Positions 1 through 64,000 of a stretch of 64,000 bases of DNA are shown piece by piece. The stretch covers positions 1 through 64,000 of the IMG/VR virus record IMGVR_UViG_3300034062_003747; one strand, written 5' to 3'. The notes under the pieces are model-generated. The model made no database searches and had not been told where the DNA came from. It was given only the letters and a program-made list of their open reading frames with translations. Made by a program: the position numbers and the translations under genes. Within the stretch, counting starts at the first letter, position 1. Every line of letters begins with the position of its first letter. Source of the DNA: a virus.

Positions 1-491
1 TTATTTATTATTATTTTTTCGTTTTTACGTGTTACCTTTAGATTAAAAGTAAAATCTCTACGAAGATTATCGGTTTCAATTACCCCAGTCATATGTTGAA
101 TACCATCTATCCAATGATTTGGTGGGTTTATTGTCATTAAATTAATATCCGGTGGGGTTCTGAATGTAAATCGGTTTTGTATAGTAACTGTACCCATACC
201 AAAATGAGAATTTATTGATTGATAACCAGTATGTTCACCTTCATCTAAAATTTCAATTTTTGTGTGTTGTGAACCCTCCCCACCATCCCAAATAACCGAA
301 AAAGTTTTTAATGATTTTATAGCAAAACCATATTGGTTTCCAATTGTCAAAGGTAAACAAAAATAAGCGTGTTTTACAAACCAATCTCTTTTTATTTTAC
401 CCTTCAATGGTTCAATTATTATTTCATTTGAATTAATAAAATTTTCACTTTCGGGTATTGTAACTATTTTATTTTTTGGTATTGTTATCAT
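1..491 (-). CDS. DUF6065-like protein, 3' end beyond window
   Basis: An open frame begins with ATG at 491 and runs without a stop to the window edge, so at least 163 residues are present and the C-terminus is missing. The start overlaps the stop of the upstream glycosyltransferase-like gene as ATGA, which supports this start and suggests translational coupling. From about residue 95 it has an HFG motif, an FRTPP motif, then PPN and GVIETDN. That order resembles DUF6065, a family known from bacteria and phages near sugar and oxygenase genes; no catalytic role is established to my knowledge. Its position behind an oxygenase and a glycosyltransferase-like gene suggests a part in the same modification pathway, which is inference. 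Confidence 0.65.
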   Translation of the reverse strand, partial: MITIPKNKIVTIPESENFINSNEIIIEPLKGKIKRDWFVKHAYFCLPLTIGNQYGFAIKSLKTFSVIWDGGEGSQHTKIEILDEGEHTGYQSINSHFGMGTVTIQNRFTFRTPPDINLMTINPPNHWIDGIQHMTGVIETDNLRRDFTFNLKVTRKNEKIIIN

Positions 492-1210
492 AACCTATTT
501 ATTTTCATTAATATTGAATCGTTAATTTCAACCTTATAATTAGTATTTTCCACATCCCAAAGATATTGACTTAATACACCCTCAGGATGATGTATATATT
601 TATATATATTAGAATTAATTATTTTATATAATTTACAATACCAATCCATAGAATCAGACGAACCATATGCTAATTGGTCATTTGGCATATATTTTGGTCC
701 AACATCTTTTAACATCCGTTTCATTTCAGATGTAAATGGGTTATTTATATTTTCATTTGGAGGTAAATAAATTGTATTATTATTTACGTCATTTATTATA
801 AAATTTTTAAAAAACAAATCAAATCTGCAACGTATAATTACATCATACTTTATATTGTTTTCAAATTCATATTCTTTTCGTAATTCATTTGATTTATCAA
901 TACTATACCACATCATTAAAGTGTTATAAAATCTAGATTCACCAATTTTTTTCTTAAAGGTATCATATTCAGTAGAATCTATTTGAATTTTTTTGGGTTT
1001 ATAAAAATCAATAAATTCATAATTAATTTTATCAAAATTATCATTATAATTTTCTATATAATGATGTGGCACCATTTTACCCTTAACATCCCAAGTGTGT
1101 ATAAACACATCTACATTATATTTTTCTATAATTTTATTTTTTATAGAATCATATGATGATTTCCAATTACGAGTTTGACCTGATAGACATAGTGCTATTT
1201 TCATAACCAT
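488..1210 (-). CDS. Putative glycosyltransferase-like protein
   Basis: The 240-residue protein opens with a buried strand and the motif ALCLSGQTRNW, followed by DVFIHTWD near residue 35 and RCRFDLFF near 128. This pattern is typical of a phage and bacterial family annotated as glycosyltransferase-like, found in surface polysaccharide loci, in which the RxD motif could bind a nucleotide sugar. There are two possible starts, ATG at 1210 and ATG at 1204; the second puts the conserved strand directly at the N-terminus and is perhaps likelier. The 5' end overlaps the oxygenase gene by about 40 bases and the 3' end overlaps the next gene by ATGA. The sugar donor and acceptor cannot be read from sequence. 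Confidence 0.7.
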   Translation of the reverse strand: MVMKIALCLSGQTRNWKSSYDSIKNKIIEKYNVDVFIHTWDVKGKMVPHHYIENYNDNFDKINYEFIDFYKPKKIQIDSTEYDTFKKKIGESRFYNTLMMWYSIDKSNELRKEYEFENNIKYDVIIRCRFDLFFKNFIINDVNNNTIYLPPNENINNPFTSEMKRMLKDVGPKYMPNDQLAYGSSDSMDWYCKLYKIINSNIYKYIHHPEGVLSQYLWDVENTNYKVEINDSILMKINRL

Positions 1211-1736
1211 TCATTTTATATTTTGCATCAAACGTCCAAAAAGAAGTTAGTGTATATCTTATACCATTTGTTATTTCGTTTACCCCGTGTAAATATTCTA
1301 AGGTACCTGGAAAAAATACCAACGTATTTGGTTTTGGTTTTAGTTCAATATTTTGATTTGGAAAATATATCTTACCCCCGTCATAATCATCGTTTAAATA
1401 ATAAACACAACCAAAATTTCTCCAAAAAAACGGGTGTTCATCATTTTTATTTTCACCATCTGCATGAGGATGTTGTATATCGCCTACCTCCCACTTTACT
1501 AATCCTAAATAATCAGGATATATTTTATCAGTTAATTCAAAATCAGATTTTATTTTATTTTCCAAGCCTTTTAAATAATTAAAATTAGTTTCAGCAGGTT
1601 CGTAAATAACTCTTCCACTCCAATTATCGTTTGGAATACGATTACCCCATTCCTTTGTTTCTTTGGAATAATTTAAATATTTTTCAAATTCACCATCTGA
1701 TAAATAGTTTTCAGTTATTGATATAAAATTTTTCAT
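1167..1736 (-). CDS. 2OG-Fe(II) oxygenase, prolyl 4-hydroxylase-like
   Basis: The 189 residues carry the full 2-oxoglutarate/iron dioxygenase signature: H91-x-D93 in HPHADGE, the distal H150 in YLHGV, and R160, which binds the 2-oxoglutarate carboxylate. The spacing and the YYLNDDYDGGKIYFP strand are those of the P4H/PKHD group, enzymes that hydroxylate proline or other residues in peptides. The gene lies 17 bases downstream of one whose product has three polyproline tracts, and ahead of a glycosyltransferase-like gene. That makes prolyl hydroxylation of the virion protein the natural hypothesis, but the substrate is inferred only from context. Other small-molecule or peptide substrates remain possible. 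Confidence 0.88.
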   Translation of the reverse strand: MKNFISITENYLSDGEFEKYLNYSKETKEWGNRIPNDNWSGRVIYEPAETNFNYLKGLENKIKSDFELTDKIYPDYLGLVKWEVGDIQHPHADGENKNDEHPFFWRNFGCVYYLNDDYDGGKIYFPNQNIELKPKPNTLVFFPGTLEYLHGVNEITNGIRYTLTSFWTFDAKYKMNGYENSTMSIRSNS

Positions 1737-1753
1737 TTTAAATATTTTATTAA

Positions 1754-2878
1754 TTAAAATTCGTCATTTAAATTTCCACAATTGGCATTACTTGTAAAAC
1801 TTACACCATCCCAATATCTCACAACAGTTCCGTTTGAGTAATAATCTCCTGTGGCAGCCGTTCCACTACTATCTGAATATAATGATGTTGCATTACCAAA
1901 TGATGAAAGAGGTGGTAAATAGTAAGTATCTTCACTAGCTTGACTATCACATGCCGCTTGAGCACTACCCGCACGTCTTAACGCCACTGCCACATTACTC
2001 GCCGGTGGAGGCGGAGGAGGAGGAGGTGGTGGCGGTGCCGGACAACTACTTATTGTATTAATAACCCCACTACCTTCCACATAATAAACCGTTGTTCCAT
2101 TTGAATAATACCCATCAGCTGCGTTCGCACTACCATCACTTGCTGATTTTAATACACATTGTGTAATAAGTGTTGAACAAGTACTCCAAACTCCGGTAGT
2201 TACTCCCATACCGCAAGCCAATGCATCATCTCCCGCATTATATCCAAAAGTAAATGCATGATATACTATCGCCGGTGGTGGTGGCGGTGGTGGAGGCGGT
2301 GGCGGTGGCGGTGGAGCTACAAAACATACAAAATTAATTGTTCCATAATTTTTATTTGATGGATTATTTTTATCTCTTACACCCACCCAATATTGTCCAT
2401 CTGCCTGACCATAAAATACTTTAGTAGCAGTTCCATAATCAGTCCAATCTCCATCAGGTGCACTAAATACCGCGGACTCAGAAGTTTTAAGACCGGTAAT
2501 TTGATAAGTTCCACTACCATTTACAGGATTACTAATTGTAATTGTTGCCTGACCAGGATTCGTGCTAGTACAAGTATTAGACACCGTAATCGCAACGACA
2601 GCCGGTGGAGGCGGTGGAGGTGGAGGTGGCGGAGGCGGTGGCGGTGGTGGAGGCGGTGGTGGCGGTGGCGGTGGTGGAGGCGGTGGTGGAGGAGGGGCTG
2701 GCCCACCTGCACTTTTTCCATAAAACTCATCCATACCCAATTGATTAGTACCATCTGTTGTAAATGAAACCGAATACGCAGTTCCAGCTGCAGCCATATC
2801 AACTTGAGTACCAGATGCGATTGCTCTATCGGTATTAAACAAATCAAATGATATTTCGCCTGAAGGTGGTAATGCCAT
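1754..2878 (-). CDS. Polyproline-rich tail fibre or tail tip protein
   Basis: The 374-residue protein opens with MALPPSGEISFD and an LGMDEFYGKS segment, as in many phage tail fibre N-termini. Three uninterrupted proline tracts separate its globular parts: residues 62-92 (31 Pro), 189-202 (14 Pro) and 282-292 (11 Pro). The modules after the second and third tracts both contain a cysteine and a YYSNGT-V-Y strand, so they look like duplicated small beta domains. Polyproline would form stiff PPII rods, so it is probably an extended adhesin. Its start overlaps the stop of the giant fibre gene as TAATG. Translating 31 prolines should require EF-P. The next gene is a prolyl-hydroxylase-like oxygenase. 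The product is inferred; the tracts are seen directly. Confidence 0.75.
   Translation of the reverse strand: MALPPSGEISFDLFNTDRAIASGTQVDMAAAGTAYSVSFTTDGTNQLGMDEFYGKSAGGPAPPPPPPPPPPPPPPPPPPPPPPPPPPPPPPPAVVAITVSNTCTSTNPGQATITISNPVNGSGTYQITGLKTSESAVFSAPDGDWTDYGTATKVFYGQADGQYWVGVRDKNNPSNKNYGTINFVCFVAPPPPPPPPPPPPPPAIVYHAFTFGYNAGDDALACGMGVTTGVWSTCSTLITQCVLKSASDGSANAADGYYSNGTTVYYVEGSGVINTISSCPAPPPPPPPPPPPASNVAVALRRAGSAQAACDSQASEDTYYLPPLSSFGNATSLYSDSSGTAATGDYYSNGTVVRYWDGVSFTSNANCGNLNDEF
2003..2035 (-). repeat. Polyproline codon tract 3 (11 Pro)
   Basis: Eleven consecutive CCN codons in the minus frame, with mixed third bases (the plus strand shows GGT, GGA, GGC and AGG steps). The flanks encode alanine on both sides. 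Confidence 0.95.
2273..2314 (-). repeat. Polyproline codon tract 2 (14 Pro)
   Basis: Fourteen consecutive CCN codons with mixed third positions, flanked by alanine codons, separating two globular modules of the fibre-like protein. Confidence 0.95.
2603..2695 (-). repeat. Polyproline codon tract 1 (31 Pro)
   Basis: Thirty-one consecutive CCN codons. Third bases vary throughout rather than repeating one codon, so the tract is probably held by selection on the protein rather than being simple slippage. The plus strand is a long run of GG steps, a GC-rich island in otherwise AT-rich DNA that could form G-quadruplexes on the template strand. Confidence 0.95.
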
Positions 2879-5800
2879 TATTTACGTTTTTTTAACTCTT
2901 CTATTTCCCTTTTCAATTCCTTTACTGCTTCTACTAAAAGTGGAACTATTTTATCGTAATCTATTGTTAAATAGTTTTCACCTGTTTTTGAACTACCATC
3001 TTCTTCATTGATATCAAACGGGGCTCTTTGTATAACCTCAGGTAATACCTCTTCAACTTCCTGAGCTATTAATCCAACTTGTCTTTTATTATTATTATAA
3101 CCAAACTCTTTTGCTAATTCATTTTGTCTATAATATACTCCATTTATTTTATCTAATTTTTCTAATGGATTATCTATTTTTCCTTCTATATTTTTTAATC
3201 TTCTATCAGAATAATATGCTATAATATTTCCTGTTGCAGATAAAATACCACCAACTTGTACAAATGGTGTATTTGTATTTAGATATGTACCCTCTCTTTT
3301 TACTCTAAAATAAATATTAGTATCATTTATTACTTGAAATCCCTCATCAGTTAATTCAGTAATCAGAACAGATTGACCTAATGCTGAATTTGTAAAAGTG
3401 CTAACAGCGGAAGAAAATGTTGTGGGTGCAGTAGTATCGCTAAATAATATTCGTGTCCAAAAAACTCTAAGATAATGTGTTCCGGTTTGGGAAAATGCAA
3501 TACTAAATGCTTTACTACCCGCAGAAATTGCCTGTCCATTACTACTTGCAATTACTTCTTCTGCAACTATACTATTAAATCCACTATCAGTTGCTATTTG
3601 AATACCCATACCTATGTATAGATATCCATCAAACCCACCCGGAGTAGTTGCTAGTGTCCCTGTAGCACCATAACCCACAGCTCCAGAATATGTTCCGGTA
3701 TTTGGAACATTAAATGTATTACCAGACCCATAAATTCTTTGACCACTTGCTTGTGAGGTTGAATCATTAAATGCACTTATATTGATATTAGGGCTGTTCA
3801 ATGGTAATGTTACTGAACCAGCACCACCTATTGTTGAAAGTGGACCAGATTTAATTGTCAATTTTGGTGTACCTGCTGCGTTATTAATTGCAATTAAAGG
3901 AGTTGGTTTAAATTCTAATCTCCTAACACCGCCAACCAAAGGCGATGATAATTTATCAGTTTCAATAGTCCACCCACCAATTGTTCCTTGCGTAGCTACA
4001 ACCCCCGCAGTATTAAGAGAAAATCCGGTACCGACTAATCCACTACTATTTAGAACAACAGAATTTCCTATTGATATAGCTGAACTTGCATTTGTTAAAT
4101 TTAATCCTGAATTATTTAAACTATATCCAGTACCTGAAATACCACCTGTAAATGTACCGGTGGCTGCGGAGATATTACCATTAAACGTTCCGGTTGCTGC
4201 CGATAACGCACCACTAAAAGTTCCTCCACCAGTTATAGTTAGATTAGTACCATCCCATTTTAAAGAATTAGTAGCAGATTTTAGGGATAATCTATATACG
4301 GGTGCATTATTAACATTAACCACCCCTATAAAAATACCATTTACATCATATCCCTGTGAACCTGCAGTTGAACTTTGGCCGATAGATATATACGGATATG
4401 CACTACCACCTGCTAAAGTAATATTTGCTGCATTTACTGCGGTTGCAGCCGTACCAATGTTTAAAGTATTTTGAATAAATGATTCTTCAAATATACCTAT
4501 TTTAGCTGCTACAAAAAAATCTTGTGTACCTAATGATGTCCAACCTGTTTGTGCTGCTTGAGATGGTGAACCATTTATTACGTTTCCTGTCTCTGAAAGA
4601 TGTCCTCTAGTAGTAGCATAGTATGTGTTATATGGTGCGTTTCCAGTTGAACTCCATAAGACAGTATCTCTCCTACCCGTAGCATCCGTTAACCCATTTG
4701 AAAATTGATATGTTCTACCACTTGTCCAAACTCCGGTATGAACTACACCAGGACCGGTTACACCAGTACTACCGGGTGCACCGGGGTCACCATTCGTTCC
4801 ATTCGTTCCTGCAATAGATTTAGAAATTGTAAATTTAATAGTAGCTGTATTCGGAGTTCCCTCCGAATCGACATATGAAATGGTTACTATACCTGTATTA
4901 TCAGTTGCAGAAATAGCAGTTACATCTATTGTTGATGTTGATGGGGTTGTACTTGTAACTGTAACACCGGTTACATTTGTTATTTTATATTGAGAAGTAG
5001 TTAATGTACCACTATTGTATGTCAAAGCAGTTGAACCCTCAAATGCAGTTAATATTGGGTCTACAATTGTACCAGTCAACGTTCCTGCACTATTTGCTGC
5101 TACTGTTTGCGAAGCAGGGGTAATTGCAAATGTTATAGTAGGCACCGCCTTTTTAGCTTTAGCTAAAGAAATATTTCCAAATACATTTCTTGTTGTATTT
5201 TCTGAATCAACCACCGAACCTGTTACTGATATATCAACCGAATCCGTGCCATTTGCTATGTTTGGTAACGCAATTGTTGTAGTTGTTTTATTACCAATTG
5301 TATACGAATTTGTAGTAGTTGTATCTGGTGCTGATACTAATGTTTTTGTAGAACTAATACCATCGTATGCTTCGATTACTGATAAACTTGCAGTCACAAA
5401 TGCATCAATTTGTGCACCTGTTGATTTTGCAGTTGCAGTTTGATTATTATTACCAATTACAAAACTTAAAACAGGTGCAGCCTTTTTATTTTTAGTATAG
5501 GTTGCTACTTTGGTTACATCGGTTGTATCACCCGCACCATCTTTATATCGTACTCTTAATTCTAGAGAACCACTATCCGCATCTAATTGTTTAATCCAAT
5601 AATTAGTAGTTGAATAATCTAAATAGTTTGAACTACCAAATGAACCAGTATTAACACCGGTTGCTACTGCTGAAACGACATCAAATGAATTACTAATAAG
5701 TAATCCATTACTATGTGTTATACTTTCATTACCAACTTTTACACTCACCGAACCACTTGTCAATACAAATGAACCACTAGCTACAAATCCATTGGAAAGT

Positions 5801-8163
5801 GCGGGTAAGGATGCATTTTCATTTGTTAATGAAACTGATAACCCATCTAATATTTTTATAGGAGTTATTTTAATTGCATCTGAAAATTCATTACCAAATT
5901 GGTCAGAACCTGAAATAAAATAAGAGGTTTCGCCTGTTGAGAATGGGTAGGATGAGCCGGCTATTGTATAAGTATCAACCCCATTAGTTGCATTTGTAGA
6001 TACTAATGTTAGTGGTGGTTTTCCGCTATCCGAATTTACGGTCAATGGAATTATTGATGATGCTAAATTTTTTCTTTTTGCTTCTATTGTTATTATTTGA
6101 CCACTTGGATTTAGGGATAAATCAGTTGCTTTATAAATAAATTGATTTGTATTTGCAGTTACAAAAACACCAGGTGCATTATCACCATCTTCAAATCTAT
6201 AAATTGTTTCAAACTCATTTAATCCATCACATGATGCAGTATAAGCTATAGAACCAATCATTATTGAACTACTCAATTCGCCTTTAAAACTATCTATACT
6301 TAAATTTGCACCACCATCTCCTGCGTTAGTTAACCCGCCAGGATATGTTCCCACATAACTAGCAGGAACTATATAATTACCATCTGTATCAAACGCAGCA
6401 GATGCGTAGGTAACCGAACCGGTTAAATTTTGTCTTGTTACTTTGAATCCAACTTGTTGAAAAGCAGGATTACCAAATGAACCAGTACTAAAACGAAATG
6501 CGGTTCTATCTGATTCAAATGTTAGGATTTTGGATGTGGTTGTAAAACTATTACCACCATTAAATGTTTTTGAAGTTTTTACATCGACGGGGATATAGTT
6601 GTTATTTATATCGTAAAATTCAAATTTAAAATCATATGTCTCACTTGCAAGTTTACGAGGAATATCTTGTATTAGGGTAAATTCATCAGGTGAAAACGAA
6701 GTTTCTTGTGCGTTTTGTAAACTTACATTAGCTAAATACCAATCATCACCCGCAAACTCAAATACTAATTTAGCATCTCCGGTCTTAGTGGCCTTTACAT
6801 TTTGAGTTACGTTTTGTTTTGTAGTATATATCGCCGAATTAGCAACATTTACAATAGTTTGTTGTGGATAATCCGAACCACTAAAATATGCTTTTAAAGT
6901 TTTGTTTGGGTCAACCGAACCACTTAAAAGAGTTTTAAATGAAAGGGTATACTCTACCCCCTCAGTAAGAGATAGGGATTGGGATGTGATAAAAAGGGCG
7001 GTATTATCGTAATTTGTACCAGTATAATCTACTTGAATTGATGCGTTTAATTTATCTACATTGATTGTAATTGGATGTGTATTCGAACCACTTACCCAAT
7101 AATTTGTTATATTTGTGTCCGTAAACTGACCATAGGATAATTCCGTATTGGCAGTTGTAGTTATATCTTTTAGTATTTCTGATGATTCTAATTTAGTATC
7201 TTGTATGAATTGATAATCACCAACTTCGTTTCTAGATTTTCTATAAACCTTTACTCTCGCTACATCACCAACAAATGTTTTTAAATCTGATAATTGAATT
7301 TTAGCAAAAGAACCCGTCAATGCTGAGTTGATTATTGTTTGTCCTTCAATATGGTCAAATGTAGTTGTGTATGCAGTAGGCGGGAAATTTGAAACGGATG
7401 ATGAGAATGTATATGGAATATCTACAAATAGTTCTTTATTATTTAGGACCTCACGTATGGTTGCGGAATACCCTAATGATGGTATTTCTATTGTGTTTTC
7501 ATCAACGGATGATGTCCAATTTGAACCATCAGTAATCTTTAATTTATATAAAGTTCCGGCTGTCCAAGTTCTAATATCAGTACCATAAACCGGTTGTTGT
7601 GGTATACCCTCAACCAATCCCGTTTGAGTAATTGATGGGGTTGTTATGTTAAAAACGGGCTTATTTATCTCATCAATTGTAATTTTTGGTCTTTTATAAA
7701 ACCTAACAATTGTTTCGTTAGCAAGATTTTTATTTATATTAAATGTTCTTTCCCACTTAATATTATAGATACCACGCCACTCTGCAGGAACATCTCTAAC
7801 TACCCCATTATCATCAATATAGGTTTTTAATTCACCTAATACAGTAATTTTTCCTAAACCAATAGGAGTGTCCTCATAAACGTGAACTGATATAATTTTT
7901 GATATACCCTCATAATATTCAGGTATACCATCACCTGGTTCATAATAAATTGGAGTACCGGTGACATCTAATATTTCTATTTTAATTTCAGTCGTTTCTT
8001 TTAAATGTTCAGAACCCTCTATAAGAAATCCATTCTTACCACCTGTAAACGTATCTTTGAATTCGGTAATTCTAAAATATTCAGACGTTCTAACTTGGTC
8101 ATTTATAAATGTCCCAAAGTTTGATAGGTTTTGATAAGAAGCGAACGATTTAATTATTGCCAT
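2878..8163 (-). CDS. Giant tail fibre with S74 chaperone domain
   Basis: This 1761-residue virion protein is probably a long tail fibre. Its middle is made of serine, threonine and glycine-rich beta modules with many GSF/GSV strands. A collagen-like Gly-x-y stretch lies at about 1119-1139. The last ~110 residues form a Peptidase_S74 intramolecular chaperone: YYSDRRLKN begins near 1650, followed by the GLIAQEV strand and a C-terminal coiled coil rich in Lys and Glu. In this family the C-terminal domain trimerises the fibre and then cleaves itself off; the SDRR serine and aspartate are the cleavage dyad. The start is an ATG preceded by AAGGA and by a TATATTTATT box, fitting a late virion gene. 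It is followed with TAATG overlap by the polyproline gene. Confidence 0.9.
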   Translation of the reverse strand: MAIIKSFASYQNLSNFGTFINDQVRTSEYFRITEFKDTFTGGKNGFLIEGSEHLKETTEIKIEILDVTGTPIYYEPGDGIPEYYEGISKIISVHVYEDTPIGLGKITVLGELKTYIDDNGVVRDVPAEWRGIYNIKWERTFNINKNLANETIVRFYKRPKITIDEINKPVFNITTPSITQTGLVEGIPQQPVYGTDIRTWTAGTLYKLKITDGSNWTSSVDENTIEIPSLGYSATIREVLNNKELFVDIPYTFSSSVSNFPPTAYTTTFDHIEGQTIINSALTGSFAKIQLSDLKTFVGDVARVKVYRKSRNEVGDYQFIQDTKLESSEILKDITTTANTELSYGQFTDTNITNYWVSGSNTHPITINVDKLNASIQVDYTGTNYDNTALFITSQSLSLTEGVEYTLSFKTLLSGSVDPNKTLKAYFSGSDYPQQTIVNVANSAIYTTKQNVTQNVKATKTGDAKLVFEFAGDDWYLANVSLQNAQETSFSPDEFTLIQDIPRKLASETYDFKFEFYDINNNYIPVDVKTSKTFNGGNSFTTTSKILTFESDRTAFRFSTGSFGNPAFQQVGFKVTRQNLTGSVTYASAAFDTDGNYIVPASYVGTYPGGLTNAGDGGANLSIDSFKGELSSSIMIGSIAYTASCDGLNEFETIYRFEDGDNAPGVFVTANTNQFIYKATDLSLNPSGQIITIEAKRKNLASSIIPLTVNSDSGKPPLTLVSTNATNGVDTYTIAGSSYPFSTGETSYFISGSDQFGNEFSDAIKITPIKILDGLSVSLTNENASLPALSNGFVASGSFVLTSGSVSVKVGNESITHSNGLLISNSFDVVSAVATGVNTGSFGSSNYLDYSTTNYWIKQLDADSGSLELRVRYKDGAGDTTDVTKVATYTKNKKAAPVLSFVIGNNNQTATAKSTGAQIDAFVTASLSVIEAYDGISSTKTLVSAPDTTTTNSYTIGNKTTTTIALPNIANGTDSVDISVTGSVVDSENTTRNVFGNISLAKAKKAVPTITFAITPASQTVAANSAGTLTGTIVDPILTAFEGSTALTYNSGTLTTSQYKITNVTGVTVTSTTPSTSTIDVTAISATDNTGIVTISYVDSEGTPNTATIKFTISKSIAGTNGTNGDPGAPGSTGVTGPGVVHTGVWTSGRTYQFSNGLTDATGRRDTVLWSSTGNAPYNTYYATTRGHLSETGNVINGSPSQAAQTGWTSLGTQDFFVAAKIGIFEESFIQNTLNIGTAATAVNAANITLAGGSAYPYISIGQSSTAGSQGYDVNGIFIGVVNVNNAPVYRLSLKSATNSLKWDGTNLTITGGGTFSGALSAATGTFNGNISAATGTFTGGISGTGYSLNNSGLNLTNASSAISIGNSVVLNSSGLVGTGFSLNTAGVVATQGTIGGWTIETDKLSSPLVGGVRRLEFKPTPLIAINNAAGTPKLTIKSGPLSTIGGAGSVTLPLNSPNINISAFNDSTSQASGQRIYGSGNTFNVPNTGTYSGAVGYGATGTLATTPGGFDGYLYIGMGIQIATDSGFNSIVAEEVIASSNGQAISAGSKAFSIAFSQTGTHYLRVFWTRILFSDTTAPTTFSSAVSTFTNSALGQSVLITELTDEGFQVINDTNIYFRVKREGTYLNTNTPFVQVGGILSATGNIIAYYSDRRLKNIEGKIDNPLEKLDKINGVYYRQNELAKEFGYNNNKRQVGLIAQEVEEVLPEVIQRAPFDINEEDGSSKTGENYLTIDYDKIVPLLVEAVKELKREIEELKKRK

Positions 8164-8182
8164 TGTAATCCTTTGTTATAGC

Positions 8183-8192
8183 AATAAATATA
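8183..8192 (-). promoter_or_regulatory. Candidate late promoter box (class II)
   Basis: The sense strand reads TATATTTATT, ending 19 bases before the ATG of the giant fibre gene. The same box recurs ahead of seven other genes. There is no TTTG box at the -33 position. Confidence 0.55.
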
Positions 8193-8247
8193 ACTTTTTA
8201 AATTTAATTTGAATATTTATATTACAGAATGTAAGAAAACTAATATT

Positions 8248-8424
8248 ATGAAAAAATACAAAATGGTTCAAATTTCAGAAGAACATCATTTAAAACTAAA
8301 AGAATATTGTGAAACCCATGATAAAAAAATGAGTAAGGTATTAGAAAGAATTATCGATACTAACTTTTCAGTAATAAAATTAAAGGTAGATACTAATAAA
8401 AATGAAAATACATTACGTGTATAA
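8248..8424 (+). CDS. Small putative ribbon-helix-helix-like protein
   Basis: I choose the ATG at 8248 (58 residues) over an upstream TTG at 8209 because the conserved part begins at MKKYKMVQISEEHH. The motif VQISEEHHLKLKEYC followed by a short MSKVLERII helix resembles small Arc/MetJ-like or antitoxin-like DNA-binding proteins common in phages: one strand, then two helices. It is one of only two plus-strand genes here and overlaps the following nuclease-like gene by 23 bases, so the two are probably co-expressed. A regulatory role is inferred from fold-like features only. Confidence 0.6.
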   Translation: MKKYKMVQISEEHHLKLKEYCETHDKKMSKVLERIIDTNFSVIKLKVDTNKNENTLRV

Positions 8425-8860
8425 ACTTACACACATTCATACTAATGAATTTTATTTTGGAAGTAGAACAACAAATAATAAAGCATTATTTGATGAATAT
8501 TACGGGTCTGGAAAATGGAAACCAAACAAAGAATTATTGAAAAAAGAAATAATCAAAGAAGATTTTACTAATAGAAATAGTGCCGTTGAATTTGAATCTA
8601 ATTTAATATCTGAACATATTACAAATCCATTAAATAGAAATTATCATATCCCAAATAGTGGGTTTCATAGAGAAGGGTCTGCGGGAATGTTATTTAGAGA
8701 TATAAAAACTTTATATACTATGGCAGAAAAAGTTGGTGTGGAAATAAAATCAAAATGGGGATTGGATGAACAAGAATTAGTTTATGAATTATTACAAAAC
8801 GAAAAAACCCTCAATGATAAACAAAGAGGGTTTAATATAACAATAGCTAAATGTAATTAA
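8402..8860 (+). CDS. GIY-YIG-like nuclease, possible homing endonuclease
   Basis: The N-terminus YVYKLTHIHTNEFYFGSR matches the two-strand GIY-YIG pattern in diverged form (YVY for GIY, YFG for YIG), followed by YYGSGKW. GIY-YIG nucleases of this size in T4-like phages are usually Seg-like homing endonucleases. The 152-residue gene sits on the opposite strand to everything around it, as expected for a mobile intruder. Its last four bases overlap the 3' end of the convergent Mre11-Rad50 gene, and its 3' coding region contains the hairpin terminator of that opposite gene. Cleavage activity and target are unknown. Confidence 0.7.
   Translation: MKIHYVYKLTHIHTNEFYFGSRTTNNKALFDEYYGSGKWKPNKELLKKEIIKEDFTNRNSAVEFESNLISEHITNPLNRNYHIPNSGFHREGSAGMLFRDIKTLYTMAEKVGVEIKSKWGLDEQELVYELLQNEKTLNDKQRGFNITIAKCN
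8802..8833 (-). terminator. Rho-independent terminator for the SbcCD transcript
   Basis: On the minus strand an 8-bp stem AAACCCTC/GAGGGTTT is followed by a run of six T, about 25 bases after the stop of the SbcCD-like gene. It lies inside the 3' coding end of the convergent plus-strand nuclease gene. Confidence 0.7.
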
Positions 8861-11800
8861 AACTTTACATAACTAAATCCATTTGTTTTTTTAATTTCTA
8901 TTAAACCATCCACCACATCTCTCATTGAGTCGATATGGGATATAATCATTACAAAATCGAATTGTGTCTTCAAATAAGTGAATAACATGAATAGAGATTG
9001 TAAGTTCTCACTATCTAATGTTCCGAACCCCTCATCTATAACTAGGAAGTTAGGACGAGGAAGGTTACATACATTGATTAAAGCCACCCTAATTGCAAGT
9101 CCAGAGATAAACCTCTCCATACCACTACACATCTCCAAAGACCACTTATTATCCCCGTATACGAGGTAAGCATTGATGTTTTTACCATCCATCTCTAATT
9201 GCATTCCAAACTCCACAATTTGTGCCAAAATGTTATTAACCTCACCCTCAATCATTGGTAGTGATTTTTCAATCAATTCATACGATACCCCATCTTTATT
9301 TAGGGCGTTAAGGTAATATTCGTATAATTTCGATTGTTCCTCTAAATCCTTAACCTCTTTGATTTTATCCTCTAATGTATCTCTTTGTGATTGTAGGGAT
9401 GAAACTCTACCATTTAATTCTAATAACTTTTTATTTGTTTTTGTAAACTGAGTCTTGTTAGTATCAAGGGTTTCTCTTACAAATTTGATTTCTTCCCTAA
9501 TTTCACCATTCTTTTTGATTTGTTCTTCATTCTTATAATACTCATCAATTAGTTTAATTTGTTCGGCAATTTGTGTTTGAACTCTGATTTCCTCAGTTTC
9601 GGATGTTGATAACTTGTTAATAAGTGAAGAAATTTCTCTATCAATTTTGGTTTCCTTTTCCTTAGTATCCGTTAAATTAACCCAATCTGTCTCATATGGG
9701 GTCAATGATGCAATCGTTAACTCTAACGCATCCTTTGTAGTATTTGCAGTAGTAATATATCCATTTACCTCATTTAACGTTGTTTCAACCTCATCTTTAC
9801 TTTGTAGGATTGTTTCCGAATTTTCCATACAAATATTACAATCTGGGTTATATTTGTGTAAATCCAAATGTTCTTTTTTATCAACCAAAGATGTATGCCA
9901 AATCCCTAATTTATCTAATTCATGCTTAGTATTACCTAAATCCGTTTTAGCAACCCCCAATTCGGTTATCTTTGTTTCTAACTCATCTTCGTTAAAACCA
10001 TCAATTATTTCCTCTAATTGTAATTGTAAAGCCTCTAATTTATCAATACGGTCTTGTGTAGCATTTTTAGTATCTAATATCTCAGTCTCCTTATCAGTAA
10101 GAATTTTCTTTCTTTTTTCTAATTCCTCTATTCCAATATTATCTGAGTTTAATTTAACAATTTTACCGTTTAAACGAATTAAATCCTTGTTTAAAGTTTC
10201 CTCTTCCGTTTTAATTCCACCCAATTCAATATCAACTAATTTGTATTCATTTGTTGTTTCTGTCAATTGAGTTTTAATTTCAGCTAACTTAGAGGTAAAA
10301 TCATCAGATTTGAATTTTTTGATTAAAGTGGCGTTATCTCTATTTTCATCTGCTGCAACTGTATATAGTTTATCAAAGATATCTACACCGATAAATTGAG
10401 AAAGTATTTCTTTTCTTTCTGATTGTGATTTATCAATGAATAAAGCATTGTTTCCTTGTAGAGAAAGGGAGGTTAGAACAAAATCCTCAAATTTACCTAA
10501 ATATCGTTCAATATTTTTATTCGTATCTCTACGTTGTTCACCATTTAATGAGGTAGTAACTCCGGCATCTTCTTTCCAAAAATTTACATTTACGGAAAGA
10601 TTAGTTCCCTTACGTGTCCATCGTGCACTACGTTCAATGAAGTAATCTACACCATCAATTTCAAAGTTAAATTTACAATAGAAATTATCTTTTTGATTAT
10701 TTAGAATATTTTTTGATGATGAACTCCTTGATGTTTTATCAAAGATACAAAATGAAAGGGCATCGAAAAGGGATGATTTACCACTTGCATTTGGTGCAAA
10801 TATACCAATCACTCCCTGTGCGTTTTCAAATCTAACTTTGTTACCTTCACCATATGAGAACATATTTGAGAACTCTAAAGTCTTAGGCACCCAAAGTATA
10901 TTTTCAGCCAATTCTGAATCATCAATTCGGTGATTCATCTCTTTATTGATTTCAGAAATTTTATCTAAATCAGAATCCTCTAATAGAAATTGTCTTTCTA
11001 AATAATCTCTAATCAATTGATTTTGAAAAGTTTCATCTTTTACATTACCAACAATATTTTTGTTTAATTTTGAATTTGTTTTTAATTGACCAATAGTATC
11101 CGTTCTTGTTACGGTCACCTCTGCAACATTAAATAATTCTTTAAGTTCAGTAATACGCAACTTCATTTCTGATGCTTCGGTATTAGTGAATCTTAATCTT
11201 AAACGTGGGTTCTTAGGTAATTTTGTATCAATCTCATCATATACCCATTGTGGTATCTGTCCGTTGACTACATCAATTGTAAGGAATCCATAATCATTAT
11301 GAAGATGGTGTTCGGTAAATGTACGAGTTGGAACATCCCATAATAAATACCCGTGATTCTCCAACATCTCTCCGTGATTTTGTTGAACCATTGAACCTGC
11401 ATATGCTACGTGTTCCCATCCTTCACCAAATGTTTGACGTTTGTGGATATCACCTAACATTGCCATATCAAATCCTTCAAACATATCGACGGTGAATGAA
11501 TTTGATGATACTACATAACCAATATCAGTTTGTGCTTTGTTTACCGGCCCGTGGAAAAGACAGATTTTGTTTTCACCCTCAATATCCTTAGCCAACGGCC
11601 AGTTTTCTTTTTTATCCAATATGGAATAAACAACAAAAGTAATATTGTTGTAATTGTAGACACCAGTATCGCGTAGATAATGGATGTGAGGATTGTTAAG
11701 ATTATCAATAATGGGCGTAAGAACATCTAGTCTATGGTTGTTGTTTAAGTTACAATCGTGGTTACCGGTTATTAAGAAAGTTTCTCTTAATTTTGAACAT

Positions 11801-12012
11801 TCGGTTAAAAACCAACTAATCTCTCTAATAAGTTCAGGAGACATCTCAGTTTTAGCATGAGCAATATCTCCTGCTAAATAAATAATAGAATCTTCAATTT
11901 TATCGTCTTCTACTTGTTTTAAAAACTTTTTGAATACTTCTTTGTATTCTTTGTGTCTTTGCAAATTTCTAATGTGTAAATCTGCTAAGTGATATATTTT
12001 GTTAATAATCAT
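8857..12012 (-). CDS. Mre11-Rad50 (SbcD-SbcC, gp47-gp46) fusion nuclease
   Basis: A single 1051-residue chain joins two proteins that are separate in T4. The N-terminal calcineurin-like nuclease has D11-x-H13, G48-D49, the GNHD motif at 83-86, H154 and GDIH at 187-190. The SMC-like ATPase follows, with Walker A at about 406-413 (PNASGKSS), a long coiled coil, a zinc-hook CNIC at C725 and C728, an SGMERF signature near 966 and Walker B D993-E994. The complex normally processes double-strand ends and hairpins and supports recombination-dependent replication. No frameshift or stop separates the halves, so the fusion is real in this sequence. It is the last gene of the primase transcript and is followed by a terminator. 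Confidence 0.95.
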   Translation of the reverse strand: MIINKIYHLADLHIRNLQRHKEYKEVFKKFLKQVEDDKIEDSIIYLAGDIAHAKTEMSPELIREISWFLTECSKLRETFLITGNHDCNLNNNHRLDVLTPIIDNLNNPHIHYLRDTGVYNYNNITFVVYSILDKKENWPLAKDIEGENKICLFHGPVNKAQTDIGYVVSSNSFTVDMFEGFDMAMLGDIHKRQTFGEGWEHVAYAGSMVQQNHGEMLENHGYLLWDVPTRTFTEHHLHNDYGFLTIDVVNGQIPQWVYDEIDTKLPKNPRLRLRFTNTEASEMKLRITELKELFNVAEVTVTRTDTIGQLKTNSKLNKNIVGNVKDETFQNQLIRDYLERQFLLEDSDLDKISEINKEMNHRIDDSELAENILWVPKTLEFSNMFSYGEGNKVRFENAQGVIGIFAPNASGKSSLFDALSFCIFDKTSRSSSSKNILNNQKDNFYCKFNFEIDGVDYFIERSARWTRKGTNLSVNVNFWKEDAGVTTSLNGEQRRDTNKNIERYLGKFEDFVLTSLSLQGNNALFIDKSQSERKEILSQFIGVDIFDKLYTVAADENRDNATLIKKFKSDDFTSKLAEIKTQLTETTNEYKLVDIELGGIKTEEETLNKDLIRLNGKIVKLNSDNIGIEELEKRKKILTDKETEILDTKNATQDRIDKLEALQLQLEEIIDGFNEDELETKITELGVAKTDLGNTKHELDKLGIWHTSLVDKKEHLDLHKYNPDCNICMENSETILQSKDEVETTLNEVNGYITTANTTKDALELTIASLTPYETDWVNLTDTKEKETKIDREISSLINKLSTSETEEIRVQTQIAEQIKLIDEYYKNEEQIKKNGEIREEIKFVRETLDTNKTQFTKTNKKLLELNGRVSSLQSQRDTLEDKIKEVKDLEEQSKLYEYYLNALNKDGVSYELIEKSLPMIEGEVNNILAQIVEFGMQLEMDGKNINAYLVYGDNKWSLEMCSGMERFISGLAIRVALINVCNLPRPNFLVIDEGFGTLDSENLQSLFMLFTYLKTQFDFVMIISHIDSMRDVVDGLIEIKKTNGFSYVKF

Positions 12013-12025
12013 AAATTAATTTAAG

Positions 12026-13162
12026 TTATAGTAACTTAGTGTTTGGTGGGGTTTTATATTTATTTAAATCATATTTAAATTCTGCATATTTTATTAAATT
12101 AAAATTTTTTTCTATATTTCTTATATTTGTCTGATAATAAGAAAATAGGTCATCCATAGTCATTTTATGAATAACATCTAAATTTTTTTTATATTGTTCT
12201 AATATACTACTGATATTAAATTTTGGAGTTATATCGAAAAGGTCTTCCGCTAACCAAAAACCACAATCTTTTAGGTATGAATTTAAATGAGTACTACCTA
12301 ATATTAGGGGTATGTTTTGTGATATAAACGGATTCCAACTTTTTTCACTTACATGAATTAACTCTTCCGTTAATATTTGCGTTTCTAATATACAACTAAC
12401 GTATGATGTCATAGTAATTGGTAATGGAGGTAATTCAACATTAACCGACCCCTGCATACTTCTTTCCATCGGTGTGTCCAATATTACTGGCAATTTATTT
12501 TTTTTAAATTCTAATAATTTTTTATTAATATCAGAATCATTATAATTACAATTAAATCCACTATATCCTAACCAGGAATCTGTGTCTAATCCTATATTAT
12601 AAACATATTTAAAAACTTCTAATCTTTCTACTTTATCTACCCCAATAATCATATTCATCTTTTTCTGACGTACATTATGTTTATATATTTGGGTGATGTA
12701 TTCTAAATGAGGCCAATATTCTTGTAATGGTACACGATATCTATAATAATTACAATTTAAATTATAAGTTGATGGGTCTATATTAATAGTTTGGAACTTA
12801 TTTGAAAAAATTGTGTAGTGTTCAGTATCCATATACTCCATCTGATTATCATCATCAAATATAATGATTTTACAATTATTATATTTTTTTGATAATTCTA
12901 CTATGGTTTCTAATGCTTTTGGTATACCATCATCATTACCAATATATTTTGTATCAAATACAACAACATCACCGGGTTGAGGATTTATTTTATCAAATTT
13001 TTCGATTAGTTTATCATAATAAGGGGGGTCACCAATTAACTTTTGTTCAATTTCCTCTTTATCATCAAATGAATGAAAAGTATATTCTTGTTTTGGATTT
13101 AAAATATCATACCATGCCGTATATGACCCTTTACCTATGTGTTGTGCTATAATATGAATCAT
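12026..13162 (-). CDS. Putative glycosyltransferase-like protein
   Basis: This 378-residue protein has no motif I can name with certainty. Its C-terminal third, with EELIHVSEKSWNPFISQNIP and LILGSTHLNSYLKDCGFW, has the layout seen in the donor-binding half of GT-B enzymes such as GT10-like transferases, where an SEK motif precedes a small hydrophobic helix and a proline turn. The same layout occurs in two genes at 55076-56332 and 63009-64000. The start overlaps the primase stop as ATGA, so it is coupled to a replication gene and expressed with it. That context is odd for a sugar enzyme and suggests a cargo gene. Confidence 0.5.
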   Translation of the reverse strand: MIHIIAQHIGKGSYTAWYDILNPKQEYTFHSFDDKEEIEQKLIGDPPYYDKLIEKFDKINPQPGDVVVFDTKYIGNDDGIPKALETIVELSKKYNNCKIIIFDDDNQMEYMDTEHYTIFSNKFQTINIDPSTYNLNCNYYRYRVPLQEYWPHLEYITQIYKHNVRQKKMNMIIGVDKVERLEVFKYVYNIGLDTDSWLGYSGFNCNYNDSDINKKLLEFKKNKLPVILDTPMERSMQGSVNVELPPLPITMTSYVSCILETQILTEELIHVSEKSWNPFISQNIPLILGSTHLNSYLKDCGFWLAEDLFDITPKFNISSILEQYKKNLDVIHKMTMDDLFSYYQTNIRNIEKNFNLIKYAEFKYDLNKYKTPPNTKLL

Positions 13163-14097
13163 AATTGATTTAATTTTTGAAGAATTATATCTTCGTAATT
13201 TGTTTCTATTTTATTTTTAATAATTTTATTTATTTCAGTAAACCCAATATCCGCTGCATCTTTACCAGATGGAATAATATTTTTTATTTGGAATCCTTGC
13301 TTTTGAAAATACATTGTATAGTATAAGGCTTGGTCTTGTGCATCGGTATCTAATAAAATGTTTAGATTACGAACACCTCTTTCATATATACTATCCATTA
13401 ATTTTTTGGGAATAAATTTTCCTAATATCGGAATAGCGTTTCTTCTAACCGCCATTGCATCAAAAGCACCTTCACAAATAGTAATGGGTTCGTTCCAATT
13501 AATTTGGTTTTCAAACATAATTACATTCTTTGAAACAGGCGGGTTTTTATATTTGTATGGTTCATCATCAAATACGGAACGTGCAATAAAGTAATTTAAT
13601 TTATTGTTTATATCATATGATGGTATAATAATTCTACCCGAATATAACCCACCATCACAATATCCAATATTATATTTAATAATATCTGAATTTCGTATTC
13701 CTCTTAGGGTTGCGTAGTGTCTTACCTTTTTATATATGGGTTTAAAACCAGTTGGTATTTCTGCTAACGATTTAAATTCTTTCGGTAATCGTAATTCAAT
13801 TTGGTCTTCCTCTATTTGAGATGATACGATATAATCATCACCATATATCTCATATACCTTACGAAGTTTAGAAACATCGACTTGTAATTTTTTAAGTAAT
13901 CCTTGTATTCTCTTACCCTTAGAATCACACACCCAACAATGCCATTGTTGTGTATCTAAATTCACTTGGAGTTTCTTTTTATGATGATGACAGAATGGAC
14001 AATAATGAGCCTGTTCATTTCCCTTTAAGGCCGACCCCGGTCCTAAGACATCATCTAAAATACTAACGATTGTTAATTTATCTGTGTTTGATACCAT
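13159..14097 (-). CDS. DNA primase, DnaG/gp61 type
   Basis: The 312-residue protein has an N-terminal zinc-binding domain with C33-x2-C36 and C54-x2-C57 (HYCPFC and HCWVC), then a Toprim domain with ICEGAFDA near residue 208 and the acidic LLDTDAQD near 249. This is the DnaG-type architecture: zinc ribbon for template recognition and Toprim for metal-dependent RNA primer synthesis. It is shorter than bacterial DnaG and lacks the C-terminal helicase-binding domain, as in T4 gp61. Two near-identical class I promoters lie in the 106 bases upstream, which implies strong early or middle expression. The stop overlaps the next gene as ATGA. Confidence 0.92.
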   Translation of the reverse strand: MVSNTDKLTIVSILDDVLGPGSALKGNEQAHYCPFCHHHKKKLQVNLDTQQWHCWVCDSKGKRIQGLLKKLQVDVSKLRKVYEIYGDDYIVSSQIEEDQIELRLPKEFKSLAEIPTGFKPIYKKVRHYATLRGIRNSDIIKYNIGYCDGGLYSGRIIIPSYDINNKLNYFIARSVFDDEPYKYKNPPVSKNVIMFENQINWNEPITICEGAFDAMAVRRNAIPILGKFIPKKLMDSIYERGVRNLNILLDTDAQDQALYYTMYFQKQGFQIKNIIPSGKDAADIGFTEINKIIKNKIETNYEDIILQKLNQL

Positions 14098-14120
14098 ATA
14101 TTATAACGCTACTAATATAG

Positions 14121-14152
14121 TAAAGATACGAAATAAATCTGATATTTCCAAA
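14121..14152 (-). promoter_or_regulatory. Class I promoter P2, upstream of primase
   Basis: Sense strand: TTTGG (14152-14148) and -7 box TATCTTTA (14128-14121), with 20 bases between TTTG and the -7 box. This fits the flavobacterial TTTG/TAnnTTTG pattern and is a tandem copy of P1. Confidence 0.75.
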
Positions 14153-14187
14153 TTTATGTACGTTTATTATATTTGCATTAAGTCTAA

Positions 14188-14219
14188 CAAAGATACGACA
14201 AATTTATGAGATTTCCAAA
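14188..14219 (-). promoter_or_regulatory. Class I promoter P1, upstream of primase
   Basis: Sense strand: TTTGG (14219-14215) and -7 box TATCTTTG (14195-14188), with a 20-base spacer. The TCG just before the -7 box and GAAAT after TTTG are shared with P2, so the pair looks like a duplication. Confidence 0.78.
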
Positions 14220-14608
14220 TCTCTTTTGAAGAATTTTCCCATTAAGTTCTCATTTAGAGATTTTTCATCTGCTAATACGTTGTTTGCAAATTGTTCTTGT
14301 AATTCGTAATATGTGAGGGCTTTCTTTGATTGACAAAATCGTAGGATTTCTTTGGTAATGGGTTCATTTGTCCATGTTTTAACAACATCATTTGATGAAC
14401 AATAATCTTGCCATTTCATTTCTTTGACAACTTTACGATTTCGTTTATACCCCTTTAATGGGGCTAGAGTTCTATGTGAGTATAAACTTTTTTTACCAAT
14501 ATAATATTGGCCGGTTATATTGTGGGTTATTTTATAAATAAAACCAATTGTACCTTCGGGCATTTCAGATATTTCTGATATAACTTTTTCTTTATATATC
14601 CAATTCAT
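14204..14608 (-). CDS. GIY-YIG nuclease-like protein
   Basis: The 134-residue protein carries GFIYKITHNITGQYYIGKK, the GIY-YIG strand pair (FIY for GIY, YIG exact), then an arginine (SHR) and the WQDYCSSN segment seen in phage members of the family. It is small, single-domain and lacks a visible DNA-binding tail, so a Seg-like homing or resolving nuclease is likely; the target is unknown. It overlaps the sulfotransferase gene by 17 bases. Promoter P1 begins inside its 3' end, so the primase transcript starts here. Confidence 0.78.
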   Translation of the reverse strand: MNWIYKEKVISEISEMPEGTIGFIYKITHNITGQYYIGKKSLYSHRTLAPLKGYKRNRKVVKEMKWQDYCSSNDVVKTWTNEPITKEILRFCQSKKALTYYELQEQFANNVLADEKSLNENLMGKFFKRDLEIS

Positions 14609-15164
14609 AATTAAAATTTTGAAAATCGTCTTTATATTTAGTTCTAACCCAATCTTTTATCCAATCTTCCCTATACAAAGATTTATAATATTTGTGTTGA
14701 TTTAAAGTTGGGTGTCTTTCGTATATAGAGTTTTTATTCAGATGTGGTATTCTAGGAGTAGGGTGTCCTAATTTTTGGAATAGGAAATTTACATCGTTTG
14801 AGTAATTTTCATACCTGCCTATAAAACTAATGTTTCGTTTTTCAGTTTTATTATTATTTACAAAAAATGTTTGAGGGAAATATAAGAAGTTGTATTCAAA
14901 AATAGATTTAATAAAATTACCAAAGGTTTTATTACACCCCATTCTCAATTCATGATGATACCACGATGCTAATCTTGTAAAAGGATTTCTAACAAATGTA
15001 AAAATAAAATAATCTTCAATATCTCCAAATGCGGATAAATCGTTATGTGTAGTTACAAACTCCGTTCCTTTAATTGTTGAGAGAATTTCACTAAGGGAGT
15101 TACCACCAGTTTTAGGTATATGAAGAAACGCCCACTTTTCGGAATGGTTTATTAATAACGCCAA
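14592..15164 (-). CDS. Sulfotransferase family 2-like protein
   Basis: The protein (about 190 residues) has both PAPS-binding signatures: the 5'-phosphosulfate loop FLHIPKTGGNSL at residues 13-24 and the 3'-phosphate motif FVRNPFTRLASWYH at 57-70, with S67 in the expected place. The family transfers sulfate from PAPS to carbohydrate hydroxyls. No ATG is available: the frame opens after a stop at 15171 and the first usable start is TTG at 15164, just ahead of the conserved core. The gene closes the tail module, so it could sulfate a host glycan or a virion glycan; that is inference. Confidence 0.82.
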   Translation of the reverse strand: MALLINHSEKWAFLHIPKTGGNSLSEILSTIKGTEFVTTHNDLSAFGDIEDYFIFTFVRNPFTRLASWYHHELRMGCNKTFGNFIKSIFEYNFLYFPQTFFVNNNKTEKRNISFIGRYENYSNDVNFLFQKLGHPTPRIPHLNKNSIYERHPTLNQHKYYKSLYREDWIKDWVRTKYKDDFQNFNYELDI

Positions 15165-15174
15165 ACGGATTTAT

Positions 15175-15357
15175 TTAAGGTTTAACGGTAGTAGAATACT
15201 TTGTATCTTTTAACTTACCACCTCTAGATTTAGCAAGTTTTGCTTCATCTACATTTGCTTTGAAAGATTTATCTTCAGAAAGAGGTGTCTTATCTTTAGA
15301 TTTATCTGCCAATTTAGCAAAATCAGAATTTTTATATAAGTCTAATATACTAGCCAT
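15175..15357 (-). CDS. Small charged hypothetical protein
   Basis: A 60-residue, Lys- and Asp-rich protein with no hydrophobic segment and no motif I recognise. The sequence looks largely disordered (many K, S, D and T). It starts six bases after the stop of the preceding 68-residue gene and is part of the late tail module, so it may be a minor virion or chaperone protein. The function is unknown. Confidence 0.65.
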   Translation of the reverse strand: MASILDLYKNSDFAKLADKSKDKTPLSEDKSFKANVDEAKLAKSRGGKLKDTKYSTTVKP

Positions 15358-15362
15358 ATTGA

Positions 15363-15569
15363 TTAATCCTCGTTATTTCTTTTTACAAATCTAACATTAT
15401 CACCATGTTGGTTGGTTAAATCTGTACGAACTTCTTCTTCTGCTGGATACCAGAAGTAAGCAAACTCTGGTGTATTTTCTTGATTTACAAACAATTGGTC
15501 TGCAGTTTCTTGAGAAATATTTTCTTCAATTATAGAATTATCTATCTTAATAATATTAAATGTTGCCAT
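15363..15569 (-). CDS. Small hypothetical protein in tail module
   Basis: A 68-residue acidic protein beginning MATFNIIKID, with a beta-rich start and a FAYFWYPAEEE segment near the middle. I do not recognise the family. A class II late promoter box lies 27 bases upstream of its ATG, so it heads a short late transcript with the 60-residue gene and the sulfotransferase. Confidence 0.68.
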   Translation of the reverse strand: MATFNIIKIDNSIIEENISQETADQLFVNQENTPEFAYFWYPAEEEVRTDLTNQHGDNVRFVKRNNED

Positions 15570-15596
15570 AGTATGTTTTTGGTTTTTTATTACTTA

Positions 15597-15606
15597 TATA
15601 AATATA
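15597..15606 (-). promoter_or_regulatory. Candidate late promoter box (class II)
   Basis: Sense TATATTTATA, 27 bases before the ATG at 15569. This copy alone also has a TTTG box 20 bases upstream (15630-15627), which may be chance because that box lies in the end of the neighbouring gene. Confidence 0.55.
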
Positions 15607-15618
15607 ACATTTTTATTT

Positions 15619-16749
15619 TTAAGTATCAAATCGAACTAAAAAGTTAAGATTGTAATCTGGTAAGTTTTTTATTGGTTTTGGTAATTTAGCAACAACTAAT
15701 AGATTATCATCATCATCGTATAATCCAATTGTAGTAATGTAGGTAGTTAAATAAGAACCATTCGGGTCAATTGAACCACTTGTATAGTAATCCTCCCACG
15801 AACCACTAACCGAACCATACGACCCGCTAAAAAACTCTCTACGGGATATATCTGATACCTCTTTTATTCTTTTAGTTCCTGCCGGGAATGAGTTGTTCAC
15901 TCCTGTTATTTCAACATCATATGAACCACTAACTAATACGTTAACTGCAGTTGGGTTTTGTGAATAATTAAATTCTCCGCTATTAGCAGAAATTAAAACT
16001 TCGGTTTCATATATTGTTTGAGTTGAACGATAATCTAATGAATATTCATCAAAAAGAATATCATCAGTCATAACAATTAATCCATCATCATAAAATACGT
16101 TACCATGTACTTTTGTTTTTATATCAGTATTATCAAACGTTAATTTAGCCGTAAAATTAATTTTATTATTTTGAAAATCAATTGCAATTATAAAATATTC
16201 ATCAGTATCTCCATTATAAATTAAAGTAGATGACCCATCATTTAAATCCATTGATACGACTTCGATATTATAAACACCGATTCCATCATTAATAGTTAAA
16301 TACCCAACCCCATTATTATCTAAATCAAGACTAACTAATGTATATGAATTACCAACTTCTCTAATAATACCATGTCCATCATCAACAAAATCTAATCCAC
16401 CTGCAGTCAATACAACACTTTGTTTTTTTATCTCCTCACCAAATCGATTTCTATCAATTGGTATTATCTGAAATGTATTAGGAAGTTTTCGTTCATATGC
16501 TAACTCTGCTAAATTTTCTGATGAACCAAATGTTGTAAATGCATTACCTTCTTGTGAATAGTATTTACTTTTTAATGAATTATATAAGGTATGAACAAAA
16601 TAACCTTCACTTTTGTCTGAGTTTTCATCAAATAAACCTGTTTCATTATATACCTTTATGATAGGATATTCTCCCTCATTAGTATTCCAAAGTTTATATA
16701 CATTGAAAGACCTTTTAGATATATTTGATTTGGGTATTGATTTAAACAT
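15619..16749 (-). CDS. Virion structural protein, tail-associated
   Basis: The 376-residue protein consists of beta-rich segments with repeated GSY, GSV and SGS turns and ends with TYITTIGLYDDDDNLLVVAK followed by PKPIKNL. The next gene upstream (16867-18084) ends with a closely similar domain, so the two share a C-terminal module and are partial paralogues. This ending is seen in structural proteins of T4-like phages from aquatic sources. An AAGGAA Shine-Dalgarno-like stretch precedes the ATG, and a good terminator lies just upstream. I infer a tail or baseplate role from position; the exact component is unknown. Confidence 0.78.
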   Translation of the reverse strand: MFKSIPKSNISKRSFNVYKLWNTNEGEYPIIKVYNETGLFDENSDKSEGYFVHTLYNSLKSKYYSQEGNAFTTFGSSENLAELAYERKLPNTFQIIPIDRNRFGEEIKKQSVVLTAGGLDFVDDGHGIIREVGNSYTLVSLDLDNNGVGYLTINDGIGVYNIEVVSMDLNDGSSTLIYNGDTDEYFIIAIDFQNNKINFTAKLTFDNTDIKTKVHGNVFYDDGLIVMTDDILFDEYSLDYRSTQTIYETEVLISANSGEFNYSQNPTAVNVLVSGSYDVEITGVNNSFPAGTKRIKEVSDISRREFFSGSYGSVSGSWEDYYTSGSIDPNGSYLTTYITTIGLYDDDDNLLVVAKLPKPIKNLPDYNLNFLVRFDT

Positions 16750-16784
16750 AGTGAATTCCTTACCTATATAAGTATTTTAATAAC

Positions 16785-16812
16785 TAAAAACCCAACTTTT
16801 TAGGGTTGGGTT
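16785..16812 (-). terminator. Rho-independent terminator between tail genes
   Basis: On the minus strand an 8-bp stem AACCCAAC/GTTGGGTT with an 8-base loop is followed by TTTTT. It lies between the stop of the 405-residue gene and the start of the 376-residue gene and splits the late module into two transcripts. Confidence 0.8.
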
Positions 16813-16866
16813 CTTTAAATATGTTATTTGGTTTTTGTTCTACGATACTCCCAAATAATTTTTTAA

Positions 16867-18084
16867 TTAGAAATCTAATTTAACCGCTATTAAAACTTCT
16901 TTATCAAACGATTTTGCAATCGGTTGTGAAGTTTTAGCAACTGCTAACATTTCGTTAGCATCGTTGTATAGACCAATTGTTGTAATATATGTTCTCGGGT
17001 CTCTTTCAAATGTTGATTCTTGAAAAGAACCATCAGATGAACCACTTGTAAATGTTGGATTATTTGTAAAATTAAATTCTCTATTTGTTGCTCTCACAAA
17101 GTAATGAGATGTAGAAACGTTTTCGGTTCTTCTTGCTTGAAAATCACCACCACCCTTTATTGCGTTGTACAATAAAAATTGATTTTTACCTTCATATGCA
17201 ACACCATCATAAATTGATTTTCCACCAACTGAACCACTATCTATTGATGTACCTATTTTTGAATGAATTGCTGTGGGATTTAATACAATAAGACCCTGGT
17301 CTGGGTAAAATAATCCAAATCCACGTCCATTACTATCATATCTACCATCAATCGTTGCTTCAGACTCTTGTCCTAAATTTAAAGAACCAGATACTACATA
17401 AAATAATCTACCTGCTTTACCAACGGTATCAGAGAATTTTTTACCACTATCATCTATAAAGGTAGTTATACCATTTGAGCCACTTAGGGATAATTCCCAG
17501 TTCCCCGCATCCATTGTTTCTTTATATCTAGCCCTTGCTACGTTAATAATGTAGATATCGTTTGAATTATGTAATCCTTCACCTGATGCTGAATCAAATG
17601 TGAAAAATTCATCCGTTTGGTCTAATAAAATAGAACGATATTGTGCATATGTTGCTTTTGTTGCTAGGGTTGAATCATCATCAATGTTTAATGAAACCGA
17701 ACCACTCGCATATTTGTGTCCATATGCTACAGCAAATTGAATATCATCCGAACCAGATTTATAAACATTTAAATAATAATTTGAACTTACTGCTACAGCT
17801 TGAGTTGAAGATGTTGCATAGGCAGTTAAACTTCCCGTATCACCACTCCAAAGACCAGTTGTTACAACTTCTACCTTACCTGTAATTTGGTCGAATTCGC
17901 CAAATCTTTTGTAAATACCGGTTGTAATTGAACCACCCTGTGCAGCTAATTTATCACCACCTGTCACATATTGGTTTATAAGATTTGATAATTGCTCGGT
18001 AGTTATATTTCCATTACTAGATTGCAAATATGCTGCTAATTCTGATGTTAAATTTACTCCTGCTTGTCCTGTAATTTGTGCCAT
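16867..18084 (-). CDS. Virion structural protein, tail-associated
   Basis: The 405-residue protein starts MAQITGQAGVNLTSEL and contains many beta turns with SGS and GSV. Its C-terminal domain (TYITTIGLYNDANEMLAVAK, then SQPIAKSF) matches the one in the neighbouring 15619-16749 product, suggesting duplication with divergence of the N-terminal parts. The GGAG stretch before the ATG is a weak ribosome site. It is followed by a terminator. I assign it as a structural component of the tail or baseplate by this shared module and by context, without naming a T4 counterpart. Confidence 0.8.
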   Translation of the reverse strand: MAQITGQAGVNLTSELAAYLQSSNGNITTEQLSNLINQYVTGGDKLAAQGGSITTGIYKRFGEFDQITGKVEVVTTGLWSGDTGSLTAYATSSTQAVAVSSNYYLNVYKSGSDDIQFAVAYGHKYASGSVSLNIDDDSTLATKATYAQYRSILLDQTDEFFTFDSASGEGLHNSNDIYIINVARARYKETMDAGNWELSLSGSNGITTFIDDSGKKFSDTVGKAGRLFYVVSGSLNLGQESEATIDGRYDSNGRGFGLFYPDQGLIVLNPTAIHSKIGTSIDSGSVGGKSIYDGVAYEGKNQFLLYNAIKGGGDFQARRTENVSTSHYFVRATNREFNFTNNPTFTSGSSDGSFQESTFERDPRTYITTIGLYNDANEMLAVAKTSQPIAKSFDKEVLIAVKLDF

Positions 18085-18101
18085 ATTATTTTATTCTCCG
18101 T

Positions 18102-18725
18102 TTAAGCTATATAAGATACGGTCACAGGGATAGTTTGAGAACCACCTGTTTCGTTACCATATACTGTTATAGTTGTCTTAATAGTTTGTGTTGTATTTGG
18201 GTTAGGAATGAATGAGAATGTTAATCCTCTTTCTACTGCTGCAGTTGTTGTGATTTCATCGCCTAAGAATACCGGAATTGTACCCGTTCCTGCTGCGATA
18301 CCACTACCAACAATTGAACCTGCATTTTTATTTGCTAATACAATTGTGTATCCTGCTTGTCCGTTTCCACTTGGTGATGTTGTTGGAGTTAAAGATACCT
18401 GACCACTTCTTTGGTTTACTGAAATTGAAGGAACACCAAATTCTACTTTAGGAATTTTAGTTGTACCTTTTGGTAAAGTTACCAATTTATATTTTAGAAC
18501 TTGAGTTTCATCAGGAGATGCTTCAGTTACAGGAATCGCAATGATTGCTGCATCATAATAAGCAGAACCCTTTGGGTGTGCTGGTTCATAAAGTGTGTAA
18601 TCAATCTCATCATCACCTAATGCGAATTTAGTAATGTTAAGACCTTCTCCAGATGCTAATTTTTCTCTACCTTTCTTAGTAAGAATCGCATCAACTGTGA
18701 TTTCGGAATTATCTAAGTATGCCAT
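18102..18725 (-). CDS. Conserved T4-like phage structural protein
   Basis: The 207-residue protein starts MAYLDNSEITVDAILTKKGR and carries ITKFALGDDEIDYTLY near residue 30. This N-terminus is a recognisable conserved structural protein of marine and freshwater T4-like phages. The last ~110 residues look like an immunoglobulin-like or bacterial-cadherin-like beta sandwich (PSISVNQRSGQVSL through TVSYIA). It is probably a tail or fibre-attachment component displayed on the virion. A class II late promoter box lies 30 bases upstream. Confidence 0.8.
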   Translation of the reverse strand: MAYLDNSEITVDAILTKKGREKLASGEGLNITKFALGDDEIDYTLYEPAHPKGSAYYDAAIIAIPVTEASPDETQVLKYKLVTLPKGTTKIPKVEFGVPSISVNQRSGQVSLTPTTSPSGNGQAGYTIVLANKNAGSIVGSGIAAGTGTIPVFLGDEITTTAAVERGLTFSFIPNPNTTQTIKTTITVYGNETGGSQTIPVTVSYIA

Positions 18726-18755
18726 AATTTTTGTATTTTCTTTTTTACTTTCGTA

Positions 18756-18765
18756 TATAAATATA
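18756..18765 (-). promoter_or_regulatory. Candidate late promoter box (class II)
   Basis: Sense TATATTTATA, 30 bases before the ATG at 18725, in the short gap after the giant 1707-residue gene. No TTTG box is present at the -33 position. Confidence 0.58.
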
Positions 18766-18783
18766 AGTATTTAATAATTTTCA

Positions 18784-21700
18784 TTAATCAACCACTAAAA
18801 TTGGTTCTCCACTTCCTCTACCTGTATCTGAAACTTTTAGTATATTAGGGTTAGTTGTGAACGTTTGAACCGGTGCACCACCTAAAATATTAGTTGCAGC
18901 GGTTTGTTTGGACCCATTAAAATAACTATTTTGTAATCCGGTTGATAAATCACCAGTATTTCTATAATGGGTTGAGAAATACCCATTTAAAGGAGTTACC
19001 TCTACGATATTTCCACCGACTGCAGGAGCAGTGATTTCAAACCCATCGGAACCAGTAAATGGTAGTATAGTAACTTTTGTTCTATAAAACGGAGTCGAAA
19101 CTAATTGTGTTCCCATACTTTTATCTAACGCGTTTATGTTTTCAGGTATATTTTTTAAATAACTTTCTTTTATTAAAAATACTTTATTTCTTTCTTTTAT
19201 AAAATTACCCCAAACATCTATATATGTTCTAATTACATTTCCATCCGAACCAAACAACCCAAATCCGGCAACAGATAAAGAATTTTTATCTAATCCGATT
19301 TGAATAAATTCAGTTTGGTCGTATTCACCAGTTATCGAACCTGTTATTGTAGCATCAATATGTGCAAATATTCCACCCATTGTTTTGGTTGAATCGGTTG
19401 TAATTGTTCCAAACACGTTTGTAGTACTAAATGTATCTACTTCTCCATTATAAGAATTATTTGTTGCAACTAAATTTAAATCCTCCTGTGTTTGTATTTC
19501 AACAGAATATTGTGGGGTTGTTACATTTAAAGCAATTGCATTAGATGTGGAAATAAATGCATTTATATTTTGGTATGATGCAAATTGGTTTGTAGTTTCA
19601 TTAGTATCAATAGTAACTTCATGTTGAGCATTTACTGCGGATGGCTTGTTCCATTTAACTTTACTTCTTTCTAAAATATGTGGTTCAATTAATAAACCAG
19701 ATGAAACCTTTGCCCTTGCAGGAACTAATGATTCTAATGTTTCAAAAAGTGATTTATCAATATATCTTACTAATTGAATATATTCGTGAGTATTTAAATT
19801 ATATCGTTGAAAATAATAATTTCTTAAAGTAGCTAAATCTGAATATGAATCGCTATATTCATCTGCAGGATTACCAATATAATCATCTATATTAAATTCA
19901 CCCAAAGAACGTAGAATATCCATATTCACTTCTTTCATAGGTGAGAAAAATAATCCCAATCTATCCGTATCTATTGGTGCCTGGTCATATGATTTTTTAG
20001 TTGCTCTACTTTTATAGTTTAAATCTGATTCTAAAGTTTGTGTTTCAAAACGGAATTTATTTCCTACGGTCAATCCACTTGAAGGAACTTTTGCTGTTAC
20101 AGTTCTTTCATATGGAATGTAATTATATGGATAATCCGCTATTCCATCAGCTGGGTTTGATATATCAACTAATGGGAAATTATGAACACTTGCACTAGTT
20201 GCATAATTTTGTATAATTGCAACATTATTAATACTACCTCCTACACTTAAATCTTTTGGATATTCAAAATCTAAACGGAATAATAAATCAACCGATGATG
20301 CAGAAATATGTGAACCATCAATTGCATCTGGTAATAGAGTATGATTATCAATACGAGATTCTGGTAATGGTGTTCTCCATAAACGGAATTCATCTAATGA
20401 ACCGGTTAATCCTTCACCAACGTATAATATAGAACCACTTTTCCAAGTAGTTGAACCAATTGGTAATGGGTCTGAAATTTTGATTACTTCATTTCGGATT
20501 CTTCCTTGAAATCCTTCTTTTAAATATAATTCAAATACTTCAGTAGTAGAACCAGTTCTTCTATTTAAAACAATATTTGTATATGCATCATTGTAGAATG
20601 GCATATAATCAGTAGATACTGACGAGGCTGAATTGCTGCCTGTAATTTTAAATTCTAATTTAGCAAGAGAACCAGTGCCTGGTACTAAATCTAATACCCA
20701 TTTATCAGTTCTTAATAAACGTTGAGTAACACTACTTTGTAAAGTATTAATACTAAATTCAATTGCATTAGGAAAATCAGTTCCATTAGTATCAGAATAA
20801 TTTTTAAACGGAATTTGTAAGAATGAACCGGTTTCAAAGTGTAAAGCACAGGTTCTATCATCAAATGTAAATGTTGTAGTCGCATCAGATGATGGGTCTT
20901 GTGGTCCACCATATTCCATTATTGTTAACATGGATGTCGGGATACCATAACAAGCCATTGCTGCACTTAATGCCCTTTTTGTACCCTTATGTTTTAATAG
21001 GTATGGTAAGTTATTTAGTATTCGTCTCCATATTTGATGTTGACGAGATTTTCCACTCATTGATGATGAAGATGAACCATCTGAATTCTTACCGAATGCA
21101 TATTCCCATAGGTATTGAGATTGAACCCCCATATCGGCGTTCCAACCCAATGATTCTAGCATATGATATATTAAATCATTACCAATACCATCTTCGTATT
21201 TGTGTTCTAATTTTTTAGATTGTGCAATTCCTTTTGTATATGACCATAGGGTATCAAAGTGTTGACCCATCATATTCAAAAATAAAACAAACTCAGCATT
21301 TTCAGCATCGTTTGTAATATGTGCCGGAATATTATTTACTAATATATTTTTGTTATTGTAATCGTATTGTTGTGCATCATCTATGATTCCATTATACCAA
21401 TCGGTAACTGAAGAATCCGTAGATTGACTTACAGAATTACCTCCGGCACCGGGATATGTTAATTCATATGAACCAGATGTTGTGTAGAGATATTTTTCAA
21501 ATCCATCAAATCCGGCTTTAACTTTATTTTTACTTTCAACGTGTTTTTGTAATTCTAATGATGATGTTACCGAACCAGATATATATGATAAACTACTTGA
21601 TACAAAATTTATTTTAGTATCATAAAATTCAATTAATTCTACTTTATATAAAAAGTTTTTTACTCGTTCTTCTGCTGATGAGTATTTTACAAAATTAGAC

Positions 21701-23907
21701 CACGCATAAGTTGAACCACTTTCATACTGAATGTTTAAATTCTCTAATGAAAATTCGCTTGAACTTACATATGAGTTAATTAAATCAGTTGATGTGTTAG
21801 ACCCACTTGCTAATAAATCATCTAATATTTGATACCCAATTTCATCACCAATTGTTACATTAAAATTTGGTTTTAATGGAGTACAATCACTTTTTAATTC
21901 ATCAATAATAGTAACTTGTTCTATTATAGGAATTGATTGAATTTTAGATATCCATAATTGTTGGTTAGGTTGTATTTCACGAGGAAGAGGTTCGTATAAC
22001 TTTAAAACTAAAGATTTTTGTTCTTTAGATTTAGTACGAGTTCCTGTTTCTGCATCCGTTTTATATTCAGAAAAAGTTTCAGTATCAACTCCCCACGTCG
22101 CAATTAATTTATTATCACCATCACCTAAGTGTAGATAGTGAGTTAAAAATTTAGAAATTTCTTCCTCTAATATTTTTTCGTCTAAATTAATTTCAAACGC
22201 ACTTCTAATATCTGCAATTACTTTACCTCTTCGTAATTTTAAATCTCCCTTATCAAATAAAATAGAAATTCTTTCAATCTTACCTTCGGTTAATTCATCA
22301 CCTTCTTGATTAAATGGAATTAATAAAATTTCAAATTGAACCTTATCAGTATCTTCATTAAATTGATTTTGTGCTTTCTTTAAAACATCCTCTACATTTA
22401 ATGTAATTAATCCTGCAGGTGATAATTTACCAATTGCATATTGTTTATCATACTTTGAGACATACATCTCAATGTAGTTTGTATTAATTGATTGCCAACT
22501 AATATCAAACTCAACATTAAATCCTTTAAAATCCGCACCTTTAATATTCTGCGGATAATTAATATGGGTAATATCTGGTCCTGGTAGATAGTATTTGTTA
22601 ACTACATTAATTGTAATCTTTGTAGTCTGACCACTACCTGCTCTATCCGAACGAGGTTGTAGATAAACTACATAGTTACCAACCCCATTATAAAAATCGT
22701 TTTTAGATAAAACAAGTGAACCATTTGGGGATAGTGTACGCTGAGTAGACCCTAATGAATAGATAATCTCCGATGCATTAACACTATTATATGGTATGTT
22801 TAAATTATTATTACCTGCTATATTAAATTCAAACGATATACCCTCAGTTCGTAATGTAGGTGCATCTGCTTGGGGTATATTATCATTTGATTTTTTAGAT
22901 ACTGAAATATTAACTATTGCATCATCAATTCCTGGTTCTAATTTAAAATCTAATCTATCATACTTAACACTATTTCCTTTTGTAATTACTTCATATACAA
23001 CCGAATGTGTTTGTGTAGATAATCCATTTGAAATAAAATCAATACAGTAAGCACTATCTAAATTAGGTGAAAAATTAAATTCAGTTCTACCAGATATAAC
23101 GTTTCCTGTCACACCATTTGATATACGATATGATATTAAATCATTTTGATAAACATCACCATTTATTTGTATCCTTGCAAAAGCCTGAGGAAGTGGGTCA
23201 ATTGGTACTGGAAATGTTTTTAAATCAAATTTTAATGTCGTACTTAATACGGCATCAGTTTCAGTACTTTTTTCTAATATATTTTGTTGAATAAAATTAC
23301 CACCAATTAATTTTTCAATTATCAACTGATAATAGGTAAAATATACTACACTTTCATATACTTTTGGTCTTTCTACCCTTTTTCTAATTACTGCGTTTGG
23401 ATTATTAGGGTCTTCTTCAAATGTATAGCCAACCACATCATCAAATGGAATTTCTACAAGAGTTTGTTTTCTATTTTCTTTTTTTAGAGTATAAACCTTA
23501 TAAACATCTGAAGATTCTACTCCTGATTTTTGAAGTGTTATTTGTTTGGGAGTAAGTAATTCTTTTTGATTAAATCGTAATTCGGTAGGGGTTGATTTTA
23601 CATTTTGAATTACACCATCTACCAATACTATTCCATCTTGTGGATTAGATTGTATTCCAATTTGAATTTCTAAATTTTGTGTATTGTATACATCAGTTGG
23701 TGCATAGGTACATGAACCATCATTATATGTAGCAGATGAATCATAATTATTGGCACGTGGGTCAGTACAACCAAATTTTGGTGAAGTTGGATTTCCACCA
23801 CCTCCACTATTTGGTGCCGGTATATTATTACTCCCACCGCCGCTAAATGAACCACCAGTATCTACATACACCGCGTTTCCGTCATTTATATTATACCCAT
23901 TTGCCAT
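18784..23907 (-). CDS. Giant baseplate or tail structural protein
   Basis: At 1707 residues this is one of the two largest products here. A glycine-rich N-terminus leads into a single GCTD...DGSC repeat at residues 46-68 (C47, C66). Long beta-rich regions follow. The central part reads like a concanavalin/LamG sandwich (ALHFETGSFLQIPF and, later, SLDEFRLWRTPLPESRI), often a glycan-binding fold. It lies downstream of gp25 and gp6, where T4 encodes the large wedge protein gp7, but I see no clear gp7 signature and infer only a baseplate or fibre role. Its own class II promoter box and a GAGGAT ribosome-like site precede the ATG. Confidence 0.8.
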   Translation of the reverse strand: MANGYNINDGNAVYVDTGGSFSGGGSNNIPAPNSGGGGNPTSPKFGCTDPRANNYDSSATYNDGSCTYAPTDVYNTQNLEIQIGIQSNPQDGIVLVDGVIQNVKSTPTELRFNQKELLTPKQITLQKSGVESSDVYKVYTLKKENRKQTLVEIPFDDVVGYTFEEDPNNPNAVIRKRVERPKVYESVVYFTYYQLIIEKLIGGNFIQQNILEKSTETDAVLSTTLKFDLKTFPVPIDPLPQAFARIQINGDVYQNDLISYRISNGVTGNVISGRTEFNFSPNLDSAYCIDFISNGLSTQTHSVVYEVITKGNSVKYDRLDFKLEPGIDDAIVNISVSKKSNDNIPQADAPTLRTEGISFEFNIAGNNNLNIPYNSVNASEIIYSLGSTQRTLSPNGSLVLSKNDFYNGVGNYVVYLQPRSDRAGSGQTTKITINVVNKYYLPGPDITHINYPQNIKGADFKGFNVEFDISWQSINTNYIEMYVSKYDKQYAIGKLSPAGLITLNVEDVLKKAQNQFNEDTDKVQFEILLIPFNQEGDELTEGKIERISILFDKGDLKLRRGKVIADIRSAFEINLDEKILEEEISKFLTHYLHLGDGDNKLIATWGVDTETFSEYKTDAETGTRTKSKEQKSLVLKLYEPLPREIQPNQQLWISKIQSIPIIEQVTIIDELKSDCTPLKPNFNVTIGDEIGYQILDDLLASGSNTSTDLINSYVSSSEFSLENLNIQYESGSTYAWSNFVKYSSAEERVKNFLYKVELIEFYDTKINFVSSSLSYISGSVTSSLELQKHVESKNKVKAGFDGFEKYLYTTSGSYELTYPGAGGNSVSQSTDSSVTDWYNGIIDDAQQYDYNNKNILVNNIPAHITNDAENAEFVLFLNMMGQHFDTLWSYTKGIAQSKKLEHKYEDGIGNDLIYHMLESLGWNADMGVQSQYLWEYAFGKNSDGSSSSSMSGKSRQHQIWRRILNNLPYLLKHKGTKRALSAAMACYGIPTSMLTIMEYGGPQDPSSDATTTFTFDDRTCALHFETGSFLQIPFKNYSDTNGTDFPNAIEFSINTLQSSVTQRLLRTDKWVLDLVPGTGSLAKLEFKITGSNSASSVSTDYMPFYNDAYTNIVLNRRTGSTTEVFELYLKEGFQGRIRNEVIKISDPLPIGSTTWKSGSILYVGEGLTGSLDEFRLWRTPLPESRIDNHTLLPDAIDGSHISASSVDLLFRLDFEYPKDLSVGGSINNVAIIQNYATSASVHNFPLVDISNPADGIADYPYNYIPYERTVTAKVPSSGLTVGNKFRFETQTLESDLNYKSRATKKSYDQAPIDTDRLGLFFSPMKEVNMDILRSLGEFNIDDYIGNPADEYSDSYSDLATLRNYYFQRYNLNTHEYIQLVRYIDKSLFETLESLVPARAKVSSGLLIEPHILERSKVKWNKPSAVNAQHEVTIDTNETTNQFASYQNINAFISTSNAIALNVTTPQYSVEIQTQEDLNLVATNNSYNGEVDTFSTTNVFGTITTDSTKTMGGIFAHIDATITGSITGEYDQTEFIQIGLDKNSLSVAGFGLFGSDGNVIRTYIDVWGNFIKERNKVFLIKESYLKNIPENINALDKSMGTQLVSTPFYRTKVTILPFTGSDGFEITAPAVGGNIVEVTPLNGYFSTHYRNTGDLSTGLQNSYFNGSKQTAATNILGGAPVQTFTTNPNILKVSDTGRGSGEPILVVD

Positions 23908-23925
23908 AGTTATCTATCCTCGTCT

Positions 23926-23935
23926 TATAAATATG
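23926..23935 (-). promoter_or_regulatory. Candidate late promoter box (class II)
   Basis: Sense CATATTTATA, 18 bases before the ATG of the giant gene at 23907. It overlaps the junction just before the inserted glycosyltransferase gene. Confidence 0.52.
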
Positions 23936-24775
23936 TTATAGATATAAAAATGGTTGTATCATTTTTTCATTCAATAAATAATCATATGTATTTTTAATAT
24001 TACCACCAATTGTTTTATGCTTTTCTACTAATAATTTAATTCCGTTTATTTTTATATCATTTATAAATTTATCATTACCCTGCCAGTGAGAATATGAATT
24101 ATGCCAATCTGGTCTAATTTCATCATACTCTAATGAATAATAATCAATTAATCTTTCTAACAAATGTTCACATATTAAATGTGAAATCAATGATTTATGA
24201 GAATCCAATTCATCATTTGCTTCAACTAATATGTTTTTATTTTCAAAATACCAATTTCTTAATTTTTCATATGATTCAATAAAATATTGAAGTAATCCAT
24301 TATTTTCTTTCCAATAAATTAGATTAGTTGAAAAACTTCGTTTTGATTCTATGTTCCATTCTGGTATTAGTGATGTAAACGTATTTAAGTTATTCAAAGT
24401 ATTTAATCCAATTTCAATCTCATTCGTTGCCGGTTTTTTTACTATTTCATCAAATGATAAAAATGTTTTTGAGTTTCTATTAAAAATTAATGGAGAATAC
24501 AAAAACATATCACCATCAATTGTTATATACTCATCATTTCTAGTTTTCCAAATATAAATTTTCAAATCATCAAATAAAATATATTCAATATTATCTATAT
24601 TGTGTACTTCATCTACATAATTACCCAATCTATCAACGGCATCTGTTGTACCATATAATACTGTTTGATATCCTAAATCCTTAGCCATTTGTATTGAAAC
24701 ATAAAACATATCATACACATATTGACCATGTGGGGTTAATGGGTTTTTATTTGCTAAACTCCATATTAATTTCAT
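23936..24775 (-). CDS. GT-A-like glycosyltransferase (DUF6734-like)
   Basis: The 279-residue protein has a Rossmann-like start (MKLIWSLANKNP, then MAKDLGYQTVLYG), and the metal-binding DxD motif D87-G-D89 in YITIDGDMFLY. These are features of GT-A glycosyltransferases, and the layout resembles DUF6734. It lies inside the baseplate operon between two structural genes, with five bases to the upstream stop. Its junction has the ACAACGT element also found ahead of the halogenase and radical SAM genes at 59960-61190. This suggests a cargo gene dropped into a late operon. Donor and acceptor are unknown; virion glycosylation is a reasonable idea given late expression. Confidence 0.7.
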   Translation of the reverse strand: MKLIWSLANKNPLTPHGQYVYDMFYVSIQMAKDLGYQTVLYGTTDAVDRLGNYVDEVHNIDNIEYILFDDLKIYIWKTRNDEYITIDGDMFLYSPLIFNRNSKTFLSFDEIVKKPATNEIEIGLNTLNNLNTFTSLIPEWNIESKRSFSTNLIYWKENNGLLQYFIESYEKLRNWYFENKNILVEANDELDSHKSLISHLICEHLLERLIDYYSLEYDEIRPDWHNSYSHWQGNDKFINDIKINGIKLLVEKHKTIGGNIKNTYDYLLNEKMIQPFLYL

Positions 24776-24780
24776 ATAAT

Positions 24781-26592
24781 TTACGTTGTATTAAAATTAT
24801 TTGGATTATAATTTACATTATTGATATCACCACCTTGTGAATATCCGGCACCACCGAATGTATTTCCTCCACCACCACCCGTTGTAGGAGTGGTTGGAGT
24901 AGTCGGTGTAGTTATACCACCACATGGACCTATAAATGTAACTCGCACGTTTGGTCCTTCGGATATAGTATTTTCAACTGCACATATTTCTACTTCTTGG
25001 CCGGGTAGTAATCCATTTATTGTAGCAGGTGCACCTGATGAATCTTTATAAAATATAGGAACAGATACTCCGTTATTATAGTTATACCCATTGTTATTAT
25101 ATTGGTATCCATTATATCCAGTTCCACCATACGAATCGTATCCATTATAACCATATGGATTATAGGTATAATATGAATCATTTAAAACTCTATATAACCC
25201 CGTAGTTAATACTTCTCTAATTTTTGGTACTTCTCTTACATCACCACTAAATGATTCAATTGTTTGATATGTAATTGTCAATGAATCATATTCTCTACCA
25301 AATACGTTAGTTTGTTTATTACCATTCGCATCAGTAAATATTATTCCACCCTCTGAAGACCAAACATAGAATGTTTTGGTTATTGTTGATGGTTTAGTTG
25401 CATCTGCATATTTACAAGAACCATCATCCATAACTGCAAATTTATTATAATTTAAAGCAGATGAATCCATACATCCTTTAACCTTTTCTATTGGGGTTGC
25501 ATCTTGTATTGGATTATATTGACATGAACCATCTGATTCAGTTGCTAATGGATTATAGTTTTTAGCATTTTTATCAGTACACCCTCTAACCACTCCTTGT
25601 TTATTACCTATACCATTAGTCTCATTTGCGTTAGCACTAATTATTGATTTTAAAATCTCTTTAGTTGCATCTAATGTGATTTGCTCTTCTTTTGTTAATA
25701 TGTTATCTTCTTGTATATCTTGTTTAGGTAAATAAAAACTTATAATTTGAATAAGTGAACTAATTATAAATTCTTTTATTTTAACTATTGATAATTCTAT
25801 TGGTTTTGGGGTAGAAAGCGGTTTACCATAATTAAGAGAGGTTATATTAGTATCTCTATTACCAACAAAATGTTTAGTAGTTTCAATTAATTTTTCTCTA
25901 ATTGTATTTATAAAATTTTCCCAATTCTGAATTTTAAATTCGGTTTGAATTAATTTTCTATATTGTTCTCCTTCCGCAATCGTTCCCTTTTGCATTAAGA
26001 ATGATTTCAGAATATTTTCTACTTTTAATGATTGTACAAATGGTTCTACAAAATAAATCGTATCATCTTTAAATTGACCATCTTTTAATAAAATATTTAA
26101 TCTGATATCCAAATCTTCAATTGTATTTTCATTAACATCTTTTAATGGTAAAACTCTAATTTCAGTTCGTGATGGTGATATTTCATGTATCCATAATTTA
26201 TCCTTATCAATTGTTTCAGAACCAACTCTTCTATTTAATAGAGTTGTTTGAGTTTTAAATATACCATTAGAATATCCAGAATCTCTTACTAATTTTTCAG
26301 TATCAATAATATATTCTCTAGCACCATTGGTTTTTATATTAGATTTGTTTTCACTAAAAATAAAATATTTTGTAATATTTGCATCATCTAAGAAAATATA
26401 TCTAACTAAATCCCCATTCTCACCTTGTGGTAACAAATTATCACTTGAATCATATAAGATAAATTCAATAGTATCGGCATCACCTAACCCAAAGTAAGAT
26501 TTGGCAACTTCTTTTTCAAAAATTGCTCTATCTTTACTATCAACTTTGTAGCCTTTTTTTTCTACTATTTCTTTGAATTGATTTATTGCCAT
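24781..26592 (-). CDS. Tail/baseplate protein with GCTD-DGSC repeats
   Basis: The 603-residue protein starts with an alpha/beta region (MAINQFKEIVEKKG) and is beta-rich to about 320. Two GCTD-type repeats lie at residues 337-359 (C338, C357) and 373-395 (C374, C393), each with an NY turn and DGSC. A Tyr/Gly/Asn-rich segment follows at about 460-510, then a Gly/Thr-rich tail with TPTTPTT units. The same repeat occurs in the 1707-residue neighbour. These repeats are familiar from secreted Bacteroidetes proteins and are probably small, cysteine-linked, calcium-binding-like units. The start overlaps the upstream gene by 10 bases. The structural role is from context. Confidence 0.75.
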   Translation of the reverse strand: MAINQFKEIVEKKGYKVDSKDRAIFEKEVAKSYFGLGDADTIEFILYDSSDNLLPQGENGDLVRYIFLDDANITKYFIFSENKSNIKTNGAREYIIDTEKLVRDSGYSNGIFKTQTTLLNRRVGSETIDKDKLWIHEISPSRTEIRVLPLKDVNENTIEDLDIRLNILLKDGQFKDDTIYFVEPFVQSLKVENILKSFLMQKGTIAEGEQYRKLIQTEFKIQNWENFINTIREKLIETTKHFVGNRDTNITSLNYGKPLSTPKPIELSIVKIKEFIISSLIQIISFYLPKQDIQEDNILTKEEQITLDATKEILKSIISANANETNGIGNKQGVVRGCTDKNAKNYNPLATESDGSCQYNPIQDATPIEKVKGCMDSSALNYNKFAVMDDGSCKYADATKPSTITKTFYVWSSEGGIIFTDANGNKQTNVFGREYDSLTITYQTIESFSGDVREVPKIREVLTTGLYRVLNDSYYTYNPYGYNGYDSYGGTGYNGYQYNNNGYNYNNGVSVPIFYKDSSGAPATINGLLPGQEVEICAVENTISEGPNVRVTFIGPCGGITTPTTPTTPTTGGGGGNTFGGAGYSQGGDINNVNYNPNNFNTT

Positions 26593-27668
26593 GCTAGTAT
26601 TTTTCTTTTACTCATTTGTTTATTATAAACATAATAACAATATTGTTTACCAACCTTATGAATTATTTTTCCTATCCAATTATCATTAGGTAGGATTCCA
26701 ACTTCGTATGCCATATGTTCTGTCCACGGCTTTACCATTGTGTAAATCCATTTTGTATATTGTGGTTTTGCTTTCATAAACCCAACCACATTCTTAGCCC
26801 ACATCATATATCCTAAAACTAATGATGGGTCTTTCTTAAACATCATTTCACCATATAACTCATCCGCGTTCCAAATATGTTGAGGTAAGAATCCTTGTTT
26901 GTAAAGTTCATTACAAATAATTTTCTTTTTCTTAGTAGTTGCAGCAGTAAGTTGTTGATTAGCAGTTGCTGCTGCTGCACTTGCCTGTGATGCTTGTAGT
27001 TGAGCTGATGCTAATAGTTGTTGTGCGTTTGTAACTTGAGTTTGTAAGTTTGTAGCTCTATCATTTGCACTATCTAATTGAGTTGTTAAATTTTTTTGTA
27101 ATTCATCAAAGGTTACTTTCTCAGCCTGTAATCCCCTAAGTTGTGCTTCTAATGAAACCCTCTCAATACCTTCTTTAATACCTTTTGAAAGTGCGTTTTG
27201 AAAATCTTGAATTAGTGAAACATATTTATTATTTGTAATTTCAGATTCATTTTCAGCCGATGCTCTTAATAATCTTTCTACATCTATTTGAGTAGCCAAT
27301 GCCTCGTTTGCAGTATTTAGGGTTTCAATCTCAGCCAGGGCATCACTTAATTGTTTACTTAAATCAGTATTTTTTGCTAATGATTCATTATATAATGCTT
27401 CTAATCTATCGTATGTTTTTTGAGGAACAACTTTTGGTTGTGGTTTTGCAGGTGCTGCTATTAATTCATCAACAACTACATTAACTGCCTTTTTTAATTG
27501 CTCTTCGTTATACTTTGGTCTTTCAACATATCCAGAGGTTTCACCATCAAAATCTTCAGCAGTGGGTTTGACATAAAAAGTATGATTACCTTGCTCATCT
27601 TGAGAGGTAATCACAGCAGAACCACTTGATATTAATTCTGAAACTCTAAATTCGTTTTGTAATGACAT
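26583..27668 (-). CDS. Coiled-coil tail structural protein
   Basis: The 361-residue protein has a short beta N-terminus (VSELISSGSAVI), an Ala/Gln/Glu-rich coiled coil at about 85-245, and a compact Trp-rich C-terminal domain starting at ICNELYKQGFLPQHIW. That ending, with YGEMMF, then LGYMMWAKNVVGFMK, is a recognisable phage tail domain type, though I cannot name a T4 equivalent. It lies four bases from the upstream gene and overlaps the downstream one, so translation is likely coupled. Rod-like shape and position suggest a tail or fibre connector. Confidence 0.72.
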   Translation of the reverse strand: MSLQNEFRVSELISSGSAVITSQDEQGNHTFYVKPTAEDFDGETSGYVERPKYNEEQLKKAVNVVVDELIAAPAKPQPKVVPQKTYDRLEALYNESLAKNTDLSKQLSDALAEIETLNTANEALATQIDVERLLRASAENESEITNNKYVSLIQDFQNALSKGIKEGIERVSLEAQLRGLQAEKVTFDELQKNLTTQLDSANDRATNLQTQVTNAQQLLASAQLQASQASAAAATANQQLTAATTKKKKIICNELYKQGFLPQHIWNADELYGEMMFKKDPSLVLGYMMWAKNVVGFMKAKPQYTKWIYTMVKPWTEHMAYEVGILPNDNWIGKIIHKVGKQYCYYVYNKQMSKRKILAWQ

Positions 27669-27671
27669 ATT

Positions 27672-28736
27672 TTATTTCTCTATTGTAAACGTTAAATCTT
27701 TATCTGAAAAATATTCTATTACACCACTTCTATCTATTTTTATTTCAACATAATAACTTCTATTAGTTTCCCAATTTGTTAAATTTAATTTAAAATAATT
27801 TCCGTTACTATTACAACTTACTTTTGTATAATCACTAAATGGAACAATAATTTCATCAGTAATCACATCTTTAATTTGATAATAAGTTGTAGATGGTAAA
27901 TATTTTATATCGTTATATGCAAAGGTATTTGAATAAGTTTTAAGTGGATATTTTTCTCTAGCAAAAACTCCAATTTCAATAATACTTCCTACTTTATATT
28001 TTGTTTTTAATTTTTTAAATGTTACATGAATATCATCAGAAGTCAGTTGAGTTAACGAACCGGTTACAAATGACTGGTCATTCCAACCAATTCTAACTTT
28101 TGGTTGATATATGGTATTGGTTTCTTTTGAAAAGAATTTCAATTGTCCGTAATCTTCCTCATCGTTTTCTAATACACTTGAATGTCTTAAAATCATACCC
28201 TCATTTGGTAAAGAACCCGATATCCAAGAAGTAAACATAGTTTTTACATTCATATTGATATCTGCACTTTGATAACTAAATGATTGTGATGTTGCTGAAC
28301 CCGTCCACCATACTCCACCCTTACCATTGTACGAGCCGGTTACACTACCTGTAATATATAATTCATTTGTAATCCAATCTACTCCAGTTGTTCTATGATT
28401 CCAAGTAACACCATCCGTTGAGATATCATCAAAACGAGTACCAATTCCCATATCCCAACTTTGTGTAATTGGATTTGCATAGATTACATAATCTATTGGT
28501 ATTTCATTTGCTTCACATTCTCTAAGAATTAATTCTGCAGAACTCATAGTAACTGCACCACTAGCAAGAGATGCAGAAAGAGCAGTTGTTTCAAACTTTA
28601 TTAAAGTATGGGCAACATCTTTTAAATTTCCATAGTATACTTTAGAAATTTCTAATATCTCATCTAAACCAGTGTTTTGAGTTGGTTGTTGTAAATAGAT
28701 TGTTGCATCTTTTGATGCTGTTAAAAAAGTATACAT
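27672..28736 (-). CDS. Tail protein with DNRLRE-like N-terminal domain
   Basis: The 354-residue protein opens with SKDATIYLQQPTQNTGLDEI and, near 43, DVAHTLIKFE, which resembles the DNRLRE/CBM-like beta sandwich where an Asp-Ala strand, an NxG turn and a LIKF strand are conserved. A WDMGIGTRFDD turn follows near 93. The middle and end are beta strands with GSV and SGS turns. It directly follows gp6 (TAATG overlap), so it is probably a baseplate or fibre-attachment protein, perhaps glycan-binding. The DNRLRE assignment is by eye only. Confidence 0.68.
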   Translation of the reverse strand: MYTFLTASKDATIYLQQPTQNTGLDEILEISKVYYGNLKDVAHTLIKFETTALSASLASGAVTMSSAELILRECEANEIPIDYVIYANPITQSWDMGIGTRFDDISTDGVTWNHRTTGVDWITNELYITGSVTGSYNGKGGVWWTGSATSQSFSYQSADINMNVKTMFTSWISGSLPNEGMILRHSSVLENDEEDYGQLKFFSKETNTIYQPKVRIGWNDQSFVTGSLTQLTSDDIHVTFKKLKTKYKVGSIIEIGVFAREKYPLKTYSNTFAYNDIKYLPSTTYYQIKDVITDEIIVPFSDYTKVSCNSNGNYFKLNLTNWETNRSYYVEIKIDRSGVIEYFSDKDLTFTIEK

Positions 28737-30754
28737 TAAACAACCCTCCCTTTAATATCTTTTGCCGGAAACTTAACTTCAAATATTGATGGGTCTAATG
28801 ATGGGTACACCATTTTACCTTTTGTTGCTTCTGCAATGTTATATGAATTACTCGAATATTGGCCTAAACATTTATTTACTATTTCACATTTTGGAACTGA
28901 TTGAACTCCTTCTATTCCTGCAATTAATAATTCTAATTCACTTATGTTAATTGCCATATTAAATGTCCAATCATCTATATTAAAGTAATTTGTAACTTCA
29001 TCAATACATCTTACTAATACTTCCCTTTTATTATATCCACTATAAGTTCTAATTTCAAAATCAACCCCAATGTTTATAATATATCCATCCATTAAATTCA
29101 CACCATCTGTCAACAAACGATATTCATTTAAATAAGTTTTAAGATTTTCTTTTAATGCCTGATTTGTTCCAATTTGTACTAAATTCTTATTAGAATTATA
29201 TCCTAAAATATATAAGTTAATTGCAAATGGATTATTCTTTTCGTTTGTATTATTTTTCTTTCCTACTAAAAATTTGTTAACCGCATCTTTAATTTCCATT
29301 TCACTCTTACCTTGTAAACTTGTTACAATATCAGTAAATTCACTTAGAGTATCTGGATTTGCAAGGATAGATGATGGTGAGTTGTTATCCAATTCTCCAT
29401 CCGGTGCACAATATGCTTTAGCAATACCACCATACTTTGCAGGTAGTGATAGGGCTCTTACTTGATAATCTTTACGAGTTACTGCTCTATTTTGAGAACC
29501 AAAGGTTGCCAATGCGTTTTCTCTGATTTCATCGATAGTTTCTGCACCTCTTGCCCCATTTGCTGCTGTTTCGTTTTCAACTGCGATTGACCCTTTAGCA
29601 ACTTTATATGCTGTCAATTCATCTCCACTAAGTGAAATTGTATCTTCATCAAATGAAACGTTTGTTATTCTATTTAATTCACCTTTTGGTGTATTTGCAG
29701 AAATTCCACCTCCTACTAAATACGAAACTGTAATAGTAGTATTAGCAGGTGCCTGGCCGTAACTTCTTGTTTTCAAAAAGTTTGCAGGGTCAAATGATGC
29801 ACCTAAATTATCTATTGATGAATTTAATCCCAATCCCACATTTTTAAAATTTGGTATAAGAGTTTCATCAGATGAGGTAGAATTACCTCCACCAAATACA
29901 ATTGTTGTAGTATTATCGGCGTTTACTTTTGTTACAAACCTACGAGAAGTTTTTACTAATTTTAAAATGTTTGGAACTGAATCTTTGAATTGAACTAAAT
30001 CTTTATCAGTTTGGTTTGATACCGGATAATCAACAAATACCATCTCTTGTGCAAGATATGGAACTTCATACCATTTATTTCCACTACTATCTCTTACATC
30101 ATATATTTGAATTATATTTGTTTCTGCCAAATCTATTTTTGAAAATTCTTGTGCAGTTCCAAATGTAATATCTATTGTCTTTAATTCTGCAGAGATTGCG
30201 TTAACGTACTTTTTAACTAAATAAAAGGTTGGTTCACCATCGGCATCTTTTCTATATATTGTAATTTCTCTCTCATCTTCAACACTAAAATCTAATAATT
30301 CAGTTGTTCTAAATAGTGTACCGGTTGTATTTGCTTCTACTACCATTCCCTCTTTGATTCTAAGGAAATACTCAGAATTAGGTCTGTTATTAGCCCCTCT
30401 ACCTATATTTGGAACTAATTGATAAACTGATAATCTTACTAATGCAGGTGATGTTACTTTTGGTTTGTATCCTAAATATTGTGCAAGTGCGATAACATTT
30501 TCTTTATCCTCTGCGTATAACATTAAGGATTCTTTTAATGTATCATCGATATAATACCCCAAAACATCTCCAATATACGATGCCATTTCGATGAACATCA
30601 TACCTGGTGAGGTTTCGTTAAAATCTGAATATGTTTGTGGGAAATAAGTTTTTGCGTACTCAATTAAGTTTTGACGGAAACCGGCAAAATCTTTATTAAG
30701 ATATTTTATATCTCTACCTTGATTACTTTTTCTTGTTATACTATTTAATGCCAT
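28736..30754 (-). CDS. Baseplate wedge protein gp6-like
   Basis: The 672-residue product starts NSITRKSNQGRDIKYLNKDF and continues with FNETSPGMMFIEMASYIGDV and LGYYIDDTLKES, the N-terminal signature of T4 gp6 and its relatives. A baseplate-J-like core follows, with the GARGAETIDEIRENALATF segment in the middle. gp6 dimers form the inner ring of the baseplate that holds the wedges together and triggers sheath contraction. It lies next to gp25, as in T4. The length is close to T4 gp6. Confidence 0.93.
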   Translation of the reverse strand: MALNSITRKSNQGRDIKYLNKDFAGFRQNLIEYAKTYFPQTYSDFNETSPGMMFIEMASYIGDVLGYYIDDTLKESLMLYAEDKENVIALAQYLGYKPKVTSPALVRLSVYQLVPNIGRGANNRPNSEYFLRIKEGMVVEANTTGTLFRTTELLDFSVEDEREITIYRKDADGEPTFYLVKKYVNAISAELKTIDITFGTAQEFSKIDLAETNIIQIYDVRDSSGNKWYEVPYLAQEMVFVDYPVSNQTDKDLVQFKDSVPNILKLVKTSRRFVTKVNADNTTTIVFGGGNSTSSDETLIPNFKNVGLGLNSSIDNLGASFDPANFLKTRSYGQAPANTTITVSYLVGGGISANTPKGELNRITNVSFDEDTISLSGDELTAYKVAKGSIAVENETAANGARGAETIDEIRENALATFGSQNRAVTRKDYQVRALSLPAKYGGIAKAYCAPDGELDNNSPSSILANPDTLSEFTDIVTSLQGKSEMEIKDAVNKFLVGKKNNTNEKNNPFAINLYILGYNSNKNLVQIGTNQALKENLKTYLNEYRLLTDGVNLMDGYIINIGVDFEIRTYSGYNKREVLVRCIDEVTNYFNIDDWTFNMAINISELELLIAGIEGVQSVPKCEIVNKCLGQYSSNSYNIAEATKGKMVYPSLDPSIFEVKFPAKDIKGRVV

Positions 30755-30759
30755 TATTA

Positions 30760-31191
30760 TTATCCCCTAACTGTAAAAGTTATTTCTTGTGTTTCAATTG
30801 TATTTCCGACCGTAAACTGAATTGTCATCCGTGCTGTGTGGTTATCCTTCATAGCATCAGTCATTTCTACATCAATTTCTTCAATATTAATATATGGTAA
30901 CCAATAACTGACAGTTTGGGTGATTACATCTTGTAATCGGTCTTCAAACGTATCATCCATTGGTTCAAACAAAAGTGATTGTAATCCCGTACCAAACTCT
31001 GGTTGCATTATCCTCTCACCCTTTGCCGTTAATAGTAAATTTTTTAAATTAGCTTTTGCTTGTTCGAAAGATGTAAAGGCTTGTTCAAAATAACCAGTAT
31101 TACCCTTTTTAATGGGTAAAGTTATCCCGTATGCGTAAGAATCAAATTCTTTCGTATCCTTTACAATTTTACTACCAAGTACATAAGCCAT
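30760..31191 (-). CDS. Baseplate wedge protein gp25-like
   Basis: The 143-residue protein carries LLLTAKGERIMQPEFGTGL and LLFEP, the hallmark of the GPW/gp25 family. Related proteins occur in T4, P2 and contractile injection systems, where they link the sheath base to the wedge. The size is typical. It is five bases from gp6 and two from the upstream 209-residue gene, forming a continuous late operon. Confidence 0.95.
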   Translation of the reverse strand: MAYVLGSKIVKDTKEFDSYAYGITLPIKKGNTGYFEQAFTSFEQAKANLKNLLLTAKGERIMQPEFGTGLQSLLFEPMDDTFEDRLQDVITQTVSYWLPYINIEEIDVEMTDAMKDNHTARMTIQFTVGNTIETQEITFTVRG

Positions 31192-31192
31192 A

Positions 31193-31822
31193 TTATTTCT
31201 TAAACCTCTTAACTAATTCCGAATTATCTCTATTTAAAATTCTGTCTAATCCTGCTAATCCAGTCGTAACACCTAACCCACCTTTTTTAATACCACTTCC
31301 TCCCATATCTCCATAACCCATTTTAGAAGCCATTTGACTTCTCATTGTTTCAATCCCACCTTGTGCTCCACCTCTGTACGATATTGTTTCATCTATATCA
31401 GGTTCCGCATCCATATAATTTGGAATGTGTGAATTTGCGTAACCCTCATTTATTGGTTGTTCCATTTGGTAATTATCTAAAATAGATGAACCACCTCCCA
31501 CCTGTCCCGCACTTCTTTGTGCAGCAGTAAATGGTTTAGTTTGATTTAATATTTCATTTATAGTTGAATTTCTACTCAATTGTTTTACTGGTTGAACTTG
31601 TCTTACTTCTTCTTTAATAGTAGTAGTTGTTCTATCTTTTTCTAATAATAGAGTTGCCAATTCAAACGGGTCAACTTCCTCCAAAATATCTTTTTTAGGT
31701 TTTGGAGCAGGAGTTTCGTTTAATAATTTACTAACTTCCTCTTTAATCATTTTAGGAAGCTGTTTCTTAATTTCTTGTTCTACAACTAATTTTATCAGTT
31801 GTGCTAATTTTTTAGAATCCAT
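31193..31822 (-). CDS. Hypothetical protein, N-terminal coiled coil
   Basis: The 209-residue protein begins with a basic amphipathic helix (KKLAQLIKLVVEQEIKKQL), followed by a Glu/Pro region and a Gly-rich, low-complexity C-terminal half (GGAQGGIETMR, GGSGIKKGGLG). I do not recognise the family. The helix-then-disordered layout would suit a scaffold, tail chaperone or minor virion protein. It heads the gp25-gp6 transcript, with a class II promoter box 23 bases upstream. Confidence 0.65.
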   Translation of the reverse strand: MDSKKLAQLIKLVVEQEIKKQLPKMIKEEVSKLLNETPAPKPKKDILEEVDPFELATLLLEKDRTTTTIKEEVRQVQPVKQLSRNSTINEILNQTKPFTAAQRSAGQVGGGSSILDNYQMEQPINEGYANSHIPNYMDAEPDIDETISYRGGAQGGIETMRSQMASKMGYGDMGGSGIKKGGLGVTTGLAGLDRILNRDNSELVKRFKK

Positions 31823-31845
31823 TTTTAAAATATTTGTTAACTTAG

Positions 31846-31855
31846 TATAAATATA
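31846..31855 (-). promoter_or_regulatory. Candidate late promoter box (class II)
   Basis: Sense TATATTTATA, 23 bases before the ATG at 31822; it heads the gp25-gp6 segment of the late module. Confidence 0.58.
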
Positions 31856-31876
31856 TCGTTTGAGTATTTTGCATTT

Positions 31877-32860
31877 TTATGAGTACAAATTGGGGTTTTC
31901 TTTTAATTTTTTCCAATATCCACAAAACTTTTGTTTCCTATCCTCTAATCCATTATACCCACCATTGATTCGTTTTGTAATATATTTTAATGTTCCCATT
32001 GAATCATCTACTGCTGCTTCATTTAATTTACGCGTTCTCCAAAACCAACAAGCAGTTTCTGCAACATATTTTTTTTCAACCAATGTAGAATTTTCAACCA
32101 CATCATCAGATACTCCTTTTCTAAATTGACTATAATTTGCTCGACCTGTAAGTTGAATATAACCTCTACCTGCATATCTAAACCCATCACCCGCTTGTAA
32201 ATTACCCAAATCCTTTCTACCCTCATATCTTTGTTGAGTTGCCGATGGGCCCCATATTTCTTTTGTATAAATAAAATTACCACTCTCGTGTGCACATTGG
32301 GCTAGAAAGTGTGCCTTTTGTAAAGGAGTAGTTATACCCCACTTCCTCATAGCCTGAATAACAACTTGTGGTGGTTCTTTTAGTTTTATATTTCCGCATT
32401 CTTCAATCTTTTCAGAATTAGAAGCGTTTGATACGGCAGAATTATCTTCATTATTTTGTGGTGTATTATTACCATCATTATTTCTAACTGCAGGACTTGA
32501 TTGTGGTTGACCACTTAAACCTGCTGAGGTTGATTCGTTTATACCATATCCCTTTTCAGTAGCATCATCTGCTATAACTTCTTGTTCCGGTGATAATTTT
32601 ATAGCCTCTTCAACTTGTTTTTGTTCTGCTGCTTTTTCTTCAGGTGTTGCTGGTATATCATTACTACCTCCGGCCGGAACACCTTTCCCTGCAGGTGGTA
32701 TTGTATAACCAACAAATGGAACTGCACCCGGCCCAGGTGTTAATAGTGGTGGATATAACGAAGTGGTTAAATACATTCCTTGAATAGTGGGCAGATGGGT
32801 TTGAATTGATGCAATCAATTGGTCTAAAAATACTGCCGAATCATTTGTTGGTTTTGCCAT
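31877..32860 (-). CDS. GH19 chitinase/lysozyme-like tail or lysis enzyme
   Basis: The C-terminal ~170 residues match glycoside hydrolase family 19: HFLAQCAHESGNF with E192 as the likely acid, E201 nearby, then FRYAGRGYIQLTGRANYSQF at about 228-246. Phage GH19 enzymes cleave peptidoglycan glycan strands. The N-terminal 150 residues are Pro/Gly- and Glu/Asn-rich and have no signal peptide; the start (FLDQLIASIQ and a PPAGKG turn) recalls the N-terminus of the adjacent wall hydrolase. Its place among baseplate genes suggests a virion-associated lysozyme, as gp5 is in T4, rather than or as well as an endolysin. Confidence 0.88.
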   Translation of the reverse strand: MAKPTNDSAVFLDQLIASIQTHLPTIQGMYLTTSLYPPLLTPGPGAVPFVGYTIPPAGKGVPAGGSNDIPATPEEKAAEQKQVEEAIKLSPEQEVIADDATEKGYGINESTSAGLSGQPQSSPAVRNNDGNNTPQNNEDNSAVSNASNSEKIEECGNIKLKEPPQVVIQAMRKWGITTPLQKAHFLAQCAHESGNFIYTKEIWGPSATQQRYEGRKDLGNLQAGDGFRYAGRGYIQLTGRANYSQFRKGVSDDVVENSTLVEKKYVAETACWFWRTRKLNEAAVDDSMGTLKYITKRINGGYNGLEDRKQKFCGYWKKLKENPNLYS

Positions 32861-32882
32861 TTCGTTTAACTATATTATAATT

Positions 32883-34130
32883 TTATTTTTTATCCACACA
32901 AGTTGGAGGAATTACAAAACCAGAAATAGTTGATACTTTTGGAGTTTTTACAAAACATCCACATCCATTTCTATTGAAGCCACCACCGCCAGTATTTCCT
33001 TCTATTGTAGTTATTTTACCATCTTTTGATATTGCTGCTACAACTCCAATATGATGTTCCTTGCCTTCAGGTCCATACAACGCTGCAGCTCCTATTTTTG
33101 GAGTTTTACTATATGTACCATTTTTTTTACCCCATATAGCCCAATTTTTACACGATGCAGCACCAGGAGGAGTTTTTAACCCCGCAGACTTCCACCAAGC
33201 AGTTACAGCAGATGCACACCAATAATATCCCTCACCTGTTGCTCGGACCTGTCCCTGATTATCTAAACCCGTTAGTTGAACCATTATATCAATACGACCA
33301 GGTTTACCCGGCGGGGTCTCTCCTCCCGCTTGATTTCCTCCATAGTTCAATCCTGCACCTTTATTTGCCTTCGTGCCGGTTTCTAATATACCAACATCTT
33401 TTTTGGCAAATTCAACTATCTTTAATCCAATAGGACATGAAGTATCAACATTACCATCAATTTTAACCGGAGTTGAATTTATAGGTTCATTTGATTCTAT
33501 TGAACTTGCTTGTCTTGTATCAATTTCTTTTTGTGTTTTATCAATATATTCTCTAGCACCATCACGTTGTTCTTCCGTTGCACCGGAATTATTAATTGTG
33601 TTAGATGCCCTTTTAATTTCTTCTTTTTTCACCTCAATATCTTCATCTGATAATTCATATGGGTCTTCAAATACTTTTCCAGTAGGTGCAGTAACAGCAG
33701 TATCGGTTGGTTTTATTAATACAGGTTCTAAACTTTGCATATCAGTTGGTTGCCAAGTTCCGGGATTTGTAATCATACTACTAACTGTCACAATATTTAT
33801 AATTGCACCGGGAGATGGTATGATTGGAGGTGGGACTTGACTCATCGTTGCACCTGTCCAATAAGCTAGAAACGCAGGACCCATATTAGTAATAATAGGA
33901 TGTTCACCTGATGGTTGTTGAAATGCGGTTGCAAGAATACCATTTAAGGTACTCTCCATTAATTCAGTATTACCCTTTGCAACTGTAATATTATTAACGG
34001 AATCAAATCCTCGTTTAACTGCCATATCATATTCTAATGTAAGTTTTTTTGCAAAAGCACCATAGGAATTAATTCCTGCTTGGTTTTGCATATAACTCAA
34101 CATATTTTGTTTGAATATTTCTAATGACAT
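32883..34130 (-). CDS. CHAP-like peptidoglycan amidase, virion-associated
   Basis: Of 415 residues, the last ~190 form a CHAP/NlpC-type cysteine hydrolase: C305 in YYWCASAVTAWW, H359/H360 in EHHIGVVAAI and E377-x-N379 in TTIEGNT. These enzymes cut peptide bonds in peptidoglycan. The N-terminal domain (QNMLSYMQ, then LEYDMAVKRG, then GPAFLAYWTGA) is a structural module seen in other aquatic T4-like phages and may anchor it in the baseplate. With the GH19 gene next door, the phage has two complementary wall-cutting activities in the tail operon. Confidence 0.85.
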   Translation of the reverse strand: MSLEIFKQNMLSYMQNQAGINSYGAFAKKLTLEYDMAVKRGFDSVNNITVAKGNTELMESTLNGILATAFQQPSGEHPIITNMGPAFLAYWTGATMSQVPPPIIPSPGAIINIVTVSSMITNPGTWQPTDMQSLEPVLIKPTDTAVTAPTGKVFEDPYELSDEDIEVKKEEIKRASNTINNSGATEEQRDGAREYIDKTQKEIDTRQASSIESNEPINSTPVKIDGNVDTSCPIGLKIVEFAKKDVGILETGTKANKGAGLNYGGNQAGGETPPGKPGRIDIMVQLTGLDNQGQVRATGEGYYWCASAVTAWWKSAGLKTPPGAASCKNWAIWGKKNGTYSKTPKIGAAALYGPEGKEHHIGVVAAISKDGKITTIEGNTGGGGFNRNGCGCFVKTPKVSTISGFVIPPTCVDKK

Positions 34131-34131
34131 C

Positions 34132-35400
34132 TTATTCAGTAAAATTTAAAGTTGATTTGAATTTTTCCAATCTACCTTTAATATCGTTAAATGTACCTCT
34201 ATTTTCAGGACCAGTTGCAGTCGGACCAGAAGGGGTTTTAAATATTTGTGCATTAATTGCATCAATAAGTTCTCCCAATAATCCTTGTAAGGTTTCTCCC
34301 CTTACTAATGGTTCGGCATCACTTTCGGTATTAAGATATATCTGTCCTTTACCACCTAAAATGTAAGTATTGTTATCATTTGTAGTAACCCTAACATCTC
34401 CATTAAAATCTAAGTCTGCACCAGCTTTACCATTATCAATTGACATTTTACCATCTGATATAAATCCATAATTTCCTTTTGAATAGAAAATCATTTCTTT
34501 AGATTTAGCAGATATTATAATTCTTTCGGAATTTACTAATAACTGGTCATTGCCTTTTAGTTCTGATGGGTATGATTCAAAATGAGTTGGTTTAGTTTCA
34601 AAATTTGAAGAACCACCATCATCTATAATACCCGGTTGAAAATTTAATTTATAATCACCTGATGTAATTGCAATAGTTGTTCCATCTTTATTTACATCCT
34701 CTTCAGTCAGTTCACCTTTTTTAAGTTTACTAAGTGATTCACTATTTTGTCTATTTCTTAAAATAATAGTTGGTGCAAATTTTCTATCCGTACCTTCTCC
34801 ATTATTATATCCACTAAAACGAATTGATTGACCAAAACGAGATTGAATTATTTTATCACCTTCATATAATTTTAGAGGATTAACTTGTTGTTCTTTAAAA
34901 TATTTACCGATTTCTGTTTTTCTATCATCCGTACCACCTCCACCACTTGGAGTACCGGTTGTATTTGCAGTATTATATTCAGTTGAACCTCCTGCTGCAG
35001 GTGGTTGTGTTTGGGGATAGGTTTTTACATCTATATCCGTTCTAGCATTACCAATATTAATATTTCCGGTAATAGTTCTTTTATAGTGTAATCTACCAGC
35101 AATATCTATAAGTTGAACCGTCTCACCTACTAATGGTATACCCTCCTCTACGTTAAATGGAGGATATGCTTTATTTTTTTTAGTAGATGATGTAGCATCT
35201 CCCAATGGTCTAATTGCAGCAAATCCAATATTAGATGTGTTCTTTTGTTCTACCTGACTGAAATCATATTTAAGTAATAAATCACTTGTATCATCTAATA
35301 TAATATCTACAACAATACCAGTTTCACCTGCTCCATTAGAACCTGCTACGGAGTCAGAATTGAATCCACTATTTGATATACCTAATCTACTATTAGCCAT
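34132..35400 (-). CDS. Baseplate hub or central spike-like protein
   Basis: The 422-residue protein has an N-terminal beta domain (ETGIVVDIILDD, then an SH3/OB-like PLVGETVQLID turn) and the motif LYEGDKIIQSRFGQSIRFSG near 195, followed by PTIILRNRQ. This is the pattern of gp5-like hub or spike proteins of T4-like phages from aquatic viromes. The C-terminal part has regular short strands (SERIIISAKSKEMIFYS, then YGFISDGKMSID) compatible with a triple-stranded beta helix. Position immediately ahead of the two wall hydrolases fits a cell-puncturing complex. No lysozyme domain is in this chain itself. Confidence 0.75.
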   Translation of the reverse strand: MANSRLGISNSGFNSDSVAGSNGAGETGIVVDIILDDTSDLLLKYDFSQVEQKNTSNIGFAAIRPLGDATSSTKKNKAYPPFNVEEGIPLVGETVQLIDIAGRLHYKRTITGNINIGNARTDIDVKTYPQTQPPAAGGSTEYNTANTTGTPSGGGGTDDRKTEIGKYFKEQQVNPLKLYEGDKIIQSRFGQSIRFSGYNNGEGTDRKFAPTIILRNRQNSESLSKLKKGELTEEDVNKDGTTIAITSGDYKLNFQPGIIDDGGSSNFETKPTHFESYPSELKGNDQLLVNSERIIISAKSKEMIFYSKGNYGFISDGKMSIDNGKAGADLDFNGDVRVTTNDNNTYILGGKGQIYLNTESDAEPLVRGETLQGLLGELIDAINAQIFKTPSGPTATGPENRGTFNDIKGRLEKFKSTLNFTE

Positions 35401-35810
35401 TACTTCTTAATTTTTTGTTTTATCTCTTCTACTTCATTTGTCAATTCATCAACCTTAGCATCTTGTTCATCTTTTACCTCTAAGACAGTTATTTCAATTT
35501 CTCTTAATAATTGTTCTTTTTCAGCATCAGATAAAAATCCAACATCTCCTTCAGATTTTGAATTTGCACTAATTATTCTTTGTGCAATTGCTGCAAGTTT
35601 TATTAGAGAATCATCATTCCTAACCGATACATCGACTAGGTCTTTTATGATTGGCCCAATAACTGCCATATCACCAGCGTGACGAATAATATTTTTCATT
35701 TCTGCTATTAATTCAGAAATTCTTTTTCTTTTGTTTTGTTGGTTATCATAGATGTCTTTAAACAATCCACTTAAATCCTTACCAGGAAATAACTCAAAAT
35801 TTATACTCAT
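35400..35810 (-). CDS. Helical tail-module protein
   Basis: I choose the ATG at 35810 (136 residues, MSINFELFPGKDL). The longer frame starts at 35861, inside a terminator hairpin and upstream of the late promoter box, so it cannot be the true start. The protein is mainly helical with a C-terminal Glu/Lys coiled coil (LEVKDEQDAKVDELTNEVEE). The family is not recognised. It heads the tail transcript, and its stop overlaps the spike-like gene start as TAATG. It may be a tail-assembly chaperone or a structural linker. Confidence 0.7.
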   Translation of the reverse strand: MSINFELFPGKDLSGLFKDIYDNQQNKRKRISELIAEMKNIIRHAGDMAVIGPIIKDLVDVSVRNDDSLIKLAAIAQRIISANSKSEGDVGFLSDAEKEQLLREIEITVLEVKDEQDAKVDELTNEVEEIKQKIKK

Positions 35811-35832
35811 ATTTTTATGATTAAGTTCATTA

Positions 35833-35842
35833 TATAAATATA
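35833..35842 (-). promoter_or_regulatory. Candidate late promoter box (class II)
   Basis: Sense TATATTTATA, 22 bases before the chosen ATG at 35810 and just downstream of the terminator, as expected for the start of the tail transcript. Confidence 0.6.
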
Positions 35843-35850
35843 AGGAATAA

Positions 35851-35876
35851 AAAAACCCCATTTTAGTGGGGTTTTT
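35851..35876 (-). terminator. Strong bidirectional-type terminator
   Basis: A perfect 10-bp stem AAAAACCCCA/TGGGGTTTTT closes a 6-base loop. On the minus strand a run of T follows. It ends the Ntn-hydrolase transcript just before the late promoter of the tail operon. Confidence 0.88.
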
Positions 35877-35881
35877 CTTAT

Positions 35882-35986
35882 TTAAGATTTCTTTTTATAA
35901 TTTCCTTTTTTCTGCTGTTCTGATACTGTCTTTTTAGCAATTTTTTTTCGGTTCTTATCTTTTACCTCTTTTTTTGTGGTTGCCAT
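35882..35986 (-). CDS. Small lysine-rich basic protein (34 residues)
   Basis: An ATG at 35986 opens a 34-residue frame, MATTKKEVKDKNRKKIAKK followed by a further basic stretch, ending at TAA just before the terminator. Nearly half of the residues are Lys or Arg. It sits five bases after the Ntn-hydrolase stop in the same direction. Such short basic proteins in phages may bind nucleic acid or host factors; no function can be assigned. It is supported by start, spacing and terminator position only. Confidence 0.5.
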   Translation of the reverse strand: MATTKKEVKDKNRKKIAKKTVSEQQKKGNYKKKS

Positions 35987-35990
35987 TGCG

Positions 35991-36818
35991 TTATTCCTTT
36001 TCTAGTTTGTTTATAATAATTTTTATTTTAGGAGTATATCCTTTAGGTAGTTTATTGATAATTCCGTTAAAAGATTTGATTTTATGGTCGTAATAGTTTA
36101 CCTCTAATATGGTTTCGGTTAAGTTCATTATAGTTTGAGATGATGTCCACATTTTAGGAGTATCCTTTCTCATATTCAATACACTATCTTTTTTAAAGAA
36201 TTGTTTTCTTAATGCAATACCTACTTGTTTCCAATCGGTAATTTTATCAATTATCTTTTCAGCACTTAATTTTCTCATTTTAGAACTTAAATACTTTTTA
36301 CCATCAGAATAACCCGTACCAACATAAACATGCCCGTGATTTGTTCTAACAACTGGACTCTCCGTATTTTGTAATTCTAATTGAGGTTTAAGATTTGGTA
36401 TATTTTCAACACTTACCATTTGTTTAGGGGTAGAAATAAATGTATGACCGGTTAATCCTTTTTTCTTGTTTCCTTTCCAAACTATTGTTGCTTTGATTGC
36501 TTCTTTAAGAGTTTTCTTTGAGAATATACTTCTCATCTTTGCACCATCTGCACCATACCCTCTCATATTTTGAATTAACTTTCCTTCCGCCTCATCGTAT
36601 CCAACTAAAAGGGCTGAATTAACTACTCCTAATCCATACTCGTTCATTCCCTCACTCCAATCAGTTACCTCATCGTGTAAATAGGCAACTTCAACTCCAT
36701 CAATTAATTCGTGGATTACTTCTAATTTAGGATGATACCCTCTATCGCGATTCTTTGCTAAAATAAATTTATCATCTATTTCTTTAGAAACTATAATACA
36801 TTCTTGTATGATATTCAT
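35991..36818 (-). CDS. Ntn hydrolase-like acylase (C45/choloylglycine type)
   Basis: The 275-residue protein shows a candidate nucleophile C7 followed by ILAKNRDRGY (R24, D25), then MNEYGLGVVNSALL with N67, and VVRTNHGH near 158-163. This order is that of N-terminal nucleophile hydrolases of the penicillin-acylase/acyltransferase group, which cleave or make linear C-N amide bonds such as in acyl-homoserine lactones, bile-salt amides or peptides. The nucleophile would need removal of six residues to be N-terminal. The substrate is unknown. It lies between the carbamoyltransferase gene and the late tail operon and has its own class II box. Confidence 0.72.
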   Translation of the reverse strand: MNIIQECIIVSKEIDDKFILAKNRDRGYHPKLEVIHELIDGVEVAYLHDEVTDWSEGMNEYGLGVVNSALLVGYDEAEGKLIQNMRGYGADGAKMRSIFSKKTLKEAIKATIVWKGNKKKGLTGHTFISTPKQMVSVENIPNLKPQLELQNTESPVVRTNHGHVYVGTGYSDGKKYLSSKMRKLSAEKIIDKITDWKQVGIALRKQFFKKDSVLNMRKDTPKMWTSSQTIMNLTETILEVNYYDHKIKSFNGIINKLPKGYTPKIKIIINKLEKE

Positions 36819-36854
36819 TTTAGGTGTTCGTATGAGTTGGTTACAAATCTCTAT

Positions 36855-36864
36855 AATAAATATA
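36855..36864 (-). promoter_or_regulatory. Candidate late promoter box (class II)
   Basis: Sense TATATTTATT, 36 bases before the ATG at 36818, in the gap after the carbamoyltransferase terminator. The larger distance makes this copy the weakest of the set. Confidence 0.42.
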
Positions 36865-36877
36865 GTTATAAATAAAA

Positions 36878-36897
36878 AAAGGAGATAAACTCCTTTC
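36878..36897 (-). terminator. Rho-independent terminator after carbamoyltransferase
   Basis: On the minus strand a 7-bp stem AAAGGAG/CTCCTTT with a 5-base loop is followed by TTTTTTT, 15 bases after the carbamoyltransferase stop. Confidence 0.78.
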
Positions 36898-36911
36898 TTA
36901 TTAATTCTATT

Positions 36912-38627
36912 CTATTTTATTTTTTTCTTAACGATATAGTTGTTAAGAACTAAGGTATCCATATCACAATCTAAAAATGTATCTATTGCATCTTTGGGGG
37001 TGTTTACAATGGTCTTATCTTTGACGTTGAATGATGTATTCAAAACAATTGGATACCCATTATCAATTTCTAATTGGTCAAGTAATTTGTGAATTCTATA
37101 ATGTTGTTTACGGCTAATAGTTTGAATTCTAGCAGAACCATCTATATGTGTAATTGCTGGTAACTTTTTTCTATGTTCTTCTTTTACACTCACTACTTGA
37201 TTCATATATGGAACAGAGTGTTTATAATCAAAATATTTTGTAAATACTTCTAGTTTTACTATTGGTGCAAAAGGTCTAAAACCTTCTCTCTTTTTAATTA
37301 CCTTATTTACTCTTGCTTTCATTTGTGGGTCTCTAGGATTTGCAAGTATAGAACGATTACCTAATGCTCTTGAACCAAATTCCATTCTACCTTCATACCA
37401 ACCAATAACATTACCATTTGTAATTTCTTTCGAAATAATTTCAATTAGTTCTGAGTGGTTTTTATATTCATACCAAACATCATCTTTAAAATTTTCTAAT
37501 TCTGTTAAAAATTCATCATTTGATTGATATGGTCCTAAATATGGATTTGAATTATCCACTTTAGTTGCCGTTTGGTTATGTCTGTAATAATATTCTAATG
37601 CGGCACCAATAGATGAACCGGCATCAGATGGTGCAGGTGGAATCCATAATTGTTTATATCGGGTTTCTTTAAAAATCTTTCCGTTTGCAGTTCCATTATA
37701 TGCACAACCACCACTCAAACACAAATTGTTTGTTGCTTTAATAAAAAACATTTTATTTAATAGTTTAAAAAAATATTTTTCATATTGTGATTGAATTGTT
37801 GCTGCTAAATCTTTATGTTGTTGTGTTAACTCTTCTTCTGGTAATCTATTTGGAAACCCAAATAAATTTCCTAATTTTTCGTTAAACATTGCTGAATCCG
37901 AATAGTCGTATTCAAAATATTCCATATTAATTTCAAACCCATCATCGTCTGTTGGTTTAATTAAATTTGAATATTGTTCAGAATATATTTCAGAATTACC
38001 ATATCCTGCTAATCCCATTACCTTATATTCACCTTCGTTTGGTTTAAATCCTAAAAAAGCAGTCATAGCAGAATATAACATTCCTAATGAATGTGGAAAC
38101 TTTATACTTTGCATTTTAATAATTAAGTTTTGTTCCGCATAAGCCATAACTACTGTATCCCATTCTCCCACCCCATCGACTGATATAATTGCTGTTTTAT
38201 CAAATGGTGATGTATAATATGAATATGCTATATGTGACATATGATGGTCACCATATTCTAAGATTATAGTTGGATTCGTAATCTCATATATTTTAGATTC
38301 AATTTCTTTAGCCTGTTGTTTATTTGAATCAATAATAGTTTTTCGTTTGAAGAAATTAATTAATCCGCCTCGTTTAGTAGATTCTTCAATTCGTTGTAAT
38401 TTTATTTTCGGGTTTTCATAAAATGCAACTACTGATATATCATCACCAGTAATATTATTGACATCATATAACCATTTAATTGCATTGGATGGAAATGAGG
38501 CATCATGTTTAATACCTGTAAATCTTTCTTCCTCTACCGCACCAATAACTTTTCCATCTAATATTAATGCAGCAGATGCATCGTGATAACCACATGCAAT
38601 GCCTAAAATATATTTTTTATTCATCAT
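36912..38627 (-). CDS. O-carbamoyltransferase, NodU/CmcH/TobZ family
   Basis: The 571-residue protein spans the whole family. ILGIACGYHDASAALI (H15, D16) and VEEERFTGIKHDASFP open the Kae1-like domain; H128-x3-H132 in DHHMSH gives the metal site; SVDGVGEWDT and LSGGCAYNGTANGKI follow. The C-terminal YrdC-like acceptor part has WYEGRMEFGSRALGNRSIL and a FRPFAPIV motif. Known members carbamoylate sugar hydroxyls (Nod factors, tobramycin, cephalosporins) using carbamoyl phosphate and ATP. T4-like cyanophages also carry relatives. Here the target may be a glycan or nucleotide sugar. It overlaps the sigma-factor gene by 11 bases, so it is co-expressed with it. Confidence 0.93.
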   Translation of the reverse strand: MMNKKYILGIACGYHDASAALILDGKVIGAVEEERFTGIKHDASFPSNAIKWLYDVNNITGDDISVVAFYENPKIKLQRIEESTKRGGLINFFKRKTIIDSNKQQAKEIESKIYEITNPTIILEYGDHHMSHIAYSYYTSPFDKTAIISVDGVGEWDTVVMAYAEQNLIIKMQSIKFPHSLGMLYSAMTAFLGFKPNEGEYKVMGLAGYGNSEIYSEQYSNLIKPTDDDGFEINMEYFEYDYSDSAMFNEKLGNLFGFPNRLPEEELTQQHKDLAATIQSQYEKYFFKLLNKMFFIKATNNLCLSGGCAYNGTANGKIFKETRYKQLWIPPAPSDAGSSIGAALEYYYRHNQTATKVDNSNPYLGPYQSNDEFLTELENFKDDVWYEYKNHSELIEIISKEITNGNVIGWYEGRMEFGSRALGNRSILANPRDPQMKARVNKVIKKREGFRPFAPIVKLEVFTKYFDYKHSVPYMNQVVSVKEEHRKKLPAITHIDGSARIQTISRKQHYRIHKLLDQLEIDNGYPIVLNTSFNVKDKTIVNTPKDAIDTFLDCDMDTLVLNNYIVKKKIK

Positions 38628-39378
38628 CTATATCATCTTCAGTTAAATCAATATTTGACATATCAACCCAAAATGGTTCTTTTTTAATTGTAAAATCTCC
38701 TGTTTCTAAATAATCGTTTAACATTTTTTTCTGATGTTGTTTCATCACATTTACAACTTTTGTAATATAGTGAGTTTTACAATCAGTCATTTCTCGTATG
38801 AGTAGGTATAAATGCTTTTTATTAAAATTTTCTATAAATTCACTTCTACGAAATAACTCTAATACTGCATCAGCAATTTGTATATCTCTTTTTTTATTAA
38901 AAATAGTAGTAAGATGTTTATCCCAATACATTAACATTAGGTCTTTAAATTCTCTAAATTCACTACCCTCTTCTACTTCATAAAAATCATTGGATGGATT
39001 CCAACTTTCTGGCATATCAGATATTAAAGCGTTTTGTTTCCAACGTTTATAATTACCATTATTTTTTAAGATTAAATGATTCTTTGCAATAATAGTGAAA
39101 TAGGAGAATGCACGACCTTTACCTTCTTGAAACATGTGCATTTTTTCTACTAATGTTGAAACTACTTCGGTTTGAATATCTTTTTTAGATACATCAAAAT
39201 AAGAAAATTTAAAAGTGTTTAAAACATTTTCTGCTAATTTTTCAAAAGGTGCTTTAATTCTTTCTTCGTAAATTTTACTTCTTTCAACTGGATTTTTTGA
39301 TTTGTTATATTCGATTATTGCTTCTTGCGCAGGTGCACCGAAATATATTTTTGATTTTGGTTTTCTTTGTTTTGCCAT
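38617..39378 (-). CDS. Late transcription sigma factor, gp55-like
   Basis: The 253-residue product has the pattern IIEYNKSKNPVERSKIYEER, then APFEKLAENVLNTFKFSY and GRAFSYFTIIAKNHLI, which fits the region-2-type core of T4 gp55-like sigma factors: a helix pair for core RNA polymerase binding and an FSYFTIIAKN helix that would read the -10 element. There is no obvious region 4, so it should not need a -35 element. It would direct host RNA polymerase to late promoters, here perhaps the TATATTTATA boxes ahead of virion genes. The C-terminal acidic tail (LTEDDIDDE) recalls the gp55 clamp-binding end but is not identical. Confidence 0.75.
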   Translation of the reverse strand: MAKQRKPKSKIYFGAPAQEAIIEYNKSKNPVERSKIYEERIKAPFEKLAENVLNTFKFSYFDVSKKDIQTEVVSTLVEKMHMFQEGKGRAFSYFTIIAKNHLILKNNGNYKRWKQNALISDMPESWNPSNDFYEVEEGSEFREFKDLMLMYWDKHLTTIFNKKRDIQIADAVLELFRRSEFIENFNKKHLYLLIREMTDCKTHYITKVVNVMKQHQKKMLNDYLETGDFTIKKEPFWVDMSNIDLTEDDIDDE

Positions 39379-39385
39379 TTGGTAA

Positions 39386-39649
39386 TTATAATATTTCGTT
39401 TAGATTTTCAACAATAGTTTTTAATTCGGTAAAGGTAGCACCAACTTCATCATCGGATTCAAATGAACCACGAGAATCTATATTCCTTAAATTTTCTAAT
39501 GCGTTAGATACTTTAACTTTAACTTCTAATGTAGTTTCAATAATGGTGTCTTCCAATTCTTCAGTTTGTTTCAGTAAATTGAATATACTGATAATAAATG
39601 TTATATTTAACACTATTGAAATCAATAAAATGATGTAAATGTATGTCAT
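39386..39649 (-). CDS. Small single-pass membrane protein
   Basis: The 87 residues begin with one hydrophobic segment (YIYIILLISIVLNITFIISI), followed by an acidic coiled-coil-like region. It looks like a type of small membrane-anchored phage protein common in T4-like genomes; the function is unknown. It is seven bases from the sigma gene and in the same transcript. Confidence 0.68.
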   Translation of the reverse strand: MTYIYIILLISIVLNITFIISIFNLLKQTEELEDTIIETTLEVKVKVSNALENLRNIDSRGSFESDDEVGATFTELKTIVENLNEIL

Positions 39650-39658
39650 AGTTTGTTT

Positions 39659-39913
39659 TTATGCTTCACCCATTGGTCCGTAATAGATTCCTAACTTAGA
39701 ATCATCATCGGATGTTTGAGTATTTGCTTTTTTTATATTATTTTCTAATTGTTTTATTTTTAATTGAACTCTTTCATACCATTCTTTTTCTGATAGTATA
39801 CCTTTATCTATTAAAAGATTTACAAGGGCATCAATTACAATACTATGATTTAAAGTATGTTGTTCTATCTGTTGAAGAATCAATTTCTTCTGCTCCTTTT
39901 TGGTTAATTTCAT
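39659..39913 (-). CDS. Small hypothetical protein
   Basis: The 84-residue, helix-rich protein starts KLTKKEQKKLILQQIEQH and ends in a short acidic and glycine tail (GIYYGPMGEA). No family is recognised. Its first 71 bases overlap the end of the 96-residue gene in another frame, which is long for this genome; no later ATG is available, so either the overlap is real or one of the two products is not made. Confidence 0.58.
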   Translation of the reverse strand: MKLTKKEQKKLILQQIEQHTLNHSIVIDALVNLLIDKGILSEKEWYERVQLKIKQLENNIKKANTQTSDDDSKLGIYYGPMGEA

Positions 39914-40133
39914 TTATTAAATCTTTTATAGTAAAATTATTAGTTTCATCTAAATTACCAAATGCTTTTTTAATCGATTCTTCATGATAACCCAATGCAG
40001 ATGCTAATCTTGCACATATAGTTTTAAATTCAAAAATATTCAATTCATCTGGTATTGTAAATTCTATTTCGGATGCTTCTCTTGCATGTTCAATGTAATC
40101 ATCATCGGTGTACTTAAATATTAGTTTGGCCAT
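39843..40133 (-). CDS. Small hypothetical protein, phage-typical acidic fold
   Basis: The 96-residue protein, with KLIFKYTDDDYIEH and IEFTIPDELNIFEFKTICAR, resembles small conserved proteins of T4-like phages in which a short sheet is followed by an FxxIC helix. The function is unknown. The end overlaps the next gene by 71 bases. It sits 10 bases after the COG5610-like gene. Confidence 0.66.
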   Translation of the reverse strand: MAKLIFKYTDDDYIEHAREASEIEFTIPDELNIFEFKTICARLASALGYHEESIKKAFGNLDETNNFTIKDLINEINQKGAEEIDSSTDRTTYFKS

Positions 40134-40143
40134 TTTATTGTTT

Positions 40144-41097
40144 TTAGTTTCTATTTATTTTTTTTGTAATATCTCTTGTATATTTGTTGTCGTGGAAAAA
40201 ACTATCAAATAACGATTCGTTTTTTATATATCCATCCGTACACATTAAATCAAACATATAATCAGCGTTTGCTTTAGATACGATTTCAGTTGAATTAAAC
40301 ATATCTAATATAAATTTTTTAATTCCATTTATTATTTCATTTTTTTTATCAAAATGAGTTTGATTCTCACCCGGTTGTTCATTTATGAATTCACCATTTA
40401 TAATATCAATATAAGTGCCAACTTTATCAGTTAATACTGATTCTAAAAATATTATATTATCTTTTAATTTATGGGTTTCAAAATCATAAAAACCTTTTAC
40501 ATCATCTAATAGGGGGTTTCCTTTATAAGTAATGTATCTACCTTTAAATTTTAATCCATATGTTTTTTCTATATTATATTGAGTAGTTCCTTGATAACCA
40601 GTATCAACCATCAATAGGTTTTGAGAATTTCCTATAACCTCTAATATATATTTTTTATACTCATCTCGTGTTCTTTTAGCTTTTTGTATTATTTCTGTTA
40701 AATACAAATCTAAATTTGGTAAATTTACATTACTATCTACCATTGTATCATTTTCAATAGGTGGAGTTATACCAAATCTATCTTTTAACAAATTAGATAA
40801 TTTTCCATTATATCTATGCAAATCAAATGTCCTAAATACATCGGCCGTGTTAAAAATTGAAACTATTGTTGATAATGTACGCGATGTTTTAAAATATACT
40901 GAGGGTGGTAGTTCATATTTCTCTCTAAATAATTCGTATATTTCTTGTAAAAATAATCCTTCTCTTGAATTAAAAAGGATTTTATCACTATTACCAATTT
41001 CACTTTTTAACCAATCAAAATAATTGAATAGTAATGGGCCAAAATAATTATAACCTAATTTTTCTAATGATTTTGTATGATTGTCTATTTCTGTCAT
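40144..41097 (-). CDS. COG5610-like HAD-related surface-glycan protein
   Basis: The 317-residue protein has NYFGPLLFNYFDWL, then KILFNSREGLFLQEIYELF, a YFKTSRTLS element, and MVDTGYQGTTQYNIEK near 165. That order matches the HAD-like proteins of COG5610 and related domains, often part of polysaccharide or teichoic-acid gene clusters; their chemistry is not well established. Its start overlaps the stop of the HAD phosphatase gene as TAATG, so the two are translated together. It is the first of a short accessory trio (40144-42730) inside the conserved phage genes. Confidence 0.62.
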   Translation of the reverse strand: MTEIDNHTKSLEKLGYNYFGPLLFNYFDWLKSEIGNSDKILFNSREGLFLQEIYELFREKYELPPSVYFKTSRTLSTIVSIFNTADVFRTFDLHRYNGKLSNLLKDRFGITPPIENDTMVDSNVNLPNLDLYLTEIIQKAKRTRDEYKKYILEVIGNSQNLLMVDTGYQGTTQYNIEKTYGLKFKGRYITYKGNPLLDDVKGFYDFETHKLKDNIIFLESVLTDKVGTYIDIINGEFINEQPGENQTHFDKKNEIINGIKKFILDMFNSTEIVSKANADYMFDLMCTDGYIKNESLFDSFFHDNKYTRDITKKINRN

Positions 41098-41534
41098 TAT
41101 ATTACAAAAACTTTAAAAGAGGTTATTCCTAATTCAACCCAAACATCTATTACTCGTTGGTCATCATCATACGCACAAAATACATTTTCTTTTATTTTGG
41201 TTTCATATATTTTTCTTTTAAAAACAGGTGCCTTTAAAAAGTTATCTTCCCAACTTCTCATATACAAATTATCGTATGGTATGTTATATTTTTCTAACCA
41301 CTCTTTTGTAACCTTCCTTGTTGATTCTGGTCTACCGGTTAATACAATAACTTCAAACCCATTTTCTTTATAATTCTTTGCCAATTCAATCATTGGTAGA
41401 TTTGGTTTGTCTTTTATAAGGTTTTCGGATGAATGTACAATATCCCAGTCGAGTTTCCCATTTTCTTTTTCCGCTAATTTAAATCTATCATTAGCTATTG
41501 ACAATGTATTATCTATATCAATTATTATTTTCAT
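41097..41534 (-). CDS. HAD phosphatase, Pnk 3'-phosphatase-like
   Basis: The 145-residue protein has the HAD nucleophile motif D6-x-D8-x-T10 (IIDIDNTLS), motif II VLTGRPEST with T near 67, and a conserved YDDD region near 123. The layout is that of the 3'-phosphatase domain of T4 polynucleotide kinase, without the kinase half. It could repair 3'-phosphate ends of RNA or DNA, or it could be a sugar-phosphate phosphatase, since both neighbours look like glycan or modification enzymes. I favour the Pnk-like reading modestly. Confidence 0.72.
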   Translation of the reverse strand: MKIIIDIDNTLSIANDRFKLAEKENGKLDWDIVHSSENLIKDKPNLPMIELAKNYKENGFEVIVLTGRPESTRKVTKEWLEKYNIPYDNLYMRSWEDNFLKAPVFKRKIYETKIKENVFCAYDDDQRVIDVWVELGITSFKVFVI

Positions 41535-42730
41535 AATTCTCTTATACCTTGTTTTTCATAACTTACTGGCACTTTAATTCCCGTGTTACATCCATTACAA
41601 TTATCACAAAATGTAATATATCCTAAATCCGTATAACCTAAATCAAATTTAATTAATTCTTCATTTGATATGTTATTTAAAGTAACAAAATCATTATCAC
41701 TTAAAGGAAATAAGTTTGTTCTAACTGCTGAGGTATTAAGATGACAATAATAAAACTTACCATCATTTAATCCTCTAAATGGTGCTGTGCAACTATCAAA
41801 GTGTTTAATTAACTTATCTATTTCTAAATTCTTTTTAACTCTTAAATCTCCAAAATCATACCACTCTATTTCATTTCTAACATAATGTTTAATCCCATAG
41901 TTTTTATATTCCTCAATGGTACGCATAACTTTATTTTTAAGTTTAGGTAATTTATCCGAATAATCACTTATACTTAAAATAACATCACTATCTTTTAATA
42001 ATTGAAGAATACTTTCTTTTGGAGTAACTGTGCCATTAGTAGTGATTATAAGTTTATCTAATTTATCTATATGGTTTAATAAGATATGTTGGATTATATT
42101 TTCAATATCTGGGTGTAGGAAGGGTTCCCCACCAACTAAATGAAACACACTTACAAAATCTACAACTTTAAAATATGAATCTATATCGGTTATAATAGTT
42201 GATAAATTTCTATGATTTGGGTTATCATAATGTGGTATAAACATATTACAATGCGAACACGCTAAATTACACCTTTCAGTTACTAATACATCCGTTTGAA
42301 ATATATGAACTAAATTCTTATACATCAATGGCCAAATTCCTGCTATATGTTTGTATGTAGTATGGGTTACATTACATTCATCCAAATACTTTATATAACG
42401 TTGTCTATATTCATCCGTTGTAATAATAACTTTCTCATTACCATTAAACTCATCTATATGAATTAATTTTATATTCTTTCTATCACTCTTATATTGCTTG
42501 GATTCGCGATAATAAGAACTAATTTCATTCAAATTATTTATAATCGTACTACTTTTTACATCGTGGTCAACAATATATTTTATTTTTAATCTACCACTTC
42601 CAAGCAAAAAATCCATACTCCTAATAAATTGGACACATTCTTTACTTGCACCAAATAAAACATATTCAGTTTCAATATCCCAATTAGATATAAATTGTTT
42701 AAAATTATGTAATTCTGGATTATAAATCAT
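41531..42730 (-). CDS. Radical SAM protein with Rossmann-like N-terminal region
   Basis: The radical SAM cluster motif is C154-x3-C158-x2-C161 (TERCNLACSHC), followed by VGGEPFLHPD near 196. Near the C-terminus further cysteines (FCDNCNGCNTG) suggest an auxiliary Fe-S site of SPASM type. The first 130 residues contain EYVLFGASKECVQFI, which looks like a sugar-nucleotide or reductase-type Rossmann start. Radical SAM/SPASM proteins modify peptides, sugars or cofactors. The start overlaps nothing upstream and the stop overlaps the HAD gene by four bases. The substrate is not known. Confidence 0.8.
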   Translation of the reverse strand: MIYNPELHNFKQFISNWDIETEYVLFGASKECVQFIRSMDFLLGSGRLKIKYIVDHDVKSSTIINNLNEISSYYRESKQYKSDRKNIKLIHIDEFNGNEKVIITTDEYRQRYIKYLDECNVTHTTYKHIAGIWPLMYKNLVHIFQTDVLVTERCNLACSHCNMFIPHYDNPNHRNLSTIITDIDSYFKVVDFVSVFHLVGGEPFLHPDIENIIQHILLNHIDKLDKLIITTNGTVTPKESILQLLKDSDVILSISDYSDKLPKLKNKVMRTIEEYKNYGIKHYVRNEIEWYDFGDLRVKKNLEIDKLIKHFDSCTAPFRGLNDGKFYYCHLNTSAVRTNLFPLSDNDFVTLNNISNEELIKFDLGYTDLGYITFCDNCNGCNTGIKVPVSYEKQGIREL

Positions 42731-42737
42731 AATTTAC

Positions 42738-43355
42738 TTATAGGATTTTTCCTCCTTGTTCAATTAAACTTTGTGCTTTTTTATATTTCACAAATTCAGT
42801 AGTACCATCTTTTAATTGAACCATTACCATTTCATTTCTACCATAAGTTTTTGGTGCAGTATAAGTTGTTGAATATCTGCGATTTGGATTTGTAATTAGA
42901 ATTCCATTTAAGTGGTCTATTTCATGTTGTGCAACAACACATTCCATCAATCCTAAATCATTAAAAAATTCTTCAGAATCTTTCCAATCACCCAACTCAT
43001 TATCGGGTGAAAATACAACCGTCCCTAAGTTATCACATTCGACCGTAATCTTCTTTGCACGGATTGTTTTAACCGGACTCTTCATTGTTTTATCAATTGA
43101 TAAACATTGTTCTACATATGCAACTGAATCCTGTGAGTATTCTACAATCTTTGGATTGATTAATACTAATGGGTCTTTTACATTAATTATACATGCTCTC
43201 ACATCTAATCCTAATTGATTAGCAGATAAACCAATACCACCAAATTTAACTAACCCACTCGCTAATATTGTAGAAATAGATTCTATATCAGCAGGTGTGA
43301 ATTTTGTTTCACTAATTGGTTTTGATAATTTTAATTTGTCTTTTATTATGTTCAT
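42738..43355 (-). CDS. def: Peptide deformylase
   Basis: All three motifs are present: GIGLSANQ at 40-47, EQCLS with metal ligand C84, and QHEIDHLNG with H144, E145 and H148. The enzyme removes the N-formyl group from new proteins. At 205 residues it is slightly longer than usual; the insertion lies between motif II and III (ECDNLGTVVFSPDNELGDW). Phage deformylases are known from T4-like cyanophages, where they are thought to help processing during heavy protein synthesis. It is six bases from a 71-residue gene and shares its class I promoter. Confidence 0.93.
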   Translation of the reverse strand: MNIIKDKLKLSKPISETKFTPADIESISTILASGLVKFGGIGLSANQLGLDVRACIINVKDPLVLINPKIVEYSQDSVAYVEQCLSIDKTMKSPVKTIRAKKITVECDNLGTVVFSPDNELGDWKDSEEFFNDLGLMECVVAQHEIDHLNGILITNPNRRYSTTYTAPKTYGRNEMVMVQLKDGTTEFVKYKKAQSLIEQGGKIL

Positions 43356-43360
43356 TTTAA

Positions 43361-43576
43361 TTATTTTCTTAATGGATTATATGGATTTATATAATTTGGT
43401 TTAAAGTATTCATCAGTATATTCTAACTCATCTGGAAATATAGATAATTGTTTACCATATTCATTTTTAGGTTCTACTAATTTGTTTGCTAACTTTCTAA
43501 CTTTCTCACCCAATTCATAATTGTTTGGTGTTTCGTTTATTAATGAAAGTGGAATTTCAATTGTTAATTTATTCAT
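43361..43576 (-). CDS. Small hypothetical protein preceding deformylase
   Basis: A 71-residue protein, NKLTIEIPLSLINETPNNYE, then a Lys-rich helix and a Pro/Asn-rich end. The family is not recognised. It is the first gene after class I promoter P3 and five bases before the deformylase, so the two are one unit. Confidence 0.65.
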   Translation of the reverse strand: MNKLTIEIPLSLINETPNNYELGEKVRKLANKLVEPKNEYGKQLSIFPDELEYTDEYFKPNYINPYNPLRK

Positions 43577-43602
43577 ACTATTTATTTTAAAATATTATCT
43601 TA

Positions 43603-43634
43603 CAAAGATACAACATTTTTTTGATAAAACCAAA
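43603..43634 (-). promoter_or_regulatory. Class I promoter P3, deformylase unit
   Basis: TTTGG (43634-43630) and TATCTTTG (43610-43603), with a 20-base spacer. It lies in the gap before the 71-residue gene at 43576. Confidence 0.78.
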
Positions 43635-43643
43635 TGTTTTTCA

Positions 43644-43889
43644 TTATTTGAATTTAGATAATGTTTTTTCGTTACTTTTTGTCTTTGCTTTCTTTGCCTC
43701 TTTGGTTTGAGTTTGTATTAATTTCATTCGTTGTGTCCAAGCGGGTTTGTATTTATATTCAACTGATATTGGGCCGTTAGGGAATTTAGTTTTATCGTAT
43801 TTCCAAACAGATATACATTCATCATCTTCAAATGTGTGTTCGAATTTTAATGGTTTATCTTTTACGGATGGTTCTGGTTTCTTTGCCAT
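43644..43889 (-). CDS. Small hypothetical protein
   Basis: An 81-residue basic protein with an acidic middle (EHTFEDDECISVWKYDK) and a Lys/Thr-rich tail. The pattern of short strands then a basic tail might suit a nucleic-acid-binding role, but no family is recognised. It follows the ABC ATPase-GNAT gene by nine bases. Confidence 0.62.
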   Translation of the reverse strand: MAKKPEPSVKDKPLKFEHTFEDDECISVWKYDKTKFPNGPISVEYKYKPAWTQRMKLIQTQTKEAKKAKTKSNEKTLSKFK

Positions 43890-43898
43890 ATAGTAAAT

Positions 43899-45074
43899 TT
43901 AAAATGAAAAAAATTGATTTACCTTTTCGGTATCTACTCTACATCCCAATCGAAGTTCCCCAATTGGTTTTAGTAAATCTGAATATCCTTCGATGGTATC
44001 TCCATCATATTCGTGACAATATGATGCTCTTACTTTTATTGTTTTATATACATCCGAATGTTCATTGTTATCATGTCTAACCTTACCATTGAATAACGTA
44101 GGTTTCCAATTATCAGTATGATTATTTCTATAAATTCCTAATGCAGGATTAATAGTTTTGGTATAGAATTTACCACCAATACTTTTTAATATACCCCCAC
44201 AAAATTCTGATATCTTACTTCCAATTCCCATACCTTGATAATCTGGGTGTACTACGATTCTACTTTCTCTAAACACTTTAAACCCACCATTCTTTCCTAA
44301 GTGTCTACCTATAACGTTTATTGCAATGGGTTTATTGTTCCATTCAAACAAAAGAAATATATAAGTGCGATTTACACTTTCAGTTAGATAATGATGTTTT
44401 TTGAAGAAGTCAAAAGTTTCAGGTTCGACCCTACTAACTTGTAAAGAGATTTCGGGTCTTCCGAGCCGAAGATAGTCAGGCCTTTCGAGCCCGCCTCCTT
44501 TTAATGGGGTATAAATCCAATCCGGCATAACCCATTCCATAATATCAAAATGACAAGATGCAAGTATAACCTTTTTCTTTTCTCTACGAATATACTTTTG
44601 TAATGCCAAACTCATTGCCTTAGCAACATCTCTATCCACTACTGATGTGTACTCATCTACTAAAATAGTTTCACCTTCTTTTGATGATGCAACTAAATAG
44701 GCAAGATATGCACGATATTGTTCTCCATTACTTAATAAACGAAATGGTCTTAACCAAGTTGGAACTGATGATAATCCAATTGATGTTAGGACTCTACTTG
44801 CTTCATCTGGTTCTAACCAATCAAAATTTGAAATAAGGGGTTTATCTACATCAAACTCAATAGTTTTAATACCACCTAATTCTTTTAAGATTGTGGATTT
44901 ACCACTACCACTTCCGCCATATATCACACCTACATTCCACTCAAATGAATTAAGACCATCAATATCCATTGGAATGGTTACACTGGTCTCTTCTCTATTT
45001 TGAATATCAAACGCATCATACACATATTCGGTGTACTTATCATTTTGTATTTTTGATGTAAGTGTAATGTTCAT
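43899..45074 (-). CDS. ABC ATPase fused to GNAT-like domain (COG2401-like)
   Basis: The 391-residue protein has Walker A at 53-61 (GGSGSGKST), an LLSNGEQYRAYLA signature near 113-125 and Walker B ETILVDEYTSVVD with D140 and E141. No membrane segment or second ATPase half is present, so it is not a transporter. From about 205 the chain continues as a GNAT-like fold: IVVHPDYQGMGIGSKI is the acetyl-CoA loop, then NPALGIYRNNHTDNWKP. This ABC-plus-acetyltransferase arrangement matches COG2401, whose function is not settled. Mom-type DNA modification enzymes are also GNAT-like, but I see no direct proof of a link. Confidence 0.8.
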   Translation of the reverse strand: MNITLTSKIQNDKYTEYVYDAFDIQNREETSVTIPMDIDGLNSFEWNVGVIYGGSGSGKSTILKELGGIKTIEFDVDKPLISNFDWLEPDEASRVLTSIGLSSVPTWLRPFRLLSNGEQYRAYLAYLVASSKEGETILVDEYTSVVDRDVAKAMSLALQKYIRREKKKVILASCHFDIMEWVMPDWIYTPLKGGGLERPDYLRLGRPEISLQVSRVEPETFDFFKKHHYLTESVNRTYIFLLFEWNNKPIAINVIGRHLGKNGGFKVFRESRIVVHPDYQGMGIGSKISEFCGGILKSIGGKFYTKTINPALGIYRNNHTDNWKPTLFNGKVRHDNNEHSDVYKTIKVRASYCHEYDGDTIEGYSDLLKPIGELRLGCRVDTEKVNQFFSF

Positions 45075-45075
45075 A

Positions 45076-45339
45076 TTAATGTTTTATTTTATTATCTTCA
45101 TCTAACATTTTATGTGACCTTAACATAATACTACCTTTGATTGTTCCTTTTAAATTATCTTCATCAATTACTCTATCCACACCAACGTATGATGTAGTTT
45201 TTACTTTAATCATTTCAGCTAATGCTGCCTTTGCAATCATATCCGTTCTACTTCGTTTACCCCTTGTTGTATCAGTACCCAATAATGGTGCATCAAAGTC
45301 TACATCTATTTCTAAATTAATTTTGTATTTAAATGTCAT
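45076..45339 (-). CDS. Small hypothetical protein
   Basis: The start is set at ATG 45339 (87 residues, MTFKYKINLEIDVDFD) because the frame to 45348 begins with TTG and would overlap the previous stop. The protein has a beta-rich N-terminus and an Arg/Lys loop (TRGKRSRTDM). No family is recognised. It is one base from the ABC ATPase-GNAT gene and almost abuts the previous gene, so it belongs to the same transcript. Confidence 0.62.
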   Translation of the reverse strand: MTFKYKINLEIDVDFDAPLLGTDTTRGKRSRTDMIAKAALAEMIKVKTTSYVGVDRVIDEDNLKGTIKGSIMLRSHKMLDEDNKIKH

Positions 45340-45340
45340 A

Positions 45341-45613
45341 TTAAGCAATTGCTTTTACTTTTGTAAAATTAAAACTTCTCCAGCCGGTTTTTTCTATATC
45401 CCAAACTGTAATTAAATCTGATTCAACTACGTTTCCGTTTTCATCTAACTTAACAACCTTATCAGTTTTAGGATGAAACTCTTGTGGGATTTTACTAATT
45501 AGCTTTGTACATAACATTGTTCTATCAGTACCATCTGCTTTTGTAAAAGTTACTGATACCACTTCCGTTTGTAATTTTTCTACTAATTCGTGTTTTGTAA
45601 TAATTAATTCCAT
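45341..45613 (-). CDS. DUF2693-like phage protein
   Basis: The 90-residue protein has VVSVTFTKADGTDRTMLCTK, then an IPQEF turn, and near the end VWDIEKTGWRSF. This layout is seen in T4-like phages (DUF2693-like), where the fold is thought to be a small barrel of unknown function. It overlaps the upstream membrane-protein gene by 10 bases. Confidence 0.7.
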   Translation of the reverse strand: MELIITKHELVEKLQTEVVSVTFTKADGTDRTMLCTKLISKIPQEFHPKTDKVVKLDENGNVVESDLITVWDIEKTGWRSFNFTKVKAIA

Positions 45614-46026
45614 TTTTCGTTTATTTTTATTGTTTTTAAATCGTTTCGTTGTTTAAATTCTCTTTCGGTTTCTCTATCATAGCGTTCTTTAAATTGTGAA
45701 ATTCTAACAAACTCTTCGTATGCTTCTCTATGATAATGTTTAATGTGCTCGATTCCTAATTCATATCTGAATATGATTTCTTCATATCTTAATTCTTTAT
45801 AATCAAACCCATCTCCTTGAACTTTTATTTCAAGTTGTAATGAATCAATTGTACGTTGTAACGAATCTATTGTATGAGTTTGAATCTGATAGTTTTCTCT
45901 ACTCATTACAACAACCGGTTTATCTTTGTTATTCATACTAAATCCTATTGATACTATTGCCACTGCTATAATTCCAACTATTAGTATTGTACCTAATGTA
46001 ATTTTTAATTTATCGCCAATATCCAT
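45604..46026 (-). CDS. Single-pass membrane protein with coiled coil
   Basis: A 140-residue protein with one hydrophobic segment (LGTILIVGIIAVAIVSIGF) and a coiled-coil-prone region (THTIDSLQRTIDSLQLEIK), then an acidic and basic helical tail. It may be a spanin-like or inner-membrane phage protein; the function is unknown. It is one base from the preceding secreted-protein gene. Confidence 0.66.
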   Translation of the reverse strand: MDIGDKLKITLGTILIVGIIAVAIVSIGFSMNNKDKPVVVMSRENYQIQTHTIDSLQRTIDSLQLEIKVQGDGFDYKELRYEEIIFRYELGIEHIKHYHREAYEEFVRISQFKERYDRETEREFKQRNDLKTIKINEKWN

Positions 46027-46027
46027 A

Positions 46028-46312
46028 TTAATTAATGTTTATAAACTGTGAACGTTTATACTCTTTTTTCAGTTGGTAATCGTATTTCCAATTTTTAATA
46101 ATTTCTTCTGCTTGAGATTTATTTTGAAATGGATAATCACCCGATACCCATACTTTAAATGGTAGTATACCCATGCTTGTTCTGAACCACACTTTTTGTT
46201 GTGGTTGATACATTCGGATTCCGTTGACAACAAAAGTTTCGATTCGATACTTTGGTTTTGCTTCTAACGTTATTACTCCCAATAACATTAGTACTATTAA
46301 TAGTTTTTTCAT
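46028..46312 (-). CDS. Small putative secreted or periplasmic protein
   Basis: The 94-residue protein has a classic signal peptide (MKKLLIVLMLLGVITLEAKP) with a cleavage site near EAKP, then a short sheet-rich mature part (RIETFVVNGIRMY, GILPFKVWVSGDYPF) and a basic helix at the end. The mature part could be an SPOR-like fold, which binds denuded peptidoglycan glycans, from the VWVSGDYPFQNKSQAEEI pattern; this is tentative. It lies directly behind class I promoter P4, next to a membrane-protein gene, so it may act at the host envelope. Confidence 0.62.
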   Translation of the reverse strand: MKKLLIVLMLLGVITLEAKPKYRIETFVVNGIRMYQPQQKVWFRTSMGILPFKVWVSGDYPFQNKSQAEEIIKNWKYDYQLKKEYKRSQFININ

Positions 46313-46320
46313 ATCAAAAG

Positions 46321-46352
46321 CTAAGATACGAAAAAAATCTTAGAATACCAAA
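46321..46352 (-). promoter_or_regulatory. Class I promoter P4
   Basis: TTTGG (46352-46348) and TATCTTAG (46328-46321), with a 20-base spacer and a TCG just before the -7 box. It lies directly after the helicase stop and ahead of the secreted-protein gene at 46312. Confidence 0.72.
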
Positions 46353-47738
46353 TTATTTCCTAAGATTTTCTAAACGAAGAATTTCATCTTTAATTTTCTG
46401 ATTATATGGATTCCATTTTATGTTATCCAATAACCATTTACGATAGTAGGGTGGAATCGATGCTACTGGTTTGTTTGCATACTTACCAAACGTCATATAA
46501 ATCTTTTGTATCTCCCCCTCTTCGTTTCGTTGTTCAGATAAATTAATACCACCCTCTAAATGGATTCCAATTTCATGCATTGGGATACCGGTAAGTTTCT
46601 TTTTATTTTCACCATACAATTCCCATATACCATCCTCATCTTCTTTATAGTAAAGAGATTCTACTTTACCGAACTTATCAACTGCTCCAACAAAATCTAC
46701 AACTAAACAATTTTGTTTATTATCGTGAATACGAGTTCCTCTCCCCACAAACTGATACCACCACGAAATTGATGCAGTAGGTCGACCTGTGATTAAACAA
46801 TCTAATTCTGGATAATCAAATCCAACTGTCAATACGTTGACTTGAACAATAACTCTAATTTTTTGATTACGAAATTCTTCGATGATTCGGTTACGTTCTC
46901 CAGTTGGGGTTTCTCCATGTACTACTGCGGCAGATGGAATCTTTCCTGCTAATTGTGTTGCTTGAATAATGGTTGGTACTGCAATTAATATTGATTTTCT
47001 ATCTTGTAGTTCTCTAACTTTCTTTACAATTTTATCTTGTAGGTTTTGATTCTCATATGCACGTGCAATGGAATCATTTGTATATTCAGCACCAGATGAA
47101 TTATATACTAATGCTCCGGTATCAAAATCATATGATTGATATTCTAATGGAGTCCAAAATCCCATCTTCACAATTTCTTCAATTTGAGAAACGTGAATAA
47201 TATGTTTAAAAAATGTTCCATGTTTAGAACGATTAGTTAACATTACCAATTTAGAATATGGACCAGTCTCACTCATATTAGTTTGTAGTTTAAGTGGAGT
47301 TGCGGTTAACCCCAATACATGAGTTGCCTTCATACCATCTATAAACTTTCTTAGTTGTCCGTTCTTATCTCTTGGGTATCTATCACACTCATCTATTATA
47401 ACTTTGGTAATTCCTAACTCTCTGAATTTCCACGCAATGTTTATGATAGAACCGATTGTTGCATAGGTAATATCACCAATCTCTTTCTCACCCATTGATG
47501 CAGAATAGATTGATGCCTTACCACCTAAGTTAATAAGTTTATTGTAGTTTTGTTCTAATAATTCTTTTGAAGGTTGGATTACCAATACCTTTTCATTGAT
47601 ACCCTTTGCGATATAGGCAATAACAATCGACTTACCGAATGCAGTAGGTGCAACGATAATCGATGGTGCCATTTTTGGTGTGTTAAAAAACTCAATACCA
47701 ATAGCAACTGGTTCTAATTGATAATCTCTTAATTTCAT
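46353..47738 (-). CDS. uvsW: UvsW-like SF2 helicase
   Basis: The 461-residue protein has helicase motif I (VAPTAFGKS, K36), motif II (DECD, D116-E117), motif III (GLTATP) and motif VI (FVGRGTRIHD). This is the layout of T4 UvsW, an SF2 DNA/RNA helicase that unwinds branched DNA and R-loops and is part of the switch from origin-based to recombination-based replication. The end FGKYANKPVASIPPYYRKWL is a small DUF3820-like module often attached to nucleases. The gene lies directly after a small membrane-protein gene in the UvdE transcript and ahead of promoter P4. Confidence 0.88.
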   Translation of the reverse strand: MKLRDYQLEPVAIGIEFFNTPKMAPSIIVAPTAFGKSIVIAYIAKGINEKVLVIQPSKELLEQNYNKLINLGGKASIYSASMGEKEIGDITYATIGSIINIAWKFRELGITKVIIDECDRYPRDKNGQLRKFIDGMKATHVLGLTATPLKLQTNMSETGPYSKLVMLTNRSKHGTFFKHIIHVSQIEEIVKMGFWTPLEYQSYDFDTGALVYNSSGAEYTNDSIARAYENQNLQDKIVKKVRELQDRKSILIAVPTIIQATQLAGKIPSAAVVHGETPTGERNRIIEEFRNQKIRVIVQVNVLTVGFDYPELDCLITGRPTASISWWYQFVGRGTRIHDNKQNCLVVDFVGAVDKFGKVESLYYKEDEDGIWELYGENKKKLTGIPMHEIGIHLEGGINLSEQRNEEGEIQKIYMTFGKYANKPVASIPPYYRKWLLDNIKWNPYNQKIKDEILRLENLRK

Positions 47739-47858
47739 TTAAAAAAGAAATTCAATTAAAATTATACTCAATAGTGTAAAGATTCCTCCAATTATTGCTA
47801 TTGATGTAAAATTTTCTGAATCTTCAACCTGTTGTTTTGTTTTTCCTTGATTTTCCAT
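47739..47858 (-). CDS. Short single-pass membrane protein (39 residues)
   Basis: The frame opens with ATG at 47858 and ends in TAA directly ahead of the helicase ATG. The product MENQGKTKQQVEDSENF leads into one membrane segment (SIAIIGGIFTLLSIILIEF). Its neat fit between two real genes, with 1 base on one side and none on the other, supports expression. The function is unknown. Confidence 0.62.
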   Translation of the reverse strand: MENQGKTKQQVEDSENFTSIAIIGGIFTLLSIILIEFLF

Positions 47859-47859
47859 A

Positions 47860-48753
47860 TTATTTTATAAAAGGTAATATTGCTAATTCTTTTGCTTTTG
47901 CTTCAACCATAATATCTACATTGTTACCATATGTGTTAGGTAATGAATTGATATAAAGGGAATGGGCTTGTAGTTTTTCTTTTGGATTATTTTCGTGTAA
48001 TGCTTTTGATTCTGAATAGTGTACAACGGGAGTAATTCCTTCGGGCCAAGTTGTGATTGCTAATTTAAGTGCTTGTTCTTCGGATAAATCACCGGTACAA
48101 AATTGGTGGTGGTGGTAATCGAATACAATAGGAATACCAATTGCATTATGGACATACATAAGGTCTTTAACTGAATACATAGATGCCTTATCATCATTCT
48201 CTATTGTTAACCGCTTACGAACCGATGGAGAGAGTCTTTGGAAGTTAGTGATGAATCTATCCAATGCGGATTTTTTATCTCCATAAACACCATTACAATG
48301 AATATTAATCTTATTGTAAGGAGTTTTAGATAATCCCATCATGTCGAATATCTTACCATGCAATTCTAAATCAGCAAGTGTTTTTAATACAACCGATTCG
48401 TTAGGTGAAACTAATACATTGAATGGACCAGGGTGGGAAGTAATACGAATATTATGAAACTTAGCAAAATCACCAGCCTTTTTAAGTTCTGATTTGATTT
48501 CCTTATAATCTTTGAGTTGAGTAATATCGATATGGTCACCCCACGGGATAAGAGTAGATGATAAACGAAACAATTTAATTCCGTTCATTCTATTCCATTC
48601 TAAAATCTTAATGATATCTTTGGAGTTAAGTAGGGCTAGTTCGGAAACGTAATCCATGCCTTTGGCTTGGAATGTCCGGTTAACCATACTTCGGTTAGTA
48701 GTAACTTTTTTACCCATACTCATATTAATACAAGCATATCCTAAATTCATCAT
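47860..48753 (-). CDS. uvsE: UV damage endonuclease, UvdE family
   Basis: The 297-residue protein runs LGYACINMSM, RLSSTLIPWGDH, RITSHPGPFNVL, INIHCNGVYGDK, RLTIENDD and PIVFDYHHH, the TIM-barrel motif order of UvdE. The His, Glu and Asp residues in these motifs bind the three metals. The enzyme nicks 5' to UV photoproducts and gives an alternative to nucleotide excision repair. T4 uses DenV instead, so this is a different solution. Class I promoter P5 lies upstream and the small membrane gene and UvsW helicase follow, forming a repair unit. Confidence 0.92.
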   Translation of the reverse strand: MMNLGYACINMSMGKKVTTNRSMVNRTFQAKGMDYVSELALLNSKDIIKILEWNRMNGIKLFRLSSTLIPWGDHIDITQLKDYKEIKSELKKAGDFAKFHNIRITSHPGPFNVLVSPNESVVLKTLADLELHGKIFDMMGLSKTPYNKINIHCNGVYGDKKSALDRFITNFQRLSPSVRKRLTIENDDKASMYSVKDLMYVHNAIGIPIVFDYHHHQFCTGDLSEEQALKLAITTWPEGITPVVHYSESKALHENNPKEKLQAHSLYINSLPNTYGNNVDIMVEAKAKELAILPFIK

Positions 48754-48775
48754 TCTAATACAATTTGTTGTTATA

Positions 48776-48807
48776 CAAATATACGAAATATATCTGATAA
48801 TACCAAA
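48776..48807 (-). promoter_or_regulatory. Class I promoter P5, repair unit
   Basis: TTTGG (48807-48803) and TATATTTG (48783-48776), with a 20-base spacer and TCG before the -7 box. It directly follows the stop of the nucleotidyltransferase gene and precedes UvdE at 48753. Confidence 0.78.
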
Positions 48808-49206
48808 TTATTTATCATATAATTTATTTATTATATGTGTTGAACTAAAGCCTTCCATTTGAGGGAAATAGATAATTTCACCCACATACTCACTTCCTAT
48901 AATTCTTTTACCCCTATATTCTTCACCGATAACCATAATGGCCGGCATCATAGTTTTAATAAGTATTTCTAACTCTTCATCTGAATTAAATGATACTACC
49001 CTATCCACATATTTAATAGCATCTAATAGGGCAATTCTACTTACTAAATTATTTATGGGTCTTTGTTCGCCTTTTAATTCCTTAACTCTTCTGTCACCAT
49101 CAACCCCAACAATTAGGAAATCACCTAAATCGGCCGCCCTCTTTAATAATTGAATATGACCTAAGTGGACGATATCAAATGTACCATTTACCCAAACTTT
49201 TATCAT
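48808..49206 (-). CDS. HxGH nucleotidyltransferase (RfaE/TagD-like)
   Basis: The 132-residue protein has VNGTFDIVHLGHIQLL with H14 and H17, a LIVGVDGDRRV strand and the end motif FSSTHII. This is the cytidylyltransferase-like family that includes glycerol-3-phosphate cytidylyltransferase and heptose-1-phosphate adenylyltransferase (the C-terminal RfaE domain). It makes an activated polyol or sugar nucleotide from CTP or ATP. It overlaps the cupin gene as ATGA. The specific substrate cannot be read from sequence. Confidence 0.85.
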   Translation of the reverse strand: MIKVWVNGTFDIVHLGHIQLLKRAADLGDFLIVGVDGDRRVKELKGEQRPINNLVSRIALLDAIKYVDRVVSFNSDEELEILIKTMMPAIMVIGEEYRGKRIIGSEYVGEIIYFPQMEGFSSTHIINKLYDK

Positions 49207-49577
49207 AATAAATCATTTGGTGTTTTTCTATAAATTCTATATGAATCCGAATCAAAGTGTTCCGTACTTACCTCGTACACAACTCCCTTTTCTTGCAAGG
49301 AAGTAAGTTGGTGTGGTGTTCCCTTTTCAATATAAACTGAATCGCCGGGGTTTAGAATTTCTTTTTTTATTATACCAATCTTAGTATCAATCCATCTGAA
49401 CTCAAATTGTCCATCTTGTATATACCACGTTTCGTTTTTAAGCATATGATAATGCATTGAAAACTTGTCACCTTTTTCTGCGAAAACTAAAAGTTTACCA
49501 CAATATTGTGCATCGTTATGAACCCATAGTTCATATCCCCACGACTTTTGTACTTTTGTTGGTCTTGTTATTATCAT
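49203..49577 (-). CDS. Cupin-domain protein, sugar isomerase-like
   Basis: The ATG at 49577 (124 residues, MIITRPTKVQKSWGYELW) is chosen over 49604 because it overlaps the IscA stop as ATGA and starts at the conserved KSWGYELW. The cupin metal site is visible: HYHMLKNETWYI and PGDSVYIEKGTPHQL. The combination of WGYELW, HxH...E and a later H recalls mannose-6-phosphate isomerase or phage cupins of that type. It probably acts on sugar phosphates with the nucleotidyltransferase encoded next to it. No active-site residue is missing, but substrate choice is open. Confidence 0.78.
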   Translation of the reverse strand: MIITRPTKVQKSWGYELWVHNDAQYCGKLLVFAEKGDKFSMHYHMLKNETWYIQDGQFEFRWIDTKIGIIKKEILNPGDSVYIEKGTPHQLTSLQEKGVVYEVSTEHFDSDSYRIYRKTPNDLL

Positions 49578-49897
49578 ACTGCAAAACTTTCTCCACATCC
49601 ACATGTACGGGATGCGTTTGGGTTTATAAATTCAAATCCTTTACCATTTAATCCGTCTGAGAAATTTAATTCTGTTCCGTAAAGATATAATAGGGATTTG
49701 TTGTCTACTAAAATTTTTACTCCTTTATCTTCTGCTAGATTATCTCTTGCCTGTTGGTCAGTATCAAATGAAAGGTCATATGACAATCCACTACATCCAC
49801 CACCTTTAATGGAAACTCTAACGAAGGGAGTTTTAAATCCACTTTCTTCAATGAGTGAACTTAGTTTTTTAGCTGCCGTTTCTGATACTGTTACCAT
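49574..49897 (-). CDS. A-type iron-sulfur cluster carrier (IscA/HesB-like)
   Basis: A 107-residue protein with the three cluster cysteines C35 (GGGCSGLSY), C99 and C101 (RTCGCGESF). The family accepts Fe-S clusters and passes them to client proteins. The gene is unusual in phages but known in T4-like cyanophages. The phage also encodes two radical SAM proteins that need [4Fe-4S] clusters, so a maturation role is plausible. It is two bases from the membrane-protein stop and overlaps the cupin gene as ATGA. Confidence 0.92.
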   Translation of the reverse strand: MVTVSETAAKKLSSLIEESGFKTPFVRVSIKGGGCSGLSYDLSFDTDQQARDNLAEDKGVKILVDNKSLLYLYGTELNFSDGLNGKGFEFINPNASRTCGCGESFAV

Positions 49898-49899
49898 TG

Positions 49900-51102
49900 T
49901 TAATAAGTTTTGCTTGAAAAATCGGTTGGATATTGAGATGGTTTTATGTATCTAATCCAATAGTTAACCGCGTTCTGGTCGTTTATCCATTTTGTTTTAT
50001 CTGCCCAATCAAACCCTTCCGATGCGTAATAGGGTTTATAATCTCTGATTATTTGAGCCCTATTTGGGTGTGCAGTTACTTCATCTATTAATCCATCACC
50101 ATCCGTATCGTATCCATCAATAGAACCATCCCTATCGTAATCAATTGGTCTGACTGTATAATCGGGTTGGAGGTTTAATAACTCTTCATCTGGATTATCT
50201 ACTAATGGGTTATCAAATGGTGGTTCGTATAATCCCGCTTGTTGATTATCTTCCACCATACCACCTAAGATATCGTCTTTAGTAGAATTTTTTCCACTAT
50301 CTTTATATATTTGATAATTTTTTTCCACTAACGGGTCATTCTCACCATACATATTTTTCTTACCAATCAATCCATTAAATGCAATGATAAGGGCAACTGC
50401 AAGTGGGTCAAACACAAATACAATAATAAATATAAAAAACTTAACAACGGAGTTAAGGGGTACATTGAACGCCTCTGCTACAAAACGAAACCCACCAACT
50501 TCTTTTTCTAATTCGATATTATTATTTTTAATAACATTTATAGAATCTAACGCTGCATTATTTTTTATAGTTAATTCATCAATTCGTTTTGATATGGAAC
50601 TAATTTCTCTATCTGCAGATTTAATCATCTGAGATACTCTTGATGTAGATTTATCCTTATCAATTTGTTTAGATAAGTTACTCTCTTGAGAATTACGAAT
50701 ATTTTGTTGGTTAGTTAATTGAGTAGAGTAACGGGTTATCTCCCCATCGTTCTTAGTGATTTGAGTTTGATACACTGCAATATCTCTATCTACCTTTTGT
50801 AATCCTAAATTTTGTTGTTGGAAAGCATTAGAAAGGTATCCAAAAATACCGGCAGAGGTAATCAACATAAGAATACCTACGGCACTTGTTAGATACCACT
50901 TATTAAACCCACCAATATCATCCCACTTTTGTTTTAGATAAGTGGCTGCAACTAATTTAGCAAATTCTAATGAACCTGCCATTACCATTACTGAAAGTGA
51001 AGCACCGGCAAATAGAACACCCAATCCCGTTACTGAAAAGTACGCAGCACATCCAGCAACGATTACTGCTGATAATCCGACCAAATACTTTAACCAATTC
51101 AT
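49900..51102 (-). CDS. Multi-pass membrane protein with coiled coil
   Basis: The 400-residue protein has an N-terminal pair of membrane segments (WLKYLVGLSAVIVAGCAAYF and GVLFAGASLSVMVMAG), a third (WYLTSAVGILMLITSAGIF) near 70-90, a Gln/Asn/Ser-rich coiled coil at about 95-205 and a last segment (FFIFIIVFVFDPLAVALII) near 220-240. The tail carries D-x-D-x-D-G repeats (DYDRDGSIDGYDTDGDGLID), which are calcium-binding-like. A similar architecture is seen in T4-like cyanophages. It could sense or alter the envelope; the function is unknown. A 59-residue gene precedes it directly. Confidence 0.72.
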   Translation of the reverse strand: MNWLKYLVGLSAVIVAGCAAYFSVTGLGVLFAGASLSVMVMAGSLEFAKLVAATYLKQKWDDIGGFNKWYLTSAVGILMLITSAGIFGYLSNAFQQQNLGLQKVDRDIAVYQTQITKNDGEITRYSTQLTNQQNIRNSQESNLSKQIDKDKSTSRVSQMIKSADREISSISKRIDELTIKNNAALDSINVIKNNNIELEKEVGGFRFVAEAFNVPLNSVVKFFIFIIVFVFDPLAVALIIAFNGLIGKKNMYGENDPLVEKNYQIYKDSGKNSTKDDILGGMVEDNQQAGLYEPPFDNPLVDNPDEELLNLQPDYTVRPIDYDRDGSIDGYDTDGDGLIDEVTAHPNRAQIIRDYKPYYASEGFDWADKTKWINDQNAVNYWIRYIKPSQYPTDFSSKTY

Positions 51103-51103
51103 T

Positions 51104-51283
51104 TTACGATAAATCTACGAGGTTTGTTGTTAGTTCTACTAATTTTTCAATTTCATTTGATAACTTAACGGCTTCTGCTTGATTAGCAGGGCGTTCACCT
51201 TTTAACATTTCTGCGATAACTTTAGCTCTTTTAGTAATTGCTTCTAAATTTTCTTGAGCTCTCATTTTGTATTCTTGTTTCAT
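51104..51283 (-). CDS. Short helical protein (59 residues)
   Basis: ATG at 51283 opens a 59-residue frame (MKQEYKMRAQENLEAITKR and onward) that stops one base before the start of the membrane-protein gene. It is an amphipathic helical protein with alternating charges. The short class II box at 51306-51315 lies 22 bases upstream. It has no recognised family; the tight coupling suggests it acts with the membrane protein. Confidence 0.6.
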   Translation of the reverse strand: MKQEYKMRAQENLEAITKRAKVIAEMLKGERPANQAEAVKLSNEIEKLVELTTNLVDLS

Positions 51284-51305
51284 AATTTGTATTTAAATGT
51301 ACACC

Positions 51306-51315
51306 TATAAATATG
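51306..51315 (-). promoter_or_regulatory. Candidate late promoter box (class II)
   Basis: Sense CATATTTATA, 22 bases before the ATG at 51283, in the 75-base gap that separates the accessory cluster from the next transcript. Confidence 0.48.
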
Positions 51316-51358
51316 TCCGATATAAAAAAGAGGTAATTTTATATATTTATATATTTAA

Positions 51359-52198
51359 TTAAATTAATTTAGGAACTTGTTTCCAACTAGGGTATGGTAA
51401 ATTATATGTTGGGAAGTTTAATCTTAAATACTCATATACATTACATGCATAATCGTAGTTAGTTTTTGGACCAGGATGTACCCCATCTACTCCCTTATCT
51501 ATTTGTGGTGAAAAATAATTACCATCAAACCTATTATTATTATATTCTTTTGGTATCCCATACCATGTAGGTGGAAACGTGGGTATCTCAAACCAACCAT
51601 TCCATAACCAATTACATCCCTTTGACTCTAAAAAATATTTGATTAATTGATGATTTTTATACCAATTAATTAAATCCTCATTATCATTTTGCAATTCAGT
51701 TAAATATTTTTGTATTTTTTTACCATCTTCAGTTTCTTCCATATATTCTTGTGCCGATGTTGGCATATATGGTTCTACCCCATTATCCTTAGTATATATC
51801 TCTCGTCTTAGAGGTGAGGTATACATAATTAAAACTAAATCAGGTTTAAGTATTTCATAAAAGGTTATTAGTGCTCTACTTATATAATCATTACTTCCAC
51901 CAACCCATCCTAAATTAAAATCAACCCCATTAGGAATAAGTTTTGAAATTTGATGTGACCAAGTTTCATCATCATTTACTCCCACTCCTTCGGTATTTGA
52001 ACACCCTATCGACATTATCTTAAATCCTTTTTTATGAATTGAATCTCCTCTAAACCCCAATTCATTGTAAGTATATGTACATAATCCAGTACTATCACCA
52101 CCGGTAGTATTGAATGATTTATTTATTCTTTCTTTAAATGAGTTTTTATAAGATAAGGTTTCAAATCCATCTGATGTCCAATATTCTAATGGTTTCAT
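51359..52198 (-). CDS. SGNH-type hydrolase/acetyltransferase-like protein
   Basis: The 279-residue protein has SIGCSNTEGVG with candidate serine S67, GWVGGSNDYI (blocks II and III, G and N), LVLIMYTSP and, near the end, GVDGVHPGP with a D-x-x-H arrangement. These are the blocks of SGNH hydrolases, which remove or, in some families, transfer acetyl groups on glycans. The first 55 residues lie before the first block, unlike the other four copies here. It ends the accessory cluster. It is translationally coupled to the next SGNH gene by an ATGA overlap. Substrate unknown. Confidence 0.74.
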   Translation of the reverse strand: MKPLEYWTSDGFETLSYKNSFKERINKSFNTTGGDSTGLCTYTYNELGFRGDSIHKKGFKIMSIGCSNTEGVGVNDDETWSHQISKLIPNGVDFNLGWVGGSNDYISRALITFYEILKPDLVLIMYTSPLRREIYTKDNGVEPYMPTSAQEYMEETEDGKKIQKYLTELQNDNEDLINWYKNHQLIKYFLESKGCNWLWNGWFEIPTFPPTWYGIPKEYNNNRFDGNYFSPQIDKGVDGVHPGPKTNYDYACNVYEYLRLNFPTYNLPYPSWKQVPKLI

Positions 52199-52971
52199 AT
52201 TGAGTTATTTAAAACAATAAAATCATAAAGGGTATTTGCAATTAATTTATATCCATCACCATTTGGGTGTTGAGCCACTTCAATTGGATTTGGTATTTTC
52301 TTCTCCCAAATATCTTTATCTTTAAAATTTTTTATTAACCACGACTCTAAAGATTCAATTCCAAACCCCCAATAATTTGTGGTGTCAATGAGGTGAGTAG
52401 TATCGTCATTTTTATTTAAATTCTGAACCATCAAATCAAACCCATCACACATAATGTATTTTATATTATATTCATTTAACATGTGTTGTAAATAAATTAT
52501 ATAATTTTGATTTATAATATTATAATAATTTTGTGTAAATAAATTGCCTAAAAAGAATTTTTTATACTCAGTCAAAAAATTATTAAACTTTTCATCCCCA
52601 TATGTGTATGATTCTATAAATTTATTAGGTAGTTTAGATAGTTCTAATTGACCCCAACTTATCCATTCTCCTTTTGGTAGAAAGGGAACATAATCTCTTA
52701 AAGATGAACTCCACATGATAACGACAAAATCATCTTTTTTAATTTTATTATTTCTTAAATCATTTATAACCTCATTAAAAATAATATTATTTGCTTTACC
52801 GCTCCATCCATTGTTTACAGCCTCTAACCCCATCTTATTTGCAAGGTGAGTAACCCAACTATTTTTATTTCTAAATAATTGTAATTGATTTCTATCCTTA
52901 TAAGATTGTTCGGTGGGCCAATCAATTCCTACCCCCTCTGTCCAACTATCTCCGTATGCGTATAATTTCAT
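52195..52971 (-). CDS. SGNH-type hydrolase-like protein
   Basis: The 258-residue protein starts MKLYAYGDSWTEGVG, with S9 as nucleophile candidate. NGWSGKANN gives blocks II and III, and AQHPNGDGYKLIANTL supplies the C-terminal H. The overlap with the upstream gene is ATGA. The start sequence MKLY is shared with three other products in this cluster that have different folds, which reflects a repeated junction rather than common descent. Probably a glycan esterase or O-acetyltransferase; that is inference from the family. Confidence 0.76.
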   Translation of the reverse strand: MKLYAYGDSWTEGVGIDWPTEQSYKDRNQLQLFRNKNSWVTHLANKMGLEAVNNGWSGKANNIIFNEVINDLRNNKIKKDDFVVIMWSSSLRDYVPFLPKGEWISWGQLELSKLPNKFIESYTYGDEKFNNFLTEYKKFFLGNLFTQNYYNIINQNYIIYLQHMLNEYNIKYIMCDGFDLMVQNLNKNDDTTHLIDTTNYWGFGIESLESWLIKNFKDKDIWEKKIPNPIEVAQHPNGDGYKLIANTLYDFIVLNNSI

Positions 52972-53648
52972 ATTATATTTTTTAGTTTACCGTTTAAATT
53001 ATCTAAGGGCGAATATAACACATGAGGTTTCCAACATTTAATATAATTATAAAAATTTTTAAAATTATCTAATGGTGGATATAATACAGCCGGATTCCAG
53101 TTATCAATTTGATTTATAAAATAATTTTCTGCAGAATATCTATTTTCTAATGTTCCCCATCCATTTTTAACATATTGCGGTATTCTATTAATTGATTTAA
53201 TGGTAGTCCACCAAAAATTACCACCATAAAAATTATTAGGACACCAATGTTTAATAATCTCAGGATATTTGATTATATAATTATCAATTCTCATCAACAC
53301 TCCAGATGTGTCAAACCCCATATTTAACAACTTAATATGTTCTTTATAATTATCTATCAATGATGCCTCCATATATTTTCTCCACTCAATTTCATATAAC
53401 TTAGTTGGTTTCGATGCTCCCTTAGTGTGAATATATAAAATATAATCGGTATTATCAAACTCCTTTACTTCTTCTAACATTTTTAAAAAAGTGTGACATT
53501 CGTTTTCGTTAATATTGACAATATTGGGGTGATATGTGAATTCATCGGTAATCTGATTAAACACTCTTTCCTTTTGTTCCTCAGCTATTTTTAAACCAAT
53601 GTTATCTGATGTATTACCTGACCATATGTGATGATATATCCGTATCAT
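52968..53648 (-). CDS. Putative glycosyltransferase-like protein
   Basis: The 226-residue protein has YILYIHTKGAS with WRKYMEA downstream, then a D-x-x-G element (GFDTSGVLM) and YGGNFWWTT. The HTKG...GNFWW pattern is known from bacterial glycan proteins annotated as glycosyltransferase-like, for example in rhamnan or LPS clusters. The last 40 residues contain a tandem duplication of W-x-P-x-VLY-x-PLDN. It is coupled to the downstream SGNH gene by ATGA. The reaction cannot be assigned. Confidence 0.6.
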   Translation of the reverse strand: MIRIYHHIWSGNTSDNIGLKIAEEQKERVFNQITDEFTYHPNIVNINENECHTFLKMLEEVKEFDNTDYILYIHTKGASKPTKLYEIEWRKYMEASLIDNYKEHIKLLNMGFDTSGVLMRIDNYIIKYPEIIKHWCPNNFYGGNFWWTTIKSINRIPQYVKNGWGTLENRYSAENYFINQIDNWNPAVLYPPLDNFKNFYNYIKCWKPHVLYSPLDNLNGKLKNII

Positions 53649-53706
53649 ATTAATACTTTTTTATTTGTTCTTCTTGTAATTTCTTTTGTTTCATATATTA
53701 CGATAG

Positions 53707-54330
53707 TTATTTCCAAATAGAAAATTGGTTTTGAATCTTATACCAAAATAATTCATCAGTTTTTAATAAAGTATTAATTTCAATCCATTGTTGGGGATAT
53801 GTTTTGATTAAATACTGTATTAGTTCAGATTTGGATAACCATATTGGATAGTTTGAAAAATTATACTTTACTTCATCAAAAATAGGTAATTTTTCAATAC
53901 CCATTTCTTTGGTTAAGAAATCGTTTAAATCATCCAACATTACAATAGTAGGTGGTGTAGGTAAAGAGACTCCAAACAAATATAGATATTTAAACAATTG
54001 ATGATGCCAATGTAATTGGGAGTTAATATCTATAATAAATTTATTTAACAGTTTCTTTTCTTCTAAAAATTTATTCTCCTTACTCAAACCCCCCAATAAA
54101 GATTGACTTTTTCTATTCCAACACCACTCTATAAACTCCGTATGTAATGCGGATATTAGCAAATCCATTGGAGTTCTTAAAACTACCCATTTAATATTTG
54201 AAGTTAGTGGAATTTTTATTATATCAAACAAATCAATATATTCTCTATCAATGTTATACACCTCATATAAAAAACGTGAACCACATTTTGGAGGAGTTAG
54301 AATTTGCTTGTTGAAGACGTATAATTTCAT
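53707..54330 (-). CDS. Sulfotransferase-like protein
   Basis: The 207-residue protein has PPKCGSRFL (5'-phosphosulfate loop, residues 13-21) and WVVLRTPMDLLISALHTEF near 48-66, matching the arginine and serine that hold the 3'-phosphate of PAPS. The match is shorter than in the 14592-15164 gene but has both key parts. It probably sulfates a carbohydrate. A 14-codon frame lies in the 58-base gap after it. The start is within a 18-base sequence repeated at the start of the next gene upstream. Confidence 0.7.
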   Translation of the reverse strand: MKLYVFNKQILTPPKCGSRFLYEVYNIDREYIDLFDIIKIPLTSNIKWVVLRTPMDLLISALHTEFIEWCWNRKSQSLLGGLSKENKFLEEKKLLNKFIIDINSQLHWHHQLFKYLYLFGVSLPTPPTIVMLDDLNDFLTKEMGIEKLPIFDEVKYNFSNYPIWLSKSELIQYLIKTYPQQWIEINTLLKTDELFWYKIQNQFSIWK

Positions 54331-54349
54331 TTTACATCATATTAATTTG
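54318..54349 (-). repeat. Gene-junction repeat, copy A
   Basis: The plus-strand core TATAATTTCATTTTACAT spans the stop-start junction before the sulfotransferase gene; it is identical at 55064-55081, before the SGNH gene. It encodes the shared MKLY start. Confidence 0.8.
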
Positions 54350-55074
54350 TTGGTTTTTTCATTCAAAATTCTATTACGAATTTCTTTTGCGATAAATTTA
54401 TGTCCGGCATCATTTTCGTGTGCATATAAATCTTTAGATAATCCATTTTTTATAATAAATTCAAAAAGACCTGTAAATAATAAATCATCAATATTACTAA
54501 ATTTAATAAACTTACTTAAATCAATTTTTTTAAATATATTTAATTTTTTAACAGATTTATCTAATTTAATATAGTTAAAAAAAAGATAATCAATATTATT
54601 TTTAATAAAATATTCCTGTAATATAAACATATAGTGTAAGGTTTCCTCACTTGCCCACGGTTCAGATTTTACTTTGTTATTATTATACATAAATGTATTA
54701 AGTTCACTATCCTTTATATATAAATAATCTTTTGAATTATTTAAATAATATTCTTCACCCGTTTCAGTTAGGGTTCTTCTTCTATTCGGCCAAGTCCATT
54801 CTATAATAACTAAATCAGGTTTTTGATTTTGGGAAATTAAATGTTCTATTTCTTCTAAAGTGGTGTGTAATATCCTATCATTTCCTCCACCATAAAAAGC
54901 ACTATTAAATAATATATTATCTTCATTATTTGTATTTTTATAAGAAATTATGTTTTGTATTAAAATTTCTTTAAAATTATCCACAATTGAATACATGAGT
55001 ATTTTAGGCCAATTTAAACTGAATTCAGCCCAATCACCCGCAGAATATGAACATCCGTTTACATATAATTTCAT
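54337..55074 (-). CDS. SGNH-type hydrolase-like protein
   Basis: The 245-residue protein begins MKLYVNGCSYSAGDW with S9 in the GCS block, has FYGGGNDRIL for the Gly and Asn blocks and ends with AHENDAGHKFIA for the final block. The arrangement matches small SGNH proteins of phage and bacterial glycan clusters. Its stop and the next start share the repeated junction. Likely an esterase or O-acetyltransferase for a glycan. Confidence 0.76.
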   Translation of the reverse strand: MKLYVNGCSYSAGDWAEFSLNWPKILMYSIVDNFKEILIQNIISYKNTNNEDNILFNSAFYGGGNDRILHTTLEEIEHLISQNQKPDLVIIEWTWPNRRRTLTETGEEYYLNNSKDYLYIKDSELNTFMYNNNKVKSEPWASEETLHYMFILQEYFIKNNIDYLFFNYIKLDKSVKKLNIFKKIDLSKFIKFSNIDDLLFTGLFEFIIKNGLSKDLYAHENDAGHKFIAKEIRNRILNEKTNKLI

Positions 55075-55097
55075 TTTACATTATATTTTGTTTAATT
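55061..55097 (-). repeat. Gene-junction repeat, copy B
   Basis: The second copy of the junction core TATAATTTCATTTTACAT, with similar A/T-rich flanks, at the start of the SGNH gene. Confidence 0.8.
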
Positions 55098-56332
55098 GTG
55101 TTATTTTTTTTCAAATCATTATTTAAAATCAAATCCAATAATGAATTTTCATTGTTCATTCTAAACATAAATTTAGTATGTACCACATCAGACCATTCTT
55201 TACATAATATATAATTTTCATCAAAGTTTTCCATAAATTCTTTTACGAATTTTGAAAATAATTTACCATCAACTTTATAATTTTTAGATTCTTTATAAAA
55301 CGGATGTGGTGGAACATCAAATATTTTTTCAACCATTTCAATTGGGTATTCGTGTGTTGATATAAATGGTATCCCAGCTAATAATAATCCAATTGTTTTC
55401 TCCGAAAGGTACTGTGATGTAAATTTTTGTGTACTCCATGACCAACTCTCACATAGTATTTGCATTTTGGCTTTTGTTAAAACTCTAAAGAATATATCAC
55501 CACATCCTTTTAAATTTTCAATATAACTTATATCATCAAAATCAGTATTACCAAGTATTGAATTATTTTTAATATCATTTGAAACCAATGACCCATTTTT
55601 TTTATAATATTTATTATGATTTAACGCATCACATGTTTTTAAATAAATTTTATTGTTATTTAAATTTTTTAATTCATTTAAAATACTAACTCTGTTTGAT
55701 TTATGATTTCTTACACTATACATTAAATCATAATCAAAATTTAATTTATCATAGACCTGTTTAAATTCATACCACCATCTAATATTTAAATTTTTGTTCC
55801 ATTGAAAAATAGAATTTGTAAGTGCAAAGTGAACGTTTTGATATTTGGATTTTACATGATTATTTAGAAAAAAATTATCAGTTATAATATAATGTTGATT
55901 TAATTGTTCTAATAGTGATTCTATTTCATTTGCTTTTTCATCAAACGCAATTTCTTCATATTTTTGAAATATTTTTTCCGTTCTGAAATAAGTGATTAAC
56001 CACTTTTGGTTCTTTGGACAATCTTTTAATAGGTTTATAAATATTTTTAATATTTGTTGATTTTCCCTATCCATATAACTTCTATCTGGTAAGATTGGGC
56101 CTATTTTTGAATCTGTACTTGAATTAAAATATGCACTGAAATAATCTAATATATGATATCCATCCTCTTCAAAACTAATTTCTTCTTTAAAGATAAATTC
56201 AATATCAGTATTTTTGTATTTACAAAACACACTACCTGTATTGTTTTCAATAAAATATTTTCTATCGGTTGTATTATTTCCTAAAGTATATAATAACGAT
56301 TTATCAAACTGATGATGTATATATATTTTCAT
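55076..56332 (-). CDS. Putative GT-B-like glycosyltransferase
   Basis: The 418-residue protein has no clear catalytic motif, but its C-terminal third, with ILCESWSWS, YLSEKTIGLLLAGIPFIS and PHPFYKESKNYK, has the layout of the donor half of GT-B/GT10-like transferases. It shares long stretches with the gene at the window edge (63009-64000), for example the KEFMENFDENY and LCKEWSD segments, so these two are paralogues. It probably transfers a sugar to a phage or host surface glycan. Confidence 0.6.
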   Translation of the reverse strand: MKIYIHHQFDKSLLYTLGNNTTDRKYFIENNTGSVFCKYKNTDIEFIFKEEISFEEDGYHILDYFSAYFNSSTDSKIGPILPDRSYMDRENQQILKIFINLLKDCPKNQKWLITYFRTEKIFQKYEEIAFDEKANEIESLLEQLNQHYIITDNFFLNNHVKSKYQNVHFALTNSIFQWNKNLNIRWWYEFKQVYDKLNFDYDLMYSVRNHKSNRVSILNELKNLNNNKIYLKTCDALNHNKYYKKNGSLVSNDIKNNSILGNTDFDDISYIENLKGCGDIFFRVLTKAKMQILCESWSWSTQKFTSQYLSEKTIGLLLAGIPFISTHEYPIEMVEKIFDVPPHPFYKESKNYKVDGKLFSKFVKEFMENFDENYILCKEWSDVVHTKFMFRMNNENSLLDLILNNDLKKNNTIKQNIM

Positions 56333-56341
56333 AACTTTAGT

Positions 56342-56812
56342 TTATAAAAGTGTTATGCATTTTGCACCAAATGAATATACAAGTTTAATCGCCGCTATAT
56401 TCCATTCAAATATTTCCATTCTAATTTCTCTAAATTTTTTAAAAATAATTTTAGTTGTATTGCTATAAAACCAGTTCGAAGATTCATTTGGTCTTTCTAT
56501 TACATTTGTAATGTATAAATTATAAGTAAAGCAACTGTCATTATTTATTTTTTTAAACCACCTATAACCAACCGGTTGTTCTTTATAATAAAATATAAAC
56601 ACATAATGACCATCATTAATTCTAGTATACACGTCAGTTATATTAAACATTCCGTCCCATTTATATTCTATATTAAAATAGTCAATCAATGTTTTCATTG
56701 AGTTTATATTTTTTTCTAACGTATCTAAATCCTCCACCAAAACATAACTTAAATCTTCATGTTCGGTTGTATATTCTATAAAAGTTTCTTTTGTTAGTTT
56801 AAAGGTTTTCAT
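56342..56812 (-). CDS. GNAT-like acetyltransferase
   Basis: The 156-residue protein has a strand-helix pattern with FIFYYKEQPVGYRWFKK and the end NIAAIKLVYSFGAKC, which is the C-terminal GNAT motif (N-x-x-A...GA). The acetyl-CoA loop is diverged. The gene overlaps the FkbM-type gene by four bases. The substrate is unknown; within this cluster an amino-sugar or lipid acyl acceptor is possible. Confidence 0.55.
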   Translation of the reverse strand: MKTFKLTKETFIEYTTEHEDLSYVLVEDLDTLEKNINSMKTLIDYFNIEYKWDGMFNITDVYTRINDGHYVFIFYYKEQPVGYRWFKKINNDSCFTYNLYITNVIERPNESSNWFYSNTTKIIFKKFREIRMEIFEWNIAAIKLVYSFGAKCITLL

Positions 56813-57411
56813 AATATTGTTTGGTATTTTTTATTAACAAATAAAATATTTAAATCTTTCCAATTTATTTTTTTATTAATCTCCTCTTTATTAATTACTA
56901 TAAAGTTATTTTTTTCTAAATATTCAATAAGATAGGTGTGCCTATTTTCAGTATTATATAAATTTTCATTTCTACTCCCTTCAACTTGTCCTCTTTTTAT
57001 TAAAGATATTTTTTCATTTAGGGATTTAAGAATATCCAAATCACTACCTTGAGCATCACAATGAAAGTAATCAATTGAATCTATATTATTTTCATCTATA
57101 AATGTATCTAATCTTATAACTTCTACATCCACTTCCATTTCATATTCGGTGATTTTATTTTCAATACTATAATTGGATAGTTCATTTATTGAAGATGACA
57201 TTTTATTTTTTCCAATATAAAATTTTGAAATTCCATTTATCATTCCCACCGCTTTATTTATTATTTTAATATTTTTTTTATTAAAAAATCTTAATTTTAA
57301 TTTTTCCGCGTGATAGTTGTCCGGTTCAAAACAATAAACAAACGAATCATCTTTGAGATATTTTTCAGTATCTTCACCATCAAATCCACCTATTTCTATA
57401 ATTGTTTTCAT
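56809..57411 (-). CDS. FkbM-family methyltransferase
   Basis: The 200-residue protein has TIIEIGGFDGEDT (SAM-binding loop), FEPDNYH, and then IRLDTFIDENNIDSIDYFHC with AQGSDLDIL, the FkbM family signature. FkbM-type enzymes O-methylate sugars or small molecules. The overlap with the downstream GNAT-like gene is four bases. It probably caps a sugar residue in the same pathway. The loop GGFDGED is a normal SAM site with acidic residue. Confidence 0.82.
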   Translation of the reverse strand: MKTIIEIGGFDGEDTEKYLKDDSFVYCFEPDNYHAEKLKLRFFNKKNIKIINKAVGMINGISKFYIGKNKMSSSINELSNYSIENKITEYEMEVDVEVIRLDTFIDENNIDSIDYFHCDAQGSDLDILKSLNEKISLIKRGQVEGSRNENLYNTENRHTYLIEYLEKNNFIVINKEEINKKINWKDLNILFVNKKYQTIL

Positions 57412-57424
57412 TTTAAATTAGTTT
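57409..57424 (-). repeat. Gene-junction repeat with AAACTAATTTAAAATG
   Basis: Near copy of the junction at 63006-63021, with one base inserted, at the end of the methyltransferase gene. Confidence 0.6.
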
Positions 57425-58006
57425 AGTAATGACATTATTTGAAGGATAAATAAAAATACAACCTCTTTTTTTAACTCCATTCATATATGATTCTTTACTA
57501 ACATATTTTTCGTAACTATTTTTTCCATAAATCAACTCAACGTTAGATTTAATATGTTTCCAATTCAATTCTATGTTATTTCCGTTTTCATCAATATAAC
57601 GTTCATAATCCCAATTCTCGTGGCCACAATCAAAATCATGTATAATAATAATTGGTTTATAATTAAAATTTGAAATTATTTTCAATTCATCATTTATCGG
57701 CCAAGTACCCCAATGAGCATCTAAAAATATAAAAAATTTATCATGCCCTATTTCTATAAAAAATTTCTCTAAACATTCGGGTGAATTTCCTTTTAATATT
57801 TTAATATTCGGATTATTATTAAATCTATAATATAAAGGGAAATATTTACTATCTAATTCACAGCTATAAACTTTATCAAAAATGTGTTGTAAAATATCGA
57901 CAGATTCTCCTTTGTTTGTACCCGTTTCTATTATAATGTTATAATCAAATTTTTGTTTTAATTTCATTATATCAATTATTAACATGCTATCTTGCTTAAA
58001 CCCCAT
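57413..58006 (-). CDS. Class I SAM-dependent methyltransferase-like protein
   Basis: The 197-residue protein has NIIIETGTNKGESVDIL (SAM loop), VYSCELDSKYF and FFIFLDAHWGTWP, the order of class I methyltransferases of the Methyltransf_24 type. Its end is basic (RGCIFIYPSNNVITKLI). It is one base from the FkbM gene and likely also methylates an intermediate of the glycan pathway. The start ATG is the first in the frame; the methyl acceptor is unknown. Confidence 0.7.
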   Translation of the reverse strand: MGFKQDSMLIIDIMKLKQKFDYNIIIETGTNKGESVDILQHIFDKVYSCELDSKYFPLYYRFNNNPNIKILKGNSPECLEKFFIEIGHDKFFIFLDAHWGTWPINDELKIISNFNYKPIIIIHDFDCGHENWDYERYIDENGNNIELNWKHIKSNVELIYGKNSYEKYVSKESYMNGVKKRGCIFIYPSNNVITKLI

Positions 58007-58042
58007 AGTAATATATTTTTTTATTTTCTATTAAGATGTTTA

Positions 58043-58798
58043 TCATAATAATCTTAAAGGTTTTTTTTTATACTTTGTTAGATTATAATTTATTGTTTCA
58101 TACTCAACATCTTCAATTGTAATTTGAATTTTTGATTTACAATTTTGATTTAGATTATCGGTTTTTTTTAAAATAACATTTGCTAACATGGGTTGGACTC
58201 CGATTGAATAATGAACATCTTCATTGTTATGAAAATTATTTTTAATTAACCAATTAGCAAACCCATCTTCAAATTTAATATTTGTTCCATAATTTAATAG
58301 TGTATCCGTATAAGATGACTCCTCAATGAAAATATAAAATATAGATATTTTTTTAGATATTAAATATTCAAATAACGGATTTATTAATTTAAATAATCTA
58401 AAATTATAATCTAATGAATTTTTTAAATAATAATCTACTAAAGATAAAACTCCTTCGTTTTCTTCTAACACTCTACTATATTTTTTTTTGTTAATAATTT
58501 CATTATCATATAGTTCATTAAATAATACATTAGTAGATTCAATTGTATTAGTTACTTTATTTAAAAAACAACCTCTGGAAAGAAAAGAAAAATTAATGAG
58601 TATTATATCCCCCTCCCTATAATTTTGTAATTGTTCTAATATTTTTCTAAAAATAATTTCGTTTGATGCTCCTCCAACTGTGAATGCGGGAATATATTTA
58701 TACTCTATACTATCCGCAATATGATGACAAAAATGTTTATTATCACCATAATAATTTACTGTTCCATAACTATCACCAAAATGAAATAATTTTTTCAT
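58043..58798 (-). CDS. SGNH-type hydrolase-like protein
   Basis: The 251-residue protein starts MKKLFHFGDSYGTVNYYG with S10, then TVGGASNEII for the Gly and Asn blocks and DVHYSIGVQPMLANVI for a D-x-H catalytic block. This is one of five SGNH copies in the cluster, with an unusual long, Lys-rich C-terminal strand part (KIQITIEDVEYETINYN). It likely acts on acyl groups of a glycan. It is separated by one base from the radical SAM gene upstream. Confidence 0.72.
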   Translation of the reverse strand: MKKLFHFGDSYGTVNYYGDNKHFCHHIADSIEYKYIPAFTVGGASNEIIFRKILEQLQNYREGDIILINFSFLSRGCFLNKVTNTIESTNVLFNELYDNEIINKKKYSRVLEENEGVLSLVDYYLKNSLDYNFRLFKLINPLFEYLISKKISIFYIFIEESSYTDTLLNYGTNIKFEDGFANWLIKNNFHNNEDVHYSIGVQPMLANVILKKTDNLNQNCKSKIQITIEDVEYETINYNLTKYKKKPLRLL

Positions 58799-58799
58799 A

Positions 58800-59963
58800 T
58801 TAAAAATTTGTGAATATTTGTATATTTTGATAATCCGTTTTCAATTTTTTTAATTTATTAACTTCGTCTAAAAACATTACATGCTCAGGATGTTCTGAGT
58901 TTCTTACATTTTTTATTTTAAATTGTCCTTCTGTAAATGTTCCCCAGTTATTAATATGGATAAAGTTTACTTCCGTTTTCATACCATTTAGTTTTTGTAA
59001 GTAATCTGCCAATTCCACAAACCCAATCATTTCCGTATAATTATTATTTTGAACTACGAATGTTAATCTTACAAAATCTAAATTTGGTATTTTAGTGAAT
59101 ATAAATTGTAAGTTTTTATAAAGAATATCCCAATTACCACCTAATCTTATTTGTTCATAAGTTTCCTTTGTACATGCGTCTATACTAATTTCTGCCGTTA
59201 TTCTTGGTATTGAATGTAGATTTTCTAATCTATCCCATATTTTTTCTGTCCATCCGTTTCCGTTTGTGTGTAAATGTAAATTTTTTGTATTTGGGTATTT
59301 TTCCATTGTAATGGATTTTAAAAGATTACGCCAAAACTCACTCCCAAATCCATCGCCACTTGCGGTAATGTATAATTCGTGAGCATCATTCATTGCAAAT
59401 TCTAAAATTTTATCCTGTATGGTTTCTGATTTTTCTCTTTCTTTGCCCGTAGTATTAATAAAATCGGTTCTACATGATGGGCATTTAAGGTTACAACTTC
59501 TATCATGTGAAAAAATAACACACTCGGGCCCCCATGGTAAATCTGATATTTTTTCTTCAATAATTTTTTTAAACTTCTCTTCTCCGTCTGGGTTAATGGT
59601 TTTATTGTTCCAAAGTTTATGAAATGTTTTTTCGTCAAAAATTGGGAAATACCCATTATCATAAACACTTTCATCTATTTCTTCATTATTCCATTTTTGT
59701 AAAAATCCACATTCTTTTTCATCACAATATTTCATACTACCATCGTGCATAGAATCTCTCAATTTGATTGCAACCTCACTATTCCAAATATTATTCCAAT
59801 TATCTGTCAATGCATTACCAGCAGGTCCACACTTAACCCAAGCGTTTACCCATCGTTTTTCTTCCTCACTCCAAGCACCGGAACAACATTGCCAAACTAA
59901 ACCATTTGACTGAAATTCGGCATTTCTGAATGGTGCTACACAAAATCCTTTTTTATTACTCAT
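58800..59963 (-). CDS. Radical SAM/SPASM-type protein
   Basis: The 387-residue protein has the cluster motif C157-x3-C161-x2-C164 (SCNLKCPSC) and cysteine pairs in the first 90 residues (C8, C26, C27, C80, C85) that suggest auxiliary clusters. The motif LYITASGDGFGSEFW and IDACTKETYEQIR follow, as in SPASM-type enzymes. These carry out C-H functionalisation on peptides or sugars. It is coupled to the halogenase by an ATGA overlap. The pairing is unusual in phages, and the substrate is unknown. Confidence 0.85.
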   Translation of the reverse strand: MSNKKGFCVAPFRNAEFQSNGLVWQCCSGAWSEEEKRWVNAWVKCGPAGNALTDNWNNIWNSEVAIKLRDSMHDGSMKYCDEKECGFLQKWNNEEIDESVYDNGYFPIFDEKTFHKLWNNKTINPDGEEKFKKIIEEKISDLPWGPECVIFSHDRSCNLKCPSCRTDFINTTGKEREKSETIQDKILEFAMNDAHELYITASGDGFGSEFWRNLLKSITMEKYPNTKNLHLHTNGNGWTEKIWDRLENLHSIPRITAEISIDACTKETYEQIRLGGNWDILYKNLQFIFTKIPNLDFVRLTFVVQNNNYTEMIGFVELADYLQKLNGMKTEVNFIHINNWGTFTEGQFKIKNVRNSEHPEHVMFLDEVNKLKKLKTDYQNIQIFTNF

Positions 59964-61186
59964 ATTAACGTTGTATTTTTTTTAGGAAAATTTCCATTAT
60001 TGATTAATATGTAACTTTCAATTGGAAAATTTAATCTTGTTGATTTAGGTACATTTAACACTTTTTTTAATTGGGAATTATTTTTAATACATACTAAATT
60101 TTTATTTGATATTATCTTTTCTAATTCATTTGGTAATTTTTTTTCTTTATATGTTTTCCAAAAAGTAGTATTGTTTTTTGAACAATTATAATGATGTCTA
60201 ATTATAATCATATTTTGTCTTTGTATATTATTTATACTTTCATTAAATTCATTTTCACTTAAAGTATTATTTAAATATTTTTTAAAAGTTTTTAATTGTA
60301 CCACAATTGTCATAATTGAGGTTGCTTCCAATGGTTCTAAAAAACCAGAACTTAACCCTACAATTAAACAATTATTTATTAATGTTTTTTCATAAGTTCC
60401 TGGTTCAAAAGTAATTGTTTTATTAATTTGTATATCATTTCCAAATTTGTTTATTATTTCCGTTTTTGCAATATCTTCTGAAATAAGTTTTTTGTCAAAA
60501 ATATATCCACACCCCCATCTATTTTGTAATGGTATTTGCCAAACCCACCCATAATCCATTGCAATTGCATTTGTTCTTGTATTAACCGTAACATCATTCC
60601 TTTTTAAGAAAAAAGGTATTGCTGTATTAACTATTAATTCATCAGCATAAGTTTTCCACTTTAATTTAAATAGTTTTGGGGTTAACCTATGAAATCCACT
60701 ACAATCAAATACAAAATCCGTATCATAATTGATATTATTTTCTAATTTAATACTATTAATATCACCTTTTTCATTTTGTTCAATATTTTTTATTTTCCCA
60801 TCTATGTGTTCTACTCCTCTGATTATCGCAATTTCTTTTAAATAATCTGCTAATAATCTTGCATCAAAATGATATGCATATACACTTTTATCTTCTTCCA
60901 TTAAATCACCAAATCCATGAACATATGAATAATCTATATCTGACCAGTTGTGGAAATGAATACCTATTTTTTTTGTTCCATTTACTTTTTTTAATAAATC
61001 GCTTTCATCAATTTCTAATTCCGATAGGAAATTTACCAAATTTGGAGTACTCCCTTCACCGGCACCTAGTATACCAATTTCCGAACTTTCTATTAGTTTT
61101 ACGTTTGAATTTTTGTAATATTTTTTTGCAAAAATTGCAGTTAACCATCCGGCTGTTCCTCCACCAATTATTATAATATTGTTCAT
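59960..61186 (-). CDS. Flavin-dependent tryptophan halogenase-like protein
   Basis: The 408-residue protein has the FAD motif GGGTAGW at 8-14, GAGEGSTPNL near 41, a TKKIGIHFHNW element with lysine at 72 or 73 (the halide-activating Lys of PrnA and RebH lies in the matching place) and the halogenase signature YGWVWQIPL near 211-218. The family oxidises chloride or bromide to a HOCl or HOBr-type intermediate that halogenates an aromatic residue or small molecule. It is coupled by ATGA to a 2OG oxygenase and to a radical SAM gene, so the three form a modification operon. A monooxygenase without halogenation is the main alternative. Confidence 0.86.
   Translation of the reverse strand: MNNIIIIGGGTAGWLTAIFAKKYYKNSNVKLIESSEIGILGAGEGSTPNLVNFLSELEIDESDLLKKVNGTKKIGIHFHNWSDIDYSYVHGFGDLMEEDKSVYAYHFDARLLADYLKEIAIIRGVEHIDGKIKNIEQNEKGDINSIKLENNINYDTDFVFDCSGFHRLTPKLFKLKWKTYADELIVNTAIPFFLKRNDVTVNTRTNAIAMDYGWVWQIPLQNRWGCGYIFDKKLISEDIAKTEIINKFGNDIQINKTITFEPGTYEKTLINNCLIVGLSSGFLEPLEATSIMTIVVQLKTFKKYLNNTLSENEFNESINNIQRQNMIIIRHHYNCSKNNTTFWKTYKEKKLPNELEKIISNKNLVCIKNNSQLKKVLNVPKSTRLNFPIESYILINNGNFPKKNTTLI
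59961..59985 (-). repeat. Gene-junction repeat with ACAACGTTAATATGA
   Basis: On the minus strand ACAACGTTAATATGA encodes the C-terminal TTLI and stop of the halogenase and contains the start of the radical SAM gene. A copy with one change (ACAACGTTGATATGA) lies at 61184-61198, at the oxygenase-halogenase junction. Confidence 0.78.
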
Positions 61187-61665
61187 ATCAACGTTGTTTT
61201 TTTAATTAAATCCTCATAGTTAACAAATAACAAAGCACTTTTTCTAATTCCTTTTGTTATTTTACTTATTTCATGTAATCTATCTGATTTAAAAAAATAA
61301 GGAATTCCTGGTGTTTTGTCAACAATAGAATCGGGATTATATAAAATATATTCCCCTCCATCGTAATCATCATTTATATGAAATCCCACAACATACGCCC
61401 TATTTTTATAACCCCTTTCAACTGAATCAATATGTTTACCAAAATAATCACCCACATTATATTTATGGAGTGTTAAATTATAATCGTAAGATTTTAGTTT
61501 TTCACCACTTTCAATTTCAAACCAATTTAATAGTTTAGTGGTTATATTCATTTCATTATTTGTAAGAACCGCAAATTCGTAACTTCGGTTTTTTAATTTT
61601 CTAAAATCCGTATTATTCCAAAAAGATTTTAAAAAATCTAATTCAATATCACTATATAACTTCAT
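61183..61665 (-). CDS. 2OG-Fe(II) oxygenase, P4H/PKHD-like
   Basis: The 160-residue protein has the metal triad H78-x-D80 (FGKHIDS) and H131 (RLHEIS) with R141 (GIRKS), the full 2OG oxygenase signature, plus the FHINDDYDGGEYILYNP strand. The enzyme hydroxylates a peptide or a small molecule. It has the shared MKLY start and TTLI end. The gene is followed by the halogenase through an ATGA overlap. The same signature occurs in the gene at 1167-1736 next to the polyproline protein. Confidence 0.87.
   Translation of the reverse strand: MKLYSDIELDFLKSFWNNTDFRKLKNRSYEFAVLTNNEMNITTKLLNWFEIESGEKLKSYDYNLTLHKYNVGDYFGKHIDSVERGYKNRAYVVGFHINDDYDGGEYILYNPDSIVDKTPGIPYFFKSDRLHEISKITKGIRKSALLFVNYEDLIKKTTLI
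61184..61198 (-). repeat. Gene-junction repeat with ACAACGTTGATATGA
   Basis: Second copy of the 59961 junction, one base changed (A to G), coding the TTLI end of the oxygenase. Confidence 0.78.
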
Positions 61666-61667
61666 TT

Positions 61668-62276
61668 TTAATATATATTTTTTTTAGAACCATAATCCTT
61701 AGTATAATCTAATATTGTAAATCCTCCTGCATAAACGATTCGTTCTATATCCGAACTACGATTTAATTCAGGTTTGTGTAATAAATTTGCTGGAAATAAA
61801 ATTAAATCTCCTACTTGTGGTAAATACGATACTTCTATACCTTCATTTGTTCTAAATAATATTTTTCCTTCTTGCTCGTTTAAATTATCAGGCATTTGTG
61901 CATAATAAACAAATGACCAATCTATATCCGTTTTTAAAGTATCGCTAAAAGTATGTGTATGAAATCTTGTCCAGTTGTTATTTTTATTAGAGACATATAT
62001 CCATTCGGTACTAAAATATAAATTTATATCATTTGTATTATAATTTAAAAATTTAAAAATTTTTTTATATATTTTAGTATTTAAATTTTTAATTGCTTTT
62101 GTTTTTAAAATTATATATGATTGAATACCATGTTCTTTAACAGATTCGACTGATGTTTTTTTATTTACTTTCATATTAAATTTTAAATCTTTTATTAATT
62201 CAAAATTATTAATAGTTGGTAAATTTGTAATATAAAAAGAAACCACATCAGTTATTTTTATTTCTTTAAATTTCAT
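61668..62276 (-). CDS. 2OG-Fe(II) oxygenase-like (PF13759-like)
   Basis: The 202-residue protein has WTRFHTHTFSD with H106-x-H108 in place of H-x-D, LLHKPELN with H167 and R179 in DIERIVYAG. The VYYAQMP and PQVGDLILFPANLL segments match the 2OG-FeII_Oxy_5 group, where the H-x-H pattern is used and the role is poorly known. The first 80 residues are mixed alpha/beta with no recognised domain. It lies two bases from the next 2OG oxygenase gene. Confidence 0.72.
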   Translation of the reverse strand: MKFKEIKITDVVSFYITNLPTINNFELIKDLKFNMKVNKKTSVESVKEHGIQSYIILKTKAIKNLNTKIYKKIFKFLNYNTNDINLYFSTEWIYVSNKNNNWTRFHTHTFSDTLKTDIDWSFVYYAQMPDNLNEQEGKILFRTNEGIEVSYLPQVGDLILFPANLLHKPELNRSSDIERIVYAGGFTILDYTKDYGSKKNIY

Positions 62277-63008
62277 TTATATTAAATTTATTTTATGTTT
62301 TTTTTCTTGTTTTAATAAAAACTCATTTAATTCTTCTGCTATTTTTGCATGGCCAGAAATAGAAAGGTGCGATGATTCTGTATTTAAAAATTTATATTTT
62401 GTTGACCACTTTAAAATAGAATATTCGTTTTCCAAATTAAAAAAATTTCTTTTTTTTAATTCTTCTAACTGATTATCATTGTTTATTTCTGGCCAATACA
62501 TTAATAAAATTTTATTATTTTTTTTCTCCGCATGTGAAACCAACGTATCAATTTGATATAATAAATAATTAAAAGTTTCTTTTTCATTATAATGATGTTC
62601 AATATAAGATGAATACATTTTTAACATTTCATCAATCGTATCATTTTTGTTTATATTTTTATCGTACATTTCCGAAATTAATGGATTTTTAAAATCAACT
62701 TCAAAATTTACAAAATTTGATTTTTCATTATATGTAGGTATAACATTAAATGCGTTGGGTTGGTAATTTACCCATTTTTGAAAATATGAACTATATAAAC
62801 CAAGTCTATGTAACCAAGTAATTTGTAATATTATAAACGAATTTTCTATATTGTGTTTTGTTATATAATCATATATTTTATAAATAATATGATTATTACT
62901 TAATCCCGGATGTGATAAATTACTAACATCGTATCCCATCTCTTTTAATATAGCACCATATGACTTAGTACCACATGAATATGAACAACCGGAAATTAAA
63001 ACTTTCAT
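62277..63008 (-). CDS. SGNH-type hydrolase-like protein
   Basis: The 243-residue protein begins MKVLISGCSYSCGTK with S9, has LSHPGLSNNHII for the second and third blocks, and ends with ESSHLSISGHAKIAEEL for the last block. It is the furthest upstream of the five SGNH copies. The product ends in INLI, one of seven genes in the cluster with an LI terminus coded at the junction. It probably removes or adds acyl groups on a glycan. Confidence 0.74.
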   Translation of the reverse strand: MKVLISGCSYSCGTKSYGAILKEMGYDVSNLSHPGLSNNHIIYKIYDYITKHNIENSFIILQITWLHRLGLYSSYFQKWVNYQPNAFNVIPTYNEKSNFVNFEVDFKNPLISEMYDKNINKNDTIDEMLKMYSSYIEHHYNEKETFNYLLYQIDTLVSHAEKKNNKILLMYWPEINNDNQLEELKKRNFFNLENEYSILKWSTKYKFLNTESSHLSISGHAKIAEELNEFLLKQEKKHKINLI

Positions 63009-63021
63009 TTAAATTAGTTTT
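63006..63021 (-). repeat. Gene-junction repeat with AAACTAATTTAAATG
   Basis: A short A/T-rich junction, AAACTAATTTAAATG on the minus strand, that encodes the KLI end of the upstream protein and precedes the next ATG. A near copy (AAACTAATTTAAAATG) lies at 57409-57424. Confidence 0.6.
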
Positions 63022-64000
63022 GATGTGGTGGTGGTGGAATATTTAAAGTCGTTAATCATCAAATCTAATAAAGAGTTTTCATTATAAAATTTATCCATAA
63101 AAGCTATATGACATATATCTGACCATTCTTTACATAAAGTATAATTTTCATCAAAGTTTTCCATAAATTCTTTTACGAATTCTGCAATCTTAACCGCATC
63201 TCCTTTTATTTTTTTACTTTCATTATAAAATGGGTGAGGTGGTATATCTAAAATTTTATTTAAAACTTCTAATGGGTAACTATGTGTTGATATAAATGGT
63301 ATACCTGATAATACAAACCCTATGGTTTTTTCTGAAAGGTAATGTGATGCAAAATCTGAATCTGCCCACGACCAACTTTCATCTAATATTTGCATTTTTG
63401 AAATATTTAATACTCTATAAAATAAATCTAAACCAAGTCTATTTTTATGTATTAAATGTAAATTATCAAAATCGTTATCACCTTCCATAGAATTTAGGTA
63501 TATATCCGTTACTTTATTTTCATGTGTTAAATTTAGTTCACTATTTTTACGAGCATCTGACCTTTGTAAAAAAATCCTATTATTATTAAGTTTTTTTAAT
63601 TCATTTAATAAAAGTATTCTATTGTATTTATATGACCTAATTGAAAAACACAAATCATAATCAAAATTTAATTTATCATATATTTTTTTAAATTCATAAT
63701 ACCATCTTATTTCTGCATGAAAATTCCAATACCACATTGAATTTGAAAAAGTATAATAAAAATTAGAGTATTTTAATCTTATTTCATCTTTTATAAAAAC
63801 TTCTTCTAATACTATTTTATGATTTTTTAATTTTAAAAAAGAATTTTCTATATCGTATAATAAATCCATATTTTTCTTATAAAATACATTTTCATATTTA
63901 AATAAAGTCTTTTCACCATTGAAAAACATTATTATCCAATTCGTTTTACCTTCTAATAAATTACATAAATTATCAACGGGATTATTGACTATATTATCTA
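63009..64000 (-). CDS. Putative GT-B-like glycosyltransferase, 5' end beyond window
   Basis: The frame is open to the window edge. An internal ATG at 63929 would give 306 residues, but the open frame continues upstream without a stop and the extra segment (NLLEGKTNWIIMFFNGEK) matches the middle of the paralogue at 55076-56332 (NLLKDCPKNQKWLITYFRTE). So the true start lies beyond 64000 and the gene is partial here. The C-terminal YLSEKTIGFVLSGIPFIS and PHPFYNESKK segments show the same GT-B-like layout. It likely transfers a sugar in the accessory pathway. Confidence 0.62.
   Translation of the reverse strand, partial: DNIVNNPVDNLCNLLEGKTNWIIMFFNGEKTLFKYENVFYKKNMDLLYDIENSFLKLKNHKIVLEEVFIKDEIRLKYSNFYYTFSNSMWYWNFHAEIRWYYEFKKIYDKLNFDYDLCFSIRSYKYNRILLLNELKKLNNNRIFLQRSDARKNSELNLTHENKVTDIYLNSMEGDNDFDNLHLIHKNRLGLDLFYRVLNISKMQILDESWSWADSDFASHYLSEKTIGFVLSGIPFISTHSYPLEVLNKILDIPPHPFYNESKKIKGDAVKIAEFVKEFMENFDENYTLCKEWSDICHIAFMDKFYNENSLLDLMINDFKYSTTTTSKLI

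Follow-up and report, generated by a model that had tools for sequence, protein, structure and literature searches.

In a large uncultured phage we identified a hypervariable island in which exchangeable modifying enzymes follow a gene for a predicted self-cleaving precursor, and in which most of the encoded proteins share a short C-terminal tag, K-[TKSN]-L-I. The best explanation, which we hold at about even confidence, is a phage-specific RiPP-like locus that would make and tailor a ribosomal peptide or small protein, with a self-cleaving precursor and tag-recruited enzymes. The window analyzed comprises the first 64,000 nucleotides of IMG/VR record IMGVR_UViG_3300034062_003747, a contig that ends at 77825. 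Positions 51359-64000 hold 16 consecutive ORFs, all on the minus strand, where the preliminary description had counted about 15, and the ATGA couplings it reported are found as overlaps at 52195, 52968, 56809, 59960 and 61183. Past 64000 the 63009 gene is completed and two further genes follow. Its full extent, which the preliminary description had sought beyond the window, is now seen to end at 65458, giving 18 genes on a single strand. The genes of the island and its borders are as follows.

49900..51102, minus strand: conserved phage gene at the island border, 91-95% identical in close relatives
51359..52198, minus strand: SGNHa, SGNH-family protein, last island gene, ends KLI; S/G/N/H invariant in alignment A5; 76 viral relatives
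52195..52971, minus strand: SGNHb, SGNH/GDSL hydrolase-like protein without the tag (Pfam Lipase_GDSL 2.5e-5; alignment A5)
52968..53648, minus strand: protein called glycosyltransferase-like in the preliminary description, ends NII; family without a Pfam or PDB match
53707..54330, minus strand: possible sulfotransferase without the tag, PPKCGSRFL read from sequence; no Pfam match
54337..55074, minus strand: SGNH-family protein, ends KLI (DUF6071 6.5e-6; alignment A5)
55076..56332, minus strand: GTa, 418 aa, paralogue of the 63009 gene, ends NIM; glycosyltransferase role unconfirmed, no PDB match
56342..56812, minus strand: weakly GNAT-like protein, ends TLL; nothing above the Pfam cut-off
56809..57411, minus strand: FkbM-family methyltransferase, ends TIL (Pfam 1.2e-10; TIGR01444 above cut-off)
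57413..58006, minus strand: candidate class I methyltransferase, ends KLI (RrnaAD is a weak Pfam match, E = 0.044)
58043..58798, minus strand: SGNH-family protein, ends RLL (iterative profile; alignment A5)
58800..59963, minus strand: radical SAM protein with N-terminal SPASM/twitch, without the tag (Pfam Radical_SAM 1.1e-5, SPASM 4e-5; N_Twi_rSAM 5.7e-20, below cut-off)
59960..61186, minus strand: flavin-dependent (Trp-type) halogenase, ends TLI (Pfam 1.5e-91; PDB alignments; GGGTAGW, catalytic Lys, WVWQIP)
61183..61665, minus strand: 2OG-Fe(II) oxygenase, ends TLI (Pfam 2.9e-6)
61668..62276, minus strand: 2OG-Fe(II) oxygenase without the tag (Pfam 2OG-FeII_Oxy_5 2.9e-5; phrog_81 6.8e-14)
62277..63008, minus strand: SGNH-family protein, ends NLI (iterative profile; alignment A5)
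63009..64000 in the window (full gene 63009-64271 of the contig), minus strand: second GTa-like protein, 420 aa, ends KLI
64272-64886 (contig coordinates), minus strand: sulfotransferase-like protein, beyond the window
64886-65458 (contig coordinates), minus strand: sulfotransferase-like protein, beyond the window
about 65480-65623 (contig coordinates), minus strand: microprotein ORF, beyond the window
65630-67456 (contig coordinates), minus strand: head gene, ATP-grasp-like with two Hint domains, beyond the window
67554-67934 (contig coordinates), minus strand: hsp20, beyond the window

The cluster is a hypervariable phage island and not a host contig misjoined to the phage, because it is bordered by phage genes at both ends and the same site is empty or differently filled in relatives. 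In most relatives hsp20 directly adjoins the 49900 gene, while in close relatives (91-95% identical) different islands occupy the site. The GC content of the island is 21-27%, compared with roughly 28-34% across most of the contig.

Most of the enzyme assignments made previously from the letters alone hold. A single iterative profile reaches all five SGNH proteins, and the Ser, Gly, Asn and His residues of superfamily blocks I, II, III and V are invariant in alignment A5 (G7/S9, G58, N61 and H235). The halogenase is secure; its relatives are VirX1, PrnA and RebH, and PDB alignments place all of the tryptophan halogenase motifs (GxGxxG, the catalytic Lys and WxWxIP). Used as a query it found no relatives in a scan of viral contigs; tblastn recovered relatives in cultured phages. 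The radical SAM protein and both 2OG oxygenases are likewise supported by Pfam, with a SPASM domain on the former. For the two proposed methyltransferases, the FkbM-family assignment stands while the second remains weak, as does the GNAT. The sulfotransferase-like calls are weak too, their best Pfam match being Stf0 at E = 0.0018 in a member of the family. The three proteins described as glycosyltransferase-like could not be confirmed. PDB and Pfam profile searches for their two families were empty or at chance level, and AlphaFold gave no usable model of GTa (pLDDT 45). All NCBIfam matches of the radical SAM protein and halogenase fall below cut-off, and no curated RiPP maturase family is matched above it.

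The head gene, which lies upstream of the enzymes, belongs to a family with 226 loci in viral contigs. One match was found in 84,980 bacterial and archaeal genomes, and none in cultured phages. The C-terminal half of the protein has a BIL/intein fold (TM 0.71 to 6y75), and the Hint domain ends in an invariant His-Asn (HN) in 72/72 full-length relatives, so that both the fold and the C-terminal His-Asn required of a Hint/BIL domain are present. The first Hint lacks the N-terminal catalytic Cys/Ser (alignment A1), and the second Hint of the studied phage, a canonical BIL domain, retains it. The invariant HN and the Hint fold suggest a release-competent design.

A hypervariable tail of 25-68 residues follows the HN in 61 of the 72 full-length relatives. 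Cysteine makes up 18.3% of the tail compared with 0.6% of the body, and identity is 53% in the tail where the body has 84%. The number of cysteines is even in all 61 tails, a count that overstates evolutionary events as related contigs are not fully independent, and the cysteines form 42 spacing patterns. All tails contain at least one lysine, and 48 of them exactly one. In those 61 relatives the protein resembles a RiPP precursor with leader and variable C-terminal core beside modifying enzymes; in the studied phage a second Hint domain replaces the cysteine-rich tail. Elsewhere in its contig, a search for a Cys-rich peptide found three chance-like ORFs, none at an annotated position. Five tandem-Hint relatives without a Cys-rich tail still have 2OG and SGNH genes and mostly the radical SAM gene. 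The tail therefore cannot be the sole substrate, since these relatives and the studied phage keep the enzymes.

A microprotein ORF follows the head gene in 72/72 relatives, compared with 194/600 controls; unlike the variable tails, it is strongly conserved. We considered it as the hypervariable core and rejected it on that conservation. Within 8 kb downstream of 68 Hint loci we found 2OG genes at 59, SGNH at 55, sulfotransferase-like at 42 and radical SAM at 35, whereas the corresponding numbers at 46 Hint-less control loci are 14, 4, 2 and 0. The downstream enzymes lie on the strand of the head gene in 413 of 415 cases at the Hint loci. With radical SAM-SPASM, halogenase, 2OG and methyltransferase genes in the island and these linkage counts, the kinds of peptide-modifying enzyme expected of a RiPP cluster are encoded next to the putative precursor.

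The tag is common to unrelated downstream enzymes. Among 391 island enzymes 75.7% end in it, as do 68.5% of the remaining 162 ORFs in islands, compared with 7.1% of 1147 control ORFs; these counts overstate independent events for the reason given for cysteine parity. In the studied island 14/18 proteins carry it, compared with 6/68 elsewhere (Fisher p = 1.9e-8), and the same enzyme families away from Hint have it in 7% of 29 cases. The codons for the penultimate leucine follow general usage, which argues for a signal at the protein level. A DNA junction motif behind the LI ends was rejected on codon usage, distance and the same-family controls.

From these sequence patterns we infer cleavage, modification and docking as follows. 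In the head protein an ATP-grasp-like domain is joined to Hint, and in most relatives Hint, His-Asn and a Cys-rich mini-protein stand in succession. Asn cyclization by Hint would free the hypervariable tail, and exchangeable radical SAM, 2OG, halogenase, SGNH and sulfo- and methyltransferase-like enzymes would modify the tail or a partner protein. The tag may gather these enzymes by binding a putative common partner, with the microprotein as the constant component of the locus. The product might be a mini-protein, either secreted or displayed on the virion, that acts on hosts or on competing phages; an arms-race product is suggested because tails and enzymes are exchanged rapidly. Only tentatively do we extend this to a phage-only assembly line, in which a portable tag recruits unrelated enzymes to a hub of ATP-grasp/Hint precursor and microprotein, self-cleavage frees hypervariable, tailored, disulfide-paired mini-proteins, and swaps of tagged genes create products.

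It is possible, though we doubt it, that the enzymes instead modify tail-fibre or surface proteins, the Hint protein being a fibre-like protein or adhesin with a modified variable tip and the island serving to diversify receptor binding at the post-translational level. In at least five relatives the protein ends, after the Cys-rich part, in a segment that reads as an S74-like intramolecular chaperone; however, most relatives lack it, and the Hint fold with its invariant HN suggests release over retention. Two halogenases of cyanophage Syn10 lie in a gene run directly behind tail-fibre-like genes, but the cultured-phage clusters examined have neither tag nor Hint. A poly-proline tail protein of the studied contig (488-2878) has a 2OG oxygenase gene and a GT-like gene as neighbours, whereas the island itself is bordered by hsp20 and the 49900 gene and not by fibre genes.

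A second alternative concerns the tag only, whose residues could be a degradation signal or a by-product of translation starts and no docking tag; we regard this as improbable. Hydrophobic C-termini after lysines resemble ClpX C-motifs such as that of MuA, and codons for the last isoleucine lean to ATA (0.68 vs 0.50). However, the leucine codons are normal and the tag frequency is nearly independent of the distance to the next gene, at 0.62-0.69 even for gaps of more than 30 nt to the following start. A by-product is therefore unlikely, and a degron remains a candidate.

The preliminary description had proposed tailoring of a glycan or a peptide. Accessory tailoring and the peptide option are supported, while a glycan or capsule is not favoured. 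Glycans are frequent targets of FkbM, SGNH and sulfotransferase families, all represented in the island if the sulfotransferase-like genes are counted. Modification of host LPS or capsule, blocking superinfection or altering the host surface, would have a precedent in the large LPS-type gene clusters that cyanomyoviruses carry near phoH or hli03 (PMC3037559). We consider it distinctly improbable here because genes for sugar-nucleotide synthesis, flippase, polymerase and ligase are absent from the island, no glycosyltransferase could be confirmed, and what stays constant across relatives (Hint precursor, microprotein and enzyme tag) indicates that a peptide or protein is tailored. We know of no glycan pathway linked to a Hint precursor. 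A polymorphic-toxin-like effector, in which the Hint protein frees a small Cys-rich toxin with the microprotein as antitoxin, is highly improbable: the second Hint matches PT-HINT best in Pfam (above cut-off) and a variable domain and small gene follow Hint, but a conserved microprotein beside variable tails is the opposite of matched immunity proteins, the effector would be merely 25-68 residues, and the tailoring operon would be left unexplained.

Among known systems, the locus that we propose as RiPP-like resembles rSAM/SPASM, proteusin-halogenase and ATP-grasp graspetide clusters in having a precursor beside genes for rSAM-SPASM, oxygenase, halogenase, methyltransferase and sulfotransferase-like enzymes, a hypervariable core-like C-terminus and an ATP-grasp-like domain. 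It differs in its occurrence in phages, in its leader, a folded and potentially self-cleaving ATP-grasp and Hint protein of about 450 residues, in its Cys-rich mini-protein core and shared enzyme tag, and in that no exporter or protease is seen in the island; the studied phage also lacks the tail. PT-HINT toxins and BIL domains share the Hint fold directly ahead of a variable C-terminal module. However, the phage locus has no known trafficking domain or variable immunity partner, and its cargo is tiny, Cys-paired and accompanied by a tailoring operon. The LPS islands and halogenase/2OG clusters of T4-like cyanophages and of pelagiphages (P-SSM2, Syn10 with VirX1, HTVC008M) are similar in that these large marine myoviruses also group 2OG oxygenase genes and tryptophan-type halogenase genes at variable sites, but those of Syn10 and HTVC008M have no adjoining Hint precursor or LI tag, and the glycosyltransferase and sugar-nucleotide genes of the cyanophage LPS/glycan type were not found in the studied island. 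Cultured phages gave no match to two head proteins (L003 and L119), SGNHa or the radical SAM protein. No open-licence paper combining Hint, RiPP and phage was found, which is weak evidence of novelty. The shared ending of most of these otherwise unrelated enzymes suggests an assembly line, not described before, with which the phage would modify a small protein.

Among phage genes, those for halogenases, 2OG oxygenases and radical SAM proteins have long been listed as orphan auxiliary metabolic genes without known substrates. Their position beside a putative self-cleaving precursor, with a common tag, provides a concrete and testable substrate hypothesis. Members of the pathway could be sought in metagenomes by the tag alone, regardless of their fold, and the tails represent a new reservoir of cysteine-rich mini-proteins. 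If the assembly-line reading is true, the phage would evolve chemistry through cassette exchange.

The full virus record comprises 77,825 bases, of which the window covers bases 1-64000. The contig is assigned to a large myovirus on the basis of matching baseplate wedge proteins; among named phages, Microcystis phage Mel-JY01 and Flavobacterium phage immuto carry the nearest relatives of the baseplate wedge protein (38–43%). In a related locus in another viral contig (L002, 6059-8506), two lipoprotein-like proteins carry ACSKDD and ASCSKED after a signal-like stretch, a pair typical of Bacteroidota that may hint at the host. The run of adjacent minus-strand genes noted in the preliminary description holds 16 ORFs from 51359 to the window end, and in the record beyond it the block does continue past 64000, reaching 65458 and adding two sulfotransferase-like genes. 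The GC content of this island is 21–27%.

51359-65458, minus strand: island of 18 putative tailoring genes
Between the sulfotransferase-like genes and the head gene: small ORF (microprotein)
65630-67456: head gene, 608 residues, with ATP-grasp-like and Hint domains
Beyond the head gene: hsp20, then an HD-domain-like gene and further genes, PhoH among them

The enzyme classes first proposed for the island are partly upheld. The halogenase, the radical SAM protein (with SPASM) and both 2OG-Fe(II) oxygenases are clear assignments, and the five SGNH proteins are mutually homologous, each retaining its S, G, N and H. One methyltransferase is clearly of the FkbM type, whereas the second has a weak match, as does the GNAT; the sulfotransferase-like proteins are weakly supported, and the glycosyltransferase labels were not confirmed.

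The island occupies a hypervariable site. Candidate stretches in viral contigs include 210 relatives of the gene at 49900-51102, and in most relatives spanning both genes hsp20 directly adjoins the homologue of this gene, leaving the site empty. Two related loci, L003 (95%) and L005 (91%), have almost the same flanks but different contents: the radical SAM protein shares 38% identity with that described here, an SGNH protein shares 54–55% with that at 51359-52198 (SGNHa), the 2OG genes are others, and the head genes are only 23–25% identical. Whole islands are replaced between close relatives, and these different fillings between near-identical flanks, with the empty sites, exclude the misjoined host contig near 51359 that had been raised as an alternative.

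Viral contigs were scanned with the head gene, the radical SAM protein and SGNHa, and neighbourhoods were then listed. A separate search of viral contigs, using 20 aligned head proteins as the query, identified 226 head-protein relatives. The single match in bacterial and archaeal genomes lies in a metagenome-assembled genome, on a 3.7-kb contig that may itself be viral. The head proteins of L003 and another related locus, L119, gave no relatives among 50,697 phage records, and that of this phage matches cultured phages through its Hint part only. Many phages share a common layout in which the head gene is followed by same-strand tailoring genes, often with SGNHa last. Tailoring genes are linked to the ATP-grasp/Hint head gene: of 68 head genes, 59 have a 2OG gene within the 8 kb downstream, 55 an SGNH gene, 42 a sulfotransferase-like gene and 35 a radical SAM gene, compared with 14, 4, 2 and 0, respectively, of 46 control loci lacking a head gene. 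All but two of the linked genes (413/415) are on the same strand as the head gene. A Nol-like carbamoyltransferase is encoded at 36912-38627, and 15 related loci have a member of its family no more than 5 kb upstream of the head gene. Another phage group (L165-L192) has SGNHa homologues with no nearby Hint gene; these mostly end FEI and adjoin a protein of 851–854 residues.

In the alignment, E-x-N-T, R, D, K and R are invariant in the N-terminal half of the head protein, where the order in which the conserved E-x-N and K motifs occur suggests that the ATP-grasp is permuted. In an AlphaFold model (pLDDT 80.6) this half weakly matches YjfC and glutathione-synthetase-like ATP-grasp proteins, and the C-terminal half matches inteins and BIL domains (TM 0.71 to 6y75). 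His-Asn closes the Hint part in 72/72 full-length head proteins, and the first Hint domain lacks an N-terminal Cys. C-terminal cleavage without this residue is established in engineered inteins, so the first Hint domain could plausibly release the tail described below.

In 61 relatives a tail of 25–68 residues follows the HN. Cysteine makes up 18.3% of the tail compared with 0.6% of the rest of the protein, and its number is even in 61/61 tails (eight in 34, six in 25, ten and twelve in one each), with 42 different spacings. No tail is without lysine and 48/61 have exactly one, where a Poisson expectation would put ~35% of tails at one and ~27% at none; the cysteine and lysine counts include related sequences and are not independent events. 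Divergence is faster in the tail than in the body (53% versus 84% identity). These features point to a folded, rapidly evolving mini-protein with paired cysteines. In this phage and several relatives (e.g. L094, L135, L127), one or two extra Hint domains after the first HN replace the cysteine-rich tail, and several of these proteins end HNK. Behind the cysteine-rich part, at least five relatives extend into a long C-terminal segment whose sequence reads as S74 fibre chaperone-like. Because of these variants the product of this particular phage is uncertain, and a virion role is possible.

An ORF of 22–60 codons lies within 150 nt behind the head gene in 72/72 cases with downstream sequence, compared with 194/600 control genes. 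These microproteins are conserved within groups, one reading MANIITNTEINTLNTTLTTIGNLIVxANS and others ending ...IKVKHLGE or ...AKHS; that of this contig is METPAKYKSTPATAVHNRTIVLTNTTQKANVQTILAKFVQFLKAKHS.

Unrelated island enzymes share the ending K-[T/K/S/N]-[L/I]-[I/L]. Scored as two hydrophobic last residues, [LIM][LIM], this tag is present in 75.7% of the classified island enzymes (n = 391) and 68.5% of the unclassified island ORFs (n = 162), compared with 7.1% of control ORFs (n = 1147). Within this contig 14/18 island genes carry it, versus 6/68 genes elsewhere (Fisher p 1.9e-8). One of these six is a 378-residue protein (12026-13162) ending NTKLL, whose family also has members in other Hint islands. 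Tag frequency is maximal in the first four genes behind the head gene and reaches background by about the twelfth, and it depends little on distance to the next start codon (0.62–0.78). The penultimate Leu codons show normal usage, as expected under selection on the protein. Away from a head gene the tag occurs in 7% of 29 members of the same enzyme families, and the cultured phages Syn10 and HTVC008M lack it in their halogenase/2OG clusters. In the lineage L104-L112, which has tandem Hint domains (L104 3612-5873, L105, L106, L109, L111), island enzymes end T-F-V or T-F-K in place of TLI, so that this lineage has its own version of the tag. Of all the signs that the island acts as a single system, the tag is the strongest. 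Its most likely role is docking; a degron is possible.

Elsewhere in the contig, very long poly-proline runs mark a 374-residue protein (1754-2878), behind which come a 2OG oxygenase that is prolyl-hydroxylase-like (1167-1736) and a glycosyltransferase-like gene (488-1210). The group adjoins a tail protein of 1761 residues that includes a collagen-like stretch, and could possibly serve hydroxyproline modification of a tail protein. A second radical SAM-like protein (41531-42730; ACSHCNMF), 96–98% conserved in close relatives, adjoins a HAD-like small protein, and 43899-45074 reads as a fusion of ABC-type ATPase and GNAT-like domains.

To our knowledge, the natural substrate of the viral halogenase VirX1 has not been established. 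VirX1 (PDB 6qgm) is cited as biochemically characterised in PMC10452541, and clustered LPS genes, tryptophan halogenases and 2OG genes are already known from large cyanomyoviruses (PMC3037559; PMC10452541). The present locus would work like a RiPP cluster. However, its precursor, cargo and tag fit none of the curated families tested, and it is therefore set apart rather than counted as a member. In the proposed scheme the Hint domain would release the tail, the tag would recruit the island enzymes, and these would modify the released peptide, or a partner or virion protein. The product may be used against hosts or rivals.

Follow-up and report, generated by a model that had tools for sequence, protein, structure and literature searches.

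What does a virus modify with a flavin-dependent halogenase of only 408 residues whose gene lies between those of a radical SAM protein and an oxygenase? The gene is found in a stretch of 64,000 nucleotides (hereafter the window), which comes from a virus record of 77,825 bases. We addressed the question through the family membership of the enzyme, the genes that accompany it, and the recurrence of both in related viral loci.

Genomic context of the halogenase

The halogenase gene (HAL) belongs to a dense run of minus-strand genes that reads, in order of transcription, GT415, SGNH-like, OG2, OG1, HAL, and radical SAM (Table 1). A sequence-only reading of this DNA had reported ATGA overlaps of the halogenase gene with its radical SAM and 2OG oxygenase neighbors, and a second 2OG oxygenase gene preceding these; the reading frames and both junctions (59960-59963 and 61183-61186) are exactly as it described them, and OG2 is the second oxygenase gene. 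An overlap of exactly four bases, however, occurs at 9 of the 54 neighboring gene pairs in the window and is the commonest single close spacing there. Such overlaps are therefore ordinary in this DNA; they mark an operon-like arrangement rather than a special one, and prove little. No T4-type late promoters (TATAAATA) were found at the junctions of the cluster genes, and no flavin reductase was recognized near the halogenase. A C-terminal -LI common to many cluster proteins (51359-63929) was considered as a tag and rejected, as it comes from an AT-rich start context that overlaps the stop codon of the upstream gene. Elsewhere in the window, a NodU-type carbamoyltransferase is encoded at 36912-38627 (PHROG 1601, 1.8e-116), a gene type also present in the halogenase cluster of phage S-SSM6a.

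Table 1. Genes of the halogenase cluster and its surroundings, in window coordinates.
Feature	Position	Strand	Basis or remark
Compact flavin-dependent halogenase (HAL), 408 aa	59960-61186	minus	Pfam Trp_halogenase
2OG-Fe(II) oxygenase (OG1; PF13640)	61183-61665	minus	HxD + distal His
2OG-Fe(II) oxygenase-like protein (OG2)	61668-62276	minus	PHROG 81
Radical SAM protein, N-terminal SPASM-like Cys-rich part	58800-59963	minus	CxxxCxxC = CNLKCPSC
SGNH-like protein	62277-63008	minus	by eye, GCSYSCGT start; no Pfam family over cut-off
GT415 family protein, glycosyltransferase-like by eye	63009-64271, past window end (64000)	minus	
Sulfotransferase-like protein	53707-54330	minus	PPKCGSRFL P-loop by eye only; no Pfam match
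FkbM-type methyltransferase	56809-57411	minus	
GDSL/SGNH hydrolase	52195-52971	minus	family in 54/88 P495 loci

Family assignment and catalytic residues

The HAL product matches the Pfam family Trp_halogenase (PF04820) with E=1.5e-91 (308 bits, against a cut-off of 21) and PHROG 2928, tryptophan halogenase, with 3e-90. Its nearest annotated phage homolog is the halogenase of HTVC008M (AGE60413.1), at 39.7-43% identity; a match of 39.7% over 84% of the length means that the halogenase assignment is not due to chance. A scan for close relatives with the window halogenase alone as query gave no match, and relatives came only from a scan with an alignment. A profile built from 38 compact homologs picks up 30 different halogenase sequences of solved structure, with PrnA, RebH, PyrH, BrvH, Xcc4156, and VirX1 among them.

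The motifs that the sequence-only reading had called intact are so. GGGTAGW, the FAD motif (GxGxxG), occupies residues 8-14, and WVWQIP (WxWxIP), at 214-219, keeps both Trp residues. Of the two lysines that it had named together, Lys72 and Lys73, the latter is the catalytic one by alignment, since K73 pairs with PyrH K75, whereas K72 falls opposite a Tyr. The counterpart of E287 is PyrH E354, and K75 and E354 form the catalytic pair of PyrH. Loss of the catalytic Lys had been named as one observation that would speak against a halogenase; K73 is retained in the alignment with PyrH and, like E287, is invariant in all 38 compact homologs. H90 and F92 are retained as well. A Lys and a Glu are important for flavin-dependent halogenases (PMC8407142). 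Identification of the predicted product as a flavin-dependent halogenase that keeps its catalytic Lys and Glu is thus supported at the level of sequence.

A compact clade without the substrate loop

The window enzyme belongs to a group of halogenases of ~410 aa that are without about 50-60 residues. Few residues separate F92 from Y104 in the window halogenase, against roughly 50 to 65 in 9luq and PyrH, which leaves it about 48 to 61 residues short of those two proteins here; the deleted segment is present in full-length phage homologs. It covers substrate-loop region 1 of the Trp halogenases, Th-Hal 135-169 (PMC7336383), and the C-terminus is also shortened relative to those enzymes. The substrate loop and C-terminal Trp-binding module that together characterize free-Trp halogenases of the PrnA, RebH, and PyrH type are not found intact in this protein. 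Because the loop is missing, free tryptophan appears an unlikely substrate. Two bacterial enzymes, BrvH and Xcc4156 (PDB 6FRL and 6Y1W), offer a comparison: with short substrate loops and an open site, they leave free Trp untouched and halogenate indole, and a peptide substrate has been proposed for them (PMC7336383). They differ from the window enzyme in their length (about 511-523 aa) and in that only their loops are short, whereas the window enzyme loses a larger segment.

In a maximum-likelihood tree of 74 rows, 35 compact halogenases, the window's among them, form a monophyletic clade with support of 100/99. VirX1, the cyanophage forms, and the HTVC008M halogenase all fall outside it.

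Oxygenases and the radical SAM protein

OG1 matches 2OG-FeII_Oxy_3 (E=2.9e-6) and has the full HxD...H set, with HID, a distal His in DRLHE, and GIR for 2OG. OG2 scores just under its Pfam cut-off (24.8 against 27 bits) but matches PHROG 81 (2OG) at 6.8e-14. Its distal His is present, and in the alignment a Phe (HTF) occupies the acid position of HxD/E, which in its relatives is almost always D or E, with Tyr in locus L143. Judged by this alignment, OG2 of the window may be inactive or may use another ligand set.

A same-strand 2OG gene adjoins the halogenase gene in 33 of 33 compact cases with both neighbors in view, as counted with 2OG profiles that were seeded from these same cassettes. Among non-compact phage halogenases the figure is 21 of 96 with a broader profile, against about 15% expected by chance. 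Because the link is conserved in the compact relatives, and is seen also in HTVC008M, action of the halogenase and oxygenases on a common substrate is plausible. To this extent we retain an earlier suggestion, made from the coupling of the genes, that three redox enzymes here modify one substrate in sequence. The radical SAM protein does not share in the conservation: its relatives occur in 18 of 88 loci of the type described below, several genes from the halogenase, and the two adjoin only in the window; a unit of all three enzymes is thus unsupported. This protein scores 26.2 against a Pfam radical SAM cut-off of 29.5, with SPASM above cut-off and the CNLKCPSC motif intact; a search of 50,697 phage records found it no relatives. 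Far from the halogenase, at 41531-42730, the window encodes another radical SAM protein (PF04055, 4.2e-14).

A conserved cassette with the Hint protein P495

In uncultured phages, the genes of nearly all compact halogenases lie in a conserved cassette whose gene order is OG1-HAL-OG2-ST-ZN-P495 or HAL-OG2-OG1-ST-ZN-P495. Here ST is a sulfotransferase-like protein, named from its P-loop and a weak PHROG sulfotransferase match (0.0026), ZN is a Zn protein named from a weak DUF6171 match, and P495 is a Hint protein. Downstream of P495 come a small protein of ~46 aa, an SGNH protein, another 2OG oxygenase, another sulfotransferase-like protein, and then radical SAM, GT415, or FkbM genes. A protein of 45-50 aa with the pattern IERPxQxIKxxxxPxSxxLKxKVxxAFxxVVxxIKxKHL is conserved after P495 in most loci (L009-L168). 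Of the distinct P495 loci, 27 have 5.9 kb or more of upstream sequence, and 23 of these 27 carry a halogenase; a few loci of this set were first found through the halogenase, and most were not. The full-length halogenases of P495 loci are all compact except that of L059. At least 114 IMG/VR loci encode relatives of P495, and in most of these proteins the C-terminus is a Cys/Trp-rich tail preceded by an invariant His-Asn. The P495 of L008 had no match in the 50,697 phage records, and a P495 profile had none in a pattern-based, non-exhaustive scan of 84,980 bacterial and archaeal species, each represented by a single genome. The cassette was also seen on two jumbo-sized virus contigs, L140 and L093 (287-289 kb).

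The window's contig itself encodes a diverged P495 of 608 aa beyond the window, at 65630-67456 (L089:5630-7456; 26% identity, E=2.4e-24), 4.4 kb upstream of the halogenase and in the same orientation. The order on this contig is P495, a 47-aa gene, two sulfotransferase-like genes, GT415, SGNH-like, OG2, OG1, HAL, and radical SAM; the cluster is the same kit as the P495 cassette, with its order shuffled. This P495 has no Cys/Trp-rich tail and no adjacent Zn gene, and ends in a canonical Hint domain and HNK. An IscA/HesB-like iron-sulfur carrier position, recognized by eye at 49574-49897 (compare L013:5744-6067), a helicase (46353-47738), and an endonuclease (47860-48753) are neighbors of the cassette in L013 too.

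The conserved cassette around compact halogenases points to a shared chemical modification. What is new here is the compact clade together with this cassette, for neither of which was a description found in the literature searched, mostly outside subscription journals. The general pairing of halogenase with 2OG oxygenases is already known from the published S-SSM6a cluster.

Proposed role and competing explanations

Our preferred explanation, to which we assign a probability of roughly 0.6, is that the window encodes a working halogenase that would halogenate an aromatic group of a large substrate on which the 2OG enzymes also act, as one step of a phage modification cassette. The enzyme would belong to the Trp-halogenase (variant A) family and work as a two-component flavin-dependent halogenase. 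FADH2 made by the host would react with oxygen to give a flavin hydroperoxide, which would oxidize chloride, bromide, or iodide to hypohalous acid, and this would travel to K73/E287 and halogenate an electron-rich aromatic ring. The sequence has no substrate loop and only part of the C-terminal module, so the active site should be open; a likelier substrate than free tryptophan would then be an aromatic moiety, be it Trp, Tyr, or phenol, carried by a large molecule such as a protein, peptide, or glycoconjugate. The flanking 2OG oxygenases would hydroxylate the same substrate, and the cassette, with its 2OG, halogenase, sulfotransferase-like, SGNH, glycosyltransferase- and methyltransferase-like proteins and the Hint protein P495, probably decorates a component of the virion or host surface. 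Halogenase activity, an open site, and a substrate shared with the 2OG enzymes are what we infer from the protein sequences and gene neighborhoods.

Alternatively, what the cluster makes or decorates could be a glycan, or else a small secondary metabolite: a capsule, O-antigen, or pigment. This has a published precedent: in the jumbo marine cyanophage S-SSM6a, a cluster that, like the window's, pairs a halogenase with 2OG oxygenases, and includes carbamoyltransferases, was read in terms of a secondary metabolite or of capsule decoration (PMC7824862). That cluster differs in being described with carbamoyltransferases and HAD phosphatases, and no P495 or Hint protein is mentioned in the part of the account available (PMC7824862). 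The viral genome studied here does carry SGNH, FkbM methyltransferase, glycosyltransferase-like, sulfotransferase-like, and NodU-type carbamoyltransferase genes. Halogenation, however, needs an aromatic ring, and no biosynthetic gene for one was recognized in the window; moreover, the most regular partner of the compact clade is the Hint protein P495. We judge this explanation unlikely.

The second competing explanation takes P495 itself as the substrate. In its common form, residues 280-469 resemble Hint domains (pairwise hhalign P about 1e-5), whereas residues 1-280 do not (P 0.2-0.7); an iterated Hint profile drifted into the N-terminal half and was discarded in favor of the hhalign comparison. 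An ATP-grasp assignment for the N-terminus is not claimed, as it appeared in one member only (RimK, E=0.063). Compared with known Hint and intein-like domains (PF07591, PF14890), the domain of most P495 proteins is degenerate: the N-terminal Cys is gone, and the invariant His-Asn is kept, followed by the tail (for example TCWCPWNYCGHWCNSWYCPSCSGG), which has five invariant Cys and is present in nearly all P495 loci. The P495 of the window's contig has two Hint domains, one degenerate and one canonical (PT-HINT 4.2e-13, Intein_splicing 3.3e-11), the latter with an N-terminal Cys, TxxH (TTTEH), and a terminal HN. In L059, a Cys-rich segment directly precedes a canonical Hint domain. Taken together, the Hint-like region, the His-Asn, the tail, and the L059 arrangement make a Hint-released peptide substrate an attractive reading.

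A RiPP-like system would follow, in which the cassette modifies the Cys/Trp/Tyr-rich C-terminal tail (x-CWCPWNYCGHWCNSWYCPxC-). The position of the halogenase, a few genes upstream of P495 in the same run, would fit. As a full explanation we nevertheless find this unlikely, and equally so its detailed form, in which the halogenase would act on Trp, the 2OG oxygenases on Pro or Asn, and the sulfotransferase on Tyr, with the degenerate Hint domain cleaving at the invariant HN. The P495 of the window's contig lacks the tail though the halogenase there is intact, and nothing tail-like stood out in the cluster as a separate Cys/Trp-rich peptide, so that the candidate precursor is seen in the P495 of relatives only. 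At loci that have no halogenase the tail persists, mostly with its Trp residues. It reads CWCPW where a halogenase is present and CWCSW or CWCGW where it is absent; the confirmed absences, however, belong to a single P495 clade, and other tails are seen at two loci with a halogenase; the difference is thus mostly one event on the P495 tree, and the covariation, confounded by phylogeny, is not independent evidence. The tail could equally be a metal knuckle. Tempting as it is to see the halogenase substrate in the P495 tail, the evidence leans against it.

That the trimmed protein is now a flavin monooxygenase or inactive relative would suit its loss of about 50-60 residues and shortened C-terminus, but is quite improbable, because K73, E287, the FAD motif, and the Trp of WxWxIP are invariant or nearly so across the clade, which indicates purifying selection.

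Relation to other phage halogenases and a host lead

Halogenases had been described, in the sequence-only reading, as rare in phages. That description fails: relatives occur in 83 of 50,697 phage records, mostly of cyanophages, and at confirmed level in at least 598 loci of an IMG/VR scan; a survey found the gene in 20 of 153 cyanophages (PMC10452541); and VirX1 of cyanophage Syn10 has been characterized (PMC8407142). VirX1 (PDB 6QGM) resembles the window enzyme as a phage flavin-dependent halogenase with the catalytic Lys and Glu; it has an open active site and prefers iodination over bromination and chlorination (PMC8407142). It differs in its length (531 against 408 aa, 27% identity), its separate part of the tree, and its full loop region and C-terminus. 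In the Pelagibacter phage HTVC008M, as in the window, a 2OG/PhyH oxygenase gene overlaps the start of the halogenase gene. The HTVC008M enzyme, however, has 464 aa, keeps the segment of about 50 residues, and is encoded among head and tail genes, and no P495 cassette was seen beside it.

The baseplate wedge protein is nearest to those of a Microcystis phage and of the Flavobacterium "immuto" phages (38-43%), and the window's contig has lipoprotein-like ORFs with CSKED or CSKDD, of a type known from Bacteroidetes. Together these suggest a flavobacterium as the possible host, in preference to a cyanobacterium or Pelagibacter, a prediction we offer as no more than a lead.

Implications

Phage halogenases are common in marine data, and for none of them is a natural substrate known to us; the reports on VirX1 considered here describe non-natural test substrates. 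Since the compact clade is tied to one Hint-protein cassette, the question of what a viral halogenase modifies becomes testable on a small, defined set of genes. A broader proposition is that uncultured phages have a dedicated pathway of maturation, in which a segment of a ribosomal peptide or protein would be modified by a compact halogenase together with 2OG oxygenases and sulfotransferases, and then released or handed on by a Hint domain. We hold this to be unlikely on present sequences; if true, it would amount to a virus-encoded RiPP-like or halogenated-virion system. At 408 aa and with no Trp loop, the halogenase may in addition take bulky substrates, which would make it useful in biocatalysis.
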